Positions 1 to 64,000 of a stretch of DNA of 64,000 nucleotides are shown piece after piece. The first letter of the stretch is position 1. The number at the start of each line of letters is the position of its first letter. The notes under the pieces are model-generated. The model saw only the letters and a program-made list of their open reading frames with translations. It ran no database searches and was not told the origin of the DNA. The stretch comes from Leptospirales bacterium (GTDB lineage Bacteria > Spirochaetota > Leptospiria > Leptospirales > Leptonemataceae), in contig JAIBBN010000003.1 in the NCBI GenBank assembly GCA_019694655.1, positions 310,001-374,000 on the forward strand, given 5' to 3'. The position numbers and the translations under genes were made by a program.

Positions 1-2331
1 ATGACCGGATTTGAGCTCTGCTCGCGCATCAAAGCAGAAGCGGAATGGTCGCAGACGCCGGTCATGCTGCTCACTTCCTTGAACGATACACAGGACATCA
101 TTCATGCCCTGGAGTGCGGCGCGGACAATTTCTTAACGAAGCCATACAATGTGCAATATCTGGTTTCCCGGATTCGACAATTGATGGCCAGTCTGGAACT
201 CCGCCAGGGCGGCAAAATGCAGCTCGGCGTAGAGCTGATCTTTGGCAACCGTCGACACTTCATTACCGCGGAACGACAGCAAATTCTGGACTTGCTGCTT
301 TCCACCTACGAAGCCGCACAGCTGCGCAACAGCGAACTGGCGCGCGCCAGCGACGAATTGCAAGTTATGAACGAGCGACTCGAAGAGCTGGTACAGGAAC
401 GAACCGCTCAGCTCAACGATAAAGTGCATGCTCTGGAAACCACTCAGACAGCCTTGCAGGCGGAGAAGGAATTCACGACACACGTGGTACAATCCTCGCC
501 GCTGTTGATCGTCGAACTTGATGCAATGGGCCATATCCTCTTTATCAATGGCGCTGTCGAATCGATGCTTGGCTATCATCCGGAGGAGTGTCTGGGAAAG
601 GCCTGGAGCGACCTGATGCGCGGCGAGGCGCTGCTGGGACGGCTGAAGGTACAACTGGAGGACGCTGGCGCCGCGCGGCCGCAAAGCAAAGAGCTGGCGG
701 CACGACATCGAGATGGTACAGAACGGATCATCGCCTGGACCGCTCTTCCGCCCTTGAAGCGCGGCGGCGACCCTGGCTGCATGGCCATTGGCTTGAACCT
801 CACGGATCTGCGCCAGGCCGAACGCGAAAATCAAAAACAAGAGCGCCTCTTTCGCGACCTGCTGGAATCCGCGCCGGACGCAATGGTCATTGTAGATCAG
901 CGCGGCGTGATCGAGATCGTCAATTCGCAGGCTGAAAGACTCTTTGGCTGCCGCCGCGAGGAGCTTCTGGGGCAGCCAATGGATATGCTGCTGCCCGACG
1001 AAGAACGCGAAGCCTACCGCCAGCGGCTCTTGATCCACTTTTCACAAAACGCAGAGGGGCAGGCCGCTGCGGCGGTAGAACTCTACGGTCGCAAGAGCGA
1101 TGGTCGCAAGTTTCCAGTGGAAGTCAGTTTGAGTCCGATTCGTAGCGGCGAAACCATGTTGGTAGCCAGCGCCATCCGTGACATCTCCGATCGGCGCGCA
1201 GCGGAACGTGCGCTTCGTGAACGCGATCGCCAGCTGCATGAAACGCAAGAACTGGCGCGGATCAGCGGCTGGGAAATCGATTCGACCGATGACCGGCACA
1301 TCTGGACGGCCGAGGCGCTGCAACTGCTTGGGCTGCAAACGGCCGATAGCGCCTGCGGCATCGACGGACTGTTAGAGCTGCTGGATGCCGAGGGTCGAGA
1401 GCAAGTAGAGAGCGCGTATCGTGAATTGGTCAACCATCTTGTTCCCTTCATTCTTGAATGCCGGGTAGTGCGTGAGAACCGTCCCGATCAATGGCTGCAA
1501 ATGCGCGGCGTTGTTGTTTCAGAAGATGGCGGTCGGCAGCGCCTGGCCGGTACAATTCAAGATGTTACGGAGCGCATGGAACTGACGCTGCAGCTGAACC
1601 AGTCGGCCAAGCTGGCGACGCTCGGAGAAATGGCAACCGGCGTGGCCCACGAGCTCAATCAACCTTTGAATGCGATTCGGATTTCCAGCACCATGGTGCG
1701 CGATGCTCTGGCGGCCGAGGATCTGGACCGCGAATTCATCGCCGCTCGATTGGATCGAATTCAGGATATGGTCGATCGCATGAGCCGCTTTGTATCGCAC
1801 ATGCGTACCTTTGGCCGCAAAAGCGGTCAATCGCGGGTCAACATCGATCCCAACCAGCCGATTCGGAGCGCGCTGGAGTTTCTGGAGCAGAAGCTGAAGA
1901 ACGCCGGCGTCGAAGTGGATTTGCAGCTTTCCGATGGATTGCCGCTTGTTCTGGCTGACGCAATCAACTTTGAACAGGTCTACATCAATCTGATTGTAAA
2001 CGCTCTGCACGCTCTGGAGCTGCGCAGCGACTCGGAAACAGAGCCAAGACTGATTCTGAAATCGGAGACGTCTGGCGAGCGCATAATTACCTCGGTAGCC
2101 AACAACGGCCCGGCCATTCCGGCTTCGGTTTTGCCGCGAATCTTTGAACCATTCTTTACCACTAAAGAGGCGGGCAAGGGCACGGGGCTGGGGCTCTCAA
2201 TTAGTTTTAACTTGATCCAATCGCATGGCGGCGAATTGACGGTGGAAAGCGATGATCACTGGACCGTCTTTCGGATCTCGCTGCCAGCGCTGGCGGCCCG
2301 CGAAGCTGGTCGGGCAGGAGTATTCTCGTGA
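1..2331 (+). CDS. Hybrid sensor histidine kinase, 5' end cut by the window
   Basis: The visible part begins inside a response-regulator receiver domain: a conserved GFELCSRIK stretch and the later Lys of FLTKP are present, but the phospho-accepting Asp lies before base 1. A coiled coil (about residues 90-155) follows, then three PAS-like domains (about 155-265, 280-395, 405-525), and a histidine kinase core. The HisKA phosphosite is H550 in the motif VAHELNQPLN. The ATPase domain has the N box (NLIVNALHAL) and the G2 box (GKGTGLGLSI). No membrane segment is visible, so this is probably a cytoplasmic kinase. Its stop overlaps the GTG start of the next response regulator, so the two are surely co-transcribed. 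The input signal is unknown. The ATG at base 1 is internal to the gene, not its start. Confidence 0.93.
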   Translation: MTGFELCSRIKAEAEWSQTPVMLLTSLNDTQDIIHALECGADNFLTKPYNVQYLVSRIRQLMASLELRQGGKMQLGVELIFGNRRHFITAERQQILDLLLSTYEAAQLRNSELARASDELQVMNERLEELVQERTAQLNDKVHALETTQTALQAEKEFTTHVVQSSPLLIVELDAMGHILFINGAVESMLGYHPEECLGKAWSDLMRGEALLGRLKVQLEDAGAARPQSKELAARHRDGTERIIAWTALPPLKRGGDPGCMAIGLNLTDLRQAERENQKQERLFRDLLESAPDAMVIVDQRGVIEIVNSQAERLFGCRREELLGQPMDMLLPDEEREAYRQRLLIHFSQNAEGQAAAAVELYGRKSDGRKFPVEVSLSPIRSGETMLVASAIRDISDRRAAERALRERDRQLHETQELARISGWEIDSTDDRHIWTAEALQLLGLQTADSACGIDGLLELLDAEGREQVESAYRELVNHLVPFILECRVVRENRPDQWLQMRGVVVSEDGGRQRLAGTIQDVTERMELTLQLNQSAKLATLGEMATGVAHELNQPLNAIRISSTMVRDALAAEDLDREFIAARLDRIQDMVDRMSRFVSHMRTFGRKSGQSRVNIDPNQPIRSALEFLEQKLKNAGVEVDLQLSDGLPLVLADAINFEQVYINLIVNALHALELRSDSETEPRLILKSETSGERIITSVANNGPAIPASVLPRIFEPFFTTKEAGKGTGLGLSISFNLIQSHGGELTVESDDHWTVFRISLPALAAREAGRAGVFS

Positions 2332-2735
2332 AAGATTCTGATGTTCTCGACATTTTGCTGGTCGACGACGAAGTCGAAGTAACCGAGGAGCTTGCGCTCT
2401 ATTTGGAAACCAAGGGTCTTCATTGCAGCGCCGTCCGCGGTGGTCGCGAGGCTCTGCAGGTCATCCAGCAGAATCCGCCGCGGCTAGTTTTGACCGACTA
2501 TGCCATGCCGCGTATGACCGGTCTGGAGCTGTTGCAGCAAATCCACAGGCTGAAGCCGGACCTTCCGGTTATCATGATGAGCGGCAATGCCGATCTGGAG
2601 GTCTGGGCGCAAGCGCTGAAAGACAGCGCCTACGATTATCTGGAAAAGCCGCTCCATTTGAAGGGCTTGCTTTCGGCCGCAGATCGTGCGCTGCGCGGCG
2701 AACCTTCCCTGTGGCGACGCGAGCGCGCAGTTTGA
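2328..2735 (+). CDS. Single-domain response regulator (CheY-like receiver)
   Basis: A 135-residue protein that is only a receiver domain. The acidic pocket (VDDE near residue 13), the phospho-accepting D57 in LTDYAMP and the Lys of EKPLH are all present. It starts with GTG and overlaps the kinase stop by 4 bases (GTGA). It has no output domain, so it likely passes phosphate on or acts by protein contact, with the adjacent kinase and the next regulator as natural partners. Confidence 0.9.
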   Translation: MKDSDVLDILLVDDEVEVTEELALYLETKGLHCSAVRGGREALQVIQQNPPRLVLTDYAMPRMTGLELLQQIHRLKPDLPVIMMSGNADLEVWAQALKDSAYDYLEKPLHLKGLLSAADRALRGEPSLWRRERAV

Positions 2736-2751
2736 AATGAGGGAAACTATA

Positions 2752-3510
2752 ATGTCTAAGCCAAAAATCCTGCTGGTGGATGACGAGCCTGTGGTCTGCG
2801 GCGAACTCAGCGTCTACTTGAATCGCAAGGGCTTTCAGGTTTCCGCCGCCACCAGCGTCGATGACGCTCTCGAACTATTCGAGCATGAAGCGCCGGATGC
2901 CGTGATCACGGACTACAACATGCCGCGCAAGAATGGCATTGATCTTTTGCGCGAAGTCAAAGCGCGCGACAAACTGATTCCAGTCTTGATGGTCAGCGGC
3001 GAGTCTGATGTGCGTATTGCGGTTCAGGCGCTCCATGAAGAGGCCTTTGATTTCATTCCCAAGCCGGTGGATCCCGAGGCGCTGGTAAAGGCAATTGGCG
3101 CCGCAATCGAACGACTGCGCGAAGTGCGGGCATTGGACGGCACGCGGGTAATGAAGGCGCTCTACCACGAGCTTGGCGGATCGGGCGAGTCGGTTTCGCT
3201 TTTGACCTTTCACCGAGCGCTGGATGAGCGCATCAAGCAACGTCTGATTGAAGACATTGGCAACTTACTGGCCAAGAATGTCTTGCGCAAGAAGGCCATT
3301 TTGATTTTCAAGAATGTGGACTACATCAACAACGTCGGCTTTAACGCGCTTGTAGAAATCGTTCGCAATCTGCGCGCTCAGGGCATTCGCCTGGTAAGCG
3401 CTCAGATTCCCAGTTCCATTTTAAACTACATTACTACGCTGGGCTACGTCGAGTACTTTAATGTGATTCTGAATCTGGATGAGGCGATGGCGCATCTCGC
3501 GGATAAATAG
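2752..3510 (+). CDS. Response regulator with C-terminal STAS-like domain
   Basis: A 252-residue protein. An N-terminal receiver domain (about 4-118, phospho-accepting D54 in ITDYNMP, Lys in IPKPVD) is followed by a linker. The C-terminal region (about 150-252) reads as a STAS/anti-sigma-antagonist fold: a hydrophobic strand, the segment VDYINNVGFNALVEIVRNL, and SAQIPSSILNYITTLG. The usual STAS Ser/Thr phosphosite is not obvious. The ATG at 2752 is preferred because GAGGG precedes it; a longer reading frame upstream is unlikely to be translated. It is the third gene of a kinase-regulator-regulator operon. By analogy with receiver-STAS proteins it may control a partner-switching module, but no anti-sigma factor is seen nearby. 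Confidence 0.85.
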   Translation: MSKPKILLVDDEPVVCGELSVYLNRKGFQVSAATSVDDALELFEHEAPDAVITDYNMPRKNGIDLLREVKARDKLIPVLMVSGESDVRIAVQALHEEAFDFIPKPVDPEALVKAIGAAIERLREVRALDGTRVMKALYHELGGSGESVSLLTFHRALDERIKQRLIEDIGNLLAKNVLRKKAILIFKNVDYINNVGFNALVEIVRNLRAQGIRLVSAQIPSSILNYITTLGYVEYFNVILNLDEAMAHLADK

Positions 3511-3529
3511 CGCGCGGCCCGGCGCCGCT

Positions 3530-4270
3530 TTATTCCAGGCTATAGCGGGCGCCGTCGCTGGCCGCCTCGCCCAGGCCCAGGCGGACCACGGCTTCGGCCA
3601 GCGTGTCGTGGATATGCGTATAGACCAGGCGGCGGCAGGAGAGCGGGAAGCGCTGGCCCAGGATTTCATCGAGGGCGATGTGCGCCACCGGGGGAGTAGT
3701 TTGCGTTTCCATAGTAAGCTCGACCAGCGCCAGGTCGACATCGCGCACCAATTGCTGCAGGCTTTCATTCAAGCGTGCGTCCCCCGAAAAGGCTACGCTG
3801 CGCCCGGCCGGTCCGGTGATGCGATAACCGAGACTTTCCGGCTGGTGATCCATACGCAGCGCCAGGATGAAGAACTCGCCAATCTGTCTTTCTTCGCCGC
3901 TGACTGTTTCAACGAAGCGCAGATCGAAGCCCGGCCAGTAACCGGGGTAGCATACTTGCAAGAGGCTCTGTACCGCCGCCTGCACGCCTTGCGGTCCCAG
4001 AATGGTCAGCGGCGCCTGTCGCTGGCGGAGGATATCCATGTCCAGCAGCAGAAAGGGCAGGCCGCCAAAATGATCGCCATGGAAATGGGTCAGAGCTATG
4101 GCATCGATGCTCAGGCTATCGACATTCATCTGCTGCAGACGCAACTGTGTTGTGGCGCCGCAATCAAGGAGCAGACGTTCGCCGCCCGAACTATCCAGCA
4201 AGTAGGCGGCATGGGCGCGTCCACCGGAGTTAAACGCATTGCCACTGCCAAGTACCGTAGCCTGCCTCAT
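3530..4270 (-). CDS. Metallo-beta-lactamase-fold hydrolase, RNase Z-like
   Basis: A 246-residue protein with the metal-binding signature THFHGDH (H62, H64, D66, H67), a second-sphere His near 141, D164 in FSGDARL, and a C-terminal YTHIHD (H219/H221). These are the ligands of a di-zinc site. The FSGD motif and the overall size fit the ribonuclease Z / ElaC-like branch, but the tRNA-binding exosite arm is not evident, so another phosphodiesterase role is possible. It has no signal peptide. It is convergent with the STAS regulator gene and lies 40 bases downstream of the M23 peptidase gene on the same strand. Confidence 0.82.
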   Translation of the reverse strand: MRQATVLGSGNAFNSGGRAHAAYLLDSSGGERLLLDCGATTQLRLQQMNVDSLSIDAIALTHFHGDHFGGLPFLLLDMDILRQRQAPLTILGPQGVQAAVQSLLQVCYPGYWPGFDLRFVETVSGEERQIGEFFILALRMDHQPESLGYRITGPAGRSVAFSGDARLNESLQQLVRDVDLALVELTMETQTTPPVAHIALDEILGQRFPLSCRRLVYTHIHDTLAEAVVRLGLGEAASDGARYSLE

Positions 4271-4310
4271 CGATCGAGTCCCTTACAGGCGCGCCGTTGC
4301 GGCGCCCGGT

Positions 4311-5321
4311 TCAGCGCAACTGGATATATTCCATCGGATCGATTTGTGGATCGGCGCCAAGTTCCACTTCGTAGTGCACATGGTTGCCCGTCGTACGGCC
4401 AGTGCGACCGAGGGTGGCGATGATCTGACCGCGTCGAACGTATTCGCCTTGCTTGACAAACAGTTCATTGCAATGCGCATAGAGAGTGGTATAGCCAAGT
4501 CCGTGGTGGATGCGGATGTGTTTGCCATAGCCGCCGCCTTCCTCGATAGAGCGAATGACAATGCCCGGCGCGGTAGCCGCAATGGGAGTGCCGGCGGCGG
4601 AAGCAAAGTCCACGCCGGAATGCGCTTCGCGCGGACCGCTTTCGCTTTTCTGGAATGGATTGGGCCGCGAGCCAAATTCCGAAGTAATGGAACCGGCGCC
4701 CGCCGGCAGCGGACGTCCGCGGGGCATGATGTGGTGTAGAGTCATGCGGTGCCAGACCAGTTCCAGCGCACTGTAGGCCTGATCGCGAAGCGTGACCCCC
4801 GCCAGCAGGTTCATGCGCCGTGAAATGGCCAGGTCATAGCTCAGGCGGTCCGCCGCCGGGGCGCCGTCGTCGGGGGCGCTGGGGCGCGGGAAATTGACCG
4901 CCTCGCCCTCATCAGTCTCGGCGTAGGAAATCCCGCGGATTTCGGCGCTCTGTTCGCCGGCGCGCTCAATCATTCGCTCTTTTTCGCGCGTCAAACTGCT
5001 CATCAGATTGAGCAAGGAGCGTCGCGATTCAGCCACCCGAATGCGCTCCGATTGGGCCACGCGGCGTTCGACGATGGTTGCAATGGCCGCCGCCGGCGCT
5101 ACCAGCGCCAGGGCCCCGGCGAAGGCTAAGGCGTAGTAGTTGATGCGCAGCGTCAGCGGGGCCTCGGCCGATTCGCCGCGCAGAATCAGGATGGAGACGC
5201 CGTTCCAGCCGCGGCGGCGGCGCTCCCCCAGCCGACGGCGCAGCAGTTGCGTGCGGAAACGTAGCCTTTCGCTCAGCCTCACCTGTGCATCTGGACCCGC
5301 CGGCGGCTCCTGACAAGGCAA
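4311..5321 (-). CDS. M23-family peptidoglycan endopeptidase, membrane-anchored
   Basis: A 336-residue protein: a basic N-terminal stretch, one transmembrane helix (about 62-86), a coiled-coil linker, and a C-terminal LytM/M23 domain (about 210-333). The zinc and catalytic residues are all present: H234 and D238 (HSGVD), H283 (LYAHC) and H314/H316 (NHVHYE). Since the catalytic set is intact, it should be an active cell-wall endopeptidase rather than a degenerate EnvC/NlpD-type activator. It would act in the periplasm. The gene is divergent from pcnB, with 65 bases between the two starts. The start could lie somewhat downstream, since the first 40 residues are low-complexity and basic. Confidence 0.88.
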   Translation of the reverse strand: MPCQEPPAGPDAQVRLSERLRFRTQLLRRRLGERRRRGWNGVSILILRGESAEAPLTLRINYYALAFAGALALVAPAAAIATIVERRVAQSERIRVAESRRSLLNLMSSLTREKERMIERAGEQSAEIRGISYAETDEGEAVNFPRPSAPDDGAPAADRLSYDLAISRRMNLLAGVTLRDQAYSALELVWHRMTLHHIMPRGRPLPAGAGSITSEFGSRPNPFQKSESGPREAHSGVDFASAAGTPIAATAPGIVIRSIEEGGGYGKHIRIHHGLGYTTLYAHCNELFVKQGEYVRRGQIIATLGRTGRTTGNHVHYEVELGADPQIDPMEYIQLR

Positions 5322-5386
5322 AATAGTACGGGGTTTTTCGCTTGCTTCCTGCCCTTGCGGCGCGGACCGTCTCGTCTGCAGACAAA

Positions 5387-7087
5387 ATGCTTCGCAAGAT
5401 CCTCCGCTTTTTTCGATCCCGCCCCGCCGACGTTGAAGACATTCTGCGTTATCCAGAAGGAAAGCGGATATACCGGGAATTCCATGAACTCCGTCGGGAG
5501 CAAATGGATCAGGACGCTCTCAAGGTCATCAATCGACTGAATCGACACGGCTATCGCTCCTATCTGGTAGGCGGCTGTGTGCGCGATATGATCCTGGGCC
5601 GACGGCCCAAGGATTTTGATGTAGTTACCTCAGCGACGCCGGCGCAGGTTCGCAAAGCATTTACCAACAGTCGTTCCATTGGCCGCCGCTTCAAGATTGT
5701 TCATGTCGTCTTTCAAGGCGGAAAAATCATAGAGGTGTCCACGTTTCGTAGCCTGCCGCAGCATCGCTTCGAGTCAGAAGAGCCTGACGACTACATGCTG
5801 AAACGGGACAATCAGTTTGGTTCGCCTCGCGAAGATGCAGCGCGCCGCGACTTTTCCATCAACGCTCTATTCTTTGATCCGCGCAACGAGAGCATCATTG
5901 ATTACGTAGGCGGCTACGAAGATATCAAAGAAGGCCACATCGAAGTCATAGGCGATGCCGACATCTCCTTTAAAGAAGATCCGGTGCGCATGCTGCGCGC
6001 GGCTAAATTTTGCGCGCTGCTTGGCTTTGACATGACGCAATCGCTGCAGAAGTCCATCAAGCGTAACCGCAGTGAAATTTTGAAGGCCAGCACGGCGCGC
6101 CTGTTGGAAGAGTACAACAAGATCTTTCGCACTGGAAAGGCGACGCAAATTTTCGGGGCCTTCGCCGACACCGGCCTGTTGAAGACGCTGATGCCTGAGG
6201 CATGGGCCGCCTCCGATCTATCGCGCGGGCGGCCTTTTGTTGATTCCAGCATCGGCGATCGTCTGCACGTCGCCGACCGTATGCTCACCGAGCGAGAGGA
6301 CCTGACGACGACGCTCTACCTGGCGCTGTTGATGGCCGATCTGGTGAAGGACGTTTTTCACAATGCGGTGCGCGGCAACATCATCGACTATGTCAAAGCG
6401 GGCATTCAGCCGCTGTGCAAACGCCTGCAAATTGCAGGCAAAGACCAGGATCGGCTGTTGCAAATCTTCATGAGCCAGCCTCGGTTCTGGCAAAAAGATG
6501 CCGGTCGCGGCGGCCGTCGTCGTCGCTTCAATCCGGAGCTCTTTCGCGATAAGATATTCTTCTACGAATCGTTTATGCTTTTTAAGATCTATGCCCTTGC
6601 GGCCGGAGATGAGGAGAGCATTCAGAAATCGATGTTCTGGGAAATTGGCCCGCGCATGCGTCCGCCGGAAAGCCACAAGCTGGTCACTCTCTTTCCAGGC
6701 CGCCGCTCGCAACGCGTTCGCCCGGAAGGCGGCGGCGATCGGCCGCGGGATCGATCGCGCGACGGCCGGGACAGTCGCGACGGCCGGGATAGCCGCGATG
6801 GGCGCGGTCGCCGCGGTCGCGGCCGAGGACGCGGCGAACGTTCGGCCGCAGCGGCGCTCGATGAGGACCCAGAACTGGAAGAATCCAGCCGGCCCGATGA
6901 GTATGAATCCGGCGAATCATCTGGCGGCGCCGATCCAAACTTCGAGTCAGGGCGGGCGGATGACAACGGTCGCTTCGAAAGTATGGCAGCTCCGTCATCC
7001 GCTTCGAATGCGGACGCCGATGAACGCAATGCCGCCCGCTACGATGATGGGACAGAGACACAAGAAGCGCAAGGCGGGCCACGCTGA
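5387..7087 (+). CDS. pcnB: Poly(A) polymerase / CCA-adding-type nucleotidyltransferase
   Basis: A 566-residue protein. The nucleotidyltransferase head domain has LVGGCVRDMILG, the catalytic DxD in KDFDVV, and RRDFSINALFFDP, followed by the polyA_pol RNA-binding region with DPVRMLRAAKF. The order and length fit bacterial PcnB, which adds 3' poly(A) tails and promotes RNA decay. The C-terminal third (about residues 445-566) is a low-complexity Arg/Gly/Asp tail with an approximate DGRDSR repeat (bases about 6757-6800), typical of unstructured RNA-binding tails. ATG 5387 is chosen; a TTG at 5342 would add 15 unconserved residues. The stop overlaps the next start by one base. Confidence 0.93.
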   Translation: MLRKILRFFRSRPADVEDILRYPEGKRIYREFHELRREQMDQDALKVINRLNRHGYRSYLVGGCVRDMILGRRPKDFDVVTSATPAQVRKAFTNSRSIGRRFKIVHVVFQGGKIIEVSTFRSLPQHRFESEEPDDYMLKRDNQFGSPREDAARRDFSINALFFDPRNESIIDYVGGYEDIKEGHIEVIGDADISFKEDPVRMLRAAKFCALLGFDMTQSLQKSIKRNRSEILKASTARLLEEYNKIFRTGKATQIFGAFADTGLLKTLMPEAWAASDLSRGRPFVDSSIGDRLHVADRMLTEREDLTTTLYLALLMADLVKDVFHNAVRGNIIDYVKAGIQPLCKRLQIAGKDQDRLLQIFMSQPRFWQKDAGRGGRRRRFNPELFRDKIFFYESFMLFKIYALAAGDEESIQKSMFWEIGPRMRPPESHKLVTLFPGRRSQRVRPEGGGDRPRDRSRDGRDSRDGRDSRDGRGRRGRGRGRGERSAAAALDEDPELEESSRPDEYESGESSGGADPNFESGRADDNGRFESMAAPSSASNADADERNAARYDDGTETQEAQGGPR

Positions 7088-7854
7088 TGGGCGCTGAGGA
7101 CAAAGCCGGCGAACTGGACCTGCGCGACCGGGCGGCATTGCTTTTTCGCGAAGCCACGGATCAGAAGCTTGCCACCGTCCTGGTTTTCGAGGGGGCCGGC
7201 CTGGGGGCGATCTACGGGGCGCTCACGCGACTCACCCAGATTCTGGATCCGCGCCGCTTTCGCTGCCTGAACATCAAGGCGGCGCCCTTGCCCACGCGAC
7301 GTCGTCCATTCTTACAAGAGTACTGGCAGGAGCTGCCGGCGGCGGGCGACCTCTTGATTCTGCATGGCGCCTACTACCACAAGCTGGCGCTCTGGACGAT
7401 GTCGTCCAGGCCGCCCTCCGATCAGCGGCTGCAGTCGCTTTGCGAAGAAATCCAGGACTTCGAAAGAAGTTTGGCGCACAATGGCGTTGCCACGATTAAG
7501 ATCTTCTGCACGCCGCGCGGAGAAACGGTTCGCAGCGAGTTGAAAGATCTCAAGCTGGAAGGCGAGTTAAAAAGAGAACTGCGCCGGAGCTGGAAAAAAG
7601 AAATGGGCGATCTGGCGCGCTATCAGGCAGCGTTGCGCCCGCTCTTACTGGCTGCCAACACCTATGAAGCGCCCTGGTATGAACCGCCGGGCGTAAACGA
7701 TCGGGCCGTATCTTATTCGATCCTGGACTATCTGGTGCGCCGTATGGAGGAGCGCCTGAAAATCGATTCGCGTCAGGCAACGGCGGATTTTGACGAGGCC
7801 ATGCGGCGTATGCGCGAGTTCAGTCGTAAGCTGGTTGCAGGAGAAGAGGGATGA
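7087..7854 (+). CDS. PPK2-like protein with lost catalytic motifs
   Basis: A 255-residue protein with the PPK2 fold pattern: a hydrophobic strand plus a Walker-like loop near 33-44, strand LLIL near 89-92, an ERSL helix, and a C-terminal half resembling the next gene product. The key residues are gone. Where the neighbour has EGKDAAGKGG, this protein has EGAGLGAIYG, so the Walker A Lys is replaced. Where the neighbour has FDRSWYGR, it has LHGAYYHK, so the Walker B Asp and Arg are replaced. It overlaps the active-looking PPK2 gene by 4 bases (ATGA). This matches the two halves of fused class II PPK2 (polyphosphate:AMP phosphotransferase), in which the N-terminal half is reported to be inactive. 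It is probably a structural partner of the next protein. Confidence 0.8.
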   Translation: MGAEDKAGELDLRDRAALLFREATDQKLATVLVFEGAGLGAIYGALTRLTQILDPRRFRCLNIKAAPLPTRRRPFLQEYWQELPAAGDLLILHGAYYHKLALWTMSSRPPSDQRLQSLCEEIQDFERSLAHNGVATIKIFCTPRGETVRSELKDLKLEGELKRELRRSWKKEMGDLARYQAALRPLLLAANTYEAPWYEPPGVNDRAVSYSILDYLVRRMEERLKIDSRQATADFDEAMRRMREFSRKLVAGEEG

Positions 7855-8561
7855 ACGGCCGGCTGGATGCGCTGGATCTGAGCCTTGCGCTTTCGCCAGA
7901 CTCCTACGAGAATCAGCTGCGTGATTTGCGCGCGGAGCTGCAGAAGCTTGTGGCGCGTTTGATTCGTAAGAAGCGCTACGCGATTCTTGTGTTCGAGGGC
8001 AAAGATGCGGCCGGCAAGGGCGGCGTCATTCGCCGCCTGACTGCCGGACTGGCGCCGGAACACTATTCGGTGATCACTACGGCGGCGCCTGAACCGCATG
8101 AGCGCGCGCGCCACTATCTCTGGCGATTCTGTGCGCGACTTCCGGAAAGCGGCCGCCTGGTTATCTTTGATCGCAGCTGGTACGGGCGCGTGCTGGTGGA
8201 GCGCGTCGAGGGATTTGCAAAGGAAGAGGAATGGCGACGGGCCTATCGCGAGATCAACGATCTGGAGCGCTCCTGGGCCAACGCCGGGATGCGCGTTGGA
8301 AAGTTCTGGCTGGAAATCGGACAGGACGAGCAGATGCGTCGCTTTCAGTCGCGCGCCGAAAGCCCCTTGAAGAGCTGGAAGATCACCGACGAGGACTGGC
8401 GTAACCGCGACAAGTGGCCGCAGTACAAAGAGGCGATCGAAGAGATGCTGGCGCGCACCGATGCACCCCACGCCCGCTGGAATCTGATTGAAGCAAACGA
8501 TAAGCGTTTTGCCAGGATCAAGACGCTGCGCACCGTCGCCGCGCTGCTGGGCGAGACTTGA
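7851..8561 (+). CDS. Polyphosphate kinase 2 family protein
   Basis: A 236-residue protein with intact PPK2 motifs: Walker A EGKDAAGKGG (Lys at residue 56), Walker B with D107-R108 in IFDRSWYGR, and the lid Arg-rich segment with EPHERARHYLWRF. The C-terminal WKITDEDWRNRDKW motif is also typical. PPK2 enzymes transfer phosphate between polyphosphate and nucleotides. The split organisation with the preceding dead paralogue suggests the AMP-phosphorylating class II type, which is an inference. Co-transcription with pcnB and the next response regulator is likely: there is a 4-base overlap upstream and 3 bases between this stop and the next ATG. Confidence 0.9.
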   Translation: MNGRLDALDLSLALSPDSYENQLRDLRAELQKLVARLIRKKRYAILVFEGKDAAGKGGVIRRLTAGLAPEHYSVITTAAPEPHERARHYLWRFCARLPESGRLVIFDRSWYGRVLVERVEGFAKEEEWRRAYREINDLERSWANAGMRVGKFWLEIGQDEQMRRFQSRAESPLKSWKITDEDWRNRDKWPQYKEAIEEMLARTDAPHARWNLIEANDKRFARIKTLRTVAALLGET

Positions 8562-8564
8562 TTG

Positions 8565-9434
8565 ATGGCAGCGTCTCTTCCGCCGCTGGTGGCGGCGGTA
8601 GATGATGATCCAGAATTTTTGGATTCGCTATGCAGAGCGCTGGAAGCGCTTGGTTTTCGCAGCCTGCCGCTTAGCCGACCGGGCGCTGCCTTTGCCCGGA
8701 TCCGCCAATCCGGCGCCCTCGCGGTGTTGCTGGACCTTGACATGCCAGGCCGCAGCGGCTTCGATATCTTGCAGCGTCTGCGGCGTTCGGCTCGATGCGC
8801 CACATTGCCCGCGTTGCTCTTAACCGGTCGTCCCTCGAGCGCAGCGCTGCAGGAGGGTTTCGCCCTGGGACTCGATGACTTTCTGCGCAAGAGCGATTCA
8901 CTGGAGGAAATTGCGGCCCGCTTACGTCGTGCGGTGCAGCGGCGGGAGCAGGAGTTCAAGCTGCGCGGCCCGCTGGGCGTTGGCGTCGCGGAACTTCCTG
9001 CAGATTCCGCCCTCTGCCTTGTCCTCGATGTACAGATTCTGCCGCTGCTGGAGCGCAGCGATCGAGCGGAGTGCAGCGCGGCGGCCGCCCGGGCAATCCG
9101 CTCCTGCATCGAGCGACTGCAGGAGGAATTGGGCGAATTGCGACCGGCGCCGGCAAGGCAGCAGGATGATTGCGTCTGGCTGAATTCAATGTGCGTCCTG
9201 AATCTGCAGCTCAAGCGTCGCCTGGAACGACGCCTGCAGGCGGCAAATCGCCTGCTGTACAGGATTTGCGGTGCGCGATGGGCGCTGGCGACCGATGAGA
9301 CGGGCCTGCTGCAACGCCTGCCCCTGCCGCCGCTGCGTCTGGCAGCTGATCCTCTTTCGCATCGTCGCTGTGAGGAGCGACTGGCCGATACAGATTCCGC
9401 CGCCGCTCGCTACTTGCTGACCGACGAGGGCTGA
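8565..9434 (+). CDS. Response regulator with uncharacterised C-terminal region
   Basis: About 289 residues. The N-terminal receiver domain has AAVDDDPEF, a phospho-accepting Asp in VLLDLDMPGRSG, a Thr in LLTGRPS and the conserved Lys in FLRKSDS. The remaining 160 residues are Leu/Arg-rich and predicted helical, and match no output domain I recognise (no HTH, GGDEF, HD or kinase motif). The ATG at 8565 follows three bases after the PPK2 stop; a TTG at 8562 is also possible. Its place in the pcnB-PPK2 cluster suggests a link to stress or energy signalling, but no function can be assigned. Confidence 0.82.
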   Translation: MAASLPPLVAAVDDDPEFLDSLCRALEALGFRSLPLSRPGAAFARIRQSGALAVLLDLDMPGRSGFDILQRLRRSARCATLPALLLTGRPSSAALQEGFALGLDDFLRKSDSLEEIAARLRRAVQRREQEFKLRGPLGVGVAELPADSALCLVLDVQILPLLERSDRAECSAAAARAIRSCIERLQEELGELRPAPARQQDDCVWLNSMCVLNLQLKRRLERRLQAANRLLYRICGARWALATDETGLLQRLPLPPLRLAADPLSHRRCEERLADTDSAAARYLLTDEG

Positions 9435-9438
9435 TTGA

Positions 9439-10065
9439 TTACATCTTTGCGATCAGCTTGCGCAGCCGAATCAGAACGGTCATGATACGAACCTGCTGCA
9501 ACAGCTCCTGCGTCAGCTTCATCAGCTGCTCCTGCTCGGGCTGCAGTTGCGCCAGCTGCGCAGGCGGAATCGTTTCTTCCATTGCCCCTGGATCGAGCTC
9601 CAGCATGATGCCATGGACGGCTTTCAAAGCTTTGCTCAATTCGCCTATATAGCGCAAGGCAAAGCGATCCTGTTCTCCAGAGAGTTCGTCGATGCGATAC
9701 ATCAGCGCCGAAATTTCTTCGATCAACTTGCGCTCGTCCTCGTCGGGCTTCTGTTTGCCAGACAGCTGCTGGTAGGCGATCACGAAGCGGTCGTATTCCG
9801 CAGCCAATTCCGACTTCAGCGCCATACTCAGTCGTAACAAACGCAAGGCTTCTCGCCAGCGCTTGATTCTGAATAGCGCTGGCAGCCGCTCGGCGTTCAG
9901 ATCGCGGCGCAAGTCGGCGCAATCATCGTTGGCGCGTTCAACCATTGCCAGCAGCATTGGCAGCTGCTCGTCGGTCAGCAGGTTCACCAGGTCGCCCAGA
10001 ATGCGATTGTACTCGCGAACCAGTTCCGGTCCGATCACGGGCGATCCAGGCGTAGCATCTACCAT
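9439..10065 (-). CDS. Conserved-looking helical protein of unknown function
   Basis: 208 residues, nearly all predicted alpha-helix with heptad-like Leu spacing, charged, with no signal peptide, membrane segment, Cys or catalytic motif. I do not recognise the family. The start codon (ATG at 10065) lies 7 bases inside the end of argH, so translation is probably coupled to argH. The stop is convergent with the preceding response regulator gene, 4 bases away. A small cytosolic coiled-coil or adaptor protein is the most that can be said. Confidence 0.7.
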   Translation of the reverse strand: MVDATPGSPVIGPELVREYNRILGDLVNLLTDEQLPMLLAMVERANDDCADLRRDLNAERLPALFRIKRWREALRLLRLSMALKSELAAEYDRFVIAYQQLSGKQKPDEDERKLIEEISALMYRIDELSGEQDRFALRYIGELSKALKAVHGIMLELDPGAMEETIPPAQLAQLQPEQEQLMKLTQELLQQVRIMTVLIRLRKLIAKM

Positions 10066-11501
10066 TGGTCCAGCTCCGGTCGCGCCCAGCGATAGGCGCC
10101 CAGCTCGCGGATTGCAGTCTCGGCTTCGCCCAATTGCTCGATGATTCGAGATCGAGCAGCGCCGCCATAGCTGCGCTTCTTGTCTGCGCTGGCCGCCAGA
10201 TCACAGGCCCGTTCATAGAAATCGGCAGCCGCCAGGTGCGGGGAGATCGCCGCTCGTTCCTCGGGCGGCATGGCGGACAATCCCAGCTGCAATTGCTGGG
10301 CGCGCGCCGTCAGTCGGCCAACCAGATGATGCGCATCGCGAAAAGCCAGACCCTTCTCCGCCACCAGCGCATCCGCGATATCGGTGGCCGTTGCAAAGCC
10401 GCGCTCCAGCGATTCTCGCATTCGATCTGGATGAAAACGGATTCCCTGGATCATGGCAGTGAGCGCCAGCAAGCACAGTTCGCATTGTTCGGCTGAATCA
10501 AGCATTGGATGACGATCTTCCTGCAGGTCGCGGTTGTAGCTGAGCGGCAACGCCTTGAGATTGGTCAGCAGGTTTTGCAGGTTGGTCTGCAGGCGGCCGC
10601 TCTTTCCGCGGATCAGTTCCGCCAGATCTGGATTCTTTTTCTGCGGCATGATGCTGGAGCCGGTGGTCAGAGCATCGGGCAGGGTGCAGAAGCCAAACTC
10701 TACTGAACTCCAGAGGATCAATTCCTCGGCGATGCGCGAAGCGTGCGTCGCCGTCGCTGCACAAGCATAGAGAAAGTCCAGCAAGTGGTCGCGACTGGCC
10801 ACGGCGTCCATGGAGTTCGGGTAAATGCTGTGAAAGCCAAGCTCGCCGCGCAGGAACTCGCGATCGCTGTCGTAGTTAACGCCGGCCAGTGCGCCGGCGC
10901 CCAGCGGCAGAAAACCGGCCTGCCAGGCCGCGCGCTGGAAGCGCTGGTGATTGCGATAGAAGGCCCAGAAATGCGCCAGTAAGGGATGCGCCAGACGAAC
11001 GGCCTGCGCCACCTGCAAGTGCGTATAGCCAGGGACGATAACATCGATCTGCGCCCGGGCCTGCTGCTGCAGGGCGCGCAAGAGCTCCAGCAAAAGATCG
11101 CCAAGCTCGGCGCTGCGGCGGCGAACAAACAAATGCGTATCCACGGCAATCTGATCGTTGCGCGAGCGCGCCGTATGCAGTCGCTTGCCTGCTTCGCCAA
11201 TCAGTTCCACCAGCCGCGTTTCTACGTGGGTATGAATGTCTTCCAGTTCGGCGCGCAGCGGCAGAGCAGCGGCGGCCAGTTCGTCGCGCACCTGGCGCAG
11301 CCCGCCCTCGATGGCGTTCAGATCGCGCTCGTCCAGCAGGCCGATGCGTCGCAGCATCCGCGCGTGGGCGACGGAGGCGCGGATATCTTCGCGATAGAGC
11401 AGGCGATCCAGCTGAATCGATTCGCCCATGCGCACGGTGATCGAGGCTACTTCGCCCGATTGTCTGCCGGCCCAGAGCTGCGGTCCGCTGGCCTGATTCA
11501 T
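10059..11501 (-). CDS. argH: Argininosuccinate lyase
   Basis: 480 residues, a normal length for ArgH. The superfamily signature GSSIMPQKKNPD is complete, and the other conserved blocks are present: N-terminal LWAGR and helices, HTARSRNDQIA, and GYTHLQVAQ. The enzyme splits argininosuccinate into arginine and fumarate in the last step of arginine synthesis, in the cytosol. It is followed, with a 7-base overlap, by the helical unknown gene, and preceded by the 11520-12377 gene on the same strand (18 bases apart), so the three probably form one transcript. No other arg genes are nearby. Confidence 0.97.
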   Translation of the reverse strand: MNQASGPQLWAGRQSGEVASITVRMGESIQLDRLLYREDIRASVAHARMLRRIGLLDERDLNAIEGGLRQVRDELAAAALPLRAELEDIHTHVETRLVELIGEAGKRLHTARSRNDQIAVDTHLFVRRRSAELGDLLLELLRALQQQARAQIDVIVPGYTHLQVAQAVRLAHPLLAHFWAFYRNHQRFQRAAWQAGFLPLGAGALAGVNYDSDREFLRGELGFHSIYPNSMDAVASRDHLLDFLYACAATATHASRIAEELILWSSVEFGFCTLPDALTTGSSIMPQKKNPDLAELIRGKSGRLQTNLQNLLTNLKALPLSYNRDLQEDRHPMLDSAEQCELCLLALTAMIQGIRFHPDRMRESLERGFATATDIADALVAEKGLAFRDAHHLVGRLTARAQQLQLGLSAMPPEERAAISPHLAAADFYERACDLAASADKKRSYGGAARSRIIEQLGEAETAIRELGAYRWARPELDQW

Positions 11502-11519
11502 TCGCTGCTTTCCTGGCGC

Positions 11520-12377
11520 TTAGAGTTGGAGTTCCTTCCAGATCGTGTGCAGTTCGATGGGAAGTCGATCCACAGTGGTCAGATGCAGTCTGTAGTCCAG
11601 CACCAGATTCTTGATGTGGAAATAAATTGTCTGGAAGCGATCGTGGATCTGTTCGACGGTAGCTCCGGGCAGCAGCGTGACATAGGCGCCAGGGCCGGGT
11701 TGCACCAGGTAGTCGTCCTTCTTCAGCCTCTGGCGAATGGAGTCGATGATCTCCTGCATCAGCGAACGGCTGCGCGCCTCGCCGGCCAGTTCCATGTACT
11801 GTGCCAGTCCCGGAAATTCAAAGTGCGCCAGAGTGACAGGCTTGCCGTTTTCCAGGCTGTGGGCGATGATTGCGCGGCAGCTGAGTTCAAAACCGGCGGC
11901 AAGGTCGAGCATGCGCGGATCGCGCCGCGACGGGTCGTGAAAAAGAAAATCAGAGGCGAAGCGCAACAACTCCAGATCAATCTGCGCTTCGGACTGTGGC
12001 AGATCCTCGGACGCAATCAAGCCGCTGAAGCGCAGGCTTTGGTCCATGCGCCAGCGCTGGCGTTCGACCCAGACCAGGCCGGGCAGGCCAGGGGCTGGAC
12101 CGCCCTCGTCGCCAGCCCGCTGCAGACCTTCGGGCAGCCTGCCAAATTCAAAGCAGACTTCAGCGTCCAGCTGAAGGGCGGCATAGATCAGCCGACATTC
12201 CTGGCAAAGGCGCAACAGCCGCGACGGGAAGTAATCCAGGCCCGGAAGCGCGGCGAGCTGCAGTGCATATTCAGAAAGCGAGTTCTGAATACCAGCCGGC
12301 AGCCTGGACCAGTTTGTCTGCCAGGCGCTGGCCGCTGAAGGCATTGGAGGAGCCTGAACCATGGTTGTTTCCATCAT
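11520..12377 (-). CDS. Unknown protein, possibly a degenerate GGDEF-like domain
   Basis: 285 residues with no signal peptide. I do not recognise the family with confidence. The last third (about 190-285) resembles the second half of a diguanylate-cyclase fold: a strand (VTLAHFEF), helices, then PGPGAYVTLLPG in the place where GGDEF and the following strand would sit, and an amphipathic helix. The catalytic GGDEF residues are not there, so any such domain would be inactive. The N-terminal part is Leu-rich and helical. Two starts are possible: ATG 12377 or ATG 12362. A 7-bp inverted repeat sits directly before the first. It lies upstream of argH on the same strand. Confidence 0.66.
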   Translation of the reverse strand: MMETTMVQAPPMPSAASAWQTNWSRLPAGIQNSLSEYALQLAALPGLDYFPSRLLRLCQECRLIYAALQLDAEVCFEFGRLPEGLQRAGDEGGPAPGLPGLVWVERQRWRMDQSLRFSGLIASEDLPQSEAQIDLELLRFASDFLFHDPSRRDPRMLDLAAGFELSCRAIIAHSLENGKPVTLAHFEFPGLAQYMELAGEARSRSLMQEIIDSIRQRLKKDDYLVQPGPGAYVTLLPGATVEQIHDRFQTIYFHIKNLVLDYRLHLTTVDRLPIELHTIWKELQL

Positions 12378-12378
12378 C

Positions 12379-12396
12379 GGTCAGCTGCGGCTGACC
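12379..12396. promoter_or_regulatory. Inverted repeat between the argH-operon leader gene and rpsD
   Basis: The arms GGTCAGC and GCTGACC form a perfect 7-bp dyad with a 4-base spacer. The dyad begins one base before the most upstream start of the minus-strand gene (12377), so it could be an operator or an mRNA hairpin that hides that start and favours the ATG at 12362. It lies 106 bases upstream of rpsD on the other strand. Confidence 0.4.
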
Positions 12397-12502
12397 TGGA
12401 AAGTCCTTTCGCCGCTGCGGCCAAATTTCGGGACGGCCGGCCCTGGCCCTGCAGCGGAACATTTCTTTACAGCACAGCCGCTTGCCATAGCCTGGCCGGA
12501 CA

Positions 12503-13117
12503 ATGGCTCACTATAACGGTCCTCGCCTGCGCATCGTTCGTCGCTTTGGCGTCCCGCTGATCGGTCTTACCCGCAAATCCACCCAGAAGCGTCCTTATCC
12601 GCCGGGAATGGGGGCCCAGAACCGCCGCCAGAAATTCAGCGAATTCAAGAAGAAGCTCTACGAGAAGCAGAAGCTGCGCTTCAACTATGGCGTCGGCGAA
12701 CGGCAACTGCGTAACCTGATGTCCGAAGCCCGCCACTCCCATGAGCCGACCGGTCTGGTCTTGCTGCGTCTCCTGGAACAGCGTCTGGACAGCGTTGTAT
12801 TCCGCATGGGCTTTGCGCCCACCATGCCCGCTGCGCGTCAGCTGGTCGGTCACGGTCACATTGAGGTCAATGGCCAGCGCGTTGATATTCCCAGCTACCG
12901 CGTGCGACCGGGCGATGTGATTTCGGTTTGTGAAAAGAGCCGCAAGCTTGAAGCAATCAGCAATTGTCTGCAATCGCCCACACTGCGTCTGCCGGGCTAT
13001 TTGAGCCTCGAACCTTCGGCCATGACCGGAAAAATGGAGTCGTTGCCACAGCGCGATGATATCCCGATTCAGGTCGAAGAACAGCTGATCGTTGAATACT
13101 ACGCACAGCGATTGTAA
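12503..13117 (+). CDS. rpsD: Small ribosomal subunit protein uS4
   Basis: 204 residues, a normal length. Diagnostic blocks are the N-terminal YNGPRLRIVRRFG, RPYPPGMG, EKQKLRFNYGVGERQLRN and the S4 RNA-binding domain with LLEQRLDSVVFRMGFAPT and HGHIEVNGQRVDIPSYRVRPGDVI. S4 binds 16S rRNA early in 30S assembly. The N-terminus lacks the zinc-binding Cys cluster of Cys-plus S4 proteins, so it is the Cys-minus form. It stands alone, divergent from the argH cluster, with no rpsK, rpsM or rpoA beside it. It may therefore be a second copy or a relocated gene. Confidence 0.96.
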   Translation: MAHYNGPRLRIVRRFGVPLIGLTRKSTQKRPYPPGMGAQNRRQKFSEFKKKLYEKQKLRFNYGVGERQLRNLMSEARHSHEPTGLVLLRLLEQRLDSVVFRMGFAPTMPAARQLVGHGHIEVNGQRVDIPSYRVRPGDVISVCEKSRKLEAISNCLQSPTLRLPGYLSLEPSAMTGKMESLPQRDDIPIQVEEQLIVEYYAQRL

Positions 13118-13158
13118 TTCAGCTCTGGCGCCGGATCAGGCTTTTTCACACCGACCGC

Positions 13159-13238
13159 GTCTGCAAGGCGGCTTGCGCTTTGCAGACCACATTGCCTCGG
13201 CCAGGCTGGCGGCCGATCCGACAGGTTTCAACCCTGTC
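13159..13238. terminator. Hairpins between convergent rpsD and the SCO1 gene
   Basis: Two inverted repeats fill the gap. GTCTGCAA/TTGCAGAC (13159-13166 with 13180-13187) has an 8-bp stem and a 13-base loop. GACAGG/CCTGTC (13220-13225 with 13233-13238) has a 6-bp stem. Neither is followed by a clear T run on either strand, so they are weak candidates for a shared terminator between converging transcripts. Confidence 0.3.
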
Positions 13239-13840
13239 TAAAAGGCCGGCAGCAGCCGGTCCAGCAACTCGACCAGGTCTGCGGCGCTGCTTTCGGCGCT
13301 GAGGCGCGCGCGCAAGCGGCCCCGAGCGTCGATCACAAAGAGCCGCGTGCTATGGTCGACCGTGTAGCGCAGCGCGGATTCCGGGCTCTCCACGCGTCGG
13401 AAATCTACGGCAAATGCATGGGCCGCGTCGCGCAGCGCGGCAGTTTCAGGCGAAACGCCGGCGGCCTGCAGCCCAAAGCCCTCGAGGTAGCGTCTTAGAA
13501 GCTCCGGCGAATCACGCTCTGGATCGACGCTGATCAGAATGGTGCGTACGCCTCGGCCGCGTCGACCCAGGCTATTCACGGCGCGACGAATCTTGCTCAG
13601 TGTCTGCGGACAGAAGTCCGGGCAGCTGGTGTAACCAAAATAGACCAGGGTCGCTGTGGCCTCGGGATCGGGGATGCGCAGCGGCGCGCCAGAGCTGCTG
13701 CTAGCAGCGCCAAAGGCAAGCTCTGGCGCCGCACCCAGATCGGGCAGCAGCGGTCCACAGCCGCTGTAAAGCAGAGAGCAAAGCAGAGCGGTCAGAATAA
13801 GGGCTCGAGGCCCCGGGTTCGGCGAGGTTTGGCGCTTCAT
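13238..13840 (-). CDS. SCO1/SenC/PrrC-family copper-binding lipoprotein
   Basis: A 200-residue thioredoxin-fold protein. The N-terminus has a hydrophobic signal ending in a lipobox-like YSGC, so it is probably a lipoprotein. The copper-binding motif CPDFC and the distal His (DHSTRLFVID) are both present, as in functional SCO proteins that deliver copper to cytochrome oxidase CuA. It overlaps the upstream PCuAC-type gene by 4 bases, a pair often found together for periplasmic copper transfer to oxidase. No oxidase subunit is visible in this window. Confidence 0.93.
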   Translation of the reverse strand: MKRQTSPNPGPRALILTALLCSLLYSGCGPLLPDLGAAPELAFGAASSSSGAPLRIPDPEATATLVYFGYTSCPDFCPQTLSKIRRAVNSLGRRGRGVRTILISVDPERDSPELLRRYLEGFGLQAAGVSPETAALRDAAHAFAVDFRRVESPESALRYTVDHSTRLFVIDARGRLRARLSAESSAADLVELLDRLLPAF

Positions 13841-14298
13841 GGATCGTCCGTAACCCGAGCAGGAATGGAAATGGCAGTTCGCGACTCGAACTGCAATTGC
13901 AACTGGACCTGCTGTCCGCCGATCAGCGGTCGATGCAGATCAATCAGCATAATGTGGTCTCCGCCGGGGGTGAGCGCAACGCTCTGTCCTGGGGGAATCT
14001 CAATGGCCGATAGCGGGCGCATCTGATGCAGGCCCTCGTCGAGAATGATTCGATGTAGTTCCGCAGTCTTGGCCTCGGCGCACTGTGCGCCCAGCAATCG
14101 CTCCAGACCAGCGCCCAGATTTTCTATTTGCAGATAGGCGGCGCTGTTCAATCCGGCGGCGGCGCTCCGAACGCGTGCATTGCGAATCTCCAATTCCTGC
14201 GGGGCGTCCGGCGATCGCTGGCAGCGGCCGCCCGCCGCCGCCAGCGCAACGAAAACAATACTCAATATGCAACTTCTGCCGCCGCTTGCCTGTCGCAT
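13837..14298 (-). CDS. Periplasmic copper chaperone, PCu(A)C family
   Basis: 153 residues: a signal sequence (about 1-25, with Cys at the likely processing site in GGRCQ) and a beta-rich domain. The methionine/histidine copper site is recognisable: AELHRIILDEGLHQMRPL, then GGDHIMLIDL, giving the H-x-M-x-H-x-M set of the family. The protein would carry Cu(I) in the periplasm and work with the SCO protein encoded directly downstream. The genes overlap by 4 bases (ATGA). Its start is divergent from the HAMP-cyclase gene across 121 bases. Confidence 0.9.
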   Translation of the reverse strand: MRQASGGRSCILSIVFVALAAAGGRCQRSPDAPQELEIRNARVRSAAAGLNSAAYLQIENLGAGLERLLGAQCAEAKTAELHRIILDEGLHQMRPLSAIEIPPGQSVALTPGGDHIMLIDLHRPLIGGQQVQLQLQFESRTAISIPARVTDDP

Positions 14299-14419
14299 AC
14301 GGTCAACGAGGCCTGCGCGGCCTCTCCGGCCAAGGCTTTTCGAAGCGGCTGCCGATCAGCGCCGCGAGGATTTTGAAGTTTTCGGACAATTTTCTTACGC
14401 GAAAAGATGATGCGCCCCA

Positions 14420-16351
14420 TTGCCGCCGTACTATTCCATCCTGGTGCGTCAAAATCGCTTTTCGATTCCAGATTGGTTCCGCCATCTCTCCTATGGAAAA
14501 AAGACCGGGTTTGCTGTTTTCTCACTGGCTGCGGCGCTGACCGGTTCCGGCGGCGCCATATACTATTTCAGTATTCGAGCAACCCTGCTGGAGCAAATGG
14601 GGGCCCGTCTCAAGGACGTCGGTCGTACCGGGGCCTATCTATTTACTGAATCAGAACGCAATGCAATCGAACGCCTCAATGCTGAAGTTGATCGTCGTCG
14701 CGCTACGCTCAGCGCTGCAGATCTGGAGTCGCTCAGCAGGGATCCGGAGGGAACGCAGGAGACATTGCAACGCAGGGATGCAGAGGAACTCATGGCTGGC
14801 GCCGATTACCAGACCCTGGTGCAGCGACTGCGCCGCATCAAGGATGGCAGCCGCAATGCTGTTCTGCCGCTGCGCTCTTTGCCGCAGAGGCCCGAGGACC
14901 TGAATGACCGTCCGCTGGTGCGCTACGCCTATTTGCTGGGGCGTATGCATGAAAGTCCGCAGCTTGAGCATACCTACTTTCTCGTCGACGCGGACTATCA
15001 GGAAGTAGATAACAACGGCAACGGAACGATTGAAGAGGACGAGCAGGGCGATCCGATCGCCACGGCCTGGCATACGCCCGGCGAGGAATTCAAACGGGCC
15101 TTTCATGGCGAGGCCAGCGCTATGAACGACTGGTACAGCGACAACTGGGGGACGTGGCTGTCGGCGGCGGTGCCAATCAAGGCTGCCGATGGCCGGGTGA
15201 TTGCCGTTCTGGGTCTGGACTACGACATTCGTGGCGAGGCTAACCTTCTGCGATACGTTCGCAACGTCGCCATCGGGCTCACCGCTATCGGTCTGTTGCT
15301 GTCGCTGCTGGTTTCATTGGCCCTTTCGCGCCTGCTTTCGCGGCGGGTGCGCCTGCTTGGCTACGGCGTGGAGCGCATGCGCAAGCGCGATTTTTCAGTG
15401 CAACTGGAAGATGATTCACGCGATGAACTGGGCCGGCTGGCGCAGGGTTTCAATGACATGGTCAGCGACATTCGCGCCTACTCGCAGGGACTGCAAGCCC
15501 TGAACAGCGCCTTTGAACGCTTTGTTCCTCGCGAGTTTCTGCGCGAACTGGGCCACGAGAGCGTTCTTACTCTGCAACCGGGCGACGCCGTGATGAAGGA
15601 GATGACGGTCATGTTCTGCGACATCCGCTCCTTCACGGCAATTTCGGAGCAGATGAGTCCGGCAGAAAACTTTCATTTTCTCAACGATTACCTGAGCCGC
15701 ATGGGACCAATCATTCGCGAGAACGGCGGCTTCATCGACAAATACATTGGCGATGCGCTGATGGCGCTGTTCCCCGGGGGCCCGGAAGCGGCGCTGCGCG
15801 CTGGCTCGCAAATGGTGATTGAGCTTTCGCTGCTCAATGTTGAACGGCGTGAAAACAATCAGCCGCCCCTGCGCTTTGGCATCGGCGTGCACCACGGATC
15901 GCTGATGCTGGGCGCCATTGGCGAGGAGCGGCGCCTGGATGGGACAGTAATTTCTGATGCGGTCAATATCGCCGCACGCCTGGAGCAACTGACCAAGCGC
16001 TACCATGTTCAAATGCTGGTCAGTGCGGACGTCATTGATTGGATCTCGAAAAAGGGCGGAGTCCCTTTTGCTTCACGTTTTCTCGGTTCGACGCGTCTGC
16101 GCGGCAAGAGCGCCTGGATCAAGATCCATGAAGTGCTGGAAGGCCTGCCGGCGGCGGAGCGTGACGCCAAACTGGCGGGCAGCGCCGAGTTTGAGGCCGG
16201 GCTGAATGCTCTGGCCAGCGGCCAGTACCGTCAGGCAATGCAAACCTTTGAGGATCTGGCTAACCGATACCCCCTGGATCTGGCAGCGCGCGCTGCGGCC
16301 GATCGACTGCAGCGCTATATGCGAAGACAGCGCGAACTGGTCGGCGATTGA
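14420..16351 (+). CDS. Membrane adenylate/guanylate cyclase with sensor and HAMP domain
   Basis: 643 residues: a short cytoplasmic start, a first membrane helix (about 30-52), a periplasmic sensor region (about 55-280), a second helix (about 285-310), HAMP (about 310-365), then a class III cyclase domain (about 390-565) and a C-terminal helical tail. Catalytic residues visible are the first metal Asp (D401, VMFCDIRSFT), Lys (K441) and second Asp (D445) in DKYIGDALMALF, and SDAVNIAARLE for substrate and transition-state binding. The Lys favours ATP as substrate. The periplasmic part contains a DxNGNGTIEEDE segment that looks like a calcium-binding EF-hand loop. The start is TTG 14420 or a later GTG; neither has a strong ribosome site. 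Confidence 0.9.
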   Translation: MPPYYSILVRQNRFSIPDWFRHLSYGKKTGFAVFSLAAALTGSGGAIYYFSIRATLLEQMGARLKDVGRTGAYLFTESERNAIERLNAEVDRRRATLSAADLESLSRDPEGTQETLQRRDAEELMAGADYQTLVQRLRRIKDGSRNAVLPLRSLPQRPEDLNDRPLVRYAYLLGRMHESPQLEHTYFLVDADYQEVDNNGNGTIEEDEQGDPIATAWHTPGEEFKRAFHGEASAMNDWYSDNWGTWLSAAVPIKAADGRVIAVLGLDYDIRGEANLLRYVRNVAIGLTAIGLLLSLLVSLALSRLLSRRVRLLGYGVERMRKRDFSVQLEDDSRDELGRLAQGFNDMVSDIRAYSQGLQALNSAFERFVPREFLRELGHESVLTLQPGDAVMKEMTVMFCDIRSFTAISEQMSPAENFHFLNDYLSRMGPIIRENGGFIDKYIGDALMALFPGGPEAALRAGSQMVIELSLLNVERRENNQPPLRFGIGVHHGSLMLGAIGEERRLDGTVISDAVNIAARLEQLTKRYHVQMLVSADVIDWISKKGGVPFASRFLGSTRLRGKSAWIKIHEVLEGLPAAERDAKLAGSAEFEAGLNALASGQYRQAMQTFEDLANRYPLDLAARAAADRLQRYMRRQRELVGD

Positions 16352-16356
16352 TTTGA

Positions 16357-17298
16357 TCACGCGGGATTGCGTTGCAGCCGAAAGGCGTGGTGGATGCGTC
16401 GATCGCGAAAATCGGGCGGAATGGTACGAGCGCTGATATCCTGTATCGACCAGTCCGCAAGCTGTTCGGCCGGCAGTCGGAATCGTCGGAAGTTTGTTGA
16501 AAAATAGATCGCGCCGCCGCGACGCAACAGCAGGGCGCAACGTTGCAGCAGACCGGCAGCGTCGCGCTGAATATCGAAGTCGCGGCGCATGCGTTTGGAG
16601 GATGAGAAGGTCGGCGGATCCAGGACAATCAAGTCAAAACTGGCGCGCCCCAGGCTTTCCAGTCCCTGCAGGATGTCCATCTCCAGAAAATCGGCGCGCT
16701 CGGCCGGGAGCTGGTTCAGGGACCAGTTGCGGCGCGCTCGTTCCAGGTAGGCGGAGGAGAGATCGACGCTGATGACCGAGCGTGCGCCGCCGGCGCCGGC
16801 GTAGACGCTGAAAGCGCCGGTATAGGCAAATAAATTCAGGACATCTTTTCCGGAAGCTTCCTCTCGCAGCATAGCGCGCGTCTGGCGATGATCCAGAAAT
16901 AGCCCCGTGTCCAGATAATCGCTGAGATTTACTTCGAAGCGCAGGCCGCCTTCCAGAACCGTTCGCAGCGCCTGCTTTTGATCAATGCGTGCGTACTGCT
17001 GTTTGCCGCGACGTCGCAGCTTGTGTTGGATGTGCGAATCGTCGAGTTCCAAAGCTTCCACGATGCAGCGCCGCGCACGGCTTCGCCACTCGCTGAGGTC
17101 AGGAATGCCTGGAATGCGTTTCTCAAACTCCCAGACCACGGCATCTGCGCCGTACAATTCGATCAAGAAGGGAAATTGTGGAATATCCCGATCGTAGAGC
17201 CGAAAGGCCTCGATTCCCTGGCGCCGCGCCCATTTGCCAAGATGTCTGCGCATTTTGCGCAGGCGGTTGGCGAACATCTCATAGCCCTGGTCATTCAC
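16357..17298 (-). CDS. 23S rRNA methyltransferase, RlmK-type (stand-alone)
   Basis: A 313-residue protein that matches the C-terminal half of RlmKL. The N-terminus has MFANRLRKMRRHLGKWARRQG, and the SAM domain has VLNLFAYTGAFSVYAGAGGA and LIVLDPPTFSSSKRM. In E. coli the equivalent domain makes m7G2069 in 23S rRNA and is fused to the m2G2445 methylase; here the gene stands alone. It ends 5 bases from the convergent cyclase stop. Its ATG overlaps the stop of the upstream Rieske oxidoreductase gene by 4 bases. Confidence 0.86.
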   Translation of the reverse strand: MNDQGYEMFANRLRKMRRHLGKWARRQGIEAFRLYDRDIPQFPFLIELYGADAVVWEFEKRIPGIPDLSEWRSRARRCIVEALELDDSHIQHKLRRRGKQQYARIDQKQALRTVLEGGLRFEVNLSDYLDTGLFLDHRQTRAMLREEASGKDVLNLFAYTGAFSVYAGAGGARSVISVDLSSAYLERARRNWSLNQLPAERADFLEMDILQGLESLGRASFDLIVLDPPTFSSSKRMRRDFDIQRDAAGLLQRCALLLRRGGAIYFSTNFRRFRLPAEQLADWSIQDISARTIPPDFRDRRIHHAFRLQRNPA

Positions 17299-18845
17299 CG
17301 GGCGCTGGCCAACACCTGCTCCAGCGCAGCATCATCGTTGGCCTCCATGGCAGCCTCGATTTGCAGGTTTTCTCGATCGCGATTGAGACTGGCTACGGCC
17401 ATGACGCGACCATTCAAACGATAAGCGGCGAGGGCATTTTGCTTTTGCAAATCTCCGTAGTACTCGATGGCATCCCAGCTCTCGGCATGGCCGGTGTAAA
17501 GTATGGAAAGATCGTAGTGATGACTCCAGAAAAAGGGAGCGAAGCGCGTTGGTTGTTCGATGCCAAGCATATCGTGGACGGCAATCTGCGCCTGCCGCTG
17601 TGCCGCTACCCAGTGTTCAACGCGAATGTGCTCGCCGCTCCATGCATCGGGGTAGCGAGCGATATCGCCCACCGCGTAGATGCCAGGCGCGCTGCTGCGC
17701 ATGGAGGCGTCCACCACGACGCCGCGTTCCACTTTCAAGCCGCTCTCTTCGGCCAGCGCCAGATTCGGCCTCACGCCAACGCCCAGTACTACCAGCGAAG
17801 CCGGCAATTCGCTGCCATCATCCAGGATTACGCTCTGCTCGCTGATCTCCCGTGCGCTGCGTCCCAGCCGGAATTGGACGCCCTTCGCTTCGTGAAGGCC
17901 CTGCACCAGACGTCCGATGTCTTTGCCCAGCACGCGCTGCAGCGGCGTTTCGTCCGGGGCTACTACGGTGGCAGAGATGCCGTGGGCGCGCAACGAAGCG
18001 GCGGCCTCCAGGGCAATGAAGCTTGCCCCCAGCAATACAACTTGCTGCTCCGGTTTCAGTTGTGCTAGAATTGCCTTCGCATCGCTCAGCGTGCGCAGAG
18101 TGCAAACTCGCGGATGATTGGCCCCGACAATGGGCGGACGAAGGGCGCTTGCGCCCGTGGCCAGTATCAGACGATCAAAACTCAGACTGCTGCCATCTTC
18201 CAGGAACGCCTTTTTGGCGGCAGTGTCGATGCGTCCAACGCGACGTCCGGTCAACAGTTCAATCTTCATTGAATCATAGTCCTGCCGGGGGCGAATCCAC
18301 AGCCAGTCCTCCGGCGCCGCGCCTCCCAGGTAGTCTTTGGAGAGGTTGGTGCGATCGACCGGCGGCAGCGCTCCGGCCTCCAGAACGGTCAATGGTCCGC
18401 TATAGCCGCGTCGCCGCAGTTCTACAGCTGCCGCATCGCCGGCGGCGCCGCCGCCAATGATCAAGACGGACGCTGGCTGGAGCGGCGGGGCGGAGGCTGC
18501 TGGCGCAGCCAGGCGTTCGCGAACAAAGATTCGATCGCCGATCTGCTCCACGCGGTAGCACGCTACCGGGCCAAGCGCCGGCGCCGCCAGCGCCTGGCCA
18601 TCGCTCAGTCGGAAGCGTGCATGGTGTAGCGGACAGCGAATCTGATCGCCAACCACCAGACCTTCGGCCAGCGGTCCGGAGTAGTGGTTACAATGGGCGT
18701 GAAGGGCATGGACCTGCGCTCCGCGGCGCACCAGAATGAGCGGTTCACCGTAGGCTTGACCGGAGACAACAACACCCTCGGCAATGCTCGCTGCATCGAT
18801 ACCGGCCGTAAAATCAGGTCCGCTGGCCTTGGTTCCTGCACCCAT
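17295..18845 (-). CDS. Rieske-domain FAD pyridine-nucleotide oxidoreductase
   Basis: 516 residues from ATG 18845. The N-terminal Rieske domain has C52-x-H54 and C71-P-L-H74-H for a 2Fe-2S cluster. It is fused to a ferredoxin-reductase/AIF-like FAD and NAD(P) domain: LIIGGGAAGDAAAVELRR, a second dinucleotide site (VVLLGASFIALEAAASLR), and GIYAVGDIARYP. Electrons likely pass from NAD(P)H via FAD to the cluster or to a partner. An in-frame GTG at 18959 would add 38 residues, with a hydrophobic Ala-rich stretch that could be a membrane anchor. The 18845 start fits the Rieske domain better and has GGAAGGCGG upstream. Its stop overlaps the start of the rRNA methylase gene. Confidence 0.88.
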   Translation of the reverse strand: MGAGTKASGPDFTAGIDAASIAEGVVVSGQAYGEPLILVRRGAQVHALHAHCNHYSGPLAEGLVVGDQIRCPLHHARFRLSDGQALAAPALGPVACYRVEQIGDRIFVRERLAAPAASAPPLQPASVLIIGGGAAGDAAAVELRRRGYSGPLTVLEAGALPPVDRTNLSKDYLGGAAPEDWLWIRPRQDYDSMKIELLTGRRVGRIDTAAKKAFLEDGSSLSFDRLILATGASALRPPIVGANHPRVCTLRTLSDAKAILAQLKPEQQVVLLGASFIALEAAASLRAHGISATVVAPDETPLQRVLGKDIGRLVQGLHEAKGVQFRLGRSAREISEQSVILDDGSELPASLVVLGVGVRPNLALAEESGLKVERGVVVDASMRSSAPGIYAVGDIARYPDAWSGEHIRVEHWVAAQRQAQIAVHDMLGIEQPTRFAPFFWSHHYDLSILYTGHAESWDAIEYYGDLQKQNALAAYRLNGRVMAVASLNRDRENLQIEAAMEANDDAALEQVLASAR

Positions 18846-19057
18846 GGACTTGCACCGCCTTCCAGCCTGGCCGGCTGGGTCCCGTCGCCAGGACGAGGCG
18901 TCGAGGAAAGCCGCGGCCGCGCCTGCTGTCAACAGCGCTACGATGCCGGCCGCGCCCACGCTGCCCCCGCCTCCCGTGCTGCCCGCCGAAAAGCCCTTGC
19001 CGCCGCGCCCTATATACCATACGCTGTATTGTGTTTGCCGGACGCGGATTGGCGTCG

Positions 19058-19078
19058 CGAGTCTGGCCTTGCGACTCG
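19058..19078 (+). promoter_or_regulatory. Hairpin in the leader of the sterol-desaturase-family gene
   Basis: CGAGTC and GACTCG form a 6-bp stem with a 9-base loop, ending 14 bases before the ATG at 19093; TTGAGGA follows as a ribosome site. The region 18846-19092 otherwise holds only the possible N-terminal extension of the divergent Rieske gene and shows no other gene. Confidence 0.3.
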
Positions 19079-19092
19079 AAGGGCGTTGAGGA

Positions 19093-19992
19093 ATGAACGA
19101 GTTTTTGCAACATGGCCTCGCTGCGCTGAGTGCGGAATGGCGCTCCTTCGTCTGGCAGCTGCTGCATCCGGGCTGGGGAAATTTCTTCTACCTGTTGCTG
19201 GCCGTTTCCCTGGCGGCCGCAGCGCTGGAGCGGCTGCGGCCCTGGCGCAAAGAGCAGCCGCTGGCCTACCCCGGATTCTGGCTCGATGTGTTTTACATGT
19301 TTTTCAATATGTTCCTTTTCCCGCTTTTGGGCTTTGCAGTTCTCAGTTTCCTTTTCGCCCAGAGCCTGGCCAGCTCCGCTCCGGGAAGAGCGCTGCAGGG
19401 AGCTCTCCCACTGCAGAGCCTGCCTGCCGCCCTGCAATTGCTGATAGTCTTTGTGCTACGCGACTTTGTCCAGTGGATGGTCCACGTCATTCTGCACCGC
19501 GTCGGCTGGCTATGGCGGCTGCACGAGGTCCATCATAGCGCCGAGACCATGGGTTTCGCTGTTCACCTTCGGTACCACTGGCTGGAAAACGTTATCTATC
19601 GCATTCCTGAGACATTCTTGATGCTTGTACTGGGGCGGAGCGTTGGCGATCTGTTTGTGATCTATTCAGTTTCGCTTTTGATTGGCCACCTCAATCATGC
19701 CAATGTGCGTTTGCCGTGGGGGCCGCTTCGATACATTTTTAACAACTCCGAGATGCACCTGTGGCACCACGCCCGGAGTTTGCCGCGCAACTCGGGAGTG
19801 AATTTTGCAATCTCACTCAGCATCTGGGATTGGATATTTGGCACACTGTATCTGCCTGACCGACCGCCGCAGTCCATCGGCTTACTGAATCGCCCGGACT
19901 TCCCGCGAACTTTTTTCGGACAGGTTATCTGGCCTTTGGGCAACAGAGCGGCCTCCGCGCCAGCTGGCACGGCGGACGGAAGGAATTCTTGA
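19093..19992 (+). CDS. Sterol desaturase / fatty acid hydroxylase family membrane protein
   Basis: 299 residues with several membrane helices and the di-iron His boxes of the family: HVILHR, HEVHHS, HLNH and a C-terminal HLWHH, in the usual order and spacing. Such enzymes hydroxylate or desaturate lipids or sterol-like substrates at the membrane. The substrate cannot be told from sequence. The C-terminal 20 residues are Ala-rich and unconserved. It is followed by two small membrane-protein genes on the same strand. Confidence 0.9.
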   Translation: MNEFLQHGLAALSAEWRSFVWQLLHPGWGNFFYLLLAVSLAAAALERLRPWRKEQPLAYPGFWLDVFYMFFNMFLFPLLGFAVLSFLFAQSLASSAPGRALQGALPLQSLPAALQLLIVFVLRDFVQWMVHVILHRVGWLWRLHEVHHSAETMGFAVHLRYHWLENVIYRIPETFLMLVLGRSVGDLFVIYSVSLLIGHLNHANVRLPWGPLRYIFNNSEMHLWHHARSLPRNSGVNFAISLSIWDWIFGTLYLPDRPPQSIGLLNRPDFPRTFFGQVIWPLGNRAASAPAGTADGRNS

Positions 19993-20036
19993 ACTTTTTG
20001 CGGGACCAGGCAAAGCTGGCGGCGTCATACAATTGT

Positions 20037-20171
20037 ATGTCAGAAACTAGAAACTCAAGCGGGCCGGGGATGAGTGCGGGGTCAAAGGTCTTGCGACTTA
20101 TTCTGGCATGTGTTTTTTGCGTTGGCCTGGTTTCCGGGATTGTGCTGCTTGTGCAGCATTTCTATCGCTGA
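20037..20171 (+). CDS. Possible small single-helix membrane protein
   Basis: A 44-residue frame from ATG 20037. It has a charged start, one strongly hydrophobic helix (LILACVFCVGLVSGIVLLV) and a short basic end. It sits between the desaturase-family gene and the DUF2892 gene, on the same strand. An upstream TTG overlapping the previous stop would give 60 residues. Composition supports a real membrane peptide, but there is no strong ribosome site. Confidence 0.4.
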   Translation: MSETRNSSGPGMSAGSKVLRLILACVFCVGLVSGIVLLVQHFYR

Positions 20172-20204
20172 CAGAAGTCTGCAGTTATTTGGGAGGATTG
20201 AAAC

Positions 20205-20411
20205 ATGAAAGCAAATATGGGGACCATTGATCGGATTGTGCGCGTGCTGCTGGCGGTAACGGTTGGCGTGCTGTACTTTCTGAATATGATTTCAGGTACT
20301 GTGGCAATCATTCTGGGCGTGCTGGCCCTCGTTTTCCTGGCAACCAGCCTGGTTGGCGTTTGCCCGCTGTATCTGCCCTTCGGACTTTCCACGAAAAAGT
20401 CAGCAAGCTAA
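20205..20411 (+). CDS. DUF2892 (YgaP transmembrane-like) small membrane protein
   Basis: 68 residues. The N-terminal pattern MGTIDRIVRVLLAV and the later TSLVGVCPLYLPFGLST are hallmarks of the DUF2892 family. There are two membrane helices (about 12-28 and 31-50). The single Cys in the GVCPLY motif is conserved in the family, some of whose members are fused to rhodanese domains. GGGAGG lies 10 bases before ATG, a strong ribosome site. The function is unknown. Confidence 0.85.
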   Translation: MKANMGTIDRIVRVLLAVTVGVLYFLNMISGTVAIILGVLALVFLATSLVGVCPLYLPFGLSTKKSAS

Positions 20412-20426
20412 GTACGGATAGCACCG

Positions 20427-20447
20427 ACGGACGCTGGCTGCGTCCGT
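20427..20447. terminator. Hairpin between convergent genes
   Basis: ACGGACGC and GCGTCCGT make a perfect 8-bp stem with a 5-base loop, 16 bases after the DUF2892 stop and 70 bases from the convergent membrane-protein stop. There is no T run, so it is a candidate bidirectional terminator only. Confidence 0.4.
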
Positions 20448-20519
20448 GCGGGGGCTCAGGGTTCGGCAAGAGCAGTCGAAGGCTTGAGCCGGGATGTCCT
20501 GTCCCTGCTTGCCGGCGGT

Positions 20520-22133
20520 TCATAGGTCGCGCAGCAAGTAAATAGAATAGTAAACGCCGTTAATTTCTTGGTACTGCTCGGTCAGCTCGTATTGCTCCTT
20601 GAGCATCCGATCCAACGCTGGAAACTTTGATCTTCGTGGGCGGATGGCGGTCTGTGCCAGGGATGTTCCTTCCTCCACCACAATCAATTGCGGCGGCTGC
20701 GCCTCCAGCTGCTGCATCAGTTCCGCTCGGTAACGGTCGAAATTCCTTCCGGTCGAGAAGAAAGGATGATCCATCGGGAAGCGTGAGGCCAGCTTCAGAC
20801 TATACTTCATCATTGCCGTCAGTACAATGTACCTCTGTTCAAGGGGTTGGACACGGCTGATGTGCGGGTGCAGCCGCAGCAGGCTTGCAATGCGCTGATC
20901 GAGGCGAGAACGGAAGACCTGCGCGCCCTGGGCCGAAGCCAGACCGGTGTCGCGGTACACGCGGCGCGCAGACTTGTAGATCCAAGCGCTTCCCAAACAG
21001 AAGAACAGGAACAACGTCAGCGCGGCCGCACGCAGCGGCCCGTGCAGGCGATTGAGGCTCGCAACCAGATCTCCAAGCACTACGGCCGTTATCATTGCAA
21101 AGGAGTGCCAGATCGGGAAGGCATGGTAGCTGTAGCCCTTGCCCTGAAGAGCATAGTGCACGAAACTGAAGAGCAGCAAAACCAGAAGTCCATCTGCAGA
21201 GGCCGCCCGCTGGCGTCTTAGAGCAACAAAGGTTGCCAGCGATAGAAGTTGAAACAGTGTAACTTTTCCGATATCAATAGCATTGGCAACGCCGCCATTG
21301 TGCGGCAGAAAGACATAGCGCGGCGCCAGCGCGAAGAGGCGGGACAGTACGGCCAGCGGGCTGTCATATTCAGTAGCATCGCGCCAGGCGTTCAGCGCTG
21401 GCCACCAACGCAGAAGAAAATCGTCGAGGGCGCCGTGCAGTAGCAGCGGCGCAGCCAGCAGAATTGCGCAGGCGATCCATGCGGCGGCGCCAAGCATGCC
21501 AAACGTAAGGATCCGTCGCCACAGCGGTTGAAGGTCGAGGCGCGTACGCCACAGAAAATAAAGACCCAGCAACAGGGCAAAAAGCGCGCCCGTCGGCTTG
21601 ATGAATGCCGTACAGCCAGCCAAGAATATCGCCAGAAAGAACGCGCCGCGCTCGCGGTGCGGGAAGCGAATTGCATGCTCAATCAAAATCAGGCTGACCA
21701 GAAAAAAGGGCGCCATGATCTGCTCGCGCTGAAAAGCGCCCAGCGGAGTGGCGATCACGGGTAAGATGAAGCTCGAAGCAAATCCCACGAAAGCTGTGAG
21801 TTGCGAAAAGCGAAGCAAATAGGCGGCGCTCAAGACAGCGATCGAGAAAACCAGAAACGCATCCTGAAGGCGAAAGGCCAAGGATCCTTCGCCAAAAGTC
21901 AATACGCCCAGATAGTTGATATAGTGAATGAGCGGCGGAGAGATATTTTCAAAATCCCTGTAGGGCCACTGGCCATGGGCCATGCTCAATCCCATGAAGC
22001 GGTAGTATGCGGCATCCAGGCAGATCTCCAGCGGCCATTGCAAACTGAAGTAGAGAAATTGAATGCAACTGATCAGGATTGCGCCAAAGACCATCCATGC
22101 CAGTATTCGAAATCCGCCGTCCAGCTTGTTCAT
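20520..22133 (-). CDS. GT-C-type membrane glycosyltransferase-like protein
   Basis: A 537-residue polytopic protein with about 9-11 predicted membrane helices. The first periplasmic loop carries LDAAYYRFMGLSMAHGQWPYRDFENISPPL, broken here at Y20: Asp at its start, then YRDFE and SPPL. This acidic-loop pattern resembles the GT39/ArnT/PMT-like GT-C fold, which uses polyprenyl-phosphate sugars. The C-terminal 100 residues form a soluble periplasmic domain. The substrate is unknown. ATG 22133 lacks a clear ribosome site and follows a stable hairpin. The methyltransferase gene lies upstream on the same strand, 119 bases away. Confidence 0.75.
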   Translation of the reverse strand: MNKLDGGFRILAWMVFGAILISCIQFLYFSLQWPLEICLDAAYYRFMGLSMAHGQWPYRDFENISPPLIHYINYLGVLTFGEGSLAFRLQDAFLVFSIAVLSAAYLLRFSQLTAFVGFASSFILPVIATPLGAFQREQIMAPFFLVSLILIEHAIRFPHRERGAFFLAIFLAGCTAFIKPTGALFALLLGLYFLWRTRLDLQPLWRRILTFGMLGAAAWIACAILLAAPLLLHGALDDFLLRWWPALNAWRDATEYDSPLAVLSRLFALAPRYVFLPHNGGVANAIDIGKVTLFQLLSLATFVALRRQRAASADGLLVLLLFSFVHYALQGKGYSYHAFPIWHSFAMITAVVLGDLVASLNRLHGPLRAAALTLFLFFCLGSAWIYKSARRVYRDTGLASAQGAQVFRSRLDQRIASLLRLHPHISRVQPLEQRYIVLTAMMKYSLKLASRFPMDHPFFSTGRNFDRYRAELMQQLEAQPPQLIVVEEGTSLAQTAIRPRRSKFPALDRMLKEQYELTEQYQEINGVYYSIYLLRDL

Positions 22134-22140
22134 GGAATGT

Positions 22141-22162
22141 CGCCCGGAGCAGGGTCCGGGCG
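22141..22162 (-). promoter_or_regulatory. Stable hairpin just upstream of the membrane glycosyltransferase-like gene
   Basis: CGCCCGGA and TCCGGGCG form a perfect 8-bp GC stem with a 6-base loop, ending 8 bases before the ATG at 22133. The mRNA there has no Shine-Dalgarno-like sequence, so the hairpin may limit translation or end transcription from the upstream methyltransferase gene. A 14-bp palindrome (AGGCTGGCCAGCCT, 22206-22219) lies further upstream in the same gap. Confidence 0.4.
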
Positions 22163-22252
22163 TCTGCCCCCGTCATCTGACTGAGGATTGCCACAGTCGC
22201 TGCTCAGGCTGGCCAGCCTTTTCCTGAGAGCTTCCAGGGCGCTGACGGCCTG

Positions 22253-22942
22253 CTAGGAAGATTTCGGCCTCGATTGAAGAGACTGGCGCGGTCGAGAAGC
22301 GCTGACGGCAAACTTTACAAGGTTGGCGGGGAAATAGCGCCAACCAATGGTCAGCAGCGAGGATTCCAATCCGCCGGCGCGAAACTGTTTTACTGCTTGC
22401 TGTGCGGCATCTTTGTTCAGCGCCGCAAAATGCCAGAGGCGCGACTGCAGCCGTCCGATCCAATTGCGCCGGATGCCTATCAGCAATACCCGCCCGCCGG
22501 GGCGCAAACTGCGCTGGATCAAGGGAATGATTCGCCTGGCGTGGCCGTATTCAAAAATAGCGCCGGCGCTTACAATGAGGTCAAAGTCCTCGGCGCTCAG
22601 ACTGGAGGGAAGTCCGCTGCGATGCGTCCGAAGCGCAGACCAATCGTGAAAATCGCCGCGTAGCAGGCGCGCCGCCGGCAGTCGGCGCTCGCAAATGGAA
22701 AGCATGCTCTGGGAAAAGTCGATTCCAGTAATCTCCGCCGACGGCAGAGCCCGGAGCAGCGCCGCCGAAGCCAGTCCCGTTCCAATGCCAAGATCCAGAA
22801 TGCGCGGCCGCATTGCCGACGCCGGCGTCTGGGCGGCCCAATCGTAAATGAAGCGTTGCATAGACTGGACGTAGCCAAGCCAGTGCATTTGCCGATCGTA
22901 GGGCGCGGCATCGCGTTGGTATTTCTCGAGTGCGCTGTTCAA
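22253..22942 (-). CDS. SAM-dependent class I methyltransferase
   Basis: 229 residues. Motif I is LDLGIGTGLASAALL, followed by ITGIDFSQSML (acidic residue for ribose), DFDLIVSAGAIFEYG (motif IV region) and LRPGGRVLLIGI. The order fits a small-molecule or lipid methylase of the UbiE/type-11 sort. The C-terminal 20 residues are basic and probably disordered. The substrate is unknown; its neighbour on the same strand is the membrane glycosyltransferase-like protein. Confidence 0.85.
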   Translation of the reverse strand: MNSALEKYQRDAAPYDRQMHWLGYVQSMQRFIYDWAAQTPASAMRPRILDLGIGTGLASAALLRALPSAEITGIDFSQSMLSICERRLPAARLLRGDFHDWSALRTHRSGLPSSLSAEDFDLIVSAGAIFEYGHARRIIPLIQRSLRPGGRVLLIGIRRNWIGRLQSRLWHFAALNKDAAQQAVKQFRAGGLESSLLTIGWRYFPANLVKFAVSASRPRQSLQSRPKSS

Positions 22943-23263
22943 GAATTACTCGCCTTCGAAGGAACGTTGCAGCACGTCGATCTTAAGCTTCTTCATTCTT
23001 GGAAACGATGGCGTCAAGCGCTCGCTTTGTTTGGAGTCTATTGCAGACATCATGGCTCCCATGACGCGCGGAGCCTTTAGTCAGGACAGGCGAAGGGCAT
23101 CCTGGCGCCAGCCGCATTATTCAGCCTCGGCGAAGGCCGAAGTTTCACTTTATGACAGGCTAATCGCAGAATGACTCGAAGCGCACTGTCGCGAGCCTCC
23201 AGTCCGGCCGTCCTGAGCGCGCTTTCTGCTTGCGCCTGGAGGCAAGGGCGAAAGCAAAGCGAC
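22943..23263. other. Gap between divergent methyltransferase and cyclase genes
   Basis: About 320 bases if the cyclase starts at ATG 23264. The cyclase frame can be read back to an ATG at 23171 (31 more residues, unconserved). I see no RNA gene, repeat or clear operator here. It must hold the promoters of both divergent genes, but no convincing -35/-10 pair stands out. Confidence 0.4.
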
Positions 23264-24520
23264 ATGCACAGGCTAGTGAATCGCGCCAGAGCTATTGCTT
23301 CGGCTGCAGTCCATGTCGGTATCGAAGCGAATGTACCGGAGCACACCAAGCGGCCGCTGGCCCTGGCAAATACGGTAACCCTGCTGGCCATACTGGTTAC
23401 CCTGCCCAACATTCCGCAGTTCCTGTCCTTCGATGCTGCGGCCGCCAGCCAGGCGGCAATCAGCGCAAGCGTAGCCTCGCTGGTCTACGCACTCGCCTAT
23501 CTGTTGCTGGCCCTGCACCGCAGGAGGCTGGGCTTGACGCTTTTGAGTTACGGCAGCATTGCCAACGTTACGGCCATTACCTGGATTCTGGGCACATCCA
23601 GCGGAGCGCAGTACTATTTCATCGCCATGGGGGTGGGCGTCATGCTGCTCTGGCCGCCAGCCTACCGCATTTCGCGCGTTGTGGTCGGGCTCGTGGGCGG
23701 GCTGGCGTTCCTGGCGACAATGGCTCTGTCGCCCGAGCATGCCGCCTTTGCTCCAGCATTGCCGTCGGACGTTGAACGGCAGATTTTTTTCGCACAGATT
23801 GCCGGCGCCTACGGCGTGGGCTTTGGCTTCGTTTACTATGCGATTGTAACCGTTGGCAGAGTCGAACAATCTCTGGACCGTGAAAGATCCAAGGCTGATG
23901 CACTGTTGCTCAATATTCTGCCGGCGCCAATAGCGGCGCGACTCAAAGAAAGCGCAGACTCCATAGCGCAGCGCTTCGAGGAAGTCAGCGTAGTGTTTGC
24001 CGACCTCGTCGGATTTACTGCCCTTTCCGCCGCGATGCGACCGGAGGATATTGTTGAGCTCTTGAATCGCGTCTTTAGCTCCTTTGATGAACGCGTTCGC
24101 AGTCTGGGCCTGGAAAAGATCAAAACTATCGGCGACGCCTACATGGCCGCGGGCGGCGCGCCAGCGGCTATGGCAGAGCATCGCCAGGCTGCCGCCGAAA
24201 TGGCGCTCTACATGGTGGAGCGCGTGGATCAGCTGGCCCGAGAAAGCGGACTCCCGCTGCAAATTCGCGTCGGTATCCATTCCGGACCGGTGGTAGCCGG
24301 AGTGATCGGCAAAGATAAGTTCATCTATGATCTCTGGGGCGATACCGTAAATACGGCGGCGCGCATGGAAAGCCACGGAGAGCCCGGTCGAATTCAGGTT
24401 AGCGCTGCATTCTACGAAAGCCTCGGCAATACCTTTGTGCTGGAACGACGCGGCGAAATTGAAGTTAAGGGCAAGGGGCGGATGGAGACCTACTGGTTGC
24501 TTGCGGAAGGCGGAGATTAG
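23264..24520 (+). CDS. Membrane-bound class III nucleotide cyclase
   Basis: 418 residues from ATG 23264. The N-terminal half has about six membrane helices (residues 25-190, MASE-like). A short coiled coil with the ERSKADALLLNILPAPIAARL linker precedes the catalytic domain (about 235-400). The active site is complete: metal Asp in VFADLVGFT (D247), K287 and D291 in KIKTIGDAYMAAGG, and YDLWGDTVNTAARMES. The Lys-Asp pair predicts ATP as substrate. Its stop overlaps the convergent stop of the Crp/Fnr-type regulator gene by a few bases, so a cyclase and a cNMP-domain regulator are physically paired. Confidence 0.9.
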   Translation: MHRLVNRARAIASAAVHVGIEANVPEHTKRPLALANTVTLLAILVTLPNIPQFLSFDAAAASQAAISASVASLVYALAYLLLALHRRRLGLTLLSYGSIANVTAITWILGTSSGAQYYFIAMGVGVMLLWPPAYRISRVVVGLVGGLAFLATMALSPEHAAFAPALPSDVERQIFFAQIAGAYGVGFGFVYYAIVTVGRVEQSLDRERSKADALLLNILPAPIAARLKESADSIAQRFEEVSVVFADLVGFTALSAAMRPEDIVELLNRVFSSFDERVRSLGLEKIKTIGDAYMAAGGAPAAMAEHRQAAAEMALYMVERVDQLARESGLPLQIRVGIHSGPVVAGVIGKDKFIYDLWGDTVNTAARMESHGEPGRIQVSAAFYESLGNTFVLERRGEIEVKGKGRMETYWLLAEGGD

Positions 24521-25140
24521 GGCGCGATTGCTGCGTTGGGGCCGCGCTTTCCGCCATCCTTGAAGAGCCGCGCCCGAATTCGGCTGAGCGCAACATTTGT
24601 AACTCCTATGAAGGAAGCAATCTCGGTCTGCGATATGCCCTCTAGATGAGAGCCCCTTTGTTCCATAAACTTCAAGTATCGCTGCGGGGCATCGAGCAGT
24701 AAAAAATCCGCCTCGCGTTCCTCCTTACGCAGAAAGAGCGTTTCGACGATACGCTTTTCCAATCGCAAGAACGGCAGGGAGTTCCGAAACGTATGCCGAA
24801 GGGCGGCGATGTCGGCGACCAGCACCGTGGAATTTTGCATAGCCTGGACGTAGCAACGGGCAGGCCGCGCGGTCAAAAGCGAAGCATAGGAACCCACAAA
24901 TTGATGATCGCCTGAGAAATCTTTGATTTGCTCCTTGCCATCGACCAAATAGTACATCTTAAACATGCCGGAGCAAACATAGCCAATGCGAGAGCATTGT
25001 TCGCCAGCTTGCAGAAAGAACTGCTTTTTCGAAAAATTCACGCTCACAAATAACTTTGCGAGCTGTATCCGCTCTTGATCGGAAAGGCCGTAGCGATCAA
25101 GAAGCGCGGCGAGTCGGTCCGGCAGACTGGATGGGTCCAT
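24517..25140 (-). CDS. Crp/Fnr-family transcriptional regulator
   Basis: 207 residues from ATG 25140; an ATG at 25182 would add 14. It has a cyclic-nucleotide-binding-like beta roll (about 15-125), a dimer helix, and a C-terminal winged helix with the recognition region GISQTEIASFIGVTNVALSRIR. The nucleotide-binding cassette lacks the classic FGE-RA motif of cAMP-binding CRP, so cAMP binding is uncertain; there is no Fnr-type Cys cluster. The gene is divergent from a short-chain dehydrogenase. The gap between them holds a perfect TTAACnnnnGTTAA box, the 5-4-5 layout bound by Fnr/PrfA-type members of this family. It probably binds there. Confidence 0.88.
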   Translation of the reverse strand: MDPSSLPDRLAALLDRYGLSDQERIQLAKLFVSVNFSKKQFFLQAGEQCSRIGYVCSGMFKMYYLVDGKEQIKDFSGDHQFVGSYASLLTARPARCYVQAMQNSTVLVADIAALRHTFRNSLPFLRLEKRIVETLFLRKEEREADFLLLDAPQRYLKFMEQRGSHLEGISQTEIASFIGVTNVALSRIRARLFKDGGKRGPNAAIAP

Positions 25141-25205
25141 GACGGTTTGGCCGGTTGCCTCAGCCGAGGCTGCGGTCCGCATCGCACCGCGGTCAAATGC
25201 TTTTC

Positions 25206-25248
25206 TTAACCCGGGTTAATGACCGCGATCTGCCAGATAGCGTATACT
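25206..25248 (+). promoter_or_regulatory. PrfA/Fnr-type box and promoter of the dehydrogenase gene
   Basis: The palindrome TTAACCCGGGTTAA (25206-25219) is perfect over 14 bp. A good -10 hexamer TATACT (25243-25248) starts 23 bases after it, which puts the centre of the box near -42 from the expected start of transcription, the class II activator position. An 8-bp outer repeat (CGCGGTCA at 25188, TGACCGCG at 25220) surrounds it. The ATG of the dehydrogenase is at 25266, preceded by CAGGGAGA. A second box of the same form is at 52743-52756. Confidence 0.72.
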
Positions 25249-25265
25249 CTGCTGCAGGGAGAACC

Positions 25266-26081
25266 ATGACAAAGACAAAGACGATCTTGATTACTGGCGC
25301 CACCTCGGGCATCGGCCAGGCCTGTGCAGAGCGCCTGGCAAAGCGCGGCCACCGCGTATTTGGCACGGGCCGCTCCGTTCGCTCTGCAATGGAAAGCAAA
25401 GCTGGAGTGACATTGTTGCCAATGGATGTAAATTCTGACGCCTCCGTCCGATCGGCCATAGCGGAAATCGAAAAGGATAGCGGTCGCCTGGACGTTTTGG
25501 TCAACAATGCGGGCTATGCAGTCATGGGCGCGGTCGAGGATACCTCAATGGAAGAAGCTCGGCAGCAGATGGAGACGAACTTTTTTGGGGCGCTGCGTCT
25601 GTGTCAGGCGGTTCTTCCGATCATGCGCAGGCAGCGGTCCGGGACAATTGTCAATATCAGCTCGCTGGCTGGCGTTCTGGGGCTTCCTTTCAGCGGGCTT
25701 TACAGCGCCAGCAAATTTGCGCTAGAAGGCATGAGCGAAAGCTTGCGCTGGGAAGTGAAGGGCGCCGGCATTCGCGTCGTTTTGATCGAACCGGGAGACT
25801 TCAACACCCAGTTGCCGGCGCATCGCCGATTCAGCAGCGATCGCAGTGGCGGGGCCTATCGCGAGGCGCTGGCAAAATTTAAGGCCAATCAAGATCGAGA
25901 CGAGGCAAAGGCGCCATCGCCGGAAGCGGTTGCCAGACTCTTAGCCAGGATCGTCGAATCCAGAAGCGTCCGGTTGCGCTACACTGTCGGCATGCCGGGA
26001 CAGACGATCGTTGCGCCGCTGAAAAAACTGCTGCCGGGCCGGCTCTTCGATGGCATTCTGGCCGCTGCCCTGGGACTTTGA
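25266..26081 (+). CDS. Short-chain dehydrogenase/reductase
   Basis: A 271-residue classical SDR: cofactor motif TGATSGIG, DVLVNNAGY, the catalytic Ser in NISSLAG, and YSASK for Tyr and Lys. No basic residue follows the first strand clearly beyond GRSVRS, which may favour NADP. The C-terminal part has a hydrophobic patch that could touch membrane, and the length fits retinol/ketosphinganine-type SDRs. The substrate is unknown. It is divergent from the Crp/Fnr gene and sits behind the TTAAC box, so activation by that regulator is likely. Confidence 0.9.
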   Translation: MTKTKTILITGATSGIGQACAERLAKRGHRVFGTGRSVRSAMESKAGVTLLPMDVNSDASVRSAIAEIEKDSGRLDVLVNNAGYAVMGAVEDTSMEEARQQMETNFFGALRLCQAVLPIMRRQRSGTIVNISSLAGVLGLPFSGLYSASKFALEGMSESLRWEVKGAGIRVVLIEPGDFNTQLPAHRRFSSDRSGGAYREALAKFKANQDRDEAKAPSPEAVARLLARIVESRSVRLRYTVGMPGQTIVAPLKKLLPGRLFDGILAAALGL

Positions 26082-26116
26082 GCTGGCCCGGACGCAGTCC
26101 GCCGAAAAATATCTGG

Positions 26117-26147
26117 ACGTACTAGATATATAATATATTTAGTACGT
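26117..26147 (+). promoter_or_regulatory. 31-bp near-perfect palindrome over the methyltransferase promoter
   Basis: The outer arms are ACGTACTA (26117-26124) and TAGTACGT (26140-26147). The inner arms are ATATAT and ATATAT around the centre at 26132. Only the central base and one symmetric pair break the symmetry. A consensus -10, TATAAT (26129-26134), lies inside it, so a bound protein would block RNA polymerase. The ATG is two bases after the end. The inner 25 bp match the element at 40554-40578 in 20 positions. Confidence 0.75.
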
Positions 26148-26148
26148 T

Positions 26149-26796
26149 ATGCTCTTGAACGCGCTGCGCCCGGTCGGTCCGTTCCTGGCGGCCCAGGATT
26201 CGGAATGGTATCCGCTCTTCTTGCAATCTATCGTGGAACATATCCGCCCGGCTGGCGATGGTCTCTGGATCGACATTGGAACAGGCCCGGGCGCCCTGCC
26301 GGCCGCCCTGTGCGAGCAGCCTGGCTGGAAGATAATCGGGACGGACATTGATCCGGCGATGCTGCAGCTGGCGCGCCAGCGGGTCCGATCGCCTGACGTC
26401 CATTTCCAGCTGCAGAACGCCGATTTCTTTGCCTCGGTAGCAAATGCCAGCGTCGATCGAGTCAGTTTTTGCTCGGTGCTATTCTTGCTGAGCGAAGCGG
26501 TGCGCTGTTCTTTGCTGGACGAGGCCTTGCGGATGTTGAAGCCAGAGGGCCAGTTGCTGGTACTGACGCCCACGCCCCTGCGCGCGCCGCCGTCCGCCTT
26601 GAGCGGAATTGGACTGCGCGCCTTTGCCCGCAGCAACTGGACTTTTTTTGTCTGGCGTGCAAGCACTCGAGTCAGAGCGACGCGCTGGCATCAGGAAAAC
26701 TGGGCGCAACGCGTCGCAACCGAACGGGGATTGCATTACGCCGCAGAGGATGTCTTCAGCGGCTATGCGAGACTCGAATGCCTTAGCAAATCCTGA
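26149..26796 (+). CDS. SAM-dependent methyltransferase under palindromic operator
   Basis: 215 residues with class I methylase motifs: IDIGTGPGALPAALCEQ (motif I), IGTDIDPAMLQLAR, and LRMLKPEGQLLVLTPTP. The rest of the sequence is not diagnostic for substrate. The ATG at 26149 is only about 8 bases after the likely transcription start, with no ribosome-binding site, so the mRNA would be nearly leaderless. It is convergent with the two small membrane-protein genes. Confidence 0.83.
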   Translation: MLLNALRPVGPFLAAQDSEWYPLFLQSIVEHIRPAGDGLWIDIGTGPGALPAALCEQPGWKIIGTDIDPAMLQLARQRVRSPDVHFQLQNADFFASVANASVDRVSFCSVLFLLSEAVRCSLLDEALRMLKPEGQLLVLTPTPLRAPPSALSGIGLRAFARSNWTFFVWRASTRVRATRWHQENWAQRVATERGLHYAAEDVFSGYARLECLSKS

Positions 26797-26813
26797 TCAG
26801 CAGGCAATACCGT

Positions 26814-27185
26814 TCAAGCAATTCCAAGCAGGTAGCTTCCATAGAGCAGCACACATACGCTATCGAAGACGCCGGTCAGGACCAGGCCACGGGTCGGGCC
26901 GCGAACGTTGAGCCAGATCAACGAGGCAAAGGCTAACTTCTCGGCCATAGCCGCAAAGACGATGGGGCCGCGCACTTCGGCGTGGCCGGCGGCATAGAGC
27001 AGCAGCAAGCCGAAGGTGGTTGCCACAAGACCCCAGTGTGCCGAGAAGAAGAGTTCTGCGCTGCCGCCCACTTCAATGCGATTGAGAATTCGCAGGTAGG
27101 GCCTGGGCGCCAGAAACTGCAGCAGAGCGCTGGCCGTGATGGCGCCGGTTACGTAGAGAATGATGCTGATGTGATCGGTAATCAT
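26814..27185 (-). CDS. Four-helix membrane protein, paralogue of the neighbouring gene
   Basis: 123 residues with four hydrophobic helices. It begins DHISIILYVTGAITASALLQF and contains AHWGLVATTFGLLLLYAAG and FDSVCVLLYGSYLLG. The pattern recurs in the gene immediately upstream, so this is a tandem duplication. ATG 27185 is chosen over a longer frame because alignment with the paralogue starts there. I do not recognise a named family or function. The two are 31 bases apart and likely co-transcribed. Confidence 0.78.
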   Translation of the reverse strand: MITDHISIILYVTGAITASALLQFLAPRPYLRILNRIEVGGSAELFFSAHWGLVATTFGLLLLYAAGHAEVRGPIVFAAMAEKLAFASLIWLNVRGPTRGLVLTGVFDSVCVLLYGSYLLGIA

Positions 27186-27216
27186 TGCTGCTTTGTCTCC
27201 GTCTTTGGCGATCGGC

Positions 27217-27603
27217 CTACGACGCCGCGCCCGACGTCGCCCCCACAAGATAGATAGCGTAAAGCGCGACACAGATCGAGTCGAAGACCAGGCCGACCAT
27301 CATCTTCTTGCCGAAATCTTGAAATTTGATCAGCAGGATAATAATATAGGAGAGCTTGCTGCAGCTGATAGCCAGCATCACCGGAACACGCAGCTCAGCA
27401 TGGGCGCCGGCGTAGATCAGAAGACCGCCGCCAATGGCGACCATCAACGCCCAGTGCCGGGCGAAGATCAGGGCGGCCTCGCTGGACAATTCAATTTGAT
27501 TGAACTGCTTCAGTGCAAAGCGCGGGCTGATAAACTGCAGTAGCATGATTGCCGTTATTCCGCCCGTAACATACAGGATAATATCTATGTGTTCCGCTAC
27601 CAT
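27217..27603 (-). CDS. Four-helix membrane protein, first of a tandem pair
   Basis: 128 residues with four hydrophobic helices. It starts MVAEHIDIILYVTGGITAIMLLQF and has ARHWALMVAIGGGLLIYAGAHAELRVP and VFDSICVALYAIYLVG. It aligns end to end with the downstream gene product, sharing the DII/SIILYVTG start, HWxLM/LVA, AHAE/GHAEVR and FDSxCV. No catalytic motif is visible; the function is unknown. It lies downstream of the beta-propeller gene on the same strand (46 bases). Confidence 0.78.
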   Translation of the reverse strand: MVAEHIDIILYVTGGITAIMLLQFISPRFALKQFNQIELSSEAALIFARHWALMVAIGGGLLIYAGAHAELRVPVMLAISCSKLSYIIILLIKFQDFGKKMMVGLVFDSICVALYAIYLVGATSGAAS

Positions 27604-27649
27604 TCCGCGCTCCCATTCCTGTCCTGATCATCTACAATAATGCAATCGC

Positions 27650-28819
27650 CTACTGACCGGCGACGCCATCATGACCGGGGCGAATCCGGAACAGATGATA
27701 GGGCGCATGCGCCCTGATATGCTCCTGACTTTGCAGAGCAATATCCGGGATATCGCTGTCAGCAATATAGAGCCACCCATCCGGACCAAAGGAAAAGCCA
27801 TCTGGCCAGCGCATGGCATCGCTCGTCACCAACGTGAATAGCTTGCCATCTGCGCCAAGCACGGCGATGCCCCGGTGTTCCATATCAGTCAGATAGACAT
27901 TCCCGGCGTTGTCAATCGTAATGCCGTCGCTTTGCACCTTTGGGCCGGCCTTTTCTACGCGAGCGGCAAGCTGATCGGCGCTCAGCGCCGGATTGTTCAA
28001 ATCCGCTGTGCGAATTCGAAATAGATCCTCGTGATTCATTGGACCATAGTACAACCAATCCCCGGCTGGATGGATGGCAATGGAATCCACGCCAGCGCGC
28101 AAGGCGATCAATCCGCCAAGGCGAACCATTGGACCGTTGTAGGCGCGGATCAAATAGTTCTGTGGCTGCACGGATACGTCGTTTTCCAGAAGGCGCCGAC
28201 TTTCATTGGCGACAGTGTCGACGACAATCAAGGCCGGCGATTTGCCAAAGAAATTTACATCGGCGATGTAAACGTAGCGCCCGCTGGGATCAATGGCCAG
28301 ATCCTGGAGATAAGATAGCAGTCCCGCAACGTTCGAAGGGAAATCGTAGCGATAGACGACCTTGCGCGAGTCAATGTCCACGGCCGCCAGTCTGGCCCCA
28401 TGGATGCCATTGTCCCCGTGGTCAATGGTCCAGAGACGGTTTTTCGAATCAACGCGAATGCCCTGAGGAAAGCGATAGAGTTCCTGCTGTGCAGCCTGGT
28501 CGGGAAAGGCCTGTGGCTTCCCGTCGACAATTTCGGCGACATGCATTCCCTGCGGCTTTGCTTCCGGATGAAAAGTAATGAAGATCCGACCGCTGCGCGA
28601 GACGGCGATGTTGCCTGGCGGTTGATCAAGGCTGGCGACCAATTGCAGCGCCGAGGCCGGCAGTCTGGCGGCGGTGCTGCGATCAGGAAAATTTTCGCCG
28701 CCGCCGTAGCGCAGCCGGAGGCCCGCCGCCAGTACGCAGATCAGCGCGACCAGAATCAGCAGGATGCGCAGCCAGAGCCTTCGGGATGGTTTTCCATCGT
28801 ATTTGGATCGTTTCGACAT
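27650..28819 (-). CDS. Secreted/membrane-anchored yellow/MRJP-like beta-propeller
   Basis: 389 residues. One N-terminal membrane helix (about 15-36) precedes a beta-propeller domain of the major royal jelly protein/yellow type. Propeller blades are seen as PPGNIAVSRSGRIFITFHPE, RFPQGIRVDSKNRLWTIDHG, DLAIDPSGRYVYIADV, DSIAIHPAGDWLYYGPMN, SDGITIDNAGNVYLTDMEH and WPDGFSFGPDGWLYIADSD. Bacterial relatives are uncharacterised, probably extracytoplasmic. GGAGG precedes the ATG. A TetR-type operator (TGAATGAAnnTTCATTC) lies 21-36 bases upstream. The gene follows merR on the same strand. Confidence 0.85.
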   Translation of the reverse strand: MSKRSKYDGKPSRRLWLRILLILVALICVLAAGLRLRYGGGENFPDRSTAARLPASALQLVASLDQPPGNIAVSRSGRIFITFHPEAKPQGMHVAEIVDGKPQAFPDQAAQQELYRFPQGIRVDSKNRLWTIDHGDNGIHGARLAAVDIDSRKVVYRYDFPSNVAGLLSYLQDLAIDPSGRYVYIADVNFFGKSPALIVVDTVANESRRLLENDVSVQPQNYLIRAYNGPMVRLGGLIALRAGVDSIAIHPAGDWLYYGPMNHEDLFRIRTADLNNPALSADQLAARVEKAGPKVQSDGITIDNAGNVYLTDMEHRGIAVLGADGKLFTLVTSDAMRWPDGFSFGPDGWLYIADSDIPDIALQSQEHIRAHAPYHLFRIRPGHDGVAGQ

Positions 28820-28839
28820 TGCATCAACCTCCGCAAGAT

Positions 28840-28873
28840 GAATGAAGATTCATTCTTCACCCTTGCACTGTCA
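28840..28873 (-). promoter_or_regulatory. Promoter and TGAATGAA-type operator of the beta-propeller gene
   Basis: GAATGAA and TTCATTC (28840-28855) form a perfect 7-bp dyad with a 2-base spacer. On the minus strand a perfect -35, TTGACA (28868-28873), stands upstream so that the -10 region falls within the dyad, which fits repression. The same palindrome occurs at 30634-30655 next to a tetR gene. The -35 lies at the very end of merR. Confidence 0.68.
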
Positions 28874-29269
28874 ATCCGGAATGACAAAAAAGTCAGCGAG
28901 CAGCCGCTGGCGCCAATCGCTGCCAGGCCCCTGGCGAAAGCCGACCAGCGCTGTGGCCAGGGCATTGCGCACGCGTTGCAATGCAGCTAGCTTCTGATCC
29001 AGCTCGCATAGCTTGTCGGATAGGCCTGTCACTACGTCCTGCACGGTTTCTGCATTCTCCAGCAATTTCAGAAAGCTGTAGATCTCGCTCAATCGAAATC
29101 CCATCTGTCGGGCGTTGCGAACAAAGTGCAGTTGGCGGACGGCCTCTTCGTTGTAGCGTCGATAGTTGTTGTCCAGTCTTGGTCCGCTGTCCAGCAATCC
29201 AAGCCGCTCATAGTAGCGAATTGTCGCCGGCGATAGTCCGGTCTTCCTGGCAATTTCAGAAATCAGCAT
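28871..29269 (-). CDS. MerR-family transcriptional regulator
   Basis: 132 residues. The N-terminal winged helix has the family start MLISEIARKTGLSPATIRYYERLGLL, then RRYNEEAVRQLHFVRNARQMGFRLSEI and a long coiled coil. There are no C-terminal metal-binding Cys clusters as in MerR/CueR/ZntR; the few Cys are scattered, so a non-metal signal is likely. ATG 29269 is preferred (TTTGGAAACGAG upstream); a TTG at 29281 is the alternative. It is divergent from a small membrane-protein gene whose promoter has the 19-bp spacer typical of MerR targets. Confidence 0.9.
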   Translation of the reverse strand: MLISEIARKTGLSPATIRYYERLGLLDSGPRLDNNYRRYNEEAVRQLHFVRNARQMGFRLSEIYSFLKLLENAETVQDVVTGLSDKLCELDQKLAALQRVRNALATALVGFRQGPGSDWRQRLLADFFVIPD

Positions 29270-29300
29270 ACTCGTTTCCAAAAAAAGTCATTGGCCGATC

Positions 29301-29331
29301 TTGACCCTCAAGCGCGCTTCAATGATAAGCT
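29301..29331 (+). promoter_or_regulatory. MerR-type promoter with 19-bp spacer
   Basis: TTGACC (29301-29306) and TAAGCT (29326-29331) are separated by exactly 19 bases, longer than the usual 17 and the hallmark of promoters that MerR-family activators remodel. The spacer holds the 10-bp palindrome AAGCGCGCTT. It faces the small membrane-protein gene at 29364, and lies beside the divergent merR gene. Confidence 0.68.
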
Positions 29332-29363
29332 TTTGCCTGCTTTTTTGCAGGGAGGCAAACTTT

Positions 29364-29726
29364 ATGAAACATGCGGCCATCAGTGTGCTTGTATTTGGAT
29401 TCTATCTGGCAGGACAGGGCGCCATTTTGCTATTGGCCCCCAATCTACTGCTGGGAATTTTGGGCCTGCCGCCGACCGACGAGGCCTGGATTCGAGCGGT
29501 AGGAGTCGCGCTTCTGGTCCTCTCCTATTACTATGTGCGTACATCTCTTGCCAACAACCTGGCCTTTTTTCGTTTGAGCGTACACGGTCGAAGCATCCAG
29601 CTGCTCCTGATAGGCGGCCTTGTCCTGAGTGGAAGCGCGCCGGCAATCCTGGGCGCCTTCGCCCTATTCGAATTTCTGTCCGGCGTTTGGACCTGGCTTG
29701 CACTGCGTTCCGCGGCCGAAAGCTAA
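29364..29726 (+). CDS. Small four-helix membrane protein under a MerR-type promoter
   Basis: 120 residues with about four hydrophobic helices and few charges; it starts MKHAAISVLVFGFYLAGQGA. An RSIQLLLIGGLVLSG segment lies mid-protein. I recognise no family. AGGGAGG precedes ATG 29364. Its position behind a 19-bp-spacer promoter divergent from merR makes it the likely primary target of that regulator. Confidence 0.8.
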   Translation: MKHAAISVLVFGFYLAGQGAILLLAPNLLLGILGLPPTDEAWIRAVGVALLVLSYYYVRTSLANNLAFFRLSVHGRSIQLLLIGGLVLSGSAPAILGAFALFEFLSGVWTWLALRSAAES

Positions 29727-29779
29727 GGGCCAGCCGGCGCGCCGTCCGACCTTGCGGCCGGCGGCGCAGCAATCGGCCT

Positions 29780-30580
29780 CTACTTTGCCTTCTTTGGCTT
29801 GCTGATGTTATAGCTCATCATCGCCATCACTCGACGCGGCGTGCTGCGAACGGAAGCGGCCAGAAAGTAATTCATCAGGCCGGGAATGGTTGAAGGCGCC
29901 TTGCCCAGTTTGTTCAAGCACTGCGCTACAACATCGCGGGGCTCGGACCAGCCGCCCATGGGCTTCTGTCCGGCATTGCCCGCTACGTTTTGAAAATCGG
30001 TGCGCGTGTAGCCAGGCGAAAGCGCAATCACATCAATGCCAAAGGGGCGCAATTCCGCCCACAGCGCCTCGCCCAGCATCAAATTGAATGCTTTCGTAGC
30101 GCCGTAGGTTGCAAAGAAAGGGCAGGGTTGATAGGCGCCGTTGGAAGAAAGAAAGACAATACCGCCCTTCTTGCGGGCGACCATATCGTTTACAAACAGG
30201 TGCGTCAACTCTACCGGCAGGCTGCAATTCAGCGCCACCATATTGGCCTCTTTACTGCCTTCTATTTCATGGAAGAGACCGTAGGTTCCGTAGCCTGCAT
30301 TGTTTACCAGCAGACCAACTTTCAGACCCATGGATTGCACCTGTGATTGAACCTTCTCTGCCGCTCCTGGCGCGCTGAGATCGGCGGCGATGATGCGCAC
30401 ATCGACGCCGGCCTCGCTCTGCAGCTGCTGGGCCAGCGCCGAGAGCCTGTCCTCTCGTCTGGCGACCAGGATCAAATCCATTCTGCGCGCTGCCAGCTGC
30501 CGCGCAAATTCCTCGCCCAGGCCTCCCGAAGCGCCGGTAATCAGCGCCGCTCCGCCAAATCGTTCCTTCCAGTTTTGCAT
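29780..30580 (-). CDS. Short-chain dehydrogenase/reductase
   Basis: 266 residues. SDR motifs: TGASGGLG, ARREDR after the second strand (suggests NADPH), NNAGYG, LSSNGA and YGATKAF (Tyr/Lys). The length and the GATKAFNLMLGEALWAEL segment resemble the DltE/YqjQ-like SDR branch. It is divergent from the tetR gene; their shared gap holds a 10-bp-arm operator, which strongly suggests repression by that TetR. Confidence 0.9.
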   Translation of the reverse strand: MQNWKERFGGAALITGASGGLGEEFARQLAARRMDLILVARREDRLSALAQQLQSEAGVDVRIIAADLSAPGAAEKVQSQVQSMGLKVGLLVNNAGYGTYGLFHEIEGSKEANMVALNCSLPVELTHLFVNDMVARKKGGIVFLSSNGAYQPCPFFATYGATKAFNLMLGEALWAELRPFGIDVIALSPGYTRTDFQNVAGNAGQKPMGGWSEPRDVVAQCLNKLGKAPSTIPGLMNYFLAASVRSTPRRVMAMMSYNISKPKKAK

Positions 30581-30633
30581 TGCTTGCTACCTCCTGGCCC
30601 CGCCCGGCGCACTACTGGCCGGCGATGGGCGCG

Positions 30634-30655
30634 TGTGAATGAACTTTCATTCACA
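30634..30655. promoter_or_regulatory. TetR-type operator between the dehydrogenase and tetR genes
   Basis: The arms TGTGAATGAA and TTCATTCACA form a perfect 10-bp dyad with a 2-base spacer (CT). It lies 54 bases upstream of the dehydrogenase start and 154 bases upstream of tetR. It is the best palindrome in the window for a TetR dimer. Confidence 0.78.
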
Positions 30656-30808
30656 ATGAGATCGCCGTCAAGCTCAAATCGGCCGCGCTGCTCTGGATCT
30701 GGATCGCTGGAATTGGCCTTGACGTCCGAAGAAACGGCGGCCAGGCTTCGACCGCGCCGACTGCAAGGGGGCATTGAGCGACGCTCTTTTCGCGTTCGGA
30801 AGTATCTT

Positions 30809-31396
30809 ATGAGCGTGCGACAGGCGACAAAGGCGGATAGCGGCAAGCGCCGGCAGATCCTGGCGGCCGCGCTGCAGCTCTTTTCTGCAAAGGGTTATGA
30901 AGCTACGCCGGTTCCGGAGATAGCCGCCGAATGCAAGATTGCCGTGGGCGGCCTCTATCGCTACTTCAAGAGCAAAGAAGATCTGGCCAACTGCCTCTTC
31001 CAGGAGGTTAAGACAAACTACAGCGCAATCCTTTCCGATGGATTTGACCGCATCGAAGATACGCGTGAGAAATTCTTACATCTCTGGAAAGCAATGGTGC
31101 GTTTTTCAGAGCAGCGGCCGCAGGAATTTATCTTTCTTGAGTTTCACAATCATTCTACCTATCTCAACAAGAAGAGTCGCGACCTCGACGCTCGGGCCAT
31201 GCGCGACATTGAGCAGTTCATTCGCCGCGCACAGCGCCGGGGAGAATTGAAAAAGATGGAGCCGGCGCTGACCGTGGCCATCGTCGTCGGGATCTTCCTG
31301 GCCTACTTCAAAACGCGAACCGAAGGCCAGCTGGCCCATCCCGAGACGGCGCTCAAACAGGCCGAGGCTGCTGCGTGGCGCGCGGTGGGCGTATGA
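30809..31396 (+). CDS. TetR-family transcriptional regulator
   Basis: 195 residues. The N-terminal HTH is textbook TetR: RRQILAAALQLFSAKGYEATPVPEIAAECKIAVGGLYRYFKSKEDL. The ligand domain is helical and shows HNHSTYLNKKSRDLD, without a recognised ligand class. ATG 30809 is chosen; the same frame runs back over 150 codons but without homology. It is divergent from a dehydrogenase, with the TGTGAATGAA operator between them, so it likely represses itself and that gene, and perhaps the beta-propeller gene at 27650. Confidence 0.92.
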   Translation: MSVRQATKADSGKRRQILAAALQLFSAKGYEATPVPEIAAECKIAVGGLYRYFKSKEDLANCLFQEVKTNYSAILSDGFDRIEDTREKFLHLWKAMVRFSEQRPQEFIFLEFHNHSTYLNKKSRDLDARAMRDIEQFIRRAQRRGELKKMEPALTVAIVVGIFLAYFKTRTEGQLAHPETALKQAEAAAWRAVGV

Positions 31397-31477
31397 GGTC
31401 CGCTCCCAGCGGAGCGCTGCCGTCGCTCCGGCATGAAAAGCTGTTGAAGGCCTGAGCAGCGCCGCCCAAGCATGACG

Positions 31478-31500
31478 CCCGCGGTCTTCGTTACCGCGGG
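31478..31500 (+). promoter_or_regulatory. GC hairpin upstream of the acylase gene
   Basis: CCCGCGGT and ACCGCGGG form a perfect 8-bp stem with a 7-base loop, 18 bases before the ATG of the acylase gene and about 80 bases after the tetR stop. There is no T run after it. It may end tetR transcription or shield the leader; no more can be said. Confidence 0.42.
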
Positions 31501-31517
31501 ACGAGGGGCAGTCGGAC

Positions 31518-33680
31518 ATGAAGCTGAAAGGCGACAAAATCGAAATTCACCGGGACGAGAACGGCATTCCGCACATTCGCGCGTTGACTATTGCCGATGC
31601 CTGCTTTGCGCAAGGCTATGTTCATGCCACCGATCGCGGCATGCAAATGCTGTTGATGCGCATCCTGGGCCAGGGACGCGCTGCCGAGCTGCTTGACGGC
31701 AGCGATAAAATGGTCGATATCGACCGCTTTTTTCGCAAGATGAACTGGGCCGCCGTCGGCAGCAACCAGACACAATCGCTCACCGACTTTTCACGAGAGT
31801 GCCTGCAGGCTTACGCCGCCGGCGTCAACGAGGGCTTTGGCGGCAAGGTCCCGTGGGAATTTCGTTTGTTGAAGGCGCCCTTCGAGGCCTGGCGCATGGA
31901 GGACAGCTTTCTTATTTCCAGGATGATTGGGTACTTAACGCTTTCCCAGTCGCAGGGCGAAGTTGAGCGGCTGCTGATTGAGATGATTCAGGCCGGGGTG
32001 GCCGGCGATTTGCTGGAGGAACTTTTTCCGGGACTGCTCTCCGGACTCGATCGTGAACTAGTCCAGTCGGTGAAGCTGGACCATCACATTGTGCCATCCA
32101 GTTTGCTCTGGGAGCTGGGCGCCCCGCGCTTTATGGCCTCCAACAACTGGGTGCTGTCCGGTCGCAAGACGGCCAGCGGCCACGCGCTGCTTTGCAACGA
32201 TCCGCATCTTGAGATCAACCGCATCCCGAACGTCTGGCAGGAGATAGTGATGGAGGTTGGCGACAACTATCTGATGGGCGGTTGTATGCCGGGGGCCCCC
32301 GGCGTCCTTTCCGGCCGCAACCGCGAGCTGTCCTGGGGCGTAACTTATTCCTTTATGGATGGCGAGGACTCGTGGATCGAACGTTGCAAGGATGGCCGCT
32401 ATTATCGCGAGGGAGAAGGCTGGAAAGATTTTCAGGTGCGCAAAGAAACGATCAAGCGCAAAGGCCAGACCGCCGCGGAAGTCATCTACTACCAGAACGA
32501 GCATGGCGTCCTTGCGGGCGATCCGCGCCATGAGGGGCTCTATCTGGCAAGTCGCTGGGCGTGCGGCGAATCAGGGGCGCGCACGCTGACCCGTATTCTG
32601 GAAATGTGGAACGTGAAGAGCGTCGAGGAGGGCATGCGCACCCTTGGTCAGGTGGAAACGGCGTGGAATTTTGTGTTTGCTGACCGTCAGGGCGCCATCG
32701 GCTACCAGATGTCCGGTCTGATGCCATTGCGTCGCGACGGCATTAGCGGACTGGTTCCCTTGCCGGGATGGCTTCCTGAAAATGACTGGCAGGGATTTGC
32801 CGCGGTCGAAGACCTGCCGCGCTCTTTGAATCCGGAGCAGGGTTTCTTTGTAACCACAAACAACGATCTCAATCGCTGGGGCAAGCGCAAGCCGCTGAAC
32901 ATGCCCATGGGGCCTTACCGCGCCGAACGCGTCGAAAGCGTTTTGCACCAGCGCAACGACTTCACGCGCAAGGACATGATCGATCTGCACTACGATGTAT
33001 ACTCGACGCAGGCTGAACAATTCATGAAAATCATCCGGCCGTTGCTGCCGGATCAGGGGCAGGGCAAGGTCCTGCAAGACTGGGATATGAAGTACGATCC
33101 AGCCTCAAAGGGCGCCTCGCTTTTCGAGCGCGTCTATCGCGCGCTGTATCGCGAGGTATTCGGCAAAAAGGGCGTAGGCGCTCAGGTCGAAGGCTATCTC
33201 TACAGCGAAACTGGCATGTACATCGATTTCTACATCAACTTTGATCGAATTCTTCTATCGCAGAGCTCGCGCTGGTTTGGCGGCGAATCGCGCGAGGCAA
33301 TCTATCGCCGGGCAATCGCCGAAGCGCTCTCCAGCGCCGCCCCCGCCTGGGGTTCGTTGCAGAAGATCAAGCTCTCGCACATTCTGTTTGGCGGAAAATT
33401 TCCGTCTTTTCTGGGTTTCGATCGCGGGCCGATCACGCTGATTGGCGGTCGCGCAACGCCGCATCAGGGGCAGATCTATCGCAGCGCTGGCCGACTCACC
33501 ACCTTTGCGCCGTCCTTCCGGACGATTATCGAAATGCAAAGCGATGTCTGCCATACCAATCTGATTGGCGGCGCCACCGATCGGCGCTTCTCGAAGTGGT
33601 ATTGCTCCGACCTCCAGAACTGGCTGCAGGGGCGCTACAAGGAGCTGATGCCTGGCAAGGCCTCCGGGGACTTCCCCTGA
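31518..33680 (+). CDS. Penicillin acylase-family N-terminal nucleophile hydrolase
   Basis: 720 residues. It begins at the alpha-chain pattern DENGIPHIRALTIADACFAQGYVHATDR, followed by a linker. The autoproteolytic site is at S208 in ASNNWVLSGRKTASG, then CNDPHLEINRIPNVW of the beta chain; the oxyanion Asn follows later in NFVFADRQGAIGY. The precursor would cleave itself to expose S208. Family members hydrolyse amides such as penicillins and acyl-homoserine lactones. Unlike most, it shows no signal peptide, so it seems cytoplasmic. GAGGGG lies before the ATG. The last 46 bases overlap the convergent methyltransferase gene. Confidence 0.9.
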   Translation: MKLKGDKIEIHRDENGIPHIRALTIADACFAQGYVHATDRGMQMLLMRILGQGRAAELLDGSDKMVDIDRFFRKMNWAAVGSNQTQSLTDFSRECLQAYAAGVNEGFGGKVPWEFRLLKAPFEAWRMEDSFLISRMIGYLTLSQSQGEVERLLIEMIQAGVAGDLLEELFPGLLSGLDRELVQSVKLDHHIVPSSLLWELGAPRFMASNNWVLSGRKTASGHALLCNDPHLEINRIPNVWQEIVMEVGDNYLMGGCMPGAPGVLSGRNRELSWGVTYSFMDGEDSWIERCKDGRYYREGEGWKDFQVRKETIKRKGQTAAEVIYYQNEHGVLAGDPRHEGLYLASRWACGESGARTLTRILEMWNVKSVEEGMRTLGQVETAWNFVFADRQGAIGYQMSGLMPLRRDGISGLVPLPGWLPENDWQGFAAVEDLPRSLNPEQGFFVTTNNDLNRWGKRKPLNMPMGPYRAERVESVLHQRNDFTRKDMIDLHYDVYSTQAEQFMKIIRPLLPDQGQGKVLQDWDMKYDPASKGASLFERVYRALYREVFGKKGVGAQVEGYLYSETGMYIDFYINFDRILLSQSSRWFGGESREAIYRRAIAEALSSAAPAWGSLQKIKLSHILFGGKFPSFLGFDRGPITLIGGRATPHQGQIYRSAGRLTTFAPSFRTIIEMQSDVCHTNLIGGATDRRFSKWYCSDLQNWLQGRYKELMPGKASGDFP

Positions 33681-34378
33681 GCGGCAGCTCCGGGGCGGCC
33701 GTCGGCTGACTGAGTTTTCTTGGTACAGATGTATCGTTTTACGCAGCCGCCGGCCCCAATTTCTTCTGCGCTCCACGCCAATCCCGACTCATCAAGCAGT
33801 GCGTCTATATCTTGCAGCCGGTCGCCGATCCAGGCCGTCAATCGCGCCAGAAAGTAGCCAAACCAGTTGCGATCATCTGGATAGTCGATAGCCACCATCA
33901 GCAACTTGCCGCCCGGTTGCAGCACGCGCACCATCTCTGCCAGCGCCTTTTTTCCGTCTGGGTAACCGGTCAGCGCCATAGTGCTGATCACCGTATCAAA
34001 ACTCTCATCTGCATAAGCCAGGCATTCCACATTGCCGCGCCGCAGATCAGCGGCGATTCGCAGGCGCTTCATTCGCCTCACGGCGATGGCCAGCATGCGT
34101 TCATTGTAGTCGATGCCGTGCACTTCGTAGCGCCCATCGCGCGCATAGCAGCCCATCAAATAGCCAGGCCCAAAAGAAATCTCAAGAATGCGTCGGCCTG
34201 CAATGAATGGAATTACGGAACGTATCCAGCGCCGCCACATCGGAAAGAGCCAGGAGATTCCGTTGTAAAAGGGCGCGAGCCAGTTGTAGATGCAATTCAT
34301 ACGCTCGGTGTAGCGACGATCATCGGTCGCCGGCGCGCTGTAGCGCAGCCAGGATGCAGGCGCAGAAAAGAGGCCCAT
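33635..34378 (-). CDS. SAM-dependent methyltransferase
   Basis: 247 residues. It has a hydrophobic/aromatic N-terminal region (IYNWLAPFYNGISWLFP), then the methylase core: ILEISFGPGYL (motif I), VHGIDYNERMLAIA, FDTVISTMALTGYPDG and VRVLQPGGKLLMVAID. The pattern resembles UbiE/phospholipid N-methyltransferase-like enzymes. The last 15 codons overlap the end of the acylase gene in the opposite direction. It is followed, 62 bases upstream on the same strand, by the LytTR gene's end. Confidence 0.83.
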   Translation of the reverse strand: MGLFSAPASWLRYSAPATDDRRYTERMNCIYNWLAPFYNGISWLFPMWRRWIRSVIPFIAGRRILEISFGPGYLMGCYARDGRYEVHGIDYNERMLAIAVRRMKRLRIAADLRRGNVECLAYADESFDTVISTMALTGYPDGKKALAEMVRVLQPGGKLLMVAIDYPDDRNWFGYFLARLTAWIGDRLQDIDALLDESGLAWSAEEIGAGGCVKRYICTKKTQSADGRPGAAAQGKSPEALPGISSL

Positions 34379-34440
34379 GATCGAACTGTTTTGTCGTCAG
34401 GAGACCCGTCAATTAGATGCCTGTCAACGTCAGCGACGCG

Positions 34441-35325
34441 CTAGTCTGACTGATTCGGCGGCAGAGCGCCGGCGCCATTCGCCGCTCGCAGCGCTTGCCG
34501 CAGCGAAGCAACATAGGCTCGCCCTACTGGAAGGATCGTATCATCGCTGTCCGCAAGGACCGCCTGTAAGCCGCCGCCTGGCGCGCGTTGCAGCTGGCGC
34601 AGGAGGTCCAGACGAATGGCATAGCGCTTGTGAATCCGCAAAAAGGAAGCGCCCGGCGCAGCCAGCACCCGCTTCAGGACCATTGCAATTTCAAAATCGC
34701 GATCTTCGGCGTGGACTACGGTGTGTGTACGATGGGCGCTCAAGTAGTGTACGCTGCGCACCGGAATAGCGTGCTGGACGCCATCAGCGCGAAGCAGCAG
34801 CAATTGGGGCGGCGCGCCGGCGTCCGGCGCGGTTCGCTCCGCGCCGTCTGCGGCCCGGGCGATTCCAGTTCTCTGCATGTTCCCGGCCAGGAGATAGGAT
34901 GCGCTGCAGACGATCAGCGTCAGAATCAGCGATCCGGGCAGCTGTCCTGACACCAGGCTGAGCACGGCCGGATCGCTGTCATAACGCAACAGTGCAAGTG
35001 TAAACCATTTGGAAATTTGGTCGCCGAGCAGCGTGGCCAGCAGGGCGCTGCCAAGAGTCAGTGCAAAGCGGAGCGACCCGGAAAGCCTGGCGGTCCGGAA
35101 GTAGACGTAAAAGCCGGCGCCAGCAGCCAGCGTCGTAATCCAGCCTACGGAGATCAGGATCGGCGCAAATAGCGCGGCGCCTTCCGTTTGCAAAGAAGTT
35201 GGCGACGATATCCGGCCAAGCAGTAGCGTCAGCGCTGCGCTGAAAATGAGAATAAAAGCGGCGTGGGCCAGAATCAACAACCTTGCGCTGCGTCGTTGGT
35301 TAGCGGTTTCAGGTCGTTGGTTCAT
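34441..35325 (-). CDS. LytTR-type regulator with membrane N-terminus
   Basis: 294 residues from ATG 35325. Four hydrophobic helices (about 15-150) are followed by a C-terminal LytTR DNA-binding domain: PVRSVHYLSAHRTHTVVHAEDRDFEIAMVLKRVL, then FLRIHKRYAIRLDLLRQLQ and VLPVGRAYVASLRQAL. Membrane-LytTR proteins sense envelope or hydrophobic signals without a phosphorelay. A long upstream extension of the frame overlaps the amidase gene and is rejected. It is divergent from the amidase gene (75 bases). Confidence 0.86.
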   Translation of the reverse strand: MNQRPETANQRRSARLLILAHAAFILIFSAALTLLLGRISSPTSLQTEGAALFAPILISVGWITTLAAGAGFYVYFRTARLSGSLRFALTLGSALLATLLGDQISKWFTLALLRYDSDPAVLSLVSGQLPGSLILTLIVCSASYLLAGNMQRTGIARAADGAERTAPDAGAPPQLLLLRADGVQHAIPVRSVHYLSAHRTHTVVHAEDRDFEIAMVLKRVLAAPGASFLRIHKRYAIRLDLLRQLQRAPGGGLQAVLADSDDTILPVGRAYVASLRQALRAANGAGALPPNQSD

Positions 35326-35400
35326 GGCCGCCTTGACGGACTGGCCTGGTTCTGACAGACTACAAAGCGCAGCCGGCGCACGGCTGCAGGGGCGAACGCG

Positions 35401-37140
35401 ATGCATGGTAAAAAACCGGTCCGACTGATTCTGATATTCTTTGCCGCCCTGGCTCTGGTTGATCGCGGCCTTGCCACGCCGGAGCGCAGCGGCGCAGCCG
35501 AAACCGCCGCCCTGCTGGCGCCGGCCAGTTCGTCCGAAGAACTCTGCTTGCTTTCGGCGGCCGAGCTGGCTCGGCAGATCCGCGGCGGTTCTCTGAAATC
35601 CGAGACCCTCGTGCAGGCCTTCCAGCAGCGCATCCAGCGAATCAATCAGAAGTACAATGCCATTGTCACGCTGAATCCCGATGCGCTGCGGCGCGCCCGC
35701 GAGCTGGACCAAATGCAGGATCGCGGACAGATCCTGGGGCCGCTGCACGGGGTTCCCGTAGTCGTCAAGGACAGCTATTCGACGCGAGGGCTGCGCACAA
35801 CTGCCGGCTATGCGCCGCTCCGCGACTTTGTTCCCGAGGAGGATGCCGTCGCTGTGCAACTACTGCTTGAGGCCGGCGCCGTCATTCTGGGCAAGGGCAA
35901 CCTCCCGCCTCTGGCGTCTGATATGCAAACCGACAACGAGATCTTTGGTCGCACCAACAATGCCTGGGATTTGAATCGCACAGCCGGCGGCAGCACCGGC
36001 GGCGACGCGGTAGCAGTGGCGACCGGCATGGCGGCCCTTGGCTTTGGCAGCGATATTGCAGGGTCCCTGCGCGTTCCCACCGCTTTCAATGGCGTCTACG
36101 GGATGAAGCCAAGCTGGGGCGTGATCTCTTTTCAAGGCCACATCCCGCCTGTTCCAGGCGAGGTCGACGGCGTACACGATCTTGCCGTTCTTGGACCGGT
36201 TGCTCGCAACGCCGAGGATCTGGAACTGGCCTTCAGCGTACTGGCCCGCGGCCACCGCGGCGATCGTTCCGTCATTCCGCTGCCGGCCCTGACGCCACAA
36301 AGTCGTCATGGCTTGCAATTGCAGCGACTGCGCATCGCCTGGGCCGAGACGCCTGGCGGCGTTCCAGTGCAAGCGGATATTCGCAAGGCGATGCGCGCGT
36401 TTGTCGATCGCCTGGGCGCCAGCGGGGCCACAGTGACTGCGGCGGCGCCGCTTGATTTCGACTACCAGGAAGCGTGGCATGTCTGGGGCGGGATTGTCGG
36501 CCACCAGGGCGGTTACGATCGATCCAATCTGGCGCGCTGGTTTGGCGATCTCTTCACGCGCTCAGCACGGGCGCCAAATCCGATGCAGGCTGAAATTGTG
36601 GCGCCGATCTCTGTTCCGCGCTACATGGAATTACTCAATCGACAGCGCCGTTTGATTACCGCGATGGAAAACTTTCTAGAACCTTATGATGTTTACCTGA
36701 CGCCTGTCTCCTCCACCACGGCCTTTGCCCATCAGACGCCAGATGGATCGTACGGCGTTTTCAGAGTGTATGACCGCGCGCTTGATGTCGATGGACAGGC
36801 AGTTGCCTACTATGTGGCCACGCAATCACAGGCGACGATTTTTACTGTAACCGAAAATCCCGTGGTTTCCATGCCCATTGGCCGGGATCGGCAGGGTTTG
36901 CCCATTGGCATTCAAGTCGTAGGCAAACGCTATCGCGACTACGAGCTGCTGGCAATTGTTCGGCAGCTGGAAAGCGTCGCGACGGCCATGCAAGGCAACG
37001 CGGAACCTCGATCAAATGAGCGGCGCCAGCCCGCGCACGAGCATTCGATTCATCTCCTCCGGCGGCCGCTCCCCCTTGTAGAAATAGGGATGCAGCAGTC
37101 CGAGGTGAAGCAATACGCCGCCAATGGATCCGGGCAATAG
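35401..37140 (+). CDS. Secreted amidase-signature-family hydrolase
   Basis: 579 residues with an N-terminal signal sequence (LILIFFAALALV). The amidase signature is complete: Lys K123 (VVVKDSYS), S198 in GGSTGGDAVAV, and nucleophile S222 in GSDIAGSLRVP, with the spacing of the Ser-cisSer-Lys triad. The enzyme hydrolyses an unknown amide outside the cytoplasm. The C-terminal 45 codons overlap the convergent 37012 gene, so the end of the protein is probably unconserved tail. It is divergent from the LytTR gene, which may control it. Confidence 0.9.
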   Translation: MHGKKPVRLILIFFAALALVDRGLATPERSGAAETAALLAPASSSEELCLLSAAELARQIRGGSLKSETLVQAFQQRIQRINQKYNAIVTLNPDALRRARELDQMQDRGQILGPLHGVPVVVKDSYSTRGLRTTAGYAPLRDFVPEEDAVAVQLLLEAGAVILGKGNLPPLASDMQTDNEIFGRTNNAWDLNRTAGGSTGGDAVAVATGMAALGFGSDIAGSLRVPTAFNGVYGMKPSWGVISFQGHIPPVPGEVDGVHDLAVLGPVARNAEDLELAFSVLARGHRGDRSVIPLPALTPQSRHGLQLQRLRIAWAETPGGVPVQADIRKAMRAFVDRLGASGATVTAAAPLDFDYQEAWHVWGGIVGHQGGYDRSNLARWFGDLFTRSARAPNPMQAEIVAPISVPRYMELLNRQRRLITAMENFLEPYDVYLTPVSSTTAFAHQTPDGSYGVFRVYDRALDVDGQAVAYYVATQSQATIFTVTENPVVSMPIGRDRQGLPIGIQVVGKRYRDYELLAIVRQLESVATAMQGNAEPRSNERRQPAHEHSIHLLRRPLPLVEIGMQQSEVKQYAANGSGQ

Positions 37141-37668
37141 AAACCAGGCGACGCCAGCAGCGTATTCAGCAAATACCGCCGCCTCCTGGCCTGCAGCCAG
37201 CGACCACGCTGACAGCGGGCGCGCTGCCAGGGTCAGGGTCAGTCCGCTCAGGTGCAGGCCGGCAAGCCAGACATGCAGACTGTATTCAAATGTGGACAAT
37301 CCGCCAAATCCGCGACGCGCTCGGCGCTCTTCCCAGAGGTCCCAGCCCTGAAGAAAAAGATCCAGCGCCGCAAGCAGCGCGGCGATCCATAACAGCAGGC
37401 CAACAGCCGGCGCGGCCAGCAGCAAATAGATGATCAGCGGGAATAGGACGCCGCGCAGCATATGCAGAACATGTTCGCGTCGCGTTTCGCTGTAGGCGAA
37501 CAGGCGATAGCGCCACAGGTGCAGATAGACGCCATCAAAAGATGCGGCCAGTCCAAAGCTCAGAAAAAAGACGGCCGCAAGGTTCTGCACCTGATTGCTC
37601 ATAAGCCTGCTTTGCGTCGGCTGCAGCCCGACGCCAACCACCTTTGCCCTGCCGCCGCTGCCGTTCAT
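37012..37668 (-). CDS. Polytopic membrane protein of unknown function
   Basis: About 218 residues from ATG 37668 (GGAGCGAGGATC upstream); an ATG at 37602 is the alternative, and a longer frame to 37770 is unlikely. It has about five hydrophobic helices and few catalytic-looking residues, and ends YFYKGERPPEEMNRMLVRGL. I recognise no family. Its last 129 bases overlap the amidase gene in the opposite direction, so at least one of the two tails must be loosely constrained. Confidence 0.7.
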   Translation of the reverse strand: MNGSGGRAKVVGVGLQPTQSRLMSNQVQNLAAVFFLSFGLAASFDGVYLHLWRYRLFAYSETRREHVLHMLRGVLFPLIIYLLLAAPAVGLLLWIAALLAALDLFLQGWDLWEERRARRGFGGLSTFEYSLHVWLAGLHLSGLTLTLAARPLSAWSLAAGQEAAVFAEYAAGVAWFLLPGSIGGVLLHLGLLHPYFYKGERPPEEMNRMLVRGLAPLI

Positions 37669-37744
37669 CGCGGATCCTCGCTCCGGGGATTCCACAAAAT
37701 AGATGAAAAGGTTGAAAGGCGGAGCCTGGCAGCGAGAGTGCGCC

Positions 37745-38305
37745 ATGGCGGGTATTTTCGATACCTTCACGCTCGGCGGTTTATTCCTGGCGTGCGCCGC
37801 CCTGGGCGGCGGTCTATTTCTGGTAAGGATTCTTCTTCAACTTCTGGGCGCTGACGGCGTTCACGATCTTTCGCCTGAAATCGATGCCGGGGAAACCGAC
37901 GCCAGTTTTCAGTTTCTTTCGCTGCAGGGTATCGCTTCGTTTTTGATGATGTTTGGCCTGGTTGGCCTGGCAATGGATCGCAGCGGCGGATTGCCGGGCG
38001 CCGTCAGCGTGCTGGCCGCAACCGCAGCGGGCTTCGCTTCCGTTTGGATCGTTGGCCGCATTTACATTGCAATGCGCGGACTGCAGTCCAGCGGAAATGT
38101 GGATATCGAATCGGCGGTGGGGGCCGAAGGGACAATCTACCTTACCGTGCCGGCCAACGGACGCGGCAAGATCCAGCTGGTGGTCAGCGGCCGGCTTCGC
38201 GAATACGATGCAATTTCGCAGGCCGGCGTGGAACTCCCTACGGGTCGGCGCGTGCGTGTGGCGGCCGCTGTAGAAGGCAACGTACTGTCCGTAGTTGCTT
38301 TGTAG
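37745..38305 (+). CDS. NfeD-like membrane protein, flotillin partner
   Basis: 186 residues with two or three membrane helices (about 8-32, 65-82, 90-115) and a C-terminal OB-fold domain: GAEGTIYLTVPANGRGKIQLVV and LPTGRRVRVAAAVEGNVLSVV. This is the short NfeD/YuaF form that sits with flotillin in one operon. It should stabilise membrane microdomains together with the flotillin encoded 71 bases downstream. Confidence 0.85.
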   Translation: MAGIFDTFTLGGLFLACAALGGGLFLVRILLQLLGADGVHDLSPEIDAGETDASFQFLSLQGIASFLMMFGLVGLAMDRSGGLPGAVSVLAATAAGFASVWIVGRIYIAMRGLQSSGNVDIESAVGAEGTIYLTVPANGRGKIQLVVSGRLREYDAISQAGVELPTGRRVRVAAAVEGNVLSVVAL

Positions 38306-38376
38306 CAGCGCAACAATGATTTCAAATAATCGCCGCCTATTTTCAAAATAAGTCTGCACTTAGAGGATAGAAACAG

Positions 38377-39927
38377 ATGGGTGAGTCGGTGATCTGGGCG
38401 CTAACAATTCTGGCCTTTGTTGGGCTGCTTGCTTCAAGCATGATGATCCTTGCGGCCCGCTACAAGCGCTGTCCCTCGGATATGATACTGGTGGTCTACG
38501 GGCGCGTTGGCAAGGGCCAGTCGGCGCGCTGCATCCATGGCGGCGGCGCTTTCATCCTGCCCTTGATCCAGGGATTCGATTTTCTACGACTCACGCCGCA
38601 TACGATCAACATCCCGCTGCAAAACGCGCTCTCCCTGCAAAACATTCGGATCAATGTACCCAGCACCTTTACGGTGGGCGTCAGCACCGATCCGGCCATC
38701 ATGAACAACGCCGCGGAGCGTCTGCTGGGGCTTCGGGCCGAGCTGATCGAAGATATGGCGCGCGAGATTATTTTTGGGCAGCTGCGTCTTACGGTCGCCT
38801 CCCTGACCATTGAACAGATCAATCAAGATCGCGAGAGTTTCCTTGCTTCAATTCGAAAAAATGTGGAACCGGAACTGAATAAGATCGGTTTGTACCTCAT
38901 TAACGTCAATATTACAGACATTACGGATTCCTCGAACTACATCGAGAGCATCGGCAAGAAGGCTGCTTCCGAGGCCATCAATCAAGCCAAGATCGATGTG
39001 GCTGAGCAGGACAAGATTGGCGAAATTGGACAGGCCGAAGCAGTGCGCGAAAGGGAGATCAAAGTCGCTGAGAATCTGGCGGCCGCGGAAAAGGGCAAGA
39101 AGGCGGCGGAAGCGGATCAGCGCGTCTTTGTGCAGCAACAAGAGTCTACTGCCTCCATTGGCGAATCAGAGGCCTATCGTGACAAAGAGATCAGGGTGGC
39201 CGAAAACCAGGCGGACGCCGAGAAGGGGAAGAAACGAGCCGACGCCGACCGCCGCGTCTACGTACAGGCCCAGGAGGCGGAGGCCATTTCCGGTGAAAAC
39301 CGTTCCAAGGCCAGCATTGCCAATGCCAACGCTGAATTGCGCGTTAAGGAGGCCGAGGCGCGTCAGCTGGGCGAGGTAGCCAGGTTTCAGGCCGATGTTG
39401 TCATCCAGAAGGCTCAGGCGCTTGCCGAAACGGAGCGATTGAATGCCGCTGAGGTGGTGCGCGTCGAAATTCAAAAACGAAAAATTGAAATCGCCGCCGA
39501 AGCAAATGCCGAAAGATCGCGGCGCGAAGCGCGCGGTGCAGCAGACGCAACCTTGCTGAAGTACCAGGCGGAGGCTGAGGGCATGCGCCTGTTGCTGCAA
39601 TCCAAGGCGGAAGGATACCGTCAGCTGGTAGCAGGAGCAGGAGGCGATGCTCGCGCCGCCGCTACGCTCTTGTTGCTCGAGAAGCTGGAGCAGATTGTCA
39701 GCTCGCAAATCGAAGCGATCAAGAATTTGAAAATAGATAAGATTACAGTTTGGGACTCGGGGACCTCCGGAGATGGATCGTCTACTGCAAATTTCCTGTC
39801 CGGGCTGATCAAGAGCCTGCCGCCGCTGCATGAGATCGCGGCAATGGCCGGCATCGACCTTCCGCAATTTCTTGGACAGATTGCACAACGCGGGCAGGAA
39901 GGCCAGGAGCAGACCAGCAAAGACTGA
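38377..39927 (+). CDS. Flotillin/SPFH-family membrane scaffold protein
   Basis: 516 residues. One N-terminal membrane helix (about 5-27), an SPFH/Band 7 domain (about 30-200, with CIHGGGAFILPLIQ), a long Ala/Glu-rich coiled coil (about 205-440) with the EA repeats of flotillins, and a hydrophobic C-terminal region. Inside the coiled coil a block of about 43 residues occurs twice in tandem: one copy has EREIKVAENLAAAEKGKKAA, the other DKEIRVAENQADAEKGKKRA. AGAGGA precedes ATG. It forms an operon with the NfeD-like gene. Confidence 0.94.
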   Translation: MGESVIWALTILAFVGLLASSMMILAARYKRCPSDMILVVYGRVGKGQSARCIHGGGAFILPLIQGFDFLRLTPHTINIPLQNALSLQNIRINVPSTFTVGVSTDPAIMNNAAERLLGLRAELIEDMAREIIFGQLRLTVASLTIEQINQDRESFLASIRKNVEPELNKIGLYLINVNITDITDSSNYIESIGKKAASEAINQAKIDVAEQDKIGEIGQAEAVREREIKVAENLAAAEKGKKAAEADQRVFVQQQESTASIGESEAYRDKEIRVAENQADAEKGKKRADADRRVYVQAQEAEAISGENRSKASIANANAELRVKEAEARQLGEVARFQADVVIQKAQALAETERLNAAEVVRVEIQKRKIEIAAEANAERSRREARGAADATLLKYQAEAEGMRLLLQSKAEGYRQLVAGAGGDARAAATLLLLEKLEQIVSSQIEAIKNLKIDKITVWDSGTSGDGSSTANFLSGLIKSLPPLHEIAAMAGIDLPQFLGQIAQRGQEGQEQTSKD

Positions 39928-39983
39928 AGCGACAACCTGGAAGAAGCGCGCGGCCGGCCCGTCCTGCGCTTGCTCCATAAAGC

Positions 39984-40002
39984 CAGTATAGAGTATATAC
40001 TG
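39984..40002 (+). promoter_or_regulatory. Palindrome upstream of the rrf2 gene
   Basis: The arms CAGTATA and TATACTG form a perfect 7-bp dyad with a 5-base spacer. The core TATAGAGTATAT resembles TATAGTGTATAT in the element at 40553-40579. It lies 54 bases before the rrf2 start and covers likely -10 sequences, as expected for autoregulation. Confidence 0.62.
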
Positions 40003-40056
40003 CAGGCTGCTGGAAAGGGCCTTGCGCCGATGCCAGGGGCGGCCCTGGCTGGGCCT

Positions 40057-40506
40057 ATGAGCTATTCGCTGGCCTATTCCCAGGCGATCCTGGCGCTGAT
40101 CTTTGTACACGATAAGCAAAATTTGAAGGGCTACGAGTTTGTTTCGGCCCGCGATCTATCGCAGACCCTGAACATTCCAGCCCCTTCCGTTGCTCGAATC
40201 CTGCGACTGCTCACACAAAGCCGAATTCTGGAAACGCGCGAAGGGTACGGCGGCGGCGTGCGCATTGCCCGAAGTGCGGAAGAGATCAGCCTGCTGGACA
40301 TTTTTCAATCCATCGAGCAGGGTAAGCCGCTCTTTCGCACCAACCTCCGCATCAACGTAAAGGACAGCCGTCCGCAAAGACTGCTGGCAAGGATCAGCGC
40401 CGCGCTGCAGGCGACCGAATCAGAGATGCAGGCCAGCCTGCGCAAGGTTACGCTCCGGCAGCTGCTGGGTCCCGGCGGCGCTTCCAGAAAGTCGTCGCGG
40501 AGCTGA
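40057..40506 (+). CDS. Rrf2-family transcriptional regulator without Fe-S cysteines
   Basis: 149 residues from ATG 40057, where the typical Rrf2 start MSYSLAYSQAILALIFV begins; ATG 40030 is an alternative. The winged helix has SARDLSQTLNIPAPSVARILRLL and the wing YGGGVRIARSAEEISLLDIFQSIEQG. The three conserved Cys of IscR/NsrR are absent, so it should not carry an iron-sulfur cluster and may sense another signal, as CymR or SaiR do. Related palindromes before this gene and before the next suggest that it represses both. Confidence 0.88.
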   Translation: MSYSLAYSQAILALIFVHDKQNLKGYEFVSARDLSQTLNIPAPSVARILRLLTQSRILETREGYGGGVRIARSAEEISLLDIFQSIEQGKPLFRTNLRINVKDSRPQRLLARISAALQATESEMQASLRKVTLRQLLGPGGASRKSSRS

Positions 40507-40552
40507 AACTAAATTGGCCGGCCGCCTACAGAAATGGCTTGCCTGAATCAAT

Positions 40553-40579
40553 CTACTGGATATAGTGTATATGTAGTAG
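40553..40579 (+). promoter_or_regulatory. AT-rich palindrome over the promoter of the outer-membrane-like gene
   Basis: The outer arms CTACT (40553-40557) and AGTAG (40575-40579) and inner arms ATATA and TATAT (around TATAGTGTATAT) form one symmetric element. A promoter can be read through it: -35 TTGCCT (about 40539), a 16-base spacer, -10 TATAGT (about 40561). A repressor bound here would block the promoter. The inner 25 bp match the 26117-26147 element at 20 positions. Confidence 0.73.
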
Positions 40580-40590
40580 AGGTGATTAAC

Positions 40591-41364
40591 ATGAATCGAT
40601 TCTGGAAGATCGGACGACTGGCAGCTGCCGCCGGCTTGCTCTGGAGCGGCGCGCTGGGCGCAGAAGACAGGGATCAGCAATTGCCGCTGGCCATCGAGAT
40701 TGATCCGGCAACCTACGCCTTGAACGGCTATGCCCTTCATCTGCGCTTTGATCCGGAGATATTGGGCCCCTGGGTCGCGGGCTTTGGGGCTTATGGCCTG
40801 GATTTTCCGAAGGCGCTGGTCAATAGCAATCCGCAGAACCGCGATCAGGGGTGGAACCTGCGATTGCATTCAGGCGCCGGGCTATTCCTGGAGCGTTACT
40901 TCAGTCCGGAAAAGGATGGCTGGTTCCTGGGGTTACAGCTTTCGCGGCAGAACTACCGGCTTGAGAATTCCGACCGCTATCGAAGAGAACTGGAACTGCA
41001 GAGTCTCGCTCAGGCGACGGTTGCGGGCTATGACAATCGACTGTACCTATGGCAGCTGTACCGGCGCGGCGAACAGGATCTCTTGCTGCTTCATGCGCTT
41101 TTTCCAGCACAGCCAGGCAGTTTGCCGATCGCTGAGCTGCTCTACATTCGCTCGAATCGAAGACGCGTATTTTCCAATGGTCTGGCCATGATCTACGGGG
41201 GCTATCGAATCTATCCAGGCAAGCAGCGAAATATCTATCTTCAGTTTTGGGGGGGCGTCGGCTATACCGAAACCGTAGCGGGAACGACAAGTCTACGCGG
41301 CAAATCATATGATGTAGCGCCGACCGTCCCCTTTGCCACGGTGCACATCGGCTATCATTTCTAG
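40591..41364 (+). CDS. Probable outer-membrane beta-barrel protein
   Basis: 257 residues. A signal peptide (about 1-25, LAAAAGLLWSGALGA) is followed by alternating polar/aromatic strands (LHSGAGLFLERYF, WFLGLQLSRQNY, AMIYGGYRIYPG, NIYLQFWGGVGYTETVAG) and ends TVHIGYHF, a C-terminal Phe as in outer-membrane barrels. I recognise no named family. GAGGTG precedes ATG 40591. It is directly behind an AT-rich palindrome and downstream of the rrf2 gene. Confidence 0.8.
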   Translation: MNRFWKIGRLAAAAGLLWSGALGAEDRDQQLPLAIEIDPATYALNGYALHLRFDPEILGPWVAGFGAYGLDFPKALVNSNPQNRDQGWNLRLHSGAGLFLERYFSPEKDGWFLGLQLSRQNYRLENSDRYRRELELQSLAQATVAGYDNRLYLWQLYRRGEQDLLLLHALFPAQPGSLPIAELLYIRSNRRRVFSNGLAMIYGGYRIYPGKQRNIYLQFWGGVGYTETVAGTTSLRGKSYDVAPTVPFATVHIGYHF

Positions 41365-41448
41365 TTGAAATTGTCATCGCGCTGCTGTCGTAAGCGACTT
41401 GCCCTGCGGATAGAGAAGCAGCCACTGAGTCCTGCGAGGGATGACGTA

Positions 41449-42381
41449 ATGGGCATGAGCGGCAGGAATCCGGGCAGGACGGCGACGCGAAGACGTCGGA
41501 TCCTCGTTGGCTGGGGACCTGGAATATTGGGTCTTCTCCTCTCCTCGTGCATGGAATTTATGCGCATCGAGGAAGAGAATCGGGCGACCTTCCTGAAGCG
41601 AGAGCCTGCTGCGCTTCAGACAATCCTGGTCGAAGGCCATGCCGTGCAGCTTGCAGTTGCCGGCGCTGTCGACCGGCCGCCGCTGCTCTTGATCCATGGA
41701 ACGCCCGGTTCCTGGGCCGCCTACGCCAGGCTGATGAATGATGCCGAGTTGCGAACGCGCTTCTTTTTTGTATCCGTTGATCGACCAGGCTTTGGCGGTT
41801 CGGAGTCTGGCGCGGCCGTCACGGAGCTGGCAGAGCAGGCGCGGCGCATTGTGCTGGCCTTCGATGCGGCCTGCCGGACGCACGGCGCATTAGTGCACGA
41901 TCGTTTTCGAAGCGGTCAATTGCCCATTGTAGTTGGTCATTCGTGGGGGGGCCCGGTGGCGGCGCGTATCGTCATGGACTATCCTGGCCGTTTTCGCAGC
42001 ATGATTCTGGTGGCGGCCTCCATTGATCCGGATCTGGAAGAAACAAAATGGTACCAGTACGTCGGGCGCTGGCCGTTGTTGCGTTTGCTTGTTCCGCAGC
42101 CGCTTTCTGTCGCCAATAGCGAGGTCTTCGTCGCTCGCCAGGAACTTGGTAAACTGCTTCCGCGCTGGAGCGAGCTGCGCCTGCCGGTTACGGTGATCCA
42201 GGGCGAGGAGGACGACCTGGTTCCGGCCGCTAACGCCGACTTTGCACAGCGCATGCTTGCACACCTTTCGCCACGGATTGAACGTTACCCCGGACTGGAT
42301 CATATGATTCCCTGGTATCAACCTGAATTGATCCAGAGGGCTATACTCCGTCAGGCCGCGTCTAACGGTCCAGCGCGCTAA
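41449..42381 (+). CDS. Lipoprotein alpha/beta hydrolase
   Basis: 310 residues from ATG 41449 (CGAGGGATGACGTA upstream). A basic start and a hydrophobic stretch end in the lipobox LLSSC, so it is probably a lipoprotein. The alpha/beta hydrolase core has LLLIHGTPGSW, VDRPGFGGS, the nucleophile elbow VVGHSWGG, an acid in EEDDLVP and the catalytic His in LDHMIPW. The full triad is present, so it should be an active esterase-like enzyme on the outside of a membrane. It is on the same strand as the outer-membrane-like gene and may be co-transcribed. Confidence 0.87.
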   Translation: MGMSGRNPGRTATRRRRILVGWGPGILGLLLSSCMEFMRIEEENRATFLKREPAALQTILVEGHAVQLAVAGAVDRPPLLLIHGTPGSWAAYARLMNDAELRTRFFFVSVDRPGFGGSESGAAVTELAEQARRIVLAFDAACRTHGALVHDRFRSGQLPIVVGHSWGGPVAARIVMDYPGRFRSMILVAASIDPDLEETKWYQYVGRWPLLRLLVPQPLSVANSEVFVARQELGKLLPRWSELRLPVTVIQGEEDDLVPAANADFAQRMLAHLSPRIERYPGLDHMIPWYQPELIQRAILRQAASNGPAR

Positions 42382-42422
42382 TGCAGCAGCAATGCGCCTC
42401 TGCCGCGCGACGGAATTTGGCG

Positions 42423-43019
42423 CTACGCTCGCAGACCATGAAGCAGGGCGGACAGGATGCGTTGCAGCGATCGCTCGCGATCCTTTTTCTCAATCGATTC
42501 AGCAACTAGCCGCGGATGGTGAAAGGCAAGCGTACCAAGGTAGAGCGTGTCCACAATTTGCTGCGGGGCTGCAGGGGCCAGGGTCTTTTCCCTGAGCCCG
42601 TCTTCCACCATTTGCAGCAACTGGCGCCGCGTATTCTGGACGTGCCTCTGCACGAAAGGCCGAGCGGACTGCGCAGATGCGCTGAATGCAGAATACAGTT
42701 CAGGATCAGCGGCGACCTTCTGGCGTTTCAAGCGGTGTAGTGCAAAGAACCAATCCTCAATGCGCTGCAAGGCTGGCTTGCTGGCGCCGGCGATGGATTC
42801 CAGTTCATCATCCATTCGCAGGAGCCAGCGCTCCGAAACCGCATCCAGCAAGGCGCCCTTGTCTGGAAAATAGCGATAGAGCAGGGCGTGACTTACGCCC
42901 AGCTGTCTGGCAATGTCCACCAGGCGCGTTTTGGCAAAGCCCTGCTTGCGCATTGTCCTCTCCGCAGCGTCCAGCGCTGCTGCTTTCAACTGTTCTGCGG
43001 AGAGTCCGGTTCGGGGCAT
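42423..43019 (-). CDS. TetR-family transcriptional regulator
   Basis: 198 residues from ATG 43019; a longer frame upstream overlaps the reductase gene and is rejected. The HTH is AAERTMRKQGFAKTRLVDIARQLGVSHALLYRYFPDKGAL. The ligand domain is helical (TetR_C type with FHHPRLVAESIEKKDRERSL). It starts 2 bases after the aldo-keto reductase stop on the same strand, so the two are co-transcribed and the operator is probably upstream of the reductase (44009-44060). Confidence 0.9.
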   Translation of the reverse strand: MPRTGLSAEQLKAAALDAAERTMRKQGFAKTRLVDIARQLGVSHALLYRYFPDKGALLDAVSERWLLRMDDELESIAGASKPALQRIEDWFFALHRLKRQKVAADPELYSAFSASAQSARPFVQRHVQNTRRQLLQMVEDGLREKTLAPAAPQQIVDTLYLGTLAFHHPRLVAESIEKKDRERSLQRILSALLHGLRA

Positions 43020-43021
43020 GC

Positions 43022-44008
43022 CTATTTCGCGGCCAGATTCATCTGCGGCGCAGGGTAACGTTCGCCAGCGATGGCGCCGTCCGGAAAAATGGAACTCAGC
43101 ATCGACAGGTTCTCTGCGCCAGGCGCTATGGAAAGTGCGCCAAGGTTTTCCTGGAGCCGCAATTGCTGTGTTGTTCCAATCAACGCTATGACGTCCTCGC
43201 CTTGTGCCAGCGCCCAGGCAATCGCAAGTTGCGCCGGAGTGCATCCTATTTTTCTGGCCATGTCCTGTAAAGCGGCGGTTTTCTCCTGGTTATGACGCAA
43301 ATTCTGGTCTTGAAAACGCGGCAGATGGCGGCGAAAATCGGCAGGACTGAGCTCAGGCAGAGGGCCCGCCAGCAAACCGCGCGATAGTACTCCGTAGGCG
43401 ATCAGCGGAATGCCAAGTTCACGGAGGGTTGGCAAAATCTGAGCCTCCACAAAGCGCGTGCCAAGCGAATATTCGATTTCCAGCGCAGCAATCGGATGCA
43501 CGGCGTGCGCGCGGCGAATCTGTTCCGAATTTGCTTCGGAAAGGCCAAAGAATCGCACCTTTCCCTCCTGTATCAATTCGTGAATTGCGCCTGCGGTCTC
43601 TTCGATGGGGACTTGCGGATCGACGCGCGCCGGCTGGTAGATGTCGATCACGTCCGTCTTGAGTCGTCGAAGCGAGTATGCTGCAAAATTCTTTACGGCC
43701 TGCGGTCTGGCGTCAAAGCCGCTGAATCCGCCCTGCGGCGTTCGAAGCGCGCCGAACTTGACGCTGATGATGGCCTCTTGCCGCCGGCCCTCAAGCGCTC
43801 TGGCAAGCAGCATTTCGTTGTGACCGGCGCCATAAAAGTCGCCGGTGTTGAACAAGTTAATGCCCGCGTCCAGCGCCGCCCGGATGGTTGCGATCGATGC
43901 AGTATCATTGCGATTGGCCGCATCGCCGTAAAAGTCGGACATGCCCATGCAGCCAAGTCCCACGGCCGAAACCGCCGGTCCCGCGGCGCCCAGTTTTCTG
44001 AAAATCAT
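43022..44008 (-). CDS. Aldo/keto reductase
   Basis: 328 residues. The start SAVGLGCMGMSDFYG, the catalytic Tyr in NTGDFYGAGHNE and Lys in SVKFG fit the family. The conserved active-site His is replaced: the DIYQPARVD segment stands where family members have Asp-x-Tyr/Leu-x-x-His. The later GKVRFFGLSEAN and LAIAWALAQGEDVIALIGTT form the NADPH-binding end. It resembles the AKR13/YajO-like branch. It forms an operon with the downstream tetR gene. Confidence 0.9.
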   Translation of the reverse strand: MIFRKLGAAGPAVSAVGLGCMGMSDFYGDAANRNDTASIATIRAALDAGINLFNTGDFYGAGHNEMLLARALEGRRQEAIISVKFGALRTPQGGFSGFDARPQAVKNFAAYSLRRLKTDVIDIYQPARVDPQVPIEETAGAIHELIQEGKVRFFGLSEANSEQIRRAHAVHPIAALEIEYSLGTRFVEAQILPTLRELGIPLIAYGVLSRGLLAGPLPELSPADFRRHLPRFQDQNLRHNQEKTAALQDMARKIGCTPAQLAIAWALAQGEDVIALIGTTQQLRLQENLGALSIAPGAENLSMLSSIFPDGAIAGERYPAPQMNLAAK

Positions 44009-44022
44009 CGCTCAACTCCCAA

Positions 44023-44060
44023 TGTTACAAATACTGAAAAATGTCAGTTCATGGTTACAT
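44023..44060 (-). promoter_or_regulatory. Candidate control region of the aldo/keto reductase-tetR operon
   Basis: This stretch just upstream of the reductase start holds TGTTACAAAT (44023-44032), a 5-bp dyad ACTGA/TCAGT (44033-44048), and GGTTACAT (44053-44060). The decamer TGTTACAAAT occurs again in the palindromic region at 49435-49459. The rest of the gap to 44212 shows no gene; a TTACA/TGTAA dyad lies near 44055-44076. Confidence 0.4.
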
Positions 44061-44212
44061 GAGCATAAACGTGTAAGTTTGGCAAACGTTTTTCTTGATC
44101 CGGGCGACTCTGGATCCGGGCCAACTCTAAGCCGATGCGCCGGCAAAGAAGATCTGCAGCGCCAGGCTCAGACCTCAGGGAAGCGAATGCGGCCGGGGGC
44201 GGTCGGCCGCCC

Positions 44213-45700
44213 TCAGGGGCCCGATGCCGCTACCGGCCGCAATCGAAAGACATGATAGGACCAGGCCGGCATGTCCAGGTATAGTCCGGCGTCATTCATG
44301 GCCGAGCCGTCGCGCACATAGACCGCCGGTCCCATCTGGTCGCGCAGCTCCCAGTTTTTTTCGCGCAGCTCGTCAGATTCCAGACGCACATAGCATTGCG
44401 CCTGTTGATCGGAGTAGTTGACAGCGATCAGAAAGGAATCTGATTTTTGAAGCGTCCAGCTGGAGACGATGAAGCCCTGCCAGCTTTCGTTGCCTTCATA
44501 AGCTGAGTTGCAGGCGAGCAGTCGCCAGTTTCCTTCGCGCAATGTGCGTTCGCGCAGGCAGGAGAGTAGCTGGACGTAAAATTCTCGCGTCTCTGGCGCG
44601 ACAGTTTCCTGTGGGCCGCGGCAGAGATGCGGCGAGATACGTTTGCGATTGCCCTCCATTTGACCGGCGTGGAAAAAGCGCAAGCCTGGACTGCAGTAGC
44701 TGAGGATCGCCGCCGCGCGCCAGATTTCTGCAGGGAAAGCCGTGGCAGCGCGCGGCTCATCGTGATTTTCCATGAAGCGCGCCGATCGATTTTGAAAGGC
44801 CAGATCGGCGTAAAGGTGTTCGCGCACCGGGCGCGCCTGGCGTTGCAGCAGCCGATCGTAGAGTCGCTTGTCGTAGGTATAGTCGAAGCCATGCTGCTGC
44901 AGCTGCCATTCCATGTCCCAGTAGACTTCGGCCATGAACTTAAAGTCCGGATGACGCTGACGCACGCCGCCTATCGCATCGCTCCAGAAGGGCGGCGCGT
45001 TTTTACGCCAGGTGCGCTGGAAGACTTCCGGTTCAACCAGCATAGCCATGTCGCAACGCAGGCCATCACAGAGTTCGGCAATCGATAGCAACACTTCTCG
45101 CATGGCCTGCTGTAGCGATGGATTGAAGTAGTCCAGCTGCAGCGTGTCCGGCCAGCCGTCGAAGTAGGGATCGCGTCCGTATGCAAAGACGGGCCCCGCG
45201 CCTGACGAATCCAACCGAATGTAGTTTTGCGGCTGTTGTGCAAGCAGGGTCGCATCGCCGCTTACAAAAAAGTCCGGATGCTCCCAGGACCAGCGATGAT
45301 CCAGGGCCATGTGGTTCGGTACAAAATCGAGCATCAATCGCAGCCCGAATCTGCGCAATCGCGCGCGCAGGCGCAGCAGCGCCTCTGCGCCGCCCAGCGC
45401 CTGGTGCACCGAATAGTCGCTGATTGCAAAGCCGGAGCCGCAGATGTCCTCCTCGCTGAGATCGGGCAGGGTCTCTTGAAACTCTTTGCGCCATTCCAGT
45501 CGCCTGCGAGATACTTCGCGACTGACTGATCCAGTTTGCCAGACGCTCAAGAGCCACAGCCAGTCAAATCCGGCCTCGGCCAGCGCTTCCAGTTCTTGAT
45601 CGGGGATGTCATTGAGTGTAGCTGGCCGTCCCAGTTGCTGCGAAAGCGCCCGCAGTCGCACGCGCGTATTGAGCTGAAACAAGGCAGGATACATGATCAT
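44213..45700 (-). CDS. GH13 alpha-amylase-family glycoside hydrolase
   Basis: 495 residues. The conserved regions are visible: LMLDFVPNHMALDH (region I), GLRCDMAMLVEPEVF (region II, nucleophile Asp), FMAEVYWDMEW (acid/base Glu) and RFMENHDEPRAA (region IV Asp). The catalytic triad is complete. It has no signal peptide, so a cytoplasmic amylase or alpha-glucan-modifying enzyme is likely. The C-terminal beta domain has ENWELRDQMGPAVY-like strands. It is on the same strand as the downstream aldo/keto reductase, 204 bases away. Confidence 0.9.
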   Translation of the reverse strand: MIMYPALFQLNTRVRLRALSQQLGRPATLNDIPDQELEALAEAGFDWLWLLSVWQTGSVSREVSRRRLEWRKEFQETLPDLSEEDICGSGFAISDYSVHQALGGAEALLRLRARLRRFGLRLMLDFVPNHMALDHRWSWEHPDFFVSGDATLLAQQPQNYIRLDSSGAGPVFAYGRDPYFDGWPDTLQLDYFNPSLQQAMREVLLSIAELCDGLRCDMAMLVEPEVFQRTWRKNAPPFWSDAIGGVRQRHPDFKFMAEVYWDMEWQLQQHGFDYTYDKRLYDRLLQRQARPVREHLYADLAFQNRSARFMENHDEPRAATAFPAEIWRAAAILSYCSPGLRFFHAGQMEGNRKRISPHLCRGPQETVAPETREFYVQLLSCLRERTLREGNWRLLACNSAYEGNESWQGFIVSSWTLQKSDSFLIAVNYSDQQAQCYVRLESDELREKNWELRDQMGPAVYVRDGSAMNDAGLYLDMPAWSYHVFRLRPVAASGP

Positions 45701-46240
45701 CCATGCTGCAGAGCGGATTGAAAACGGTCAATCCTGGCGCAGAGATCAGTGGATGAAATTGGAACGACCGGTAGCGTATAGAGTTTTTGCAAGGTCATTT
45801 GCTTTCCGCAATTGAGGCAAACGCGGGCTCTGCGCCGGATGGCTCGCCAATGTAGCGACCACTCCCTGGCTGCAATGCCCATGCGATTCTTTCGAAAGCG
45901 CTAGACCAACCAGACCAACCAGGCCAGCGGCCAGCAGTATCAAGACCTGGAACAGGGCATTTCAAATGATTTGCATGTAGAGCGGCGCATGCTTGCGTTC
46001 CAGTAGATCGCGAACTGGAATCTCTGGTACGTTTTGTACGCTCTGTCCCGGCGTGGTCTCCAGGCGACGTCCGGAACATCCCCTTCCATGCCGTAACCTG
46101 TTTCTATTTCGACGCGGCGTTGATCGAGAATAGGAAGCACGAGAAGTCCATTGTCCTTGCCTCGCTTGCCAATGCGCCCCAGGCCGCAAAGAGCCGGTTG
46201 ACTTCTGGTTCATGGGACGAGCCGGGCAAGGGGCGCTACA
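45697..46240 (-). pseudogene. Decayed TPM-domain (YgcG-like) membrane protein gene
   Basis: Pieces of one protein occur in different frames on the minus strand, in the right order. The first is EPEVNRLFAAWG (about 46178-46211). After a frameshift comes GKRGKDNGLLVLPILDQRRV and ETGYGMEGDVPDVAWR (about 46060-46170), the TPM-domain core. After another shift comes a hydrophobic helix ILLAAGLVGLVGLAL (about 45895-45940), then in a further frame a zinc-ribbon-like CLNCGKQM (about 45805-45830). The signal peptide and first strand are missing; only 30-40 bases separate the remnant from the next gene. The gene is truncated and frameshifted at least twice. Its last reading frame overlaps the amylase start by a few bases. 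Confidence 0.75.
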
Positions 46241-46278
46241 AAGCGTCAATCAATTCGAATGGCGATCAGACTGCAGCG

Positions 46279-47343
46279 CTAACGGGGCTTCAGGATACGG
46301 CCGTAGGCGATCCCGTTCAGAATTACGGCAGGCAGGCCGCTGACTTGAGTCCAGCTGGACGCTGTGTTGTCCGTGCGAACCATCGACGGCGTTGCGCCAG
46401 TTCCGCCAACGGCGATCAAATGTGTGGCGTCCAGCGTGGCAGCATCTTTGAGAAAGCCAACCGGCAGCGCACCCGCCGCGTTCCAGGCAGTTGCATCGCT
46501 TGAGGTTTGTGATGTCAGGTCATCCCCAAGCGCTACCAGGGTTGAACCGACCAGGCGAACCATGCGACGTATGGCGGAAATGCCTGCGCCGCCGGCGATC
46601 CAGTTATTGCCGCCGTCCATGGAGTAGTGATTGAAGGGTGCGGCGCCGCTTCCGATAACCATGCGCGTTCCGGCGCAGGCGCCGCGACCCGCCGGAAAAG
46701 TTGGATTGGTAGCAGCGGACACGGAACCTGTTCCATCGGCGCTGAAAGCTATCGAGGCATTGGAGGCGTGCACAAAGACTCCGCAAAGGTAGTCGGCCTG
46801 GTTTTTTACCGGCGCGATGGGCGTCGTCGTACTGACCCAGTTGACGCCGCCATCCAGGGAGCGAAAAATATTGCCCACGGTGCCGACGGAGAGCAGAATA
46901 CCATTGCCGTAGGCAAGCATCTGATGATTGCAGCTGCCGGTCGAAGGTTGTGCAGCAGGAGTCCAGCTCATGCCGCCGTTGTCTGAGTAAAGCATGGTGT
47001 CGGCATCGCCAACTGCGACCCAGCGGTTGCCGCCTGCGTAGCGAACGCCGCGCAGGTTGGCTGTGGTTCCGCTTACGCCAGCGCTCCAGCTGGCGCCAAG
47101 GTCGCTGGAATAGAGAACGGTTCCCGAGTCGCCGACAACTACAAGCCAGTCGACCTGCAGCAATGCAGAGGAATAGAGTAGATATCCTGCCAGCGGATTG
47201 CACTGGGGATCGGATGCCTGGCACTCGAATCTGCCGGCCTCGCAGGAAAGCGTGAAAAATAGCGCGAGCAACGCAAAACCGAGAGACAATGCTCTGTTAA
47301 TCGTGCTGCGCTGTGGCGGCGCCAACTGGCCTCCAGGGAGCAT
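46279..47343 (-). CDS. Lipoprotein with BNR/Ycf48-like beta-propeller repeats
   Basis: 354 residues from ATG 47343. The signal ends in a lipobox, LFFTLSC, followed by ECQASDPQCNPLAGYLL, an early motif common in Leptospira lipoproteins (recalled, not checked). The rest is made of BNR-type repeats: GDSGTVLYSSDLGASW, GDADTMLYSDNGGMSW, GTVGNIFRSLDGGVNW and APFNHYSMDGGNNW. These Asp-box propellers resemble Ycf48/HCF136 and sialidase-like folds. It is probably surface or periplasmic; the function is unknown. Confidence 0.83.
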   Translation of the reverse strand: MLPGGQLAPPQRSTINRALSLGFALLALFFTLSCEAGRFECQASDPQCNPLAGYLLYSSALLQVDWLVVVGDSGTVLYSSDLGASWSAGVSGTTANLRGVRYAGGNRWVAVGDADTMLYSDNGGMSWTPAAQPSTGSCNHQMLAYGNGILLSVGTVGNIFRSLDGGVNWVSTTTPIAPVKNQADYLCGVFVHASNASIAFSADGTGSVSAATNPTFPAGRGACAGTRMVIGSGAAPFNHYSMDGGNNWIAGGAGISAIRRMVRLVGSTLVALGDDLTSQTSSDATAWNAAGALPVGFLKDAATLDATHLIAVGGTGATPSMVRTDNTASSWTQVSGLPAVILNGIAYGRILKPR

Positions 47344-47451
47344 GAACCTCTGTTGCGTCGCCTCCGGCCCGGTCAATCCGATCGCCAGCCTCGGGCAACG
47401 TACTCAGGTCAGGGAAAGCGACCCTGCCAGGGCAGGGTCGGCTCGCTGGAT

Positions 47452-47898
47452 TCATAGCGGCGTGGCGTGCGCCAGGTCCTGAATGATCTTCCAATCGTCG
47501 CCGCCAGGCGAACGCACCAACGTCAAACGGCAGTCAAAGTGCAGCGCAGCGCTTTTCATCTCGATTGCAACCGTTAGCGCCGTGTCGCCGCTAGGATCCA
47601 CGGAAAGAAACTGCAGTGAACGCGGAGAACCGCCAAGCTTCCTGGCCGCCAGCAGCGCGGCAAAGCTGCCGCGGTCGATGATTGCCACGGCGCCCGGTTT
47701 TGGGTAGTCTGGCGCAATGACGCGGAACTCCGGACTGGTAATGGCTTCAAAGCCAGCGCTGTCCTGTTGGTCGCCAGCGCGGACATAGGCGGCGATGGTC
47801 TGCTGTACGCCAGGCGGCAGCTGCTCCGTGACGGCGGGTTTGCACTGGCTGGCCGCGAGGGCCGCTCCGCCAAGCAAGGCTGAAAAAAGACGCTTCAT
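47452..47898 (-). CDS. Small NTF2-like lipoprotein
   Basis: 148 residues. The signal sequence ends at a lipobox-like ALAASQC. The rest fits an NTF2/SnoaL-like or lumazine-binding-like fold: a helix with VQQTIAAYVRAGDQQDSAGFEAITSPEFRV and later beta strands (TALTVAIEMKSA, DWKIIQDL). No catalytic residue is clear. It is divergent from the marR gene, with a TGCAAC/GTTGCA dyad in the gap. Confidence 0.75.
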   Translation of the reverse strand: MKRLFSALLGGAALAASQCKPAVTEQLPPGVQQTIAAYVRAGDQQDSAGFEAITSPEFRVIAPDYPKPGAVAIIDRGSFAALLAARKLGGSPRSLQFLSVDPSGDTALTVAIEMKSAALHFDCRLTLVRSPGGDDWKIIQDLAHATPL

Positions 47899-47916
47899 TG
47901 AGACGCTCCTGAATGT

Positions 47917-47938
47917 TATTGCAACGACTGTTGCATAA
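47917..47938. promoter_or_regulatory. Candidate MarR operator
   Basis: TGCAAC (47920-47925) and GTTGCA (47930-47935) form a perfect 6-bp dyad with a 4-base spacer, extended by TTA and TAA at the edges. It lies 22 bases upstream of the lipoprotein start and about 100 bases from marR. This is the usual place for a MarR autoregulatory operator. Confidence 0.55.
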
Positions 47939-48036
47939 GTAGCAATTAATCAGGGCGCAGCTGTAGCGGCAACAAAAATTTGTGGCGGAGAGGCTTTGCT
48001 TTGCTGGCCAGGACGCCTCTTGTGCGATGGCGCTCT

Positions 48037-48498
48037 ATGGCAAAGACTTCGAGCAGCGCGGACAGGGCCGTCATATCGCTGGATGACGCCTTCGCCTATT
48101 TCATCAATCGCAGCTATCGACTGCTGCGTACGCACTTTTTGAAAATGACGCGGGAGGCGGGCGAGGAGCTGACGCCCGAGCAGTACTTTCTACTGAATAA
48201 ACTGTTCCACCAGCCGGGGCAGGCGCAGACAGAGCTGGCTGCGGAACTCAATGATCGCGCCAATGTTACTCGCGGGCTGGATATTCTGGAAAAGCGCGGC
48301 TGGAGCGAGAGGCGCGGCGATCCCGCTGATCGTCGCAAGCACAAGGTGTATCTGACGGCTGCGGGCAGCGCCCTGGTTCAACGACTCAATCCAATGATCC
48401 TGGAAGAACGCCGGCGCATCTATGCGGGCCTATCGGACCTGGACTTGCGCGAGTTTCGTCGCATCCTGGGAAAAATAGAGGCCAATCTTATGTTATGA
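48037..48498 (+). CDS. MarR-family transcriptional regulator
   Basis: 153 residues from ATG 48037; a start at 47980 is less likely. The winged helix has PEQYFLLNKLFHQPGQAQTELAAELNDRANVTRGLDILEKRGWSERRGDPADRRKHKVYLTAAG, shown here as motif only: DPADRRKHKVYLT is the MarR wing. It probably acts as a dimeric repressor that responds to a small molecule. Targets may be the divergent lipoprotein and the two SDR genes nearby. Confidence 0.9.
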   Translation: MAKTSSSADRAVISLDDAFAYFINRSYRLLRTHFLKMTREAGEELTPEQYFLLNKLFHQPGQAQTELAAELNDRANVTRGLDILEKRGWSERRGDPADRRKHKVYLTAAGSALVQRLNPMILEERRRIYAGLSDLDLREFRRILGKIEANLML

Positions 48499-48519
48499 GA
48501 GAAGCGCAGGACATCCCGA

Positions 48520-49359
48520 TCAACGAGCGGCCTGTAGTCGACACAGTCGCAAGAGTTCATCCTGGAACTTATCGCTGGCGAGGGCCGGCGGAAGCTCCAT
48601 GGTCTTCTTGCCGGAAATTGCAATGCCGCTCTGTTCGTTCCAGCGCGCGTCAAAGGCCGCATCGTAAATTTTCTTCGCGCCGCTTCGGGCGGAAGGCAGT
48701 GCAAAGTAAAACAATCGCATCCAGAGCGGCGTACCCGAGCCCTTTGTCATTTTGGTCTTGTTGGGACCTGGATCGGCGGCGCGTATCTTGGTGTTCTCGG
48801 CTGCCAGTTCGCGGGCCAGCGCCGCAGTCAGCACATTGAGCGCCTGCTTGGATACTACGTATGGACCAAATAATTTCTTGAACTCGGCTTTCGGCGAAAC
48901 CAGTTCTTCGAATGAAAGGTCCTTGACCTTCGCCGCCAGTCCCGCCGTCGTATTGATCACCAGGCCGCGGCCGGAACGAGCTAATGCCGGACGAAGGGCG
49001 TCAGTCATCTGCAATGCGGCCAGGGTGTTTACCTCAAAGTGCATTTCATTGCCGTGTGTAGAGAATTGTAGCGCTTCGACGAGTACGCCGGCATTGTTGA
49101 ATAGATAGTCGATTTGCGGATAGCTGGCCAGGATTTGAGCGGCTGATTGTTTGATCGAGGCATGATTGGATAGATCGACGGCAAAGCATTGCAGCGTCGA
49201 TCCGGGATATACGGCGTTGAGCTGTTCCGCAAATGCCTTAGACTTGTTGAGATCGCGATCAGCGAGCAGCAGTTTTATGCCACGGCCCGCCAGCAGTTTG
49301 CAGAGTTCTGCGCCCAGACCGCCATAGGATCCTGTGACTACCGCTATTTCATTGCTCAT
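48520..49359 (-). CDS. Short-chain dehydrogenase-like protein
   Basis: 279 residues. The cofactor loop is TGSYGGLG, with NNAG, VINTTAGLA and YVVSKQA for the active site (Tyr and Lys retained, Ser replaced by Thr). It resembles the retinol dehydrogenase/protochlorophyllide-reductase-like SDR group. It is divergent from another SDR at 49599; a palindromic region lies between them. The marR gene ends 22 bases from its stop. Confidence 0.88.
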   Translation of the reverse strand: MSNEIAVVTGSYGGLGAELCKLLAGRGIKLLLADRDLNKSKAFAEQLNAVYPGSTLQCFAVDLSNHASIKQSAAQILASYPQIDYLFNNAGVLVEALQFSTHGNEMHFEVNTLAALQMTDALRPALARSGRGLVINTTAGLAAKVKDLSFEELVSPKAEFKKLFGPYVVSKQALNVLTAALARELAAENTKIRAADPGPNKTKMTKGSGTPLWMRLFYFALPSARSGAKKIYDAAFDARWNEQSGIAISGKKTMELPPALASDKFQDELLRLCRLQAAR

Positions 49360-49434
49360 CTGGTCTTCCTTCCTTGAGTCGACCTCAGGGCCAACCTTTC
49401 CAGAAAATCAGGCCAGCAATGCGCTGCAAGTTGA

Positions 49435-49459
49435 ATTTGTAGTAACAGCTGTTACAAAT
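49435..49459. promoter_or_regulatory. Nested palindromes between two divergent SDR genes
   Basis: GTAACAGCTGTTAC (49442-49455) is a perfect 14-bp palindrome. Around it ATTTGTA (49435-49441) and TACAAAT (49453-49459) form a second perfect 7-bp dyad. The right half contains TGTTACAAAT, also found before the aldo/keto reductase gene (44023). It is a good operator candidate for both SDR genes. The remainder of the 239-base gap shows no gene. Confidence 0.6.
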
Positions 49460-49598
49460 ATTTACGTCTCCGGGCGCGATTTGGCAGCCGGCATTAGCTC
49501 GTACCCCTTGATTGTCAGATGGGCCCATGCCCGGAGCGAGAGGCGATGATCGTCTGGTTTGATGGGCGCTGATCGAGGCCGCAAGGAGAACTTAAGAA

Positions 49599-50417
49599 AT
49601 GCAGACGATTGTAATTGCCGGGGGCAGCAGCGGGATTGGACGGGAGGCGGCCAGGCAGCTGGGCGCCGGCGGACATCGCCTGATTTTGATGGGCCGCGAT
49701 GCGCGCAGCGGGGAAGAAGCCGCTGCAGAGGCGCGGGCCGCAGGCGGCGATGCACGTTTCCTGGCGGTAGATCTTTCCACGCACGCCGGAGTACGTCAGG
49801 CGGCCAAATTGCTGCTCGACGAGGGCAGGCCAATCGATGCGCTTTTACACACTACCGGCGTGCTGACTATGAAGGATATGCGCACGGCCGACGGCCTGCA
49901 CCCCTTCTTCTCTGTAAACTTTCTCAGTCGTTACCATTTGACCCAGCTTTTGCGGCCGCTGCTGGAGCAGGCTGCACATCCGCGGGTCATCATGGTGACT
50001 TCTAAACTGAATATGAAAACGCGCATTAACTTTGACATTTACCCGCGTTTTCAGCCCTTCGAATTTCGAAAGGTCACTCAGCAAATTCAAATCGGAAACA
50101 TGCACTATGCCAGCTACCTCAGTCAGGCCGCGCCAGAGTTGCAAACGGCCATTGTCAATGCAGGCGTCGTTGATACGGGCATCTGGCGGATGACCTCAGT
50201 GTGGATGCGGATCATGACGACATTGATGCGACCCTTTGTTTTCAACAGCCTTTCGGAGGCCGCTATCAATCCGGTCCGCCTTTGCCAGACGACCGACTGG
50301 CCAGGCAATTCCTACTGGGGAGTTGTCGGCCATCCGGAGAAGCATCAGCCGATCGAACTCAATGCGGACGAAACGCGGCGCGTCATCGCCGAATGCGCGC
50401 GACTGACTGGCGTCTGA
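49599..50417 (+). CDS. Short-chain dehydrogenase-like protein
   Basis: 272 residues. The cofactor motif is IAGGSSGIG, followed by LMGRDARS and HTTGVLTMKD in the NNAG position. The active site is unusual: YASYLSQAA replaces the standard YxxxK (Tyr present, Lys absent), and VTSKLN stands for the catalytic Ser strand. The protein may therefore be inactive as a dehydrogenase or use another mechanism. AAGGAGA precedes ATG. It is followed by a quinone-oxidoreductase-like gene on the same strand. Confidence 0.85.
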   Translation: MQTIVIAGGSSGIGREAARQLGAGGHRLILMGRDARSGEEAAAEARAAGGDARFLAVDLSTHAGVRQAAKLLLDEGRPIDALLHTTGVLTMKDMRTADGLHPFFSVNFLSRYHLTQLLRPLLEQAAHPRVIMVTSKLNMKTRINFDIYPRFQPFEFRKVTQQIQIGNMHYASYLSQAAPELQTAIVNAGVVDTGIWRMTSVWMRIMTTLMRPFVFNSLSEAAINPVRLCQTTDWPGNSYWGVVGHPEKHQPIELNADETRRVIAECARLTGV

Positions 50418-50568
50418 GTCGTCGCGTGTTGCAGCCGGGCGGAACCAGAAGGGCGCTACTGGCTGCTCAATCGACGGGCGGCGCCGTGCAGCTGTGGCAA
50501 CTGAACGGCGATTCTGGTTTGCAGCGTCCGGTATACTGCGCTCAAATTGTCGGAGGAGCATCGATTGA

Positions 50569-51555
50569 ATGAGAGCTTACGTAGTATCCAGAGCCGGCGG
50601 TCCGGAGGTCCTCGAACTCAAAGAAGTTCCAGATCCGGTTGCCGCGCGCGGGCAGGCGCTCATTGGCATTCGCGCCTTTGGGCTCAATCGGGCCGAGGCT
50701 GTGACGCGCATGGGCGGCTCTTTTGATGCGGTAAAATTTCCCAGGGTCATCGGCATTGAATGTGTAGGCGAAGTGCTGGATTGCCCTGGCGGCGAGTTGT
50801 CGGTTGGGGAGCGAGTTGCGGCGTTGATGGGCGGCATGGGGCGCGCCTATGATGGTTCGTATGCAGAGAAGACGGTCGTTCCGCTGAGCAATGTCTTTGC
50901 ACTGCAGACCAGCCTGGACTGGTCTGAACTTGGCGCTATTCCGGAGACCTACCTGACCGCCTGGGGTTGCTGCTTTGAAACCCTTCAACTCAGCGAAGGC
51001 GCTCGTGTTCTGGTCCGACCCGGCGCCTCTGCGCTTGGCATTGCCATCGCCCAGATCGTCAACACATTGAACGGCAGCGTCATTGGCATCACGCGCAGCA
51101 AAAGCAAGGTTGCATCACTGCTGCAGGCAGGGATGCAACAGGCAATCGTCAGCGATGGCGCTGTTGCCGATCAGGTGCGCAACCTCTGGCCCGATGGGCC
51201 AAGCGGCATCGTCGACACGATTGCCAGCGAACTTTCTGTGGCCGATGATCTGGCTATGCTTTCCAATAGCGGCGGTCGTTTGTGCCTGGCGGGCTCGCTG
51301 GCAGAAAGCTACGGCAATTCAAAATCCGCCGACTTCGAAGCGGCGCTGTCGCGCGCGGATGTCGCCTTCTATAATACGGAAAATCTTCGCGCCGACCGCG
51401 ACGGCGTAAATTTACAGACCATCGTAAATCGGGTCGAGGCCGGCAAGTACCGGCTCCATACGCAATCCGTTATGGACTTCGGCGAACTGGTTCTTGCTCA
51501 CCGTCAAATGGATGCCAACGAACACTGCGGTAAGGTTGTGATTCGCGTCGCATAG
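50569..51555 (+). CDS. Quinone oxidoreductase-like (zinc-free MDR family)
   Basis: 328 residues of the medium-chain reductase family. The N-terminal GroES-like domain has GLNRAEAVTRMGGSF and IGIECVGEVLD, followed by VGERVAALMGGMG and YAEKTVVP, and the nucleotide domain VLVRPGASALGIAIAQI. Structural and catalytic zinc Cys clusters are absent. It resembles QOR/zeta-crystallin-type NADPH reductases of reactive carbonyls or quinones. GGAGGAG lies upstream. It is convergent with the ArsC-like gene. Confidence 0.9.
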   Translation: MRAYVVSRAGGPEVLELKEVPDPVAARGQALIGIRAFGLNRAEAVTRMGGSFDAVKFPRVIGIECVGEVLDCPGGELSVGERVAALMGGMGRAYDGSYAEKTVVPLSNVFALQTSLDWSELGAIPETYLTAWGCCFETLQLSEGARVLVRPGASALGIAIAQIVNTLNGSVIGITRSKSKVASLLQAGMQQAIVSDGAVADQVRNLWPDGPSGIVDTIASELSVADDLAMLSNSGGRLCLAGSLAESYGNSKSADFEAALSRADVAFYNTENLRADRDGVNLQTIVNRVEAGKYRLHTQSVMDFGELVLAHRQMDANEHCGKVVIRVA

Positions 51556-51565
51556 CTGATGCGCC

Positions 51566-51922
51566 TCAGCTCCAGGCCTTGAGAATAGCCTCTGCATCTC
51601 GAAATCCGAATGTAGCCTTGTTCCCATCGGCCAGGATTGGACGTTTGACCAGGCGGCCATTTTTGGTTAGCATCGCGATCAGCTCTGACTCGCTGCGACT
51701 TTTCAACAAACTGGCGCCGCCAGCCTTTCTGTACTCCTCGCCGCTGGTATTGAAAAAGCCCTTCAGTTCGGCCTGGCCGGATTGTAGCCAGGACTTGAAT
51801 TGCTTTTCGGTTGGCGGCGAAATCGTAATATCAATTGCCTGGAAGGGTATGCCGGCAAGTTGCAGCGCCTTGCGCGCTTTGCGACAGGTCGAACAGTTTG
51901 GATACCAGTAGAATTTCAGCAT
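51566..51922 (-). CDS. ArsC/Spx-like thioredoxin-fold protein
   Basis: 118 residues from ATG 51922. The start MLKFYWYPNCSTCRKARKAL carries a CxxC motif like Spx/ArsC/YffB, and GFFNTSGEEYRK and RPILADGNKATFGFRDAEAI match the ArsC-like fold. Arsenate reductase in this fold uses the first Cys with glutathione or glutaredoxin; Spx uses the same pair as a redox switch. No other arsenic gene is nearby, so the YffB-like class is the cautious name. Confidence 0.88.
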   Translation of the reverse strand: MLKFYWYPNCSTCRKARKALQLAGIPFQAIDITISPPTEKQFKSWLQSGQAELKGFFNTSGEEYRKAGGASLLKSRSESELIAMLTKNGRLVKRPILADGNKATFGFRDAEAILKAWS

Positions 51923-51998
51923 CCAATCCTGATGCTGCACGCTTGATGCAGCCACAACTGAAAAAGTTGGCCGCCCATAGCTCGCCCTTCGTCATCCT

Positions 51999-52706
51999 TC
52001 AGCGCTGCGATTCGGCCTGCTCTTTCAGGAGATTCAGCCAGTGCTGGTGAGCGGCAGGCAATGCCGTGCCGTGACCCGTTGCGGCAAAGAGCGCATTGAT
52101 CAGCCAGCGGACCACAGCCGGCGATTGTGCATTATTGCATTCCTCGGTGATCAGCAGCGTTCCGTTGTTCTGCGGCACAAGTATCCAGCGGTGGTAGGCG
52201 CCAATGACCGGCGTTCCTTCATTGAAGGCGTTCCAGGCAAGGACCCGGTCCTGTTCAAATTCGGTGATCTCCGCATGGATCGTTGCGCCAAAGGTCGACC
52301 AATCGAACTTCACGCCCGGGCCAAGACGCGCCAGCGGATGGCCATCACTCTGTGTCAGGATCTGAAGTTGATGGGCATTTTCGTAATAACGGCTCCAATC
52401 GTTGGCCGACAGCAATAGCTGAAAAATCCGAGCGGGTGGCGCGTTGATAAAGATCTCGTTGTGCGTGTAGACAGGATTGCTGGCTGGATCATAGCCTTCC
52501 GGCCAGGGCCTGGGATACGCCTGACTGCGGTCGGAGGGATGAGCATCCTGAGAGTAGGCGGCGATGTAGTAGTCTACCCAGTCTCCGTGAGAAGCGTCGG
52601 CTGGCGGAACCTGCAGGCCGGCAGGAGCGCCGGAACAGTGCGTCAGGGCAATTGAAAGGAGTGAAAACAGAAGAACGGCGGACAGAAGGAAATGGCTACG
52701 GTGCAT
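51999..52706 (-). CDS. SRPBCC-domain lipoprotein under a TTAAC box
   Basis: 235 residues. The signal sequence ends in a lipobox-like SIALTHC, so it is probably a lipoprotein. A SRPBCC (START-like) domain follows: VYTHNEIFINAPPARIFQLLLSANDW, then LGPGVKFDWSTFGATIHAEITEFE and WNAFNEG, typical of polyketide cyclase/START-like folds that bind hydrophobic ligands. A PrfA/Fnr-type box with a spaced -10 lies just upstream, and transcription would begin only a few bases before ATG. This links it to the regulator near 25 kb. Confidence 0.82.
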   Translation of the reverse strand: MHRSHFLLSAVLLFSLLSIALTHCSGAPAGLQVPPADASHGDWVDYYIAAYSQDAHPSDRSQAYPRPWPEGYDPASNPVYTHNEIFINAPPARIFQLLLSANDWSRYYENAHQLQILTQSDGHPLARLGPGVKFDWSTFGATIHAEITEFEQDRVLAWNAFNEGTPVIGAYHRWILVPQNNGTLLITEECNNAQSPAVVRWLINALFAATGHGTALPAAHQHWLNLLKEQAESQR

Positions 52707-52714
52707 AGGTACGA

Positions 52715-52756
52715 AGCATAGTGGATCCTGACGGCGCTGTCATTAACCGCAGTTAA
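52715..52756 (-). promoter_or_regulatory. PrfA/Fnr-type box and promoter of the SRPBCC lipoprotein gene
   Basis: TTAACTGCGGTTAA (minus strand; 52743-52756) is a perfect TTAACnnnnGTTAA element. The -10 TATGCT (52715-52720) begins 22 bases after it, so the box centre falls about 41.5 bases before the expected start of transcription. The bases next to the box, TGAC, are the same as at 25220. Confidence 0.7.
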
Positions 52757-52851
52757 AAGGAGATCGCGTCGGAGCTGCCGGCGCCCCGGCCTTCGCAGGC
52801 AAGGGACCAGGAATTCGATTGAGATGCCGGCAGCGCCCTCTGGCGCCCGGT

Positions 52852-53208
52852 TCAGCCGCCCTGCTCAGCCGCCAGCTCTGCAAGCAATTGCTGGTAACGA
52901 TGCCGGTAGATCAAGAGGCAAAGGACCATCAGGATCAATGCCGCGGCAATCATCGGGTAAGTTCCCGTCGCAATGTGGGCGGCGATGGCGCCAACCACGA
53001 TCAAGGCCAGGGTCAGCGAGGCCGGCAGGCGCAGAATCCTTACAAATAGCAGCAGTCCGCCAAGCGTTTCGCCAACGCCCGTCAGATACATGAACCACAG
53101 CGGAAAGTGCAGGACCTCGCTGAACATCTGAATCGGTTGTTGCTGGCTGCTCAGTTTCATCGCGCCGGACAGCGTAAACAGTACGCCGACGACGTAGGCC
53201 AGAATCAA
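52852..53208 (-). CDS. DoxX-like four-helix membrane protein
   Basis: About 118 residues from a TTG at 53208 (GGGAGA upstream); the frame extends to a TTG at 53313 with a non-hydrophobic leader. Four helices: ILAYVVGVLFTLSGAMKL, then PLWFMYLTGVGETLGGLLLFV, LALIVVGAIAAHIATGTYP and AALILMVLCLLIYRH. The SGAMKL start and GxGETxGGL fit the DoxX/SURF4-like family. The function in bacteria is poorly known, sometimes redox or thiosulfate-linked. A GTTACAATTTGTTAC element lies upstream of the longer start. Confidence 0.75.
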   Translation of the reverse strand: MILAYVVGVLFTLSGAMKLSSQQQPIQMFSEVLHFPLWFMYLTGVGETLGGLLLFVRILRLPASLTLALIVVGAIAAHIATGTYPMIAAALILMVLCLLIYRHRYQQLLAELAAEQGG

Positions 53209-53375
53209 ATACAGTTTTTCTCCCTTTTTCGGGGGCAGTGCTTTGCCATTTATCGATAGCAATACGCGGACTATATGCGGACAAGAATGCGCGACCGGAA
53301 AGTTAGGCGGCAAGAAGTTTTCAGTCTTGTAGCCTCTTCGCTGCCGCGGCGCTCAGATCCTCATCAAGATTATTG

Positions 53376-53391
53376 GTTACAATTTGTTACA
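53376..53391. promoter_or_regulatory. GTTAC-type repeat upstream of the DoxX-like gene
   Basis: GTTACAATTTGTTAC holds two GTTAC units and a partial dyad TTACAA/TTGTTA. It resembles the GTTACA elements at 44023 and 49451. It lies 63 bases from the longest DoxX-like start. It is weak evidence for a shared operator. Confidence 0.3.
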
Positions 53392-53438
53392 TAGTCCGGG
53401 CGGGGCGCAGTTGACCTTCAGGCAAGCCGTCTGCCGCG

Positions 53439-54653
53439 TCAGTCAATCAGTCCTAATTCTGCAGCCAGCTGCACCATCGCCGTTAACGCGGCTTCCTTGG
53501 GAAAGGGATGATCAAGGTGCGGCGATCCAAAACGCATCGCTACGGGGAAGGGGCTGTAGGAAAGATCCCAGTGGTGGCCGCGCATCATGGCCAGATCGGT
53601 AGCCATCGGCAATTTTACTTTTCCCTGATCCTGAGTTACCTGCATGTCATTGTTGGCATCGTAGCGATTCAGCTGGTTCACCCCTTGCATCTGGAAGTAG
53701 GGAACCTCGAGCGCCGTCGTGGATCCGGTGATATTGAAAATCGGAATGCCCATGTCATTGATCGTTTCAGAGTATTCCTTCATGAATTTCCCACGCACTT
53801 CGGTGCTGAGATCATGGATGCAGGTCTTGAGATCCAGCTCGGCCACGCGGCGCAGCGATTCGAAGTCGGTATTGACTACTGGCGACACCATCTTCAGGAG
53901 CATGTCCAGGCGCTTTTCGTAAACCTCGACGGGCAGATCCTTGAGCGAATCATAAATATCGTTTGCCAGATAGGATCCGCCGGGCGCTCCGGCCCAATTG
54001 AAGATGCAGCGCACCCGCTTGCGCAACTCCGGACGCTGCACCAGCGCCGTAAGCACGTCAGGGGTCCCTTTGCTGTAGGCGATGATCATTACGTCGCCGG
54101 GCGCCGATCCTTCGCCGGGTCCAATGAGCGTGGTGTCGGCGCGGAGTCCCTGGCCTTCATTCATAGCCGCCAGAAGATCGGAGATGTTTGCCTCACAGCC
54201 GCGCATGGGATGCAAATCGGCGCGCAGTATCTTCCAGCCGTATTTTCTCTCGGCGGCGGGCAGCGCCTCTTGAAAGGCTCGCACCGGAAGCATCCCGTTC
54301 AGCATGCCCGGACAGAAGAGGATGGTCGTGTTTTTCAGCTCCGGTATGGCCGCCGCCGGCATGTCCAGATTCCACTCCGTCGGTCCGTCGCCTTTCAAGA
54401 AGCGTTCGGCAATGCGCTGCCGCTCGGGCCGTTGGTCGGCGCCGAAGATGCCCAGAAAGGCATGGCCGCTTGCCGCTTCCAGTGCGACCGGATCGTGGAT
54501 TGCATGGTTCAGGAATAGATTTCGAAAACGTCTGCCAGCCCAGGTCTTCAACGCACTGTCGGCAAAGGCGCGGCGATCTCTTGCCGCTTTGCGCGCCTCG
54601 AGAATTAGATCCGCAAAGTTGCCGGCATCCAGCAGCGTCGCCAGTTTGTTCAT
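53439..54653 (-). CDS. Alpha/beta-hydrolase-like protein
   Basis: 404 residues from ATG 54653; the frame extends further but without a suitable start. The hydrolase core shows TTILFCPGMLNGMLPVRAFQEAL and the nucleophile region VMIIAYSKGTPD (Ser in place of the standard G-x-S-x-G elbow: Ser follows Tyr), with HHWDLSYSPFP near the end for the catalytic His. It is a divergent alpha/beta hydrolase; I cannot name the substrate. No signal sequence is seen. It lies 126 bases downstream of the flavin monooxygenase on the same strand. Confidence 0.78.
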   Translation of the reverse strand: MNKLATLLDAGNFADLILEARKAARDRRAFADSALKTWAGRRFRNLFLNHAIHDPVALEAASGHAFLGIFGADQRPERQRIAERFLKGDGPTEWNLDMPAAAIPELKNTTILFCPGMLNGMLPVRAFQEALPAAERKYGWKILRADLHPMRGCEANISDLLAAMNEGQGLRADTTLIGPGEGSAPGDVMIIAYSKGTPDVLTALVQRPELRKRVRCIFNWAGAPGGSYLANDIYDSLKDLPVEVYEKRLDMLLKMVSPVVNTDFESLRRVAELDLKTCIHDLSTEVRGKFMKEYSETINDMGIPIFNITGSTTALEVPYFQMQGVNQLNRYDANNDMQVTQDQGKVKLPMATDLAMMRGHHWDLSYSPFPVAMRFGSPHLDHPFPKEAALTAMVQLAAELGLID

Positions 54654-54779
54654 GTGTTCTACTCCGTGATTGCCGGGCGACGCAGGCGGCGCCTTGCGGC
54701 AGAGGCCAGGAGCCTGGATGCCGGTCTGACCGGCCTGCAATCAAGTCGTTTTCCAGGCTTCGTTGACCGATGCCGACTC

Positions 54780-56384
54780 TTAGCTTTGGCCAATGATGAT
54801 GCCGATTTGGTCCAGGTAACGCAGCAGCGCAGTTGCGTCCGGTCGGGAGGAACGAAAGCCGATGTAGCCGTCAGGTCGAACCAGCAATACGGCGCCCTCC
54901 TGCAGTTGCAGCCGGCGATCGAGAGCGGCAGAGACCCGGAAGCTATCGGCGGCGTCGACTGCCGCTTTGCGCAAGTGAACCGGGCGCACCATGGATAGAC
55001 TTCGTACGGCAGCTGCGAATGATTCGCTGGTCGGTCCCGCCTGATGTTCGTAGCACAGCAACAGCATATGCGCTGGCGGCGCCAGATCCAGCAGATCGAG
55101 CGACTTACCCTCGCCATCCACAATTTCTCCAGATGGCATTCGATCGCCGGGCGCTGGCGCCTGGCGTCGAAATGAGCCCTGTCCGCTGGAAAGCGGTCCG
55201 CCTCGATAGTGAATTGCCAGCTGTGATAGCCGCCAGATAACGCGCCGGCGAAGCGCTTCGATACGTGAAAGCAGGGCCGCGGCGCGCGGAAATACAAAAA
55301 GCCGCAGCCAGGCGCCTACGGCGCCGCCGCGAACGGCGCCTGAAAAAAGCGCGTCCGTCGTGCGCAATAGGTCCTCCGCAGCCGGAAAACGCTCGGCGTG
55401 ATAACTCTCCAGCAATTGTGGTCGCGCAAGACCGCGCAGTACAAAGGCCAGTTTCCACGCCAGGTTCCACGCATCTTGAATGCCGGTATTCATCCCCTGG
55501 CCGCCTGCCGGACTGTGTATGTGCGCCGCATCGCCGGCAAAGAAGCAGTTGCCCATTTGAAAAGACGCAATGCGTCGATGATGGATGCGATAGACAGAGA
55601 TCCAGTGCGCTTGCAATACGCGAAGGTCCGGCTGTAAGGAACGCATCTGTAAAAGCTTCTCTACCTCCGCCGCACTCGGATGATCGCCGATCTCATTTTC
55701 ACGAACAATCGAGATAATGCGGAAAAGATCGCCGGCCATGGGCAACACAGCCGCCGGACCTTGCGCCGTCAGAAAAAAGCTCAGTCGATCCCCGCCGCGG
55801 TAGCCGGAGAGTTCGGCATCAGCAAGTACAAAGGATTGTTCATAACTTCCGCCCTCAAAGGGAAGACCAAGCTGATGACGAACCACGCTGCGAGCGCCGT
55901 CGGCCGCAATCAGCCAGGGATATGCAGCGCTATGGATTCCGGCGGCATTGCGATATTCAACGGCAAATCCATCGCCCTCGCGGGCGACCTTGAGCAGTTC
56001 GCAATTCCAGTCCACCGAGGCGGCTGTTTGTGCAAGACCTTCCAGCAGAATGTTCTCGGTATCGGCCTGTGATAGAATCAAAACAAAAGGGTAGGGCGTA
56101 TTCAGACGACGTACGGCGCCGATATCGATTTGCGCGACTCTCCGGCCATTGGCATGCAGCAGGATGCCCAGCGATTTTCGACCGCGAGCGATGGCGCGGT
56201 CTGCCAACCCAATGCTTCGGAAAAGTTCCAGCGTTCGAGCATGCACTACGAGTGCGCGCGATTGTGTCCCCGGTCCTGCATTGCGGTCGAGGAGCCGAAA
56301 AGAGACGCCGTTTCGCGCCAGCAGATTGGCGAGGGTCAGGCCGGTAGGTCCGGCGCCAACGATCAAACCCGGCGCGTTCTTCAC
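54780..56384 (-). CDS. FAD-dependent aromatic-type monooxygenase
   Basis: 534 residues from GTG 56384; a GTG at 56423 would add 13 residues before the first strand. The FAD motif GLIVGAGPTGLTLANLLARNG, the motif LIAADGARSVVR (DG), and FFAGDAAHIHSPAGGQGMNTG (GD) identify the PHBH/MhpA/PCP-hydroxylase class. The C-terminal thioredoxin-like domain (about 430-534) fits the longer phenol-hydroxylase type. The substrate is unknown; in the neighbourhood it could act on aromatic or polyketide-like compounds. It is divergent from the amidohydrolase gene. Confidence 0.9.
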   Translation of the reverse strand: MKNAPGLIVGAGPTGLTLANLLARNGVSFRLLDRNAGPGTQSRALVVHARTLELFRSIGLADRAIARGRKSLGILLHANGRRVAQIDIGAVRRLNTPYPFVLILSQADTENILLEGLAQTAASVDWNCELLKVAREGDGFAVEYRNAAGIHSAAYPWLIAADGARSVVRHQLGLPFEGGSYEQSFVLADAELSGYRGGDRLSFFLTAQGPAAVLPMAGDLFRIISIVRENEIGDHPSAAEVEKLLQMRSLQPDLRVLQAHWISVYRIHHRRIASFQMGNCFFAGDAAHIHSPAGGQGMNTGIQDAWNLAWKLAFVLRGLARPQLLESYHAERFPAAEDLLRTTDALFSGAVRGGAVGAWLRLFVFPRAAALLSRIEALRRRVIWRLSQLAIHYRGGPLSSGQGSFRRQAPAPGDRMPSGEIVDGEGKSLDLLDLAPPAHMLLLCYEHQAGPTSESFAAAVRSLSMVRPVHLRKAAVDAADSFRVSAALDRRLQLQEGAVLLVRPDGYIGFRSSRPDATALLRYLDQIGIIIGQS

Positions 56385-56554
56385 GGCAAATTGGATCAGC
56401 AAAAGTGCATAGATGCCCAGCACTTTTTGCAGGAGTAAGATACATAAAGGTGCAAGTCAATGTGCGTAGTTGTGCGCATCATGAGAATCAGTCGCGTCGC
56501 CTTTGCCTTCGGATTTTCTGGACAACAAGCATTGCGCCGCTGGCCCTGCCTGGT

Positions 56555-58015
56555 ATGCGAACCTGTTCCGCCTTTTTGCGCGCGCTTGCCTTGCCGGCGC
56601 TTTTACTTTTTGTCTGTACGGCGCCGGATCTGGTGCGGCTGCCAACCTCGCCGGCCAGTCGAATCCTGATTCGAAACGTGCGCGTCTTCACTGGCGCTTC
56701 AGCTGCTGACGCCCTTGAAAATGCTGACGTGCTGCTGGAGGGCGAGCGCATCGTACGCGTTTCTACAACGCGCCTATCGGCCGATGGCGCCGAGATCATT
56801 GACGGGCAGGGCAAGACGCTGCTGCCGGGGCTCTCCGATTGTCATACGCACATCACTGGCGGGATGATCGTTCCCTGGAAAATGACGCTCCTGCCTACGC
56901 CGGAGTTCAATCTGCAGGCGGCGCTCTACAGCGGCATCACCGCGGTGTGGGACATGGGCGGAAAGAGCGTGCCAGAAATGAATGCGCTGCGCGCGCGCGT
57001 CGAAGCCGGCGAACTGGCCGGCCCGATGATCTTTCACTCCGGTATTGCTTTCACGGCGCGCGGCGCGCATCCTGTTCCTTACCTCACGTTTGTGCGTGAC
57101 AATCTTCCTTTCTTCCTGCACCCCTTCGTGCCGCGAGTGGCTGCCGAATTGGGGGATGACAATGTTTCTTCCAGCATGGAGGCGCTGCTTGCCGATCGGC
57201 CCGACTTTGTTAAGGTCTACGTCGATCGTATTCCTGAGCAATCGCCGCTGATGAGCGATGAGCTTTTGAAACGCGTGGTCGGCATTGCCCATCAGCGCGG
57301 ATTGCCCACGGTATTTCACATTGGCGCCAATGACAACCTGCGCGCGATGCTTGATGCCGGCGGCGACGGCGCCGCGCACAATGTTTACAAAGAGCGCCTG
57401 GATGCGCGGCTTGCGGCGCGCATGAAAATGCAAAATGTTTATGTGATTCCAACGATTGTCGCCTGGCATAACTACAATCTGGTAATCAGCGACAGAAGCT
57501 TCCGGCACTATACGCCACTGGAGTGGGAGACCATGGAGCCAGCGCACCGCGCGGCGGTGCTTGATCCTCATCCCGAGGACGTGATTACCCGTCCGGAATG
57601 GCGCGCCTACAATGAGAAGCAGCGTCAGTATGCCAGCAACCTCTATCCCAATCTGCGCATCATGCACGCCGCTGGCGTGACGATCCTTGCCGGTTCTGAC
57701 GCGCCTAATTACATGCTGGCCGTCGGCGGTTCGTTGCATACTGAACTGCAACATATGGTCGCAGCTGGAATGTCGCCAGGCGAGGCGCTGATTGCGGCCA
57801 CCTCGGCGCCGGCTGCTGTACTTGGAAGAATTCGCCGCACGGAACAGGACTTCGGTCAGGTGCGCGAGGGCTACCTGGCAAACCTTCTGCTGGTCAACGG
57901 CAATCCGATGCAGGACATTCGCGCCACACAGCAGATTGCCGAGGTCTTCTTTCGCGGTCGTCGCGTAGATCGAAAGAGCTTTGCCGGCGCTCCATTGCCT
58001 GCAGCCGCGCCCTGA
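56555..58015 (+). CDS. Lipoprotein-type metal-dependent amidohydrolase
   Basis: 486 residues from ATG 56555. The signal sequence ends LLLFVC, so it may be a lipoprotein. The amidohydrolase barrel shows the HxH metal site in DCHTHIT, a likely carboxylated Lys in FVKVYVDR, His in VFHIGAND and AHNVYKER, and Asp in AGSDAPN. The end fits the imidazolonepropionase/Xaa-Pro-dipeptidase-like branch. The substrate is unknown. It precedes the FIST-cyclase gene by about 110 bases. Confidence 0.88.
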   Translation: MRTCSAFLRALALPALLLFVCTAPDLVRLPTSPASRILIRNVRVFTGASAADALENADVLLEGERIVRVSTTRLSADGAEIIDGQGKTLLPGLSDCHTHITGGMIVPWKMTLLPTPEFNLQAALYSGITAVWDMGGKSVPEMNALRARVEAGELAGPMIFHSGIAFTARGAHPVPYLTFVRDNLPFFLHPFVPRVAAELGDDNVSSSMEALLADRPDFVKVYVDRIPEQSPLMSDELLKRVVGIAHQRGLPTVFHIGANDNLRAMLDAGGDGAAHNVYKERLDARLAARMKMQNVYVIPTIVAWHNYNLVISDRSFRHYTPLEWETMEPAHRAAVLDPHPEDVITRPEWRAYNEKQRQYASNLYPNLRIMHAAGVTILAGSDAPNYMLAVGGSLHTELQHMVAAGMSPGEALIAATSAPAAVLGRIRRTEQDFGQVREGYLANLLLVNGNPMQDIRATQQIAEVFFRGRRVDRKSFAGAPLPAAAP

Positions 58016-58127
58016 GGGCAGTTTGGCCGACGCCTGGCGCCTGAAGCGCCGGGCGGCAATCGAATTAGCTTGTCTCCTTGCCAGCGACAAATTCCACCGT
58101 GGATCTGCCTGGTTCACGGGAGGCCGC

Positions 58128-60065
58128 TTGGAGACTTTCAATTTCTACTATGAAAACCCGGAGCAACTGCGCGCCGAACTGGCGGCGCGCAAGATCGCCG
58201 GCGGGCCCGGGCTGCTGGTGCAGGTTTTCAGCGGCATTGCCGATGAGCGGCATACCGCGCAATTGATCCAGACGATTCGTCAGTTGCTTCCAGAAACGGC
58301 GATCCTTGGCGCCACCACGGCCGGCGAAATCCTCGATGATCAGGTAAGCGATCAGCGCGTCGTGCTTTCCATTGCTCGCTTTCGCAATGCAAGGGTGCGA
58401 AGCGCTCTGGCCCCTTGCGACAAACGCAGCATGCGACAGGTTGGTCTGGAAATGGCGGCGGCGCTGCTGCCAGAGCTTCACGAAAAGGAACAGAAAGTAT
58501 TTGTGGTCTTTGCCAGCGGTACGGATCAGACCGATCTGGGCACGCCCGATCTGCTGCGCGGCATCTACGAAAGCCGTCCCGACGTGCCGCTGGCCGGCGG
58601 CGTGGCTGCCAATGCCATTGGCTTTGACGAGAACCTTGGTCGTTCGGCCGATCTGGGCGTAACCTACGTCTTTACGGAGCAAGGGCTGACAGCGCGCGGC
58701 GCAGCAGGCGCCTGCATCGTCGGTCCGGGACTGCAGATCCATCGTGATGTTAATCTGGGCTGGAAGACCATTGGCAAGAAGATGCGCATCACTCGTGTGC
58801 TGGCGGAGGGCGCCGGCTCGCGCGTTTTTGAAATCGACGGACTGCCCGCGGCGCAGGTCTATCGCAAGTACTTTGGCGACCAGGTGGCGGAGGGTTTGCC
58901 GCTGACGGCGATCAACTTCCCTTTCATTGTCCGCCGCGATCAGCTGGAGATTGCCGCCACTCCTATCGTCGTATACGAGGATAAATCGATTCTTTACAAT
59001 GAACTTTTAATGGAAGGAGAGAGCATCCAGTTTGGTTTTGGCGAACCAGGATTGGTATTGAACGAGTCGATGCGCATCGCCCGATCGATTGCCGACTATC
59101 CGCATTCGATCGAAGGGATGTTTGTTTACTCCTGCGCCACCCGCCGACGCCAGCTGGACCACGTCGCTGCCAGCGAGCTCAAGCCCTTTCACAACATTGC
59201 GCCAATGTCGGGATTCTTAACCGGGGGGGAATTTTTCCGTACGGAAAGCGAAAATCGAATCATTCGCCAGACGATGACAATCCTTTCCCTTTCCGAGGCG
59301 CCGCCGGCCCCCGATCATGTGCGGCCTGAAATCCCCGAAGCCGCTGAAAGCAAATCGATCGATTCCATGCTGGCCATCCAGACTCTGGTGCAACGGATGA
59401 CGGAAGAGCTGGAGGAAGAGCAAAAGCGCTCGGAGAATCTGTTGCTCAACGTGCTGCCAGGCAGCATTGCCGCGCGCCTGAAGGCCGGCGATACGACCAT
59501 CGCCGAACGCTTTGAGGACGCCTCCGTTCTTTTTGCCGATCTTGTTGGCTTCACCGAACTGTCCTCGCGCCATCCGCCGGAAGAAGTGGTGCGCTTGCTG
59601 AGCGACATTTTCTCTTCATTCGACCTGCTGGTGGAAAAGCACGGACTGGAAAAGATCAAAACGATCGGCGACGCCTACATGGTTGCCGGCGGCATTCCCG
59701 ATCCCGTTGCAGACCACGCGGCGCGTTGCGCTCGCATGGCTCTCGATATGCTGGAGGAGATTGAACGATTTCGCGCCGGCGGCAGATCCTTCTTGAATAT
59801 TCGGGTCGGCTTGCACCGCGGTCCAATTGTAGCCGGCGTCCTTGGCTCCAAAAAATTTGCCTACGATCTATGGGGAGACACAGTCAATATTGCCAGTCGC
59901 ATGGAATCTTCCGGTCAACCCGGACGGGTGCACGTCAGCGCTGCCGTCCAACGGAGCCTGGGACCAGCTTTCGTCTTTGAGGAGCGAGGAGAGATTCAGG
60001 TCAAAGGCAAGGGCTTGATGCACACCTTTTTCCTGCTCGGCGAGCGCAGCGCCGCCGTAGTTTGA
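58128..60065 (+). CDS. FIST-domain sensor fused to class III nucleotide cyclase
   Basis: 645 residues from TTG 58128, chosen because a strong GGGAGG lies 4 bases upstream. The N-terminal FIST domain (about 20-195, LGATTAGEILDDQVSDQRV) and FIST_C (about 210-375, AEGLPLTAINFPFIV) form a small-molecule sensor seen in signalling proteins. A coiled coil leads to the cyclase domain (about 455-630): D471 in VLFADLVGFT, K511 in KIKTIGDAYMVAGG and YDLWGDTVNIASRMES. All catalytic residues are present, with the Lys that favours ATP. It has no membrane segment. It is the third cyclase of the window. Confidence 0.93.
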   Translation: METFNFYYENPEQLRAELAARKIAGGPGLLVQVFSGIADERHTAQLIQTIRQLLPETAILGATTAGEILDDQVSDQRVVLSIARFRNARVRSALAPCDKRSMRQVGLEMAAALLPELHEKEQKVFVVFASGTDQTDLGTPDLLRGIYESRPDVPLAGGVAANAIGFDENLGRSADLGVTYVFTEQGLTARGAAGACIVGPGLQIHRDVNLGWKTIGKKMRITRVLAEGAGSRVFEIDGLPAAQVYRKYFGDQVAEGLPLTAINFPFIVRRDQLEIAATPIVVYEDKSILYNELLMEGESIQFGFGEPGLVLNESMRIARSIADYPHSIEGMFVYSCATRRRQLDHVAASELKPFHNIAPMSGFLTGGEFFRTESENRIIRQTMTILSLSEAPPAPDHVRPEIPEAAESKSIDSMLAIQTLVQRMTEELEEEQKRSENLLLNVLPGSIAARLKAGDTTIAERFEDASVLFADLVGFTELSSRHPPEEVVRLLSDIFSSFDLLVEKHGLEKIKTIGDAYMVAGGIPDPVADHAARCARMALDMLEEIERFRAGGRSFLNIRVGLHRGPIVAGVLGSKKFAYDLWGDTVNIASRMESSGQPGRVHVSAAVQRSLGPAFVFEERGEIQVKGKGLMHTFFLLGERSAAVV

Positions 60066-60131
60066 ATACGGCGGCCACTGCGATTCGCGCCAGGCGGCGC
60101 TCGTCGAATGGTGCGACATCCATGTCCCACG

Positions 60132-60192
60132 GAGCCGGTTTTGAGACCGGCTCTAAGTTATTACCTCCAGGGTAATTGCTTCTTTTTCCTGC
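60132..60192 (+). terminator. Double hairpin between the FIST-cyclase and desaturase genes
   Basis: GAGCCGGT/ACCGGCTC (60132-60153) is a perfect 8-bp stem with a 6-base loop. Directly after it, ATTACC/GGTAAT (60160-60176) forms a second stem followed by TGCTTCTTTTTCC. The T-rich tail makes this the best rho-independent terminator in the window. A further bulged hairpin (60211-60233) lies just before the desaturase ribosome site GGAGGT (60239-60244). Confidence 0.6.
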
Positions 60193-60250
60193 GGCGCTAT
60201 GATCCTGAGAACGCCGGCCAGAACTGGCGGCGTTTCCCGGAGGTACTCAT

Positions 60251-62503
60251 ATGTCGCTATCCGCAGCAGCCCGCGGCGCCGCCTCTTTGCGTCGCGCCTA
60301 TCGGCCCCGCCGTCCTCGCCACTGGAACAAGGGCGCTCCTACCTTGCCTCGCCTGCGTTTGCTGCGGCCGGCGCTGAGCAAGAAAGAAATCATGCAGATG
60401 TATCTGAGCAACGGCCGCCCGCTGGCAGAATTTGCCGCAGAACTGCAACAAGCCTACAACCGCGCCCGTGCGCGCATCAGCCTGGACGACCTTCGCGAAA
60501 TGGAGTATCTGGTGCGCCTTTCTCTGCGCCTGGAACGCTGGGGGCGCTACAAGATTCAGAACGCCTGGGGCCCGCGGCAATGGCTGACTGGAATTCTGTT
60601 TTTGACCTATCATTACGCCATGGAGCTGACCAATGGCCATGCGATCTACCATGGGACCTACGATCGCATTGGCAAATCGGCATTGGCAAATTCTGATACT
60701 TACCAATGGAAACTGACAATGCACCCGCCGCACTGGTCCTACGATCACAATCAGAACCACCATCCCTTCACCAACATCACCGGCGTGGACCACGATCTGG
60801 CCTTCTACCTTTACCGCGCCAGCGGCAAGCAGGACTGGAAGCCCTACCACCTTTTGCAAGTGCCGCTTTTCATTTCGATGATTGTATGGCTGGACCTGTT
60901 CATTGCCTGGCTGATGGCTACTTCCATCGCCCAGGGAAGCGGCAAGACATACTGGCAGGCATACAAGGAAGCCTGGCCGGGCTACTTCAAGCGGATGAAG
61001 GAAAACTACTGGGACTACCCGCTGCAAAAGCTGTGGCGCTTTCCGCAGGTGTGGATTGGCAACTTCGTTGCCAAAACCCTGGGCAATGCCCACATCCTGG
61101 CAATGGTCGCTGTGGAGCATCTCAATGATGGCCTCTGCTATTTTGAGCCTGCGGCCAACGAAACCCGGCAGCAGTATTTCTTGCGGCAGATCGTATCAAC
61201 GATGAACTTTTACACCGATCAGCGACACGAAGACCTCTTCACCAAAGGAGTCAATATCCACCTGGAGCACCACCTCTATCCGGACCTGCCGGTCAATCAT
61301 CTGCGCGAATTCAGCCGCGAGATTCAGGATATTTGCGTGCGTCATCGCGTACCCTACATGGCCAAACCGTGGCTGGAAGCGGTCAAAGACACAATTCGAG
61401 CCGTGTTTCACTATTCGCTGCCGGTAGGCGAGGGCGAAGGCTGGCTTTCCCTGTTGCGCCATCCGCTGCGCACTCTGGAGCGCGTCGGCCGCGCCATCAG
61501 GCAGCTGCAGCCAATCGGCGAATTCCGTCCGATCGGCGTACTGCCGAGCAGGATTCTGCAGGTCGATAAGCAAAGCGCCGGACCGGGCGTCTATTTGAAG
61601 ATTAAAGTTCCGGGCGCCGTGCGCAATCGCAACTGGGCGGCGGGCAGTTACATCAACGTTCAGTTTGATATCAATGGGAAAAAGGAGGTGCGACAGTACA
61701 GCCTGTTGCAACCAGGCCGCTCTTCCAACTTCTATGAAATTTTTGTAAAGCGCATTCCGGGCGGATGCGTGTCGAATCACGTAGCAACGTTGCAAAAGGG
61801 CGCCAGGATCGCCATCATCGGCGAGCCGCACTGTGAATTCACCCTGGCCGGCTATGAGCGCCCCAAGGTTTTTTTGGCCGGCGGCGCCGGCATTACGCCC
61901 ATACTCAGTATGCTGGAAGATCTGGCTGACCAACAGTTTCGCGGCGCCCTGCGACTGTTCTACTTTGTCAGCGATCCTTCGCAGATCCTGCTGGCCGGAC
62001 GGCTGGACAGGCTGCAGCGACGGCTGCCGGGTCTGCGCCTGGAGAATTGCTGCAGCAGTCTGGGCCAGCGCATTTCGAAGCCAATGCTATCTGCTGTGGC
62101 GCGCGAGCTGTCCGATGCCGAATACTACCTCTGTGCGCCAGGCGCTTTCATGCAGAAGGCGACGCGCTGGCTGGGGGCATTGAAGGTCAAAAGCGGGGAT
62201 ATCTATCAGGAACGTTTTGTGCAAAACGCGCCGCTGCGAAAAGTCCGAGCCAATTCCCGGAAGCATCGAGTGCAGCTTGTCGCCAGCGGGCGACAGTTAA
62301 TCGTATCCGAAGGCCAGAGCCTGCTGGAGGCCTTGCGCGCTGCAGGGATCGAACACCCCTCGGGCTGTGAAAAAGGTTTGTGCAAGGCCTGTGAGTGCGC
62401 CAAACTGAGTGGAATCACCGTTCTCGACAATCGCAAGAACCAACAAACTTTGATTACGCCCTGCGTCGATCAGGCGCGTTCCGATCTGGAGCTGGCCCTA
62501 TGA
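60251..62503 (+). CDS. Fatty acid desaturase fused to NAD-dependent 2Fe-2S reductase
   Basis: 750 residues. The N-terminal half is a membrane desaturase with three His boxes: H130/H134 (HAIYH), H166/H170/H171 (HNQNHH) and HLEHH. The C-terminal half is a ferredoxin reductase: FAD motif [12 protein letters not shown] motif [12 protein letters not shown], and a plant-type 2Fe-2S cluster in CEKGLCKAC with a fourth Cys in LITPC. The protein thus carries its own electron supply from NAD(P)H to the di-iron centre. GGAGGT precedes ATG. Its TGA overlaps the ATG of the GMC oxidoreductase gene. Confidence 0.93.
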
Positions 62504-64000
62504 ATTCAAGCAATGGAACGCAGCAGCGAACTCTGGATGCTGAGTACGACTATATTATTGTCGGCTCCGGCTTTGGCGGCAGCGTATCGGCCATGCGCCT
62601 GGCTCAGAAGGGCTATCGCGTGCTGGTGCTGGAGGCGGGCAAGCGCTGGCGCACGGAGGATTTTCCACGCACCAACTGGCGCCTGCGCAAATTCCTGTGG
62701 CGTCCTTCGTTGTTCTGCTATGGCATCCAGCGCATCGATATTCTCAATCATGTGATGGCGCTCAGCGGCGCGGGGGTGGGCGGCGGGAGCCTGGTCTACG
62801 CCAATACGCTATACGTTCCGCCCGATCGATTTTTTGAAAACGAAACCGTCCAGCAGCTGGGCGGCAAGGAGGCCCTGCTGCCCTTCTATTCCGTCGCTCA
62901 GAAGATGCTTGGCGTGGTGCAAAACCAGCATCTGACCGAAGTGGACCAGCTGATGCGCGAGACGGCGGGCGAGATGGGACGCGGCGAGAGCTTTGTCAGC
63001 ACGCCGGTCGGAGTTTACTTTGGCGATCCAAAGCAACCGCCGACCGATCCCTATTTTGGCGGCGAGGGGCCTGAGCGCCAGGCCTGTAATTTCTGCGGCG
63101 GCTGCATGGTCGGCTGTCGTTTTCACGCCAAGAATACCCTCGATAAGAACTATCTATATTTTGCCCAAAAACTTGGCGCGGTAGTCCTTGCCGAAACGCA
63201 GGTCGAAGAGATCGTCGCGCTGGGCGAGGATGGTCATCAGGGCTACGAACTGCATACGTCAACGCCCACCGGTTGGTTTGGTTTGCCGCGCCGGCGCTTC
63301 CGTACGCGGGGCCTGGTGCTATCGGCCGGCGTGCTGGGCACCGTTAATCTGCTCTTGAAGATGAAAGAGCGGGGTAGACTGCCGCGACTCTCTGCTCGTC
63401 TGGGGCAACTGACGCGCACCAATAGCGAGGCCATCATTGCAGTGAAGGCCAGGTCGCACAAAGTGGACTATTCGCGGGGCATTGCCATTACTTCCAGCGT
63501 CTATGTGGATGAGCATACGCACATCGAGCCGGTACGCTATTCAAAGGGATCCGATGCCATGGGTAATCTGGTAACCTTGCTGACCGACGGCGGCGGAAAG
63601 ATCCCTCGGCCGCTGCGCTACCTGGGCAACGTAGTCAGCAAGCCCATCCAGTTCTTACGCACCATCCATCCCTTTGGCTTTGCAAAGCGATCGATCATCC
63701 TCCTGGTCATGCAGACTCTGGATAACAGCATCAGCCTCATTCGTCGACGACGCTGGCTATGGCCCTTCCAGCGAACGCTTACCACCGCAGTAGCGCCAGG
63801 ACAGGAGATCCCCACCTATATCCCCGACGCACATCGCTTCGCACGCATTCTGAGCCGGAAGATTGACGGGATTCCAGAAAGTTCTATTCCCGAGGTGCTG
63901 TTCAACATTCCAACGACGGCGCACGTGCTGGGCGGCGCCTGCATCGGCGCCAGCGCTGAAGAGGGCGTGATCGATCTGCAAAACCGCGTCTTCGGCTATC
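62500..64000 (+). CDS. GMC-type FAD oxidoreductase, 3' end cut by the window
   Basis: The frame is open from ATG 62500 to the window end (about 500 codons). The N-terminus has [19 protein letters not shown] (FAD ADP-binding), then [18 protein letters not shown], a GMC signature. A Cys-rich [17 protein letters not shown] follows at about residue 196, as in cholesterol-oxidase-like/ferredoxin-bearing GMC members, though cluster binding is not proven. It likely oxidises a hydroxyl on a lipid or sterol. The 4-base overlap with the desaturase-reductase gene implies coupled translation and a common pathway. The C-terminal His is beyond the window. Confidence 0.9.

Follow-up and report, generated by a model that had tools for sequence, protein, structure and literature searches.

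In the Rrf2 family of regulators, CymR senses through a partner enzyme, and Fe-S cysteines serve this purpose in other members. RsrR of Streptomyces venezuelae carries a [2Fe-2S] cluster and has more than 100 sites, with sites at its own divergent promoter (PMC5015018; PDB 6hsd, 6y42). The 11-3-11 inverted repeat known from RsrR is the geometry characteristic of full-length (class 1) Rrf2 sites (PMC5015018). SifR is a monothiol quinone sensor that needs a conserved cysteine, and the SifR/HypR-type operator is the 19-bp TGTAA-N9-TTACA (PMC9218516). Our literature searches returned nothing relevant on cysteine-free Rrf2 regulators and nothing on an Rrf2 regulon in this bacterial group.

We analyzed a stretch of 64,000 nt (the window) from a Leptospirales bacterium of the Leptonemataceae (GCA_019694655.1, contig JAIBBN010000003.1, positions 310,001-374,000, forward strand). 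Three palindromes in the window appear to be operators of a cysteine-free Rrf2 repressor, whose regulon would be small and local and include negative feedback. We put the probability of this reading at roughly 0.84.

Two similar palindromes ahead of a methyltransferase gene and a putative barrel gene

The two strong candidate sites and the genes that follow them are located in the window as follows:

26117-26147, no strand: candidate operator site 1, a 31-bp palindrome with a 25-bp 11-3-11 core at 26120-26144
26149-26796, + strand: gene for a class I SAM-dependent methyltransferase, 215 aa (Pfam Methyltransf_25, E=1.9e-14)
40539-40566, + strand: promoter-like TTGCCT-16-TATAGT, with the -10 inside site 2
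40553-40579, no strand: candidate operator site 2, a 27-bp palindrome with a 25-bp 11-3-11 core at 40554-40578
40591-41364, + strand: putative outer-membrane beta-barrel gene, 257 aa, with a signal peptide-like start and a C-terminal Phe
41455-42381, + strand: alpha/beta hydrolase gene with a lipoprotein-like start (Pfam Abhydrolase_1, E=5.7e-20), downstream of the barrel gene

Site 1 (ACGTACTAGATATATAATATATTTAGTACGT) has 14 complementary pairs out of 15 and, at a score of 13, ranks first among the loop-free palindromes of the window. The same score was also reached in 2 of 30 shuffles, so that the symmetry of site 1 is by itself marginal. Site 2 (CTACTGGATATAGTGTATATGTAGTAG) is an imperfect palindrome, with 10 complementary pairs out of 13. 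A preliminary description of this DNA had called both elements almost fully symmetric, which is accurate for site 1 and generous for site 2. Symmetry alone is weak evidence; more telling is how alike the sites are. Between the inner 25-mers of site 1 and site 2, 20 of 25 positions are identical, exactly as had been described. In 300 dinucleotide-shuffled versions of the window, the closest sequence to the 25-mer of site 1 reached 17/25. The likeness of the two sites is therefore beyond chance.

The full candidate operator pattern, TACTNGATATA-NNN-TATATNTAGTA, is an 11-3-11 inverted repeat of 25 bp with 18 scored positions. A genome scan had been proposed in the preliminary description; we ran one with TACTNGATATANNNTATATNTAGTA, allowing at most three mismatches and taking the reversed pattern as control. 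In the whole 3.9-Mb genome, only sites 1 and 2 were found within three mismatches of the full pattern, and the control gave 0 matches. The 12-bp core TATA-NNN-TATAT (TATANNNTATAT) was present at four places genome-wide, namely sites 1 and 2, a weaker site 3 ahead of rrf2, and one coding match in the last part of a lytic transglycosylase-like gene, which we judged to be chance. Within the window, TATANNNTATA was found at sites 1, 2, and 3 only (shuffle mean 0.025).

These results bear on two explanations that involve no regulator. The first is that AT-rich -10 regions are symmetric and similar by coincidence. The shuffles that equalled the symmetry score of site 1 would agree with this, but it is already contradicted by the 20/25 match, by the near-uniqueness of the pattern in the genome, and by its recurrence at the rrf2 loci of two other genomes (see below), and we regard it as very improbable. 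The second is that the elements serve in recombination or belong to mobile elements, as terminal repeats or dif-like sites would, a role for which a long, near-perfect inverted repeat like site 1 would be suited. However, both strong sites are promoter sites, separated from the start codons by 1 and 11 nt, we saw no gene for a transposase or integrase adjoining them, and orthologous loci keep a similar placement relative to promoters. We find an origin of this kind scarcely credible.

The sequence TATAAT is located at 26129-26134, within the site 1 palindrome, and the promoter scan found no -35 at this site. The overlap with a likely -10 that had been claimed for both elements was borne out in full at site 2, where the -10 belongs to a promoter-like pair, and at site 1 for the hexamer only. 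The ATG of the methyltransferase gene (26149) is 1 nt beyond site 1, with an in-frame stop just 5' of it. Because the start codon follows one base after the palindrome, the methyltransferase is probably read from a leaderless, or almost leaderless, mRNA. No relatives of the methyltransferase were found in the genomes of the family at E<=1e-10.

Site 2 ends 11 nt ahead of the start codon of the barrel gene. The outer-membrane assignment is putative, with a signal-like start, a beta-rich pattern, and the C-terminal Phe as its sole basis. The protein matched no Pfam family, no relatives were found in the genomes of the family, and AF2 without an alignment gave a poor fold (pLDDT 33). The hydrolase gene is possibly co-transcribed with the barrel gene.

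A weaker candidate site at the rrf2 promoter

Two further features precede site 2:

39984-40002, no strand: candidate operator site 3, weaker, a 19-bp palindrome with core TATAGAGTATAT at 39987-39998
40057-40506, + strand: rrf2 (ATG 40057), encoding an Rrf2-family regulator of 149 aa, the predicted binder of the sites

The gene directly upstream of rrf2 (38377-39927) encodes a flotillin-like SPFH protein (Band_7).

Site 3 (CAGTATAGAGTATATACTG) is a palindrome with one broken pair and has the TATAG-N-GTATAT core in common with site 2. The outer half-sites ACT/AGT (TACT/AGTA) are missing from it, and 12 of the 18 pattern positions match. With an overlapping register, 39971-39995, the number of matching positions rises to 14 of 18. 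A -35-like TTGCTC is located just upstream. The position ahead of rrf2 and the similar core are as first described; as an operator the site is weak, and its register is ambiguous.

Both the missing half-sites and the ambiguous register would also be expected if sites 1 and 2 were Rrf2 operators and site 3 were merely the AT-rich promoter of rrf2, with no autoregulation there. This explanation has to contend with the fact that three of the four genomic places with the 12-bp core are sites 1-3, and that 39971-39995 is the sole other place in the window with at most four mismatches to the full pattern (shuffle mean 0.025). In addition, the corresponding site was found in the gap before rrf2 in one other genome, and in another ahead of the gene that comes before rrf2. 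We therefore consider a site 3 without operator function rather unlikely. Judged by its sequence, site 3 is probably a weaker operator at the rrf2 promoter, ambiguous in register, at which Rrf2 would likely repress its own gene.

The Rrf2 protein contains no cysteine

The protein encoded at 40057-40506 contains the Rrf2 domain PF02082, with 73.3 bits against a curated cut-off of 30. Its AF2 model (mean pLDDT 85.7; helix 104-130) has the winged HTH and the long C-terminal dimerisation helix of the family. A Foldseek search with the model gave RsrR as the best match, followed by CymR/IscR, with NsrR also among the top structural matches. Its relatives in the PDB by sequence are RsrR and YwnA.

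The regulator had been described as lacking the Fe-S cysteines, and we found that it contains no cysteine whatever, as does its orthologue in genome G019. It thus lacks the cluster-ligating cysteines of the Fe-S regulators IscR, NsrR, RsrR, and RirA. It also differs from the monothiol regulators SifR and YwnA, both in having no cysteine and in that the sites differ from TGTAA-N9-TTACA. Because the protein has no cysteine, neither thiol chemistry nor a cysteine-ligated Fe-S cluster can be the signal. Our guess is that the inducing signal is a small ligand or cofactor.

Another regulator might use the sites, the adjoining rrf2 being coincidental. Two TetR-type genes appear in the window by eye, TetR operators are likewise palindromic, and three further Rrf2 proteins are encoded in the genome. 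Yet the 11-3-11 geometry fits Rrf2, and none of the three other Rrf2 genes has a TATANNNTATAT in its vicinity (1.5 kb). For the TetR-like gene at about 30.8 kb, there is a separate palindrome of unlike sequence, TGTGAATGAACTTTCATTCACA, at 30634. The site also recurs by an rrf2 homologue in G019 and in G102, with no TetR gene in the stretches read. Control by another regulator is accordingly improbable in our view. The TGTGAATGAACTTTCATTCACA palindrome (30634-30655) lies between an SDR gene (29780-30580, - strand) and the TetR-like gene (ATG 30810, + strand), and is likely the TetR operator of this divergent pair.

Sites at rrf2 loci of other genomes

We searched for rrf2 and the operator pattern in related genomes. 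The gene is rare in the order: an rrf2 orthologue was found in one of the 29 other genomes, G019, a MAG named 'Leptospiraceae bacterium' from another genus, with 62% identity. Two more distant Rrf2 homologues were found among 393 genomes of the phylum. A search of contigs with the Rrf2 sequence alone gave no matches. The same search with an Rrf2 alignment gave one close orthologue, at the G019 locus, and distant homologues from Firmicutes and Bacteroidetes, which had about 31% identity or less or were short partial matches, and which lacked the motif and had unlike sequences.

In G019, AACAGGATATACTTCATATGCAGTA is located in the gap between rrf2 and the divergent next gene, which is cut by the contig end. 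This site has three mismatches to the full pattern. With a looser pattern, it is the only match without mismatches in G019, but the looser pattern had been adjusted with this site already in view. By position alone, the chance of such a placement was estimated at ~1e-4 (3 matches in 3.7 Mb, 130-bp gap). A -35-like TTGACC is located just upstream of the palindrome. A weak match in G019 upstream of a secreted-protein gene (C123) was at control level and was rejected.

In G102, from another spirochaete family, the Rrf2 homologue has E=7e-36, and AACTATATATATTATATATATAGTT is the only site with at most two mismatches in 3.6 Mb. The gene ahead of rrf2, which lies on the same strand as rrf2, follows the site at a distance of 22 nt (chance by position ~1e-4), and the site is partly a (TA)n run. 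A -35-like TTGACT is found just upstream of the palindrome. The preceding gene is plausibly cotranscribed with rrf2, the two being separated by a 105-bp gap. No further orthologues were found in the class of G102.

In G214, whose Rrf2 homologue has 38% identity, the full pattern was not found, and a different palindrome, AATCAATTATATATCTATTTGATT, precedes rrf2; we did not count this genome as support. In this genome (L086:5001-10465), the rrf2 homologue is downstream of genes for an MMPL transporter, a LolA-like protein, and a porin-like protein, all on the same strand. In the region of the reading helix, the proteins of the window (PAPSVARILR) and G019 (PGPSVARIFR) are nearly alike, and that of G102 (PFPTVVKVLK) differs. 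The presence of sites near rrf2 in the closer homologues and their absence in the distant ones are as expected of an operator that changes with the reading helix.

Among members of the order without rrf2, G004, G005, G009, G016, and G018 had 0 pattern matches and 0 control matches; several of the rrf2-less members with zero matches are GC-rich. In the remaining rrf2-less members, the pattern matches were about at control level, with no clear excess. The comparison of genomes with and without rrf2 that had been suggested as a check thus came out in favor of the link, with sites at the rrf2 loci of G019 and G102 and numbers near control where rrf2 is absent. A palindrome on contig C10 of genome G000 was not counted, as it belongs to a BrnT/BrnA-like pair. 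In this toxin-antitoxin pair (L088:2155-2830), CGTATATATCCTGTATATACAG is located just upstream and resembles an autoregulatory site.

Proposed regulon

We propose that an Rrf2 homodimer would bind the 25-bp 11-3-11 inverted repeat TACTNGATATA-NNN-TATATNTAGTA over the -10 region. At the two strong sites, the bound dimer would block RNA polymerase at the methyltransferase gene and the barrel gene, perhaps together with the hydrolase gene. Rrf2 would also occupy the weaker site at its own promoter, which would result in negative feedback. At sites 2 and 3 and at the G019 and G102 sites, a -35-like hexamer is located just upstream and a -10-like hexamer within the palindrome. This arrangement points to repression rather than activation.

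The preliminary description had Rrf2 repressing three promoters, one of them 14 kb away. The assignment to Rrf2, a prediction, finds good support in the conservation of the sites, the lack of cysteine, and the 11-3-11 geometry. Physical binding of the sites by Rrf2 and autoregulation of rrf2 are parts of the same prediction, and the strength given to site 3 was not upheld.

The very small regulon proposed here is new and the regulator family is known; what we describe is a tidy candidate regulon with no new mechanism. It provides a precise, testable candidate operator for a cysteine-free branch of Rrf2. With a strong regulon of apparently just two promoters, the joint role of the methyltransferase and the barrel, as well as a cysteine-independent signal, come within reach of experiments. 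The cysteine-free sensor is the most interesting point of the regulon. As a tentative suggestion, which we hold to be possible and somewhat doubtful, the protein may represent a cysteine-free spirochaete subgroup of Rrf2 with an undescribed sensing mode that uses neither an Fe-S cluster nor a thiol, and whose two-operator regulon would couple the SAM-dependent methyltransferase and the barrel in an envelope or lipid-modification response.

Comparison with known systems

Among solved structures, RsrR is the best match of the window protein both by Foldseek and by sequence, and the two systems have in common the 11-3-11 geometry, present here at candidate sites 1 and 2, and the location of a site, here the weaker candidate site 3, at the promoter of the regulator gene. 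The window protein differs from RsrR in having no cysteine, an AT-rich operator, and only two strong sites found. YwnA (PDB 1xd7) is a near solved relative, and the YwnA/SifR type is, like the predicted window system, a small homodimeric Rrf2 protein that acts at promoter sites of near-palindromic sequence; the conserved cysteine and the TGTAA-N9-TTACA operator of that type are both absent here. With IscR, NsrR, and CymR, the window protein shares the fold, the operator size, and the winged HTH with the long dimerisation helix, whereas their sensing features are absent or not seen in it and the operator sequence differs.
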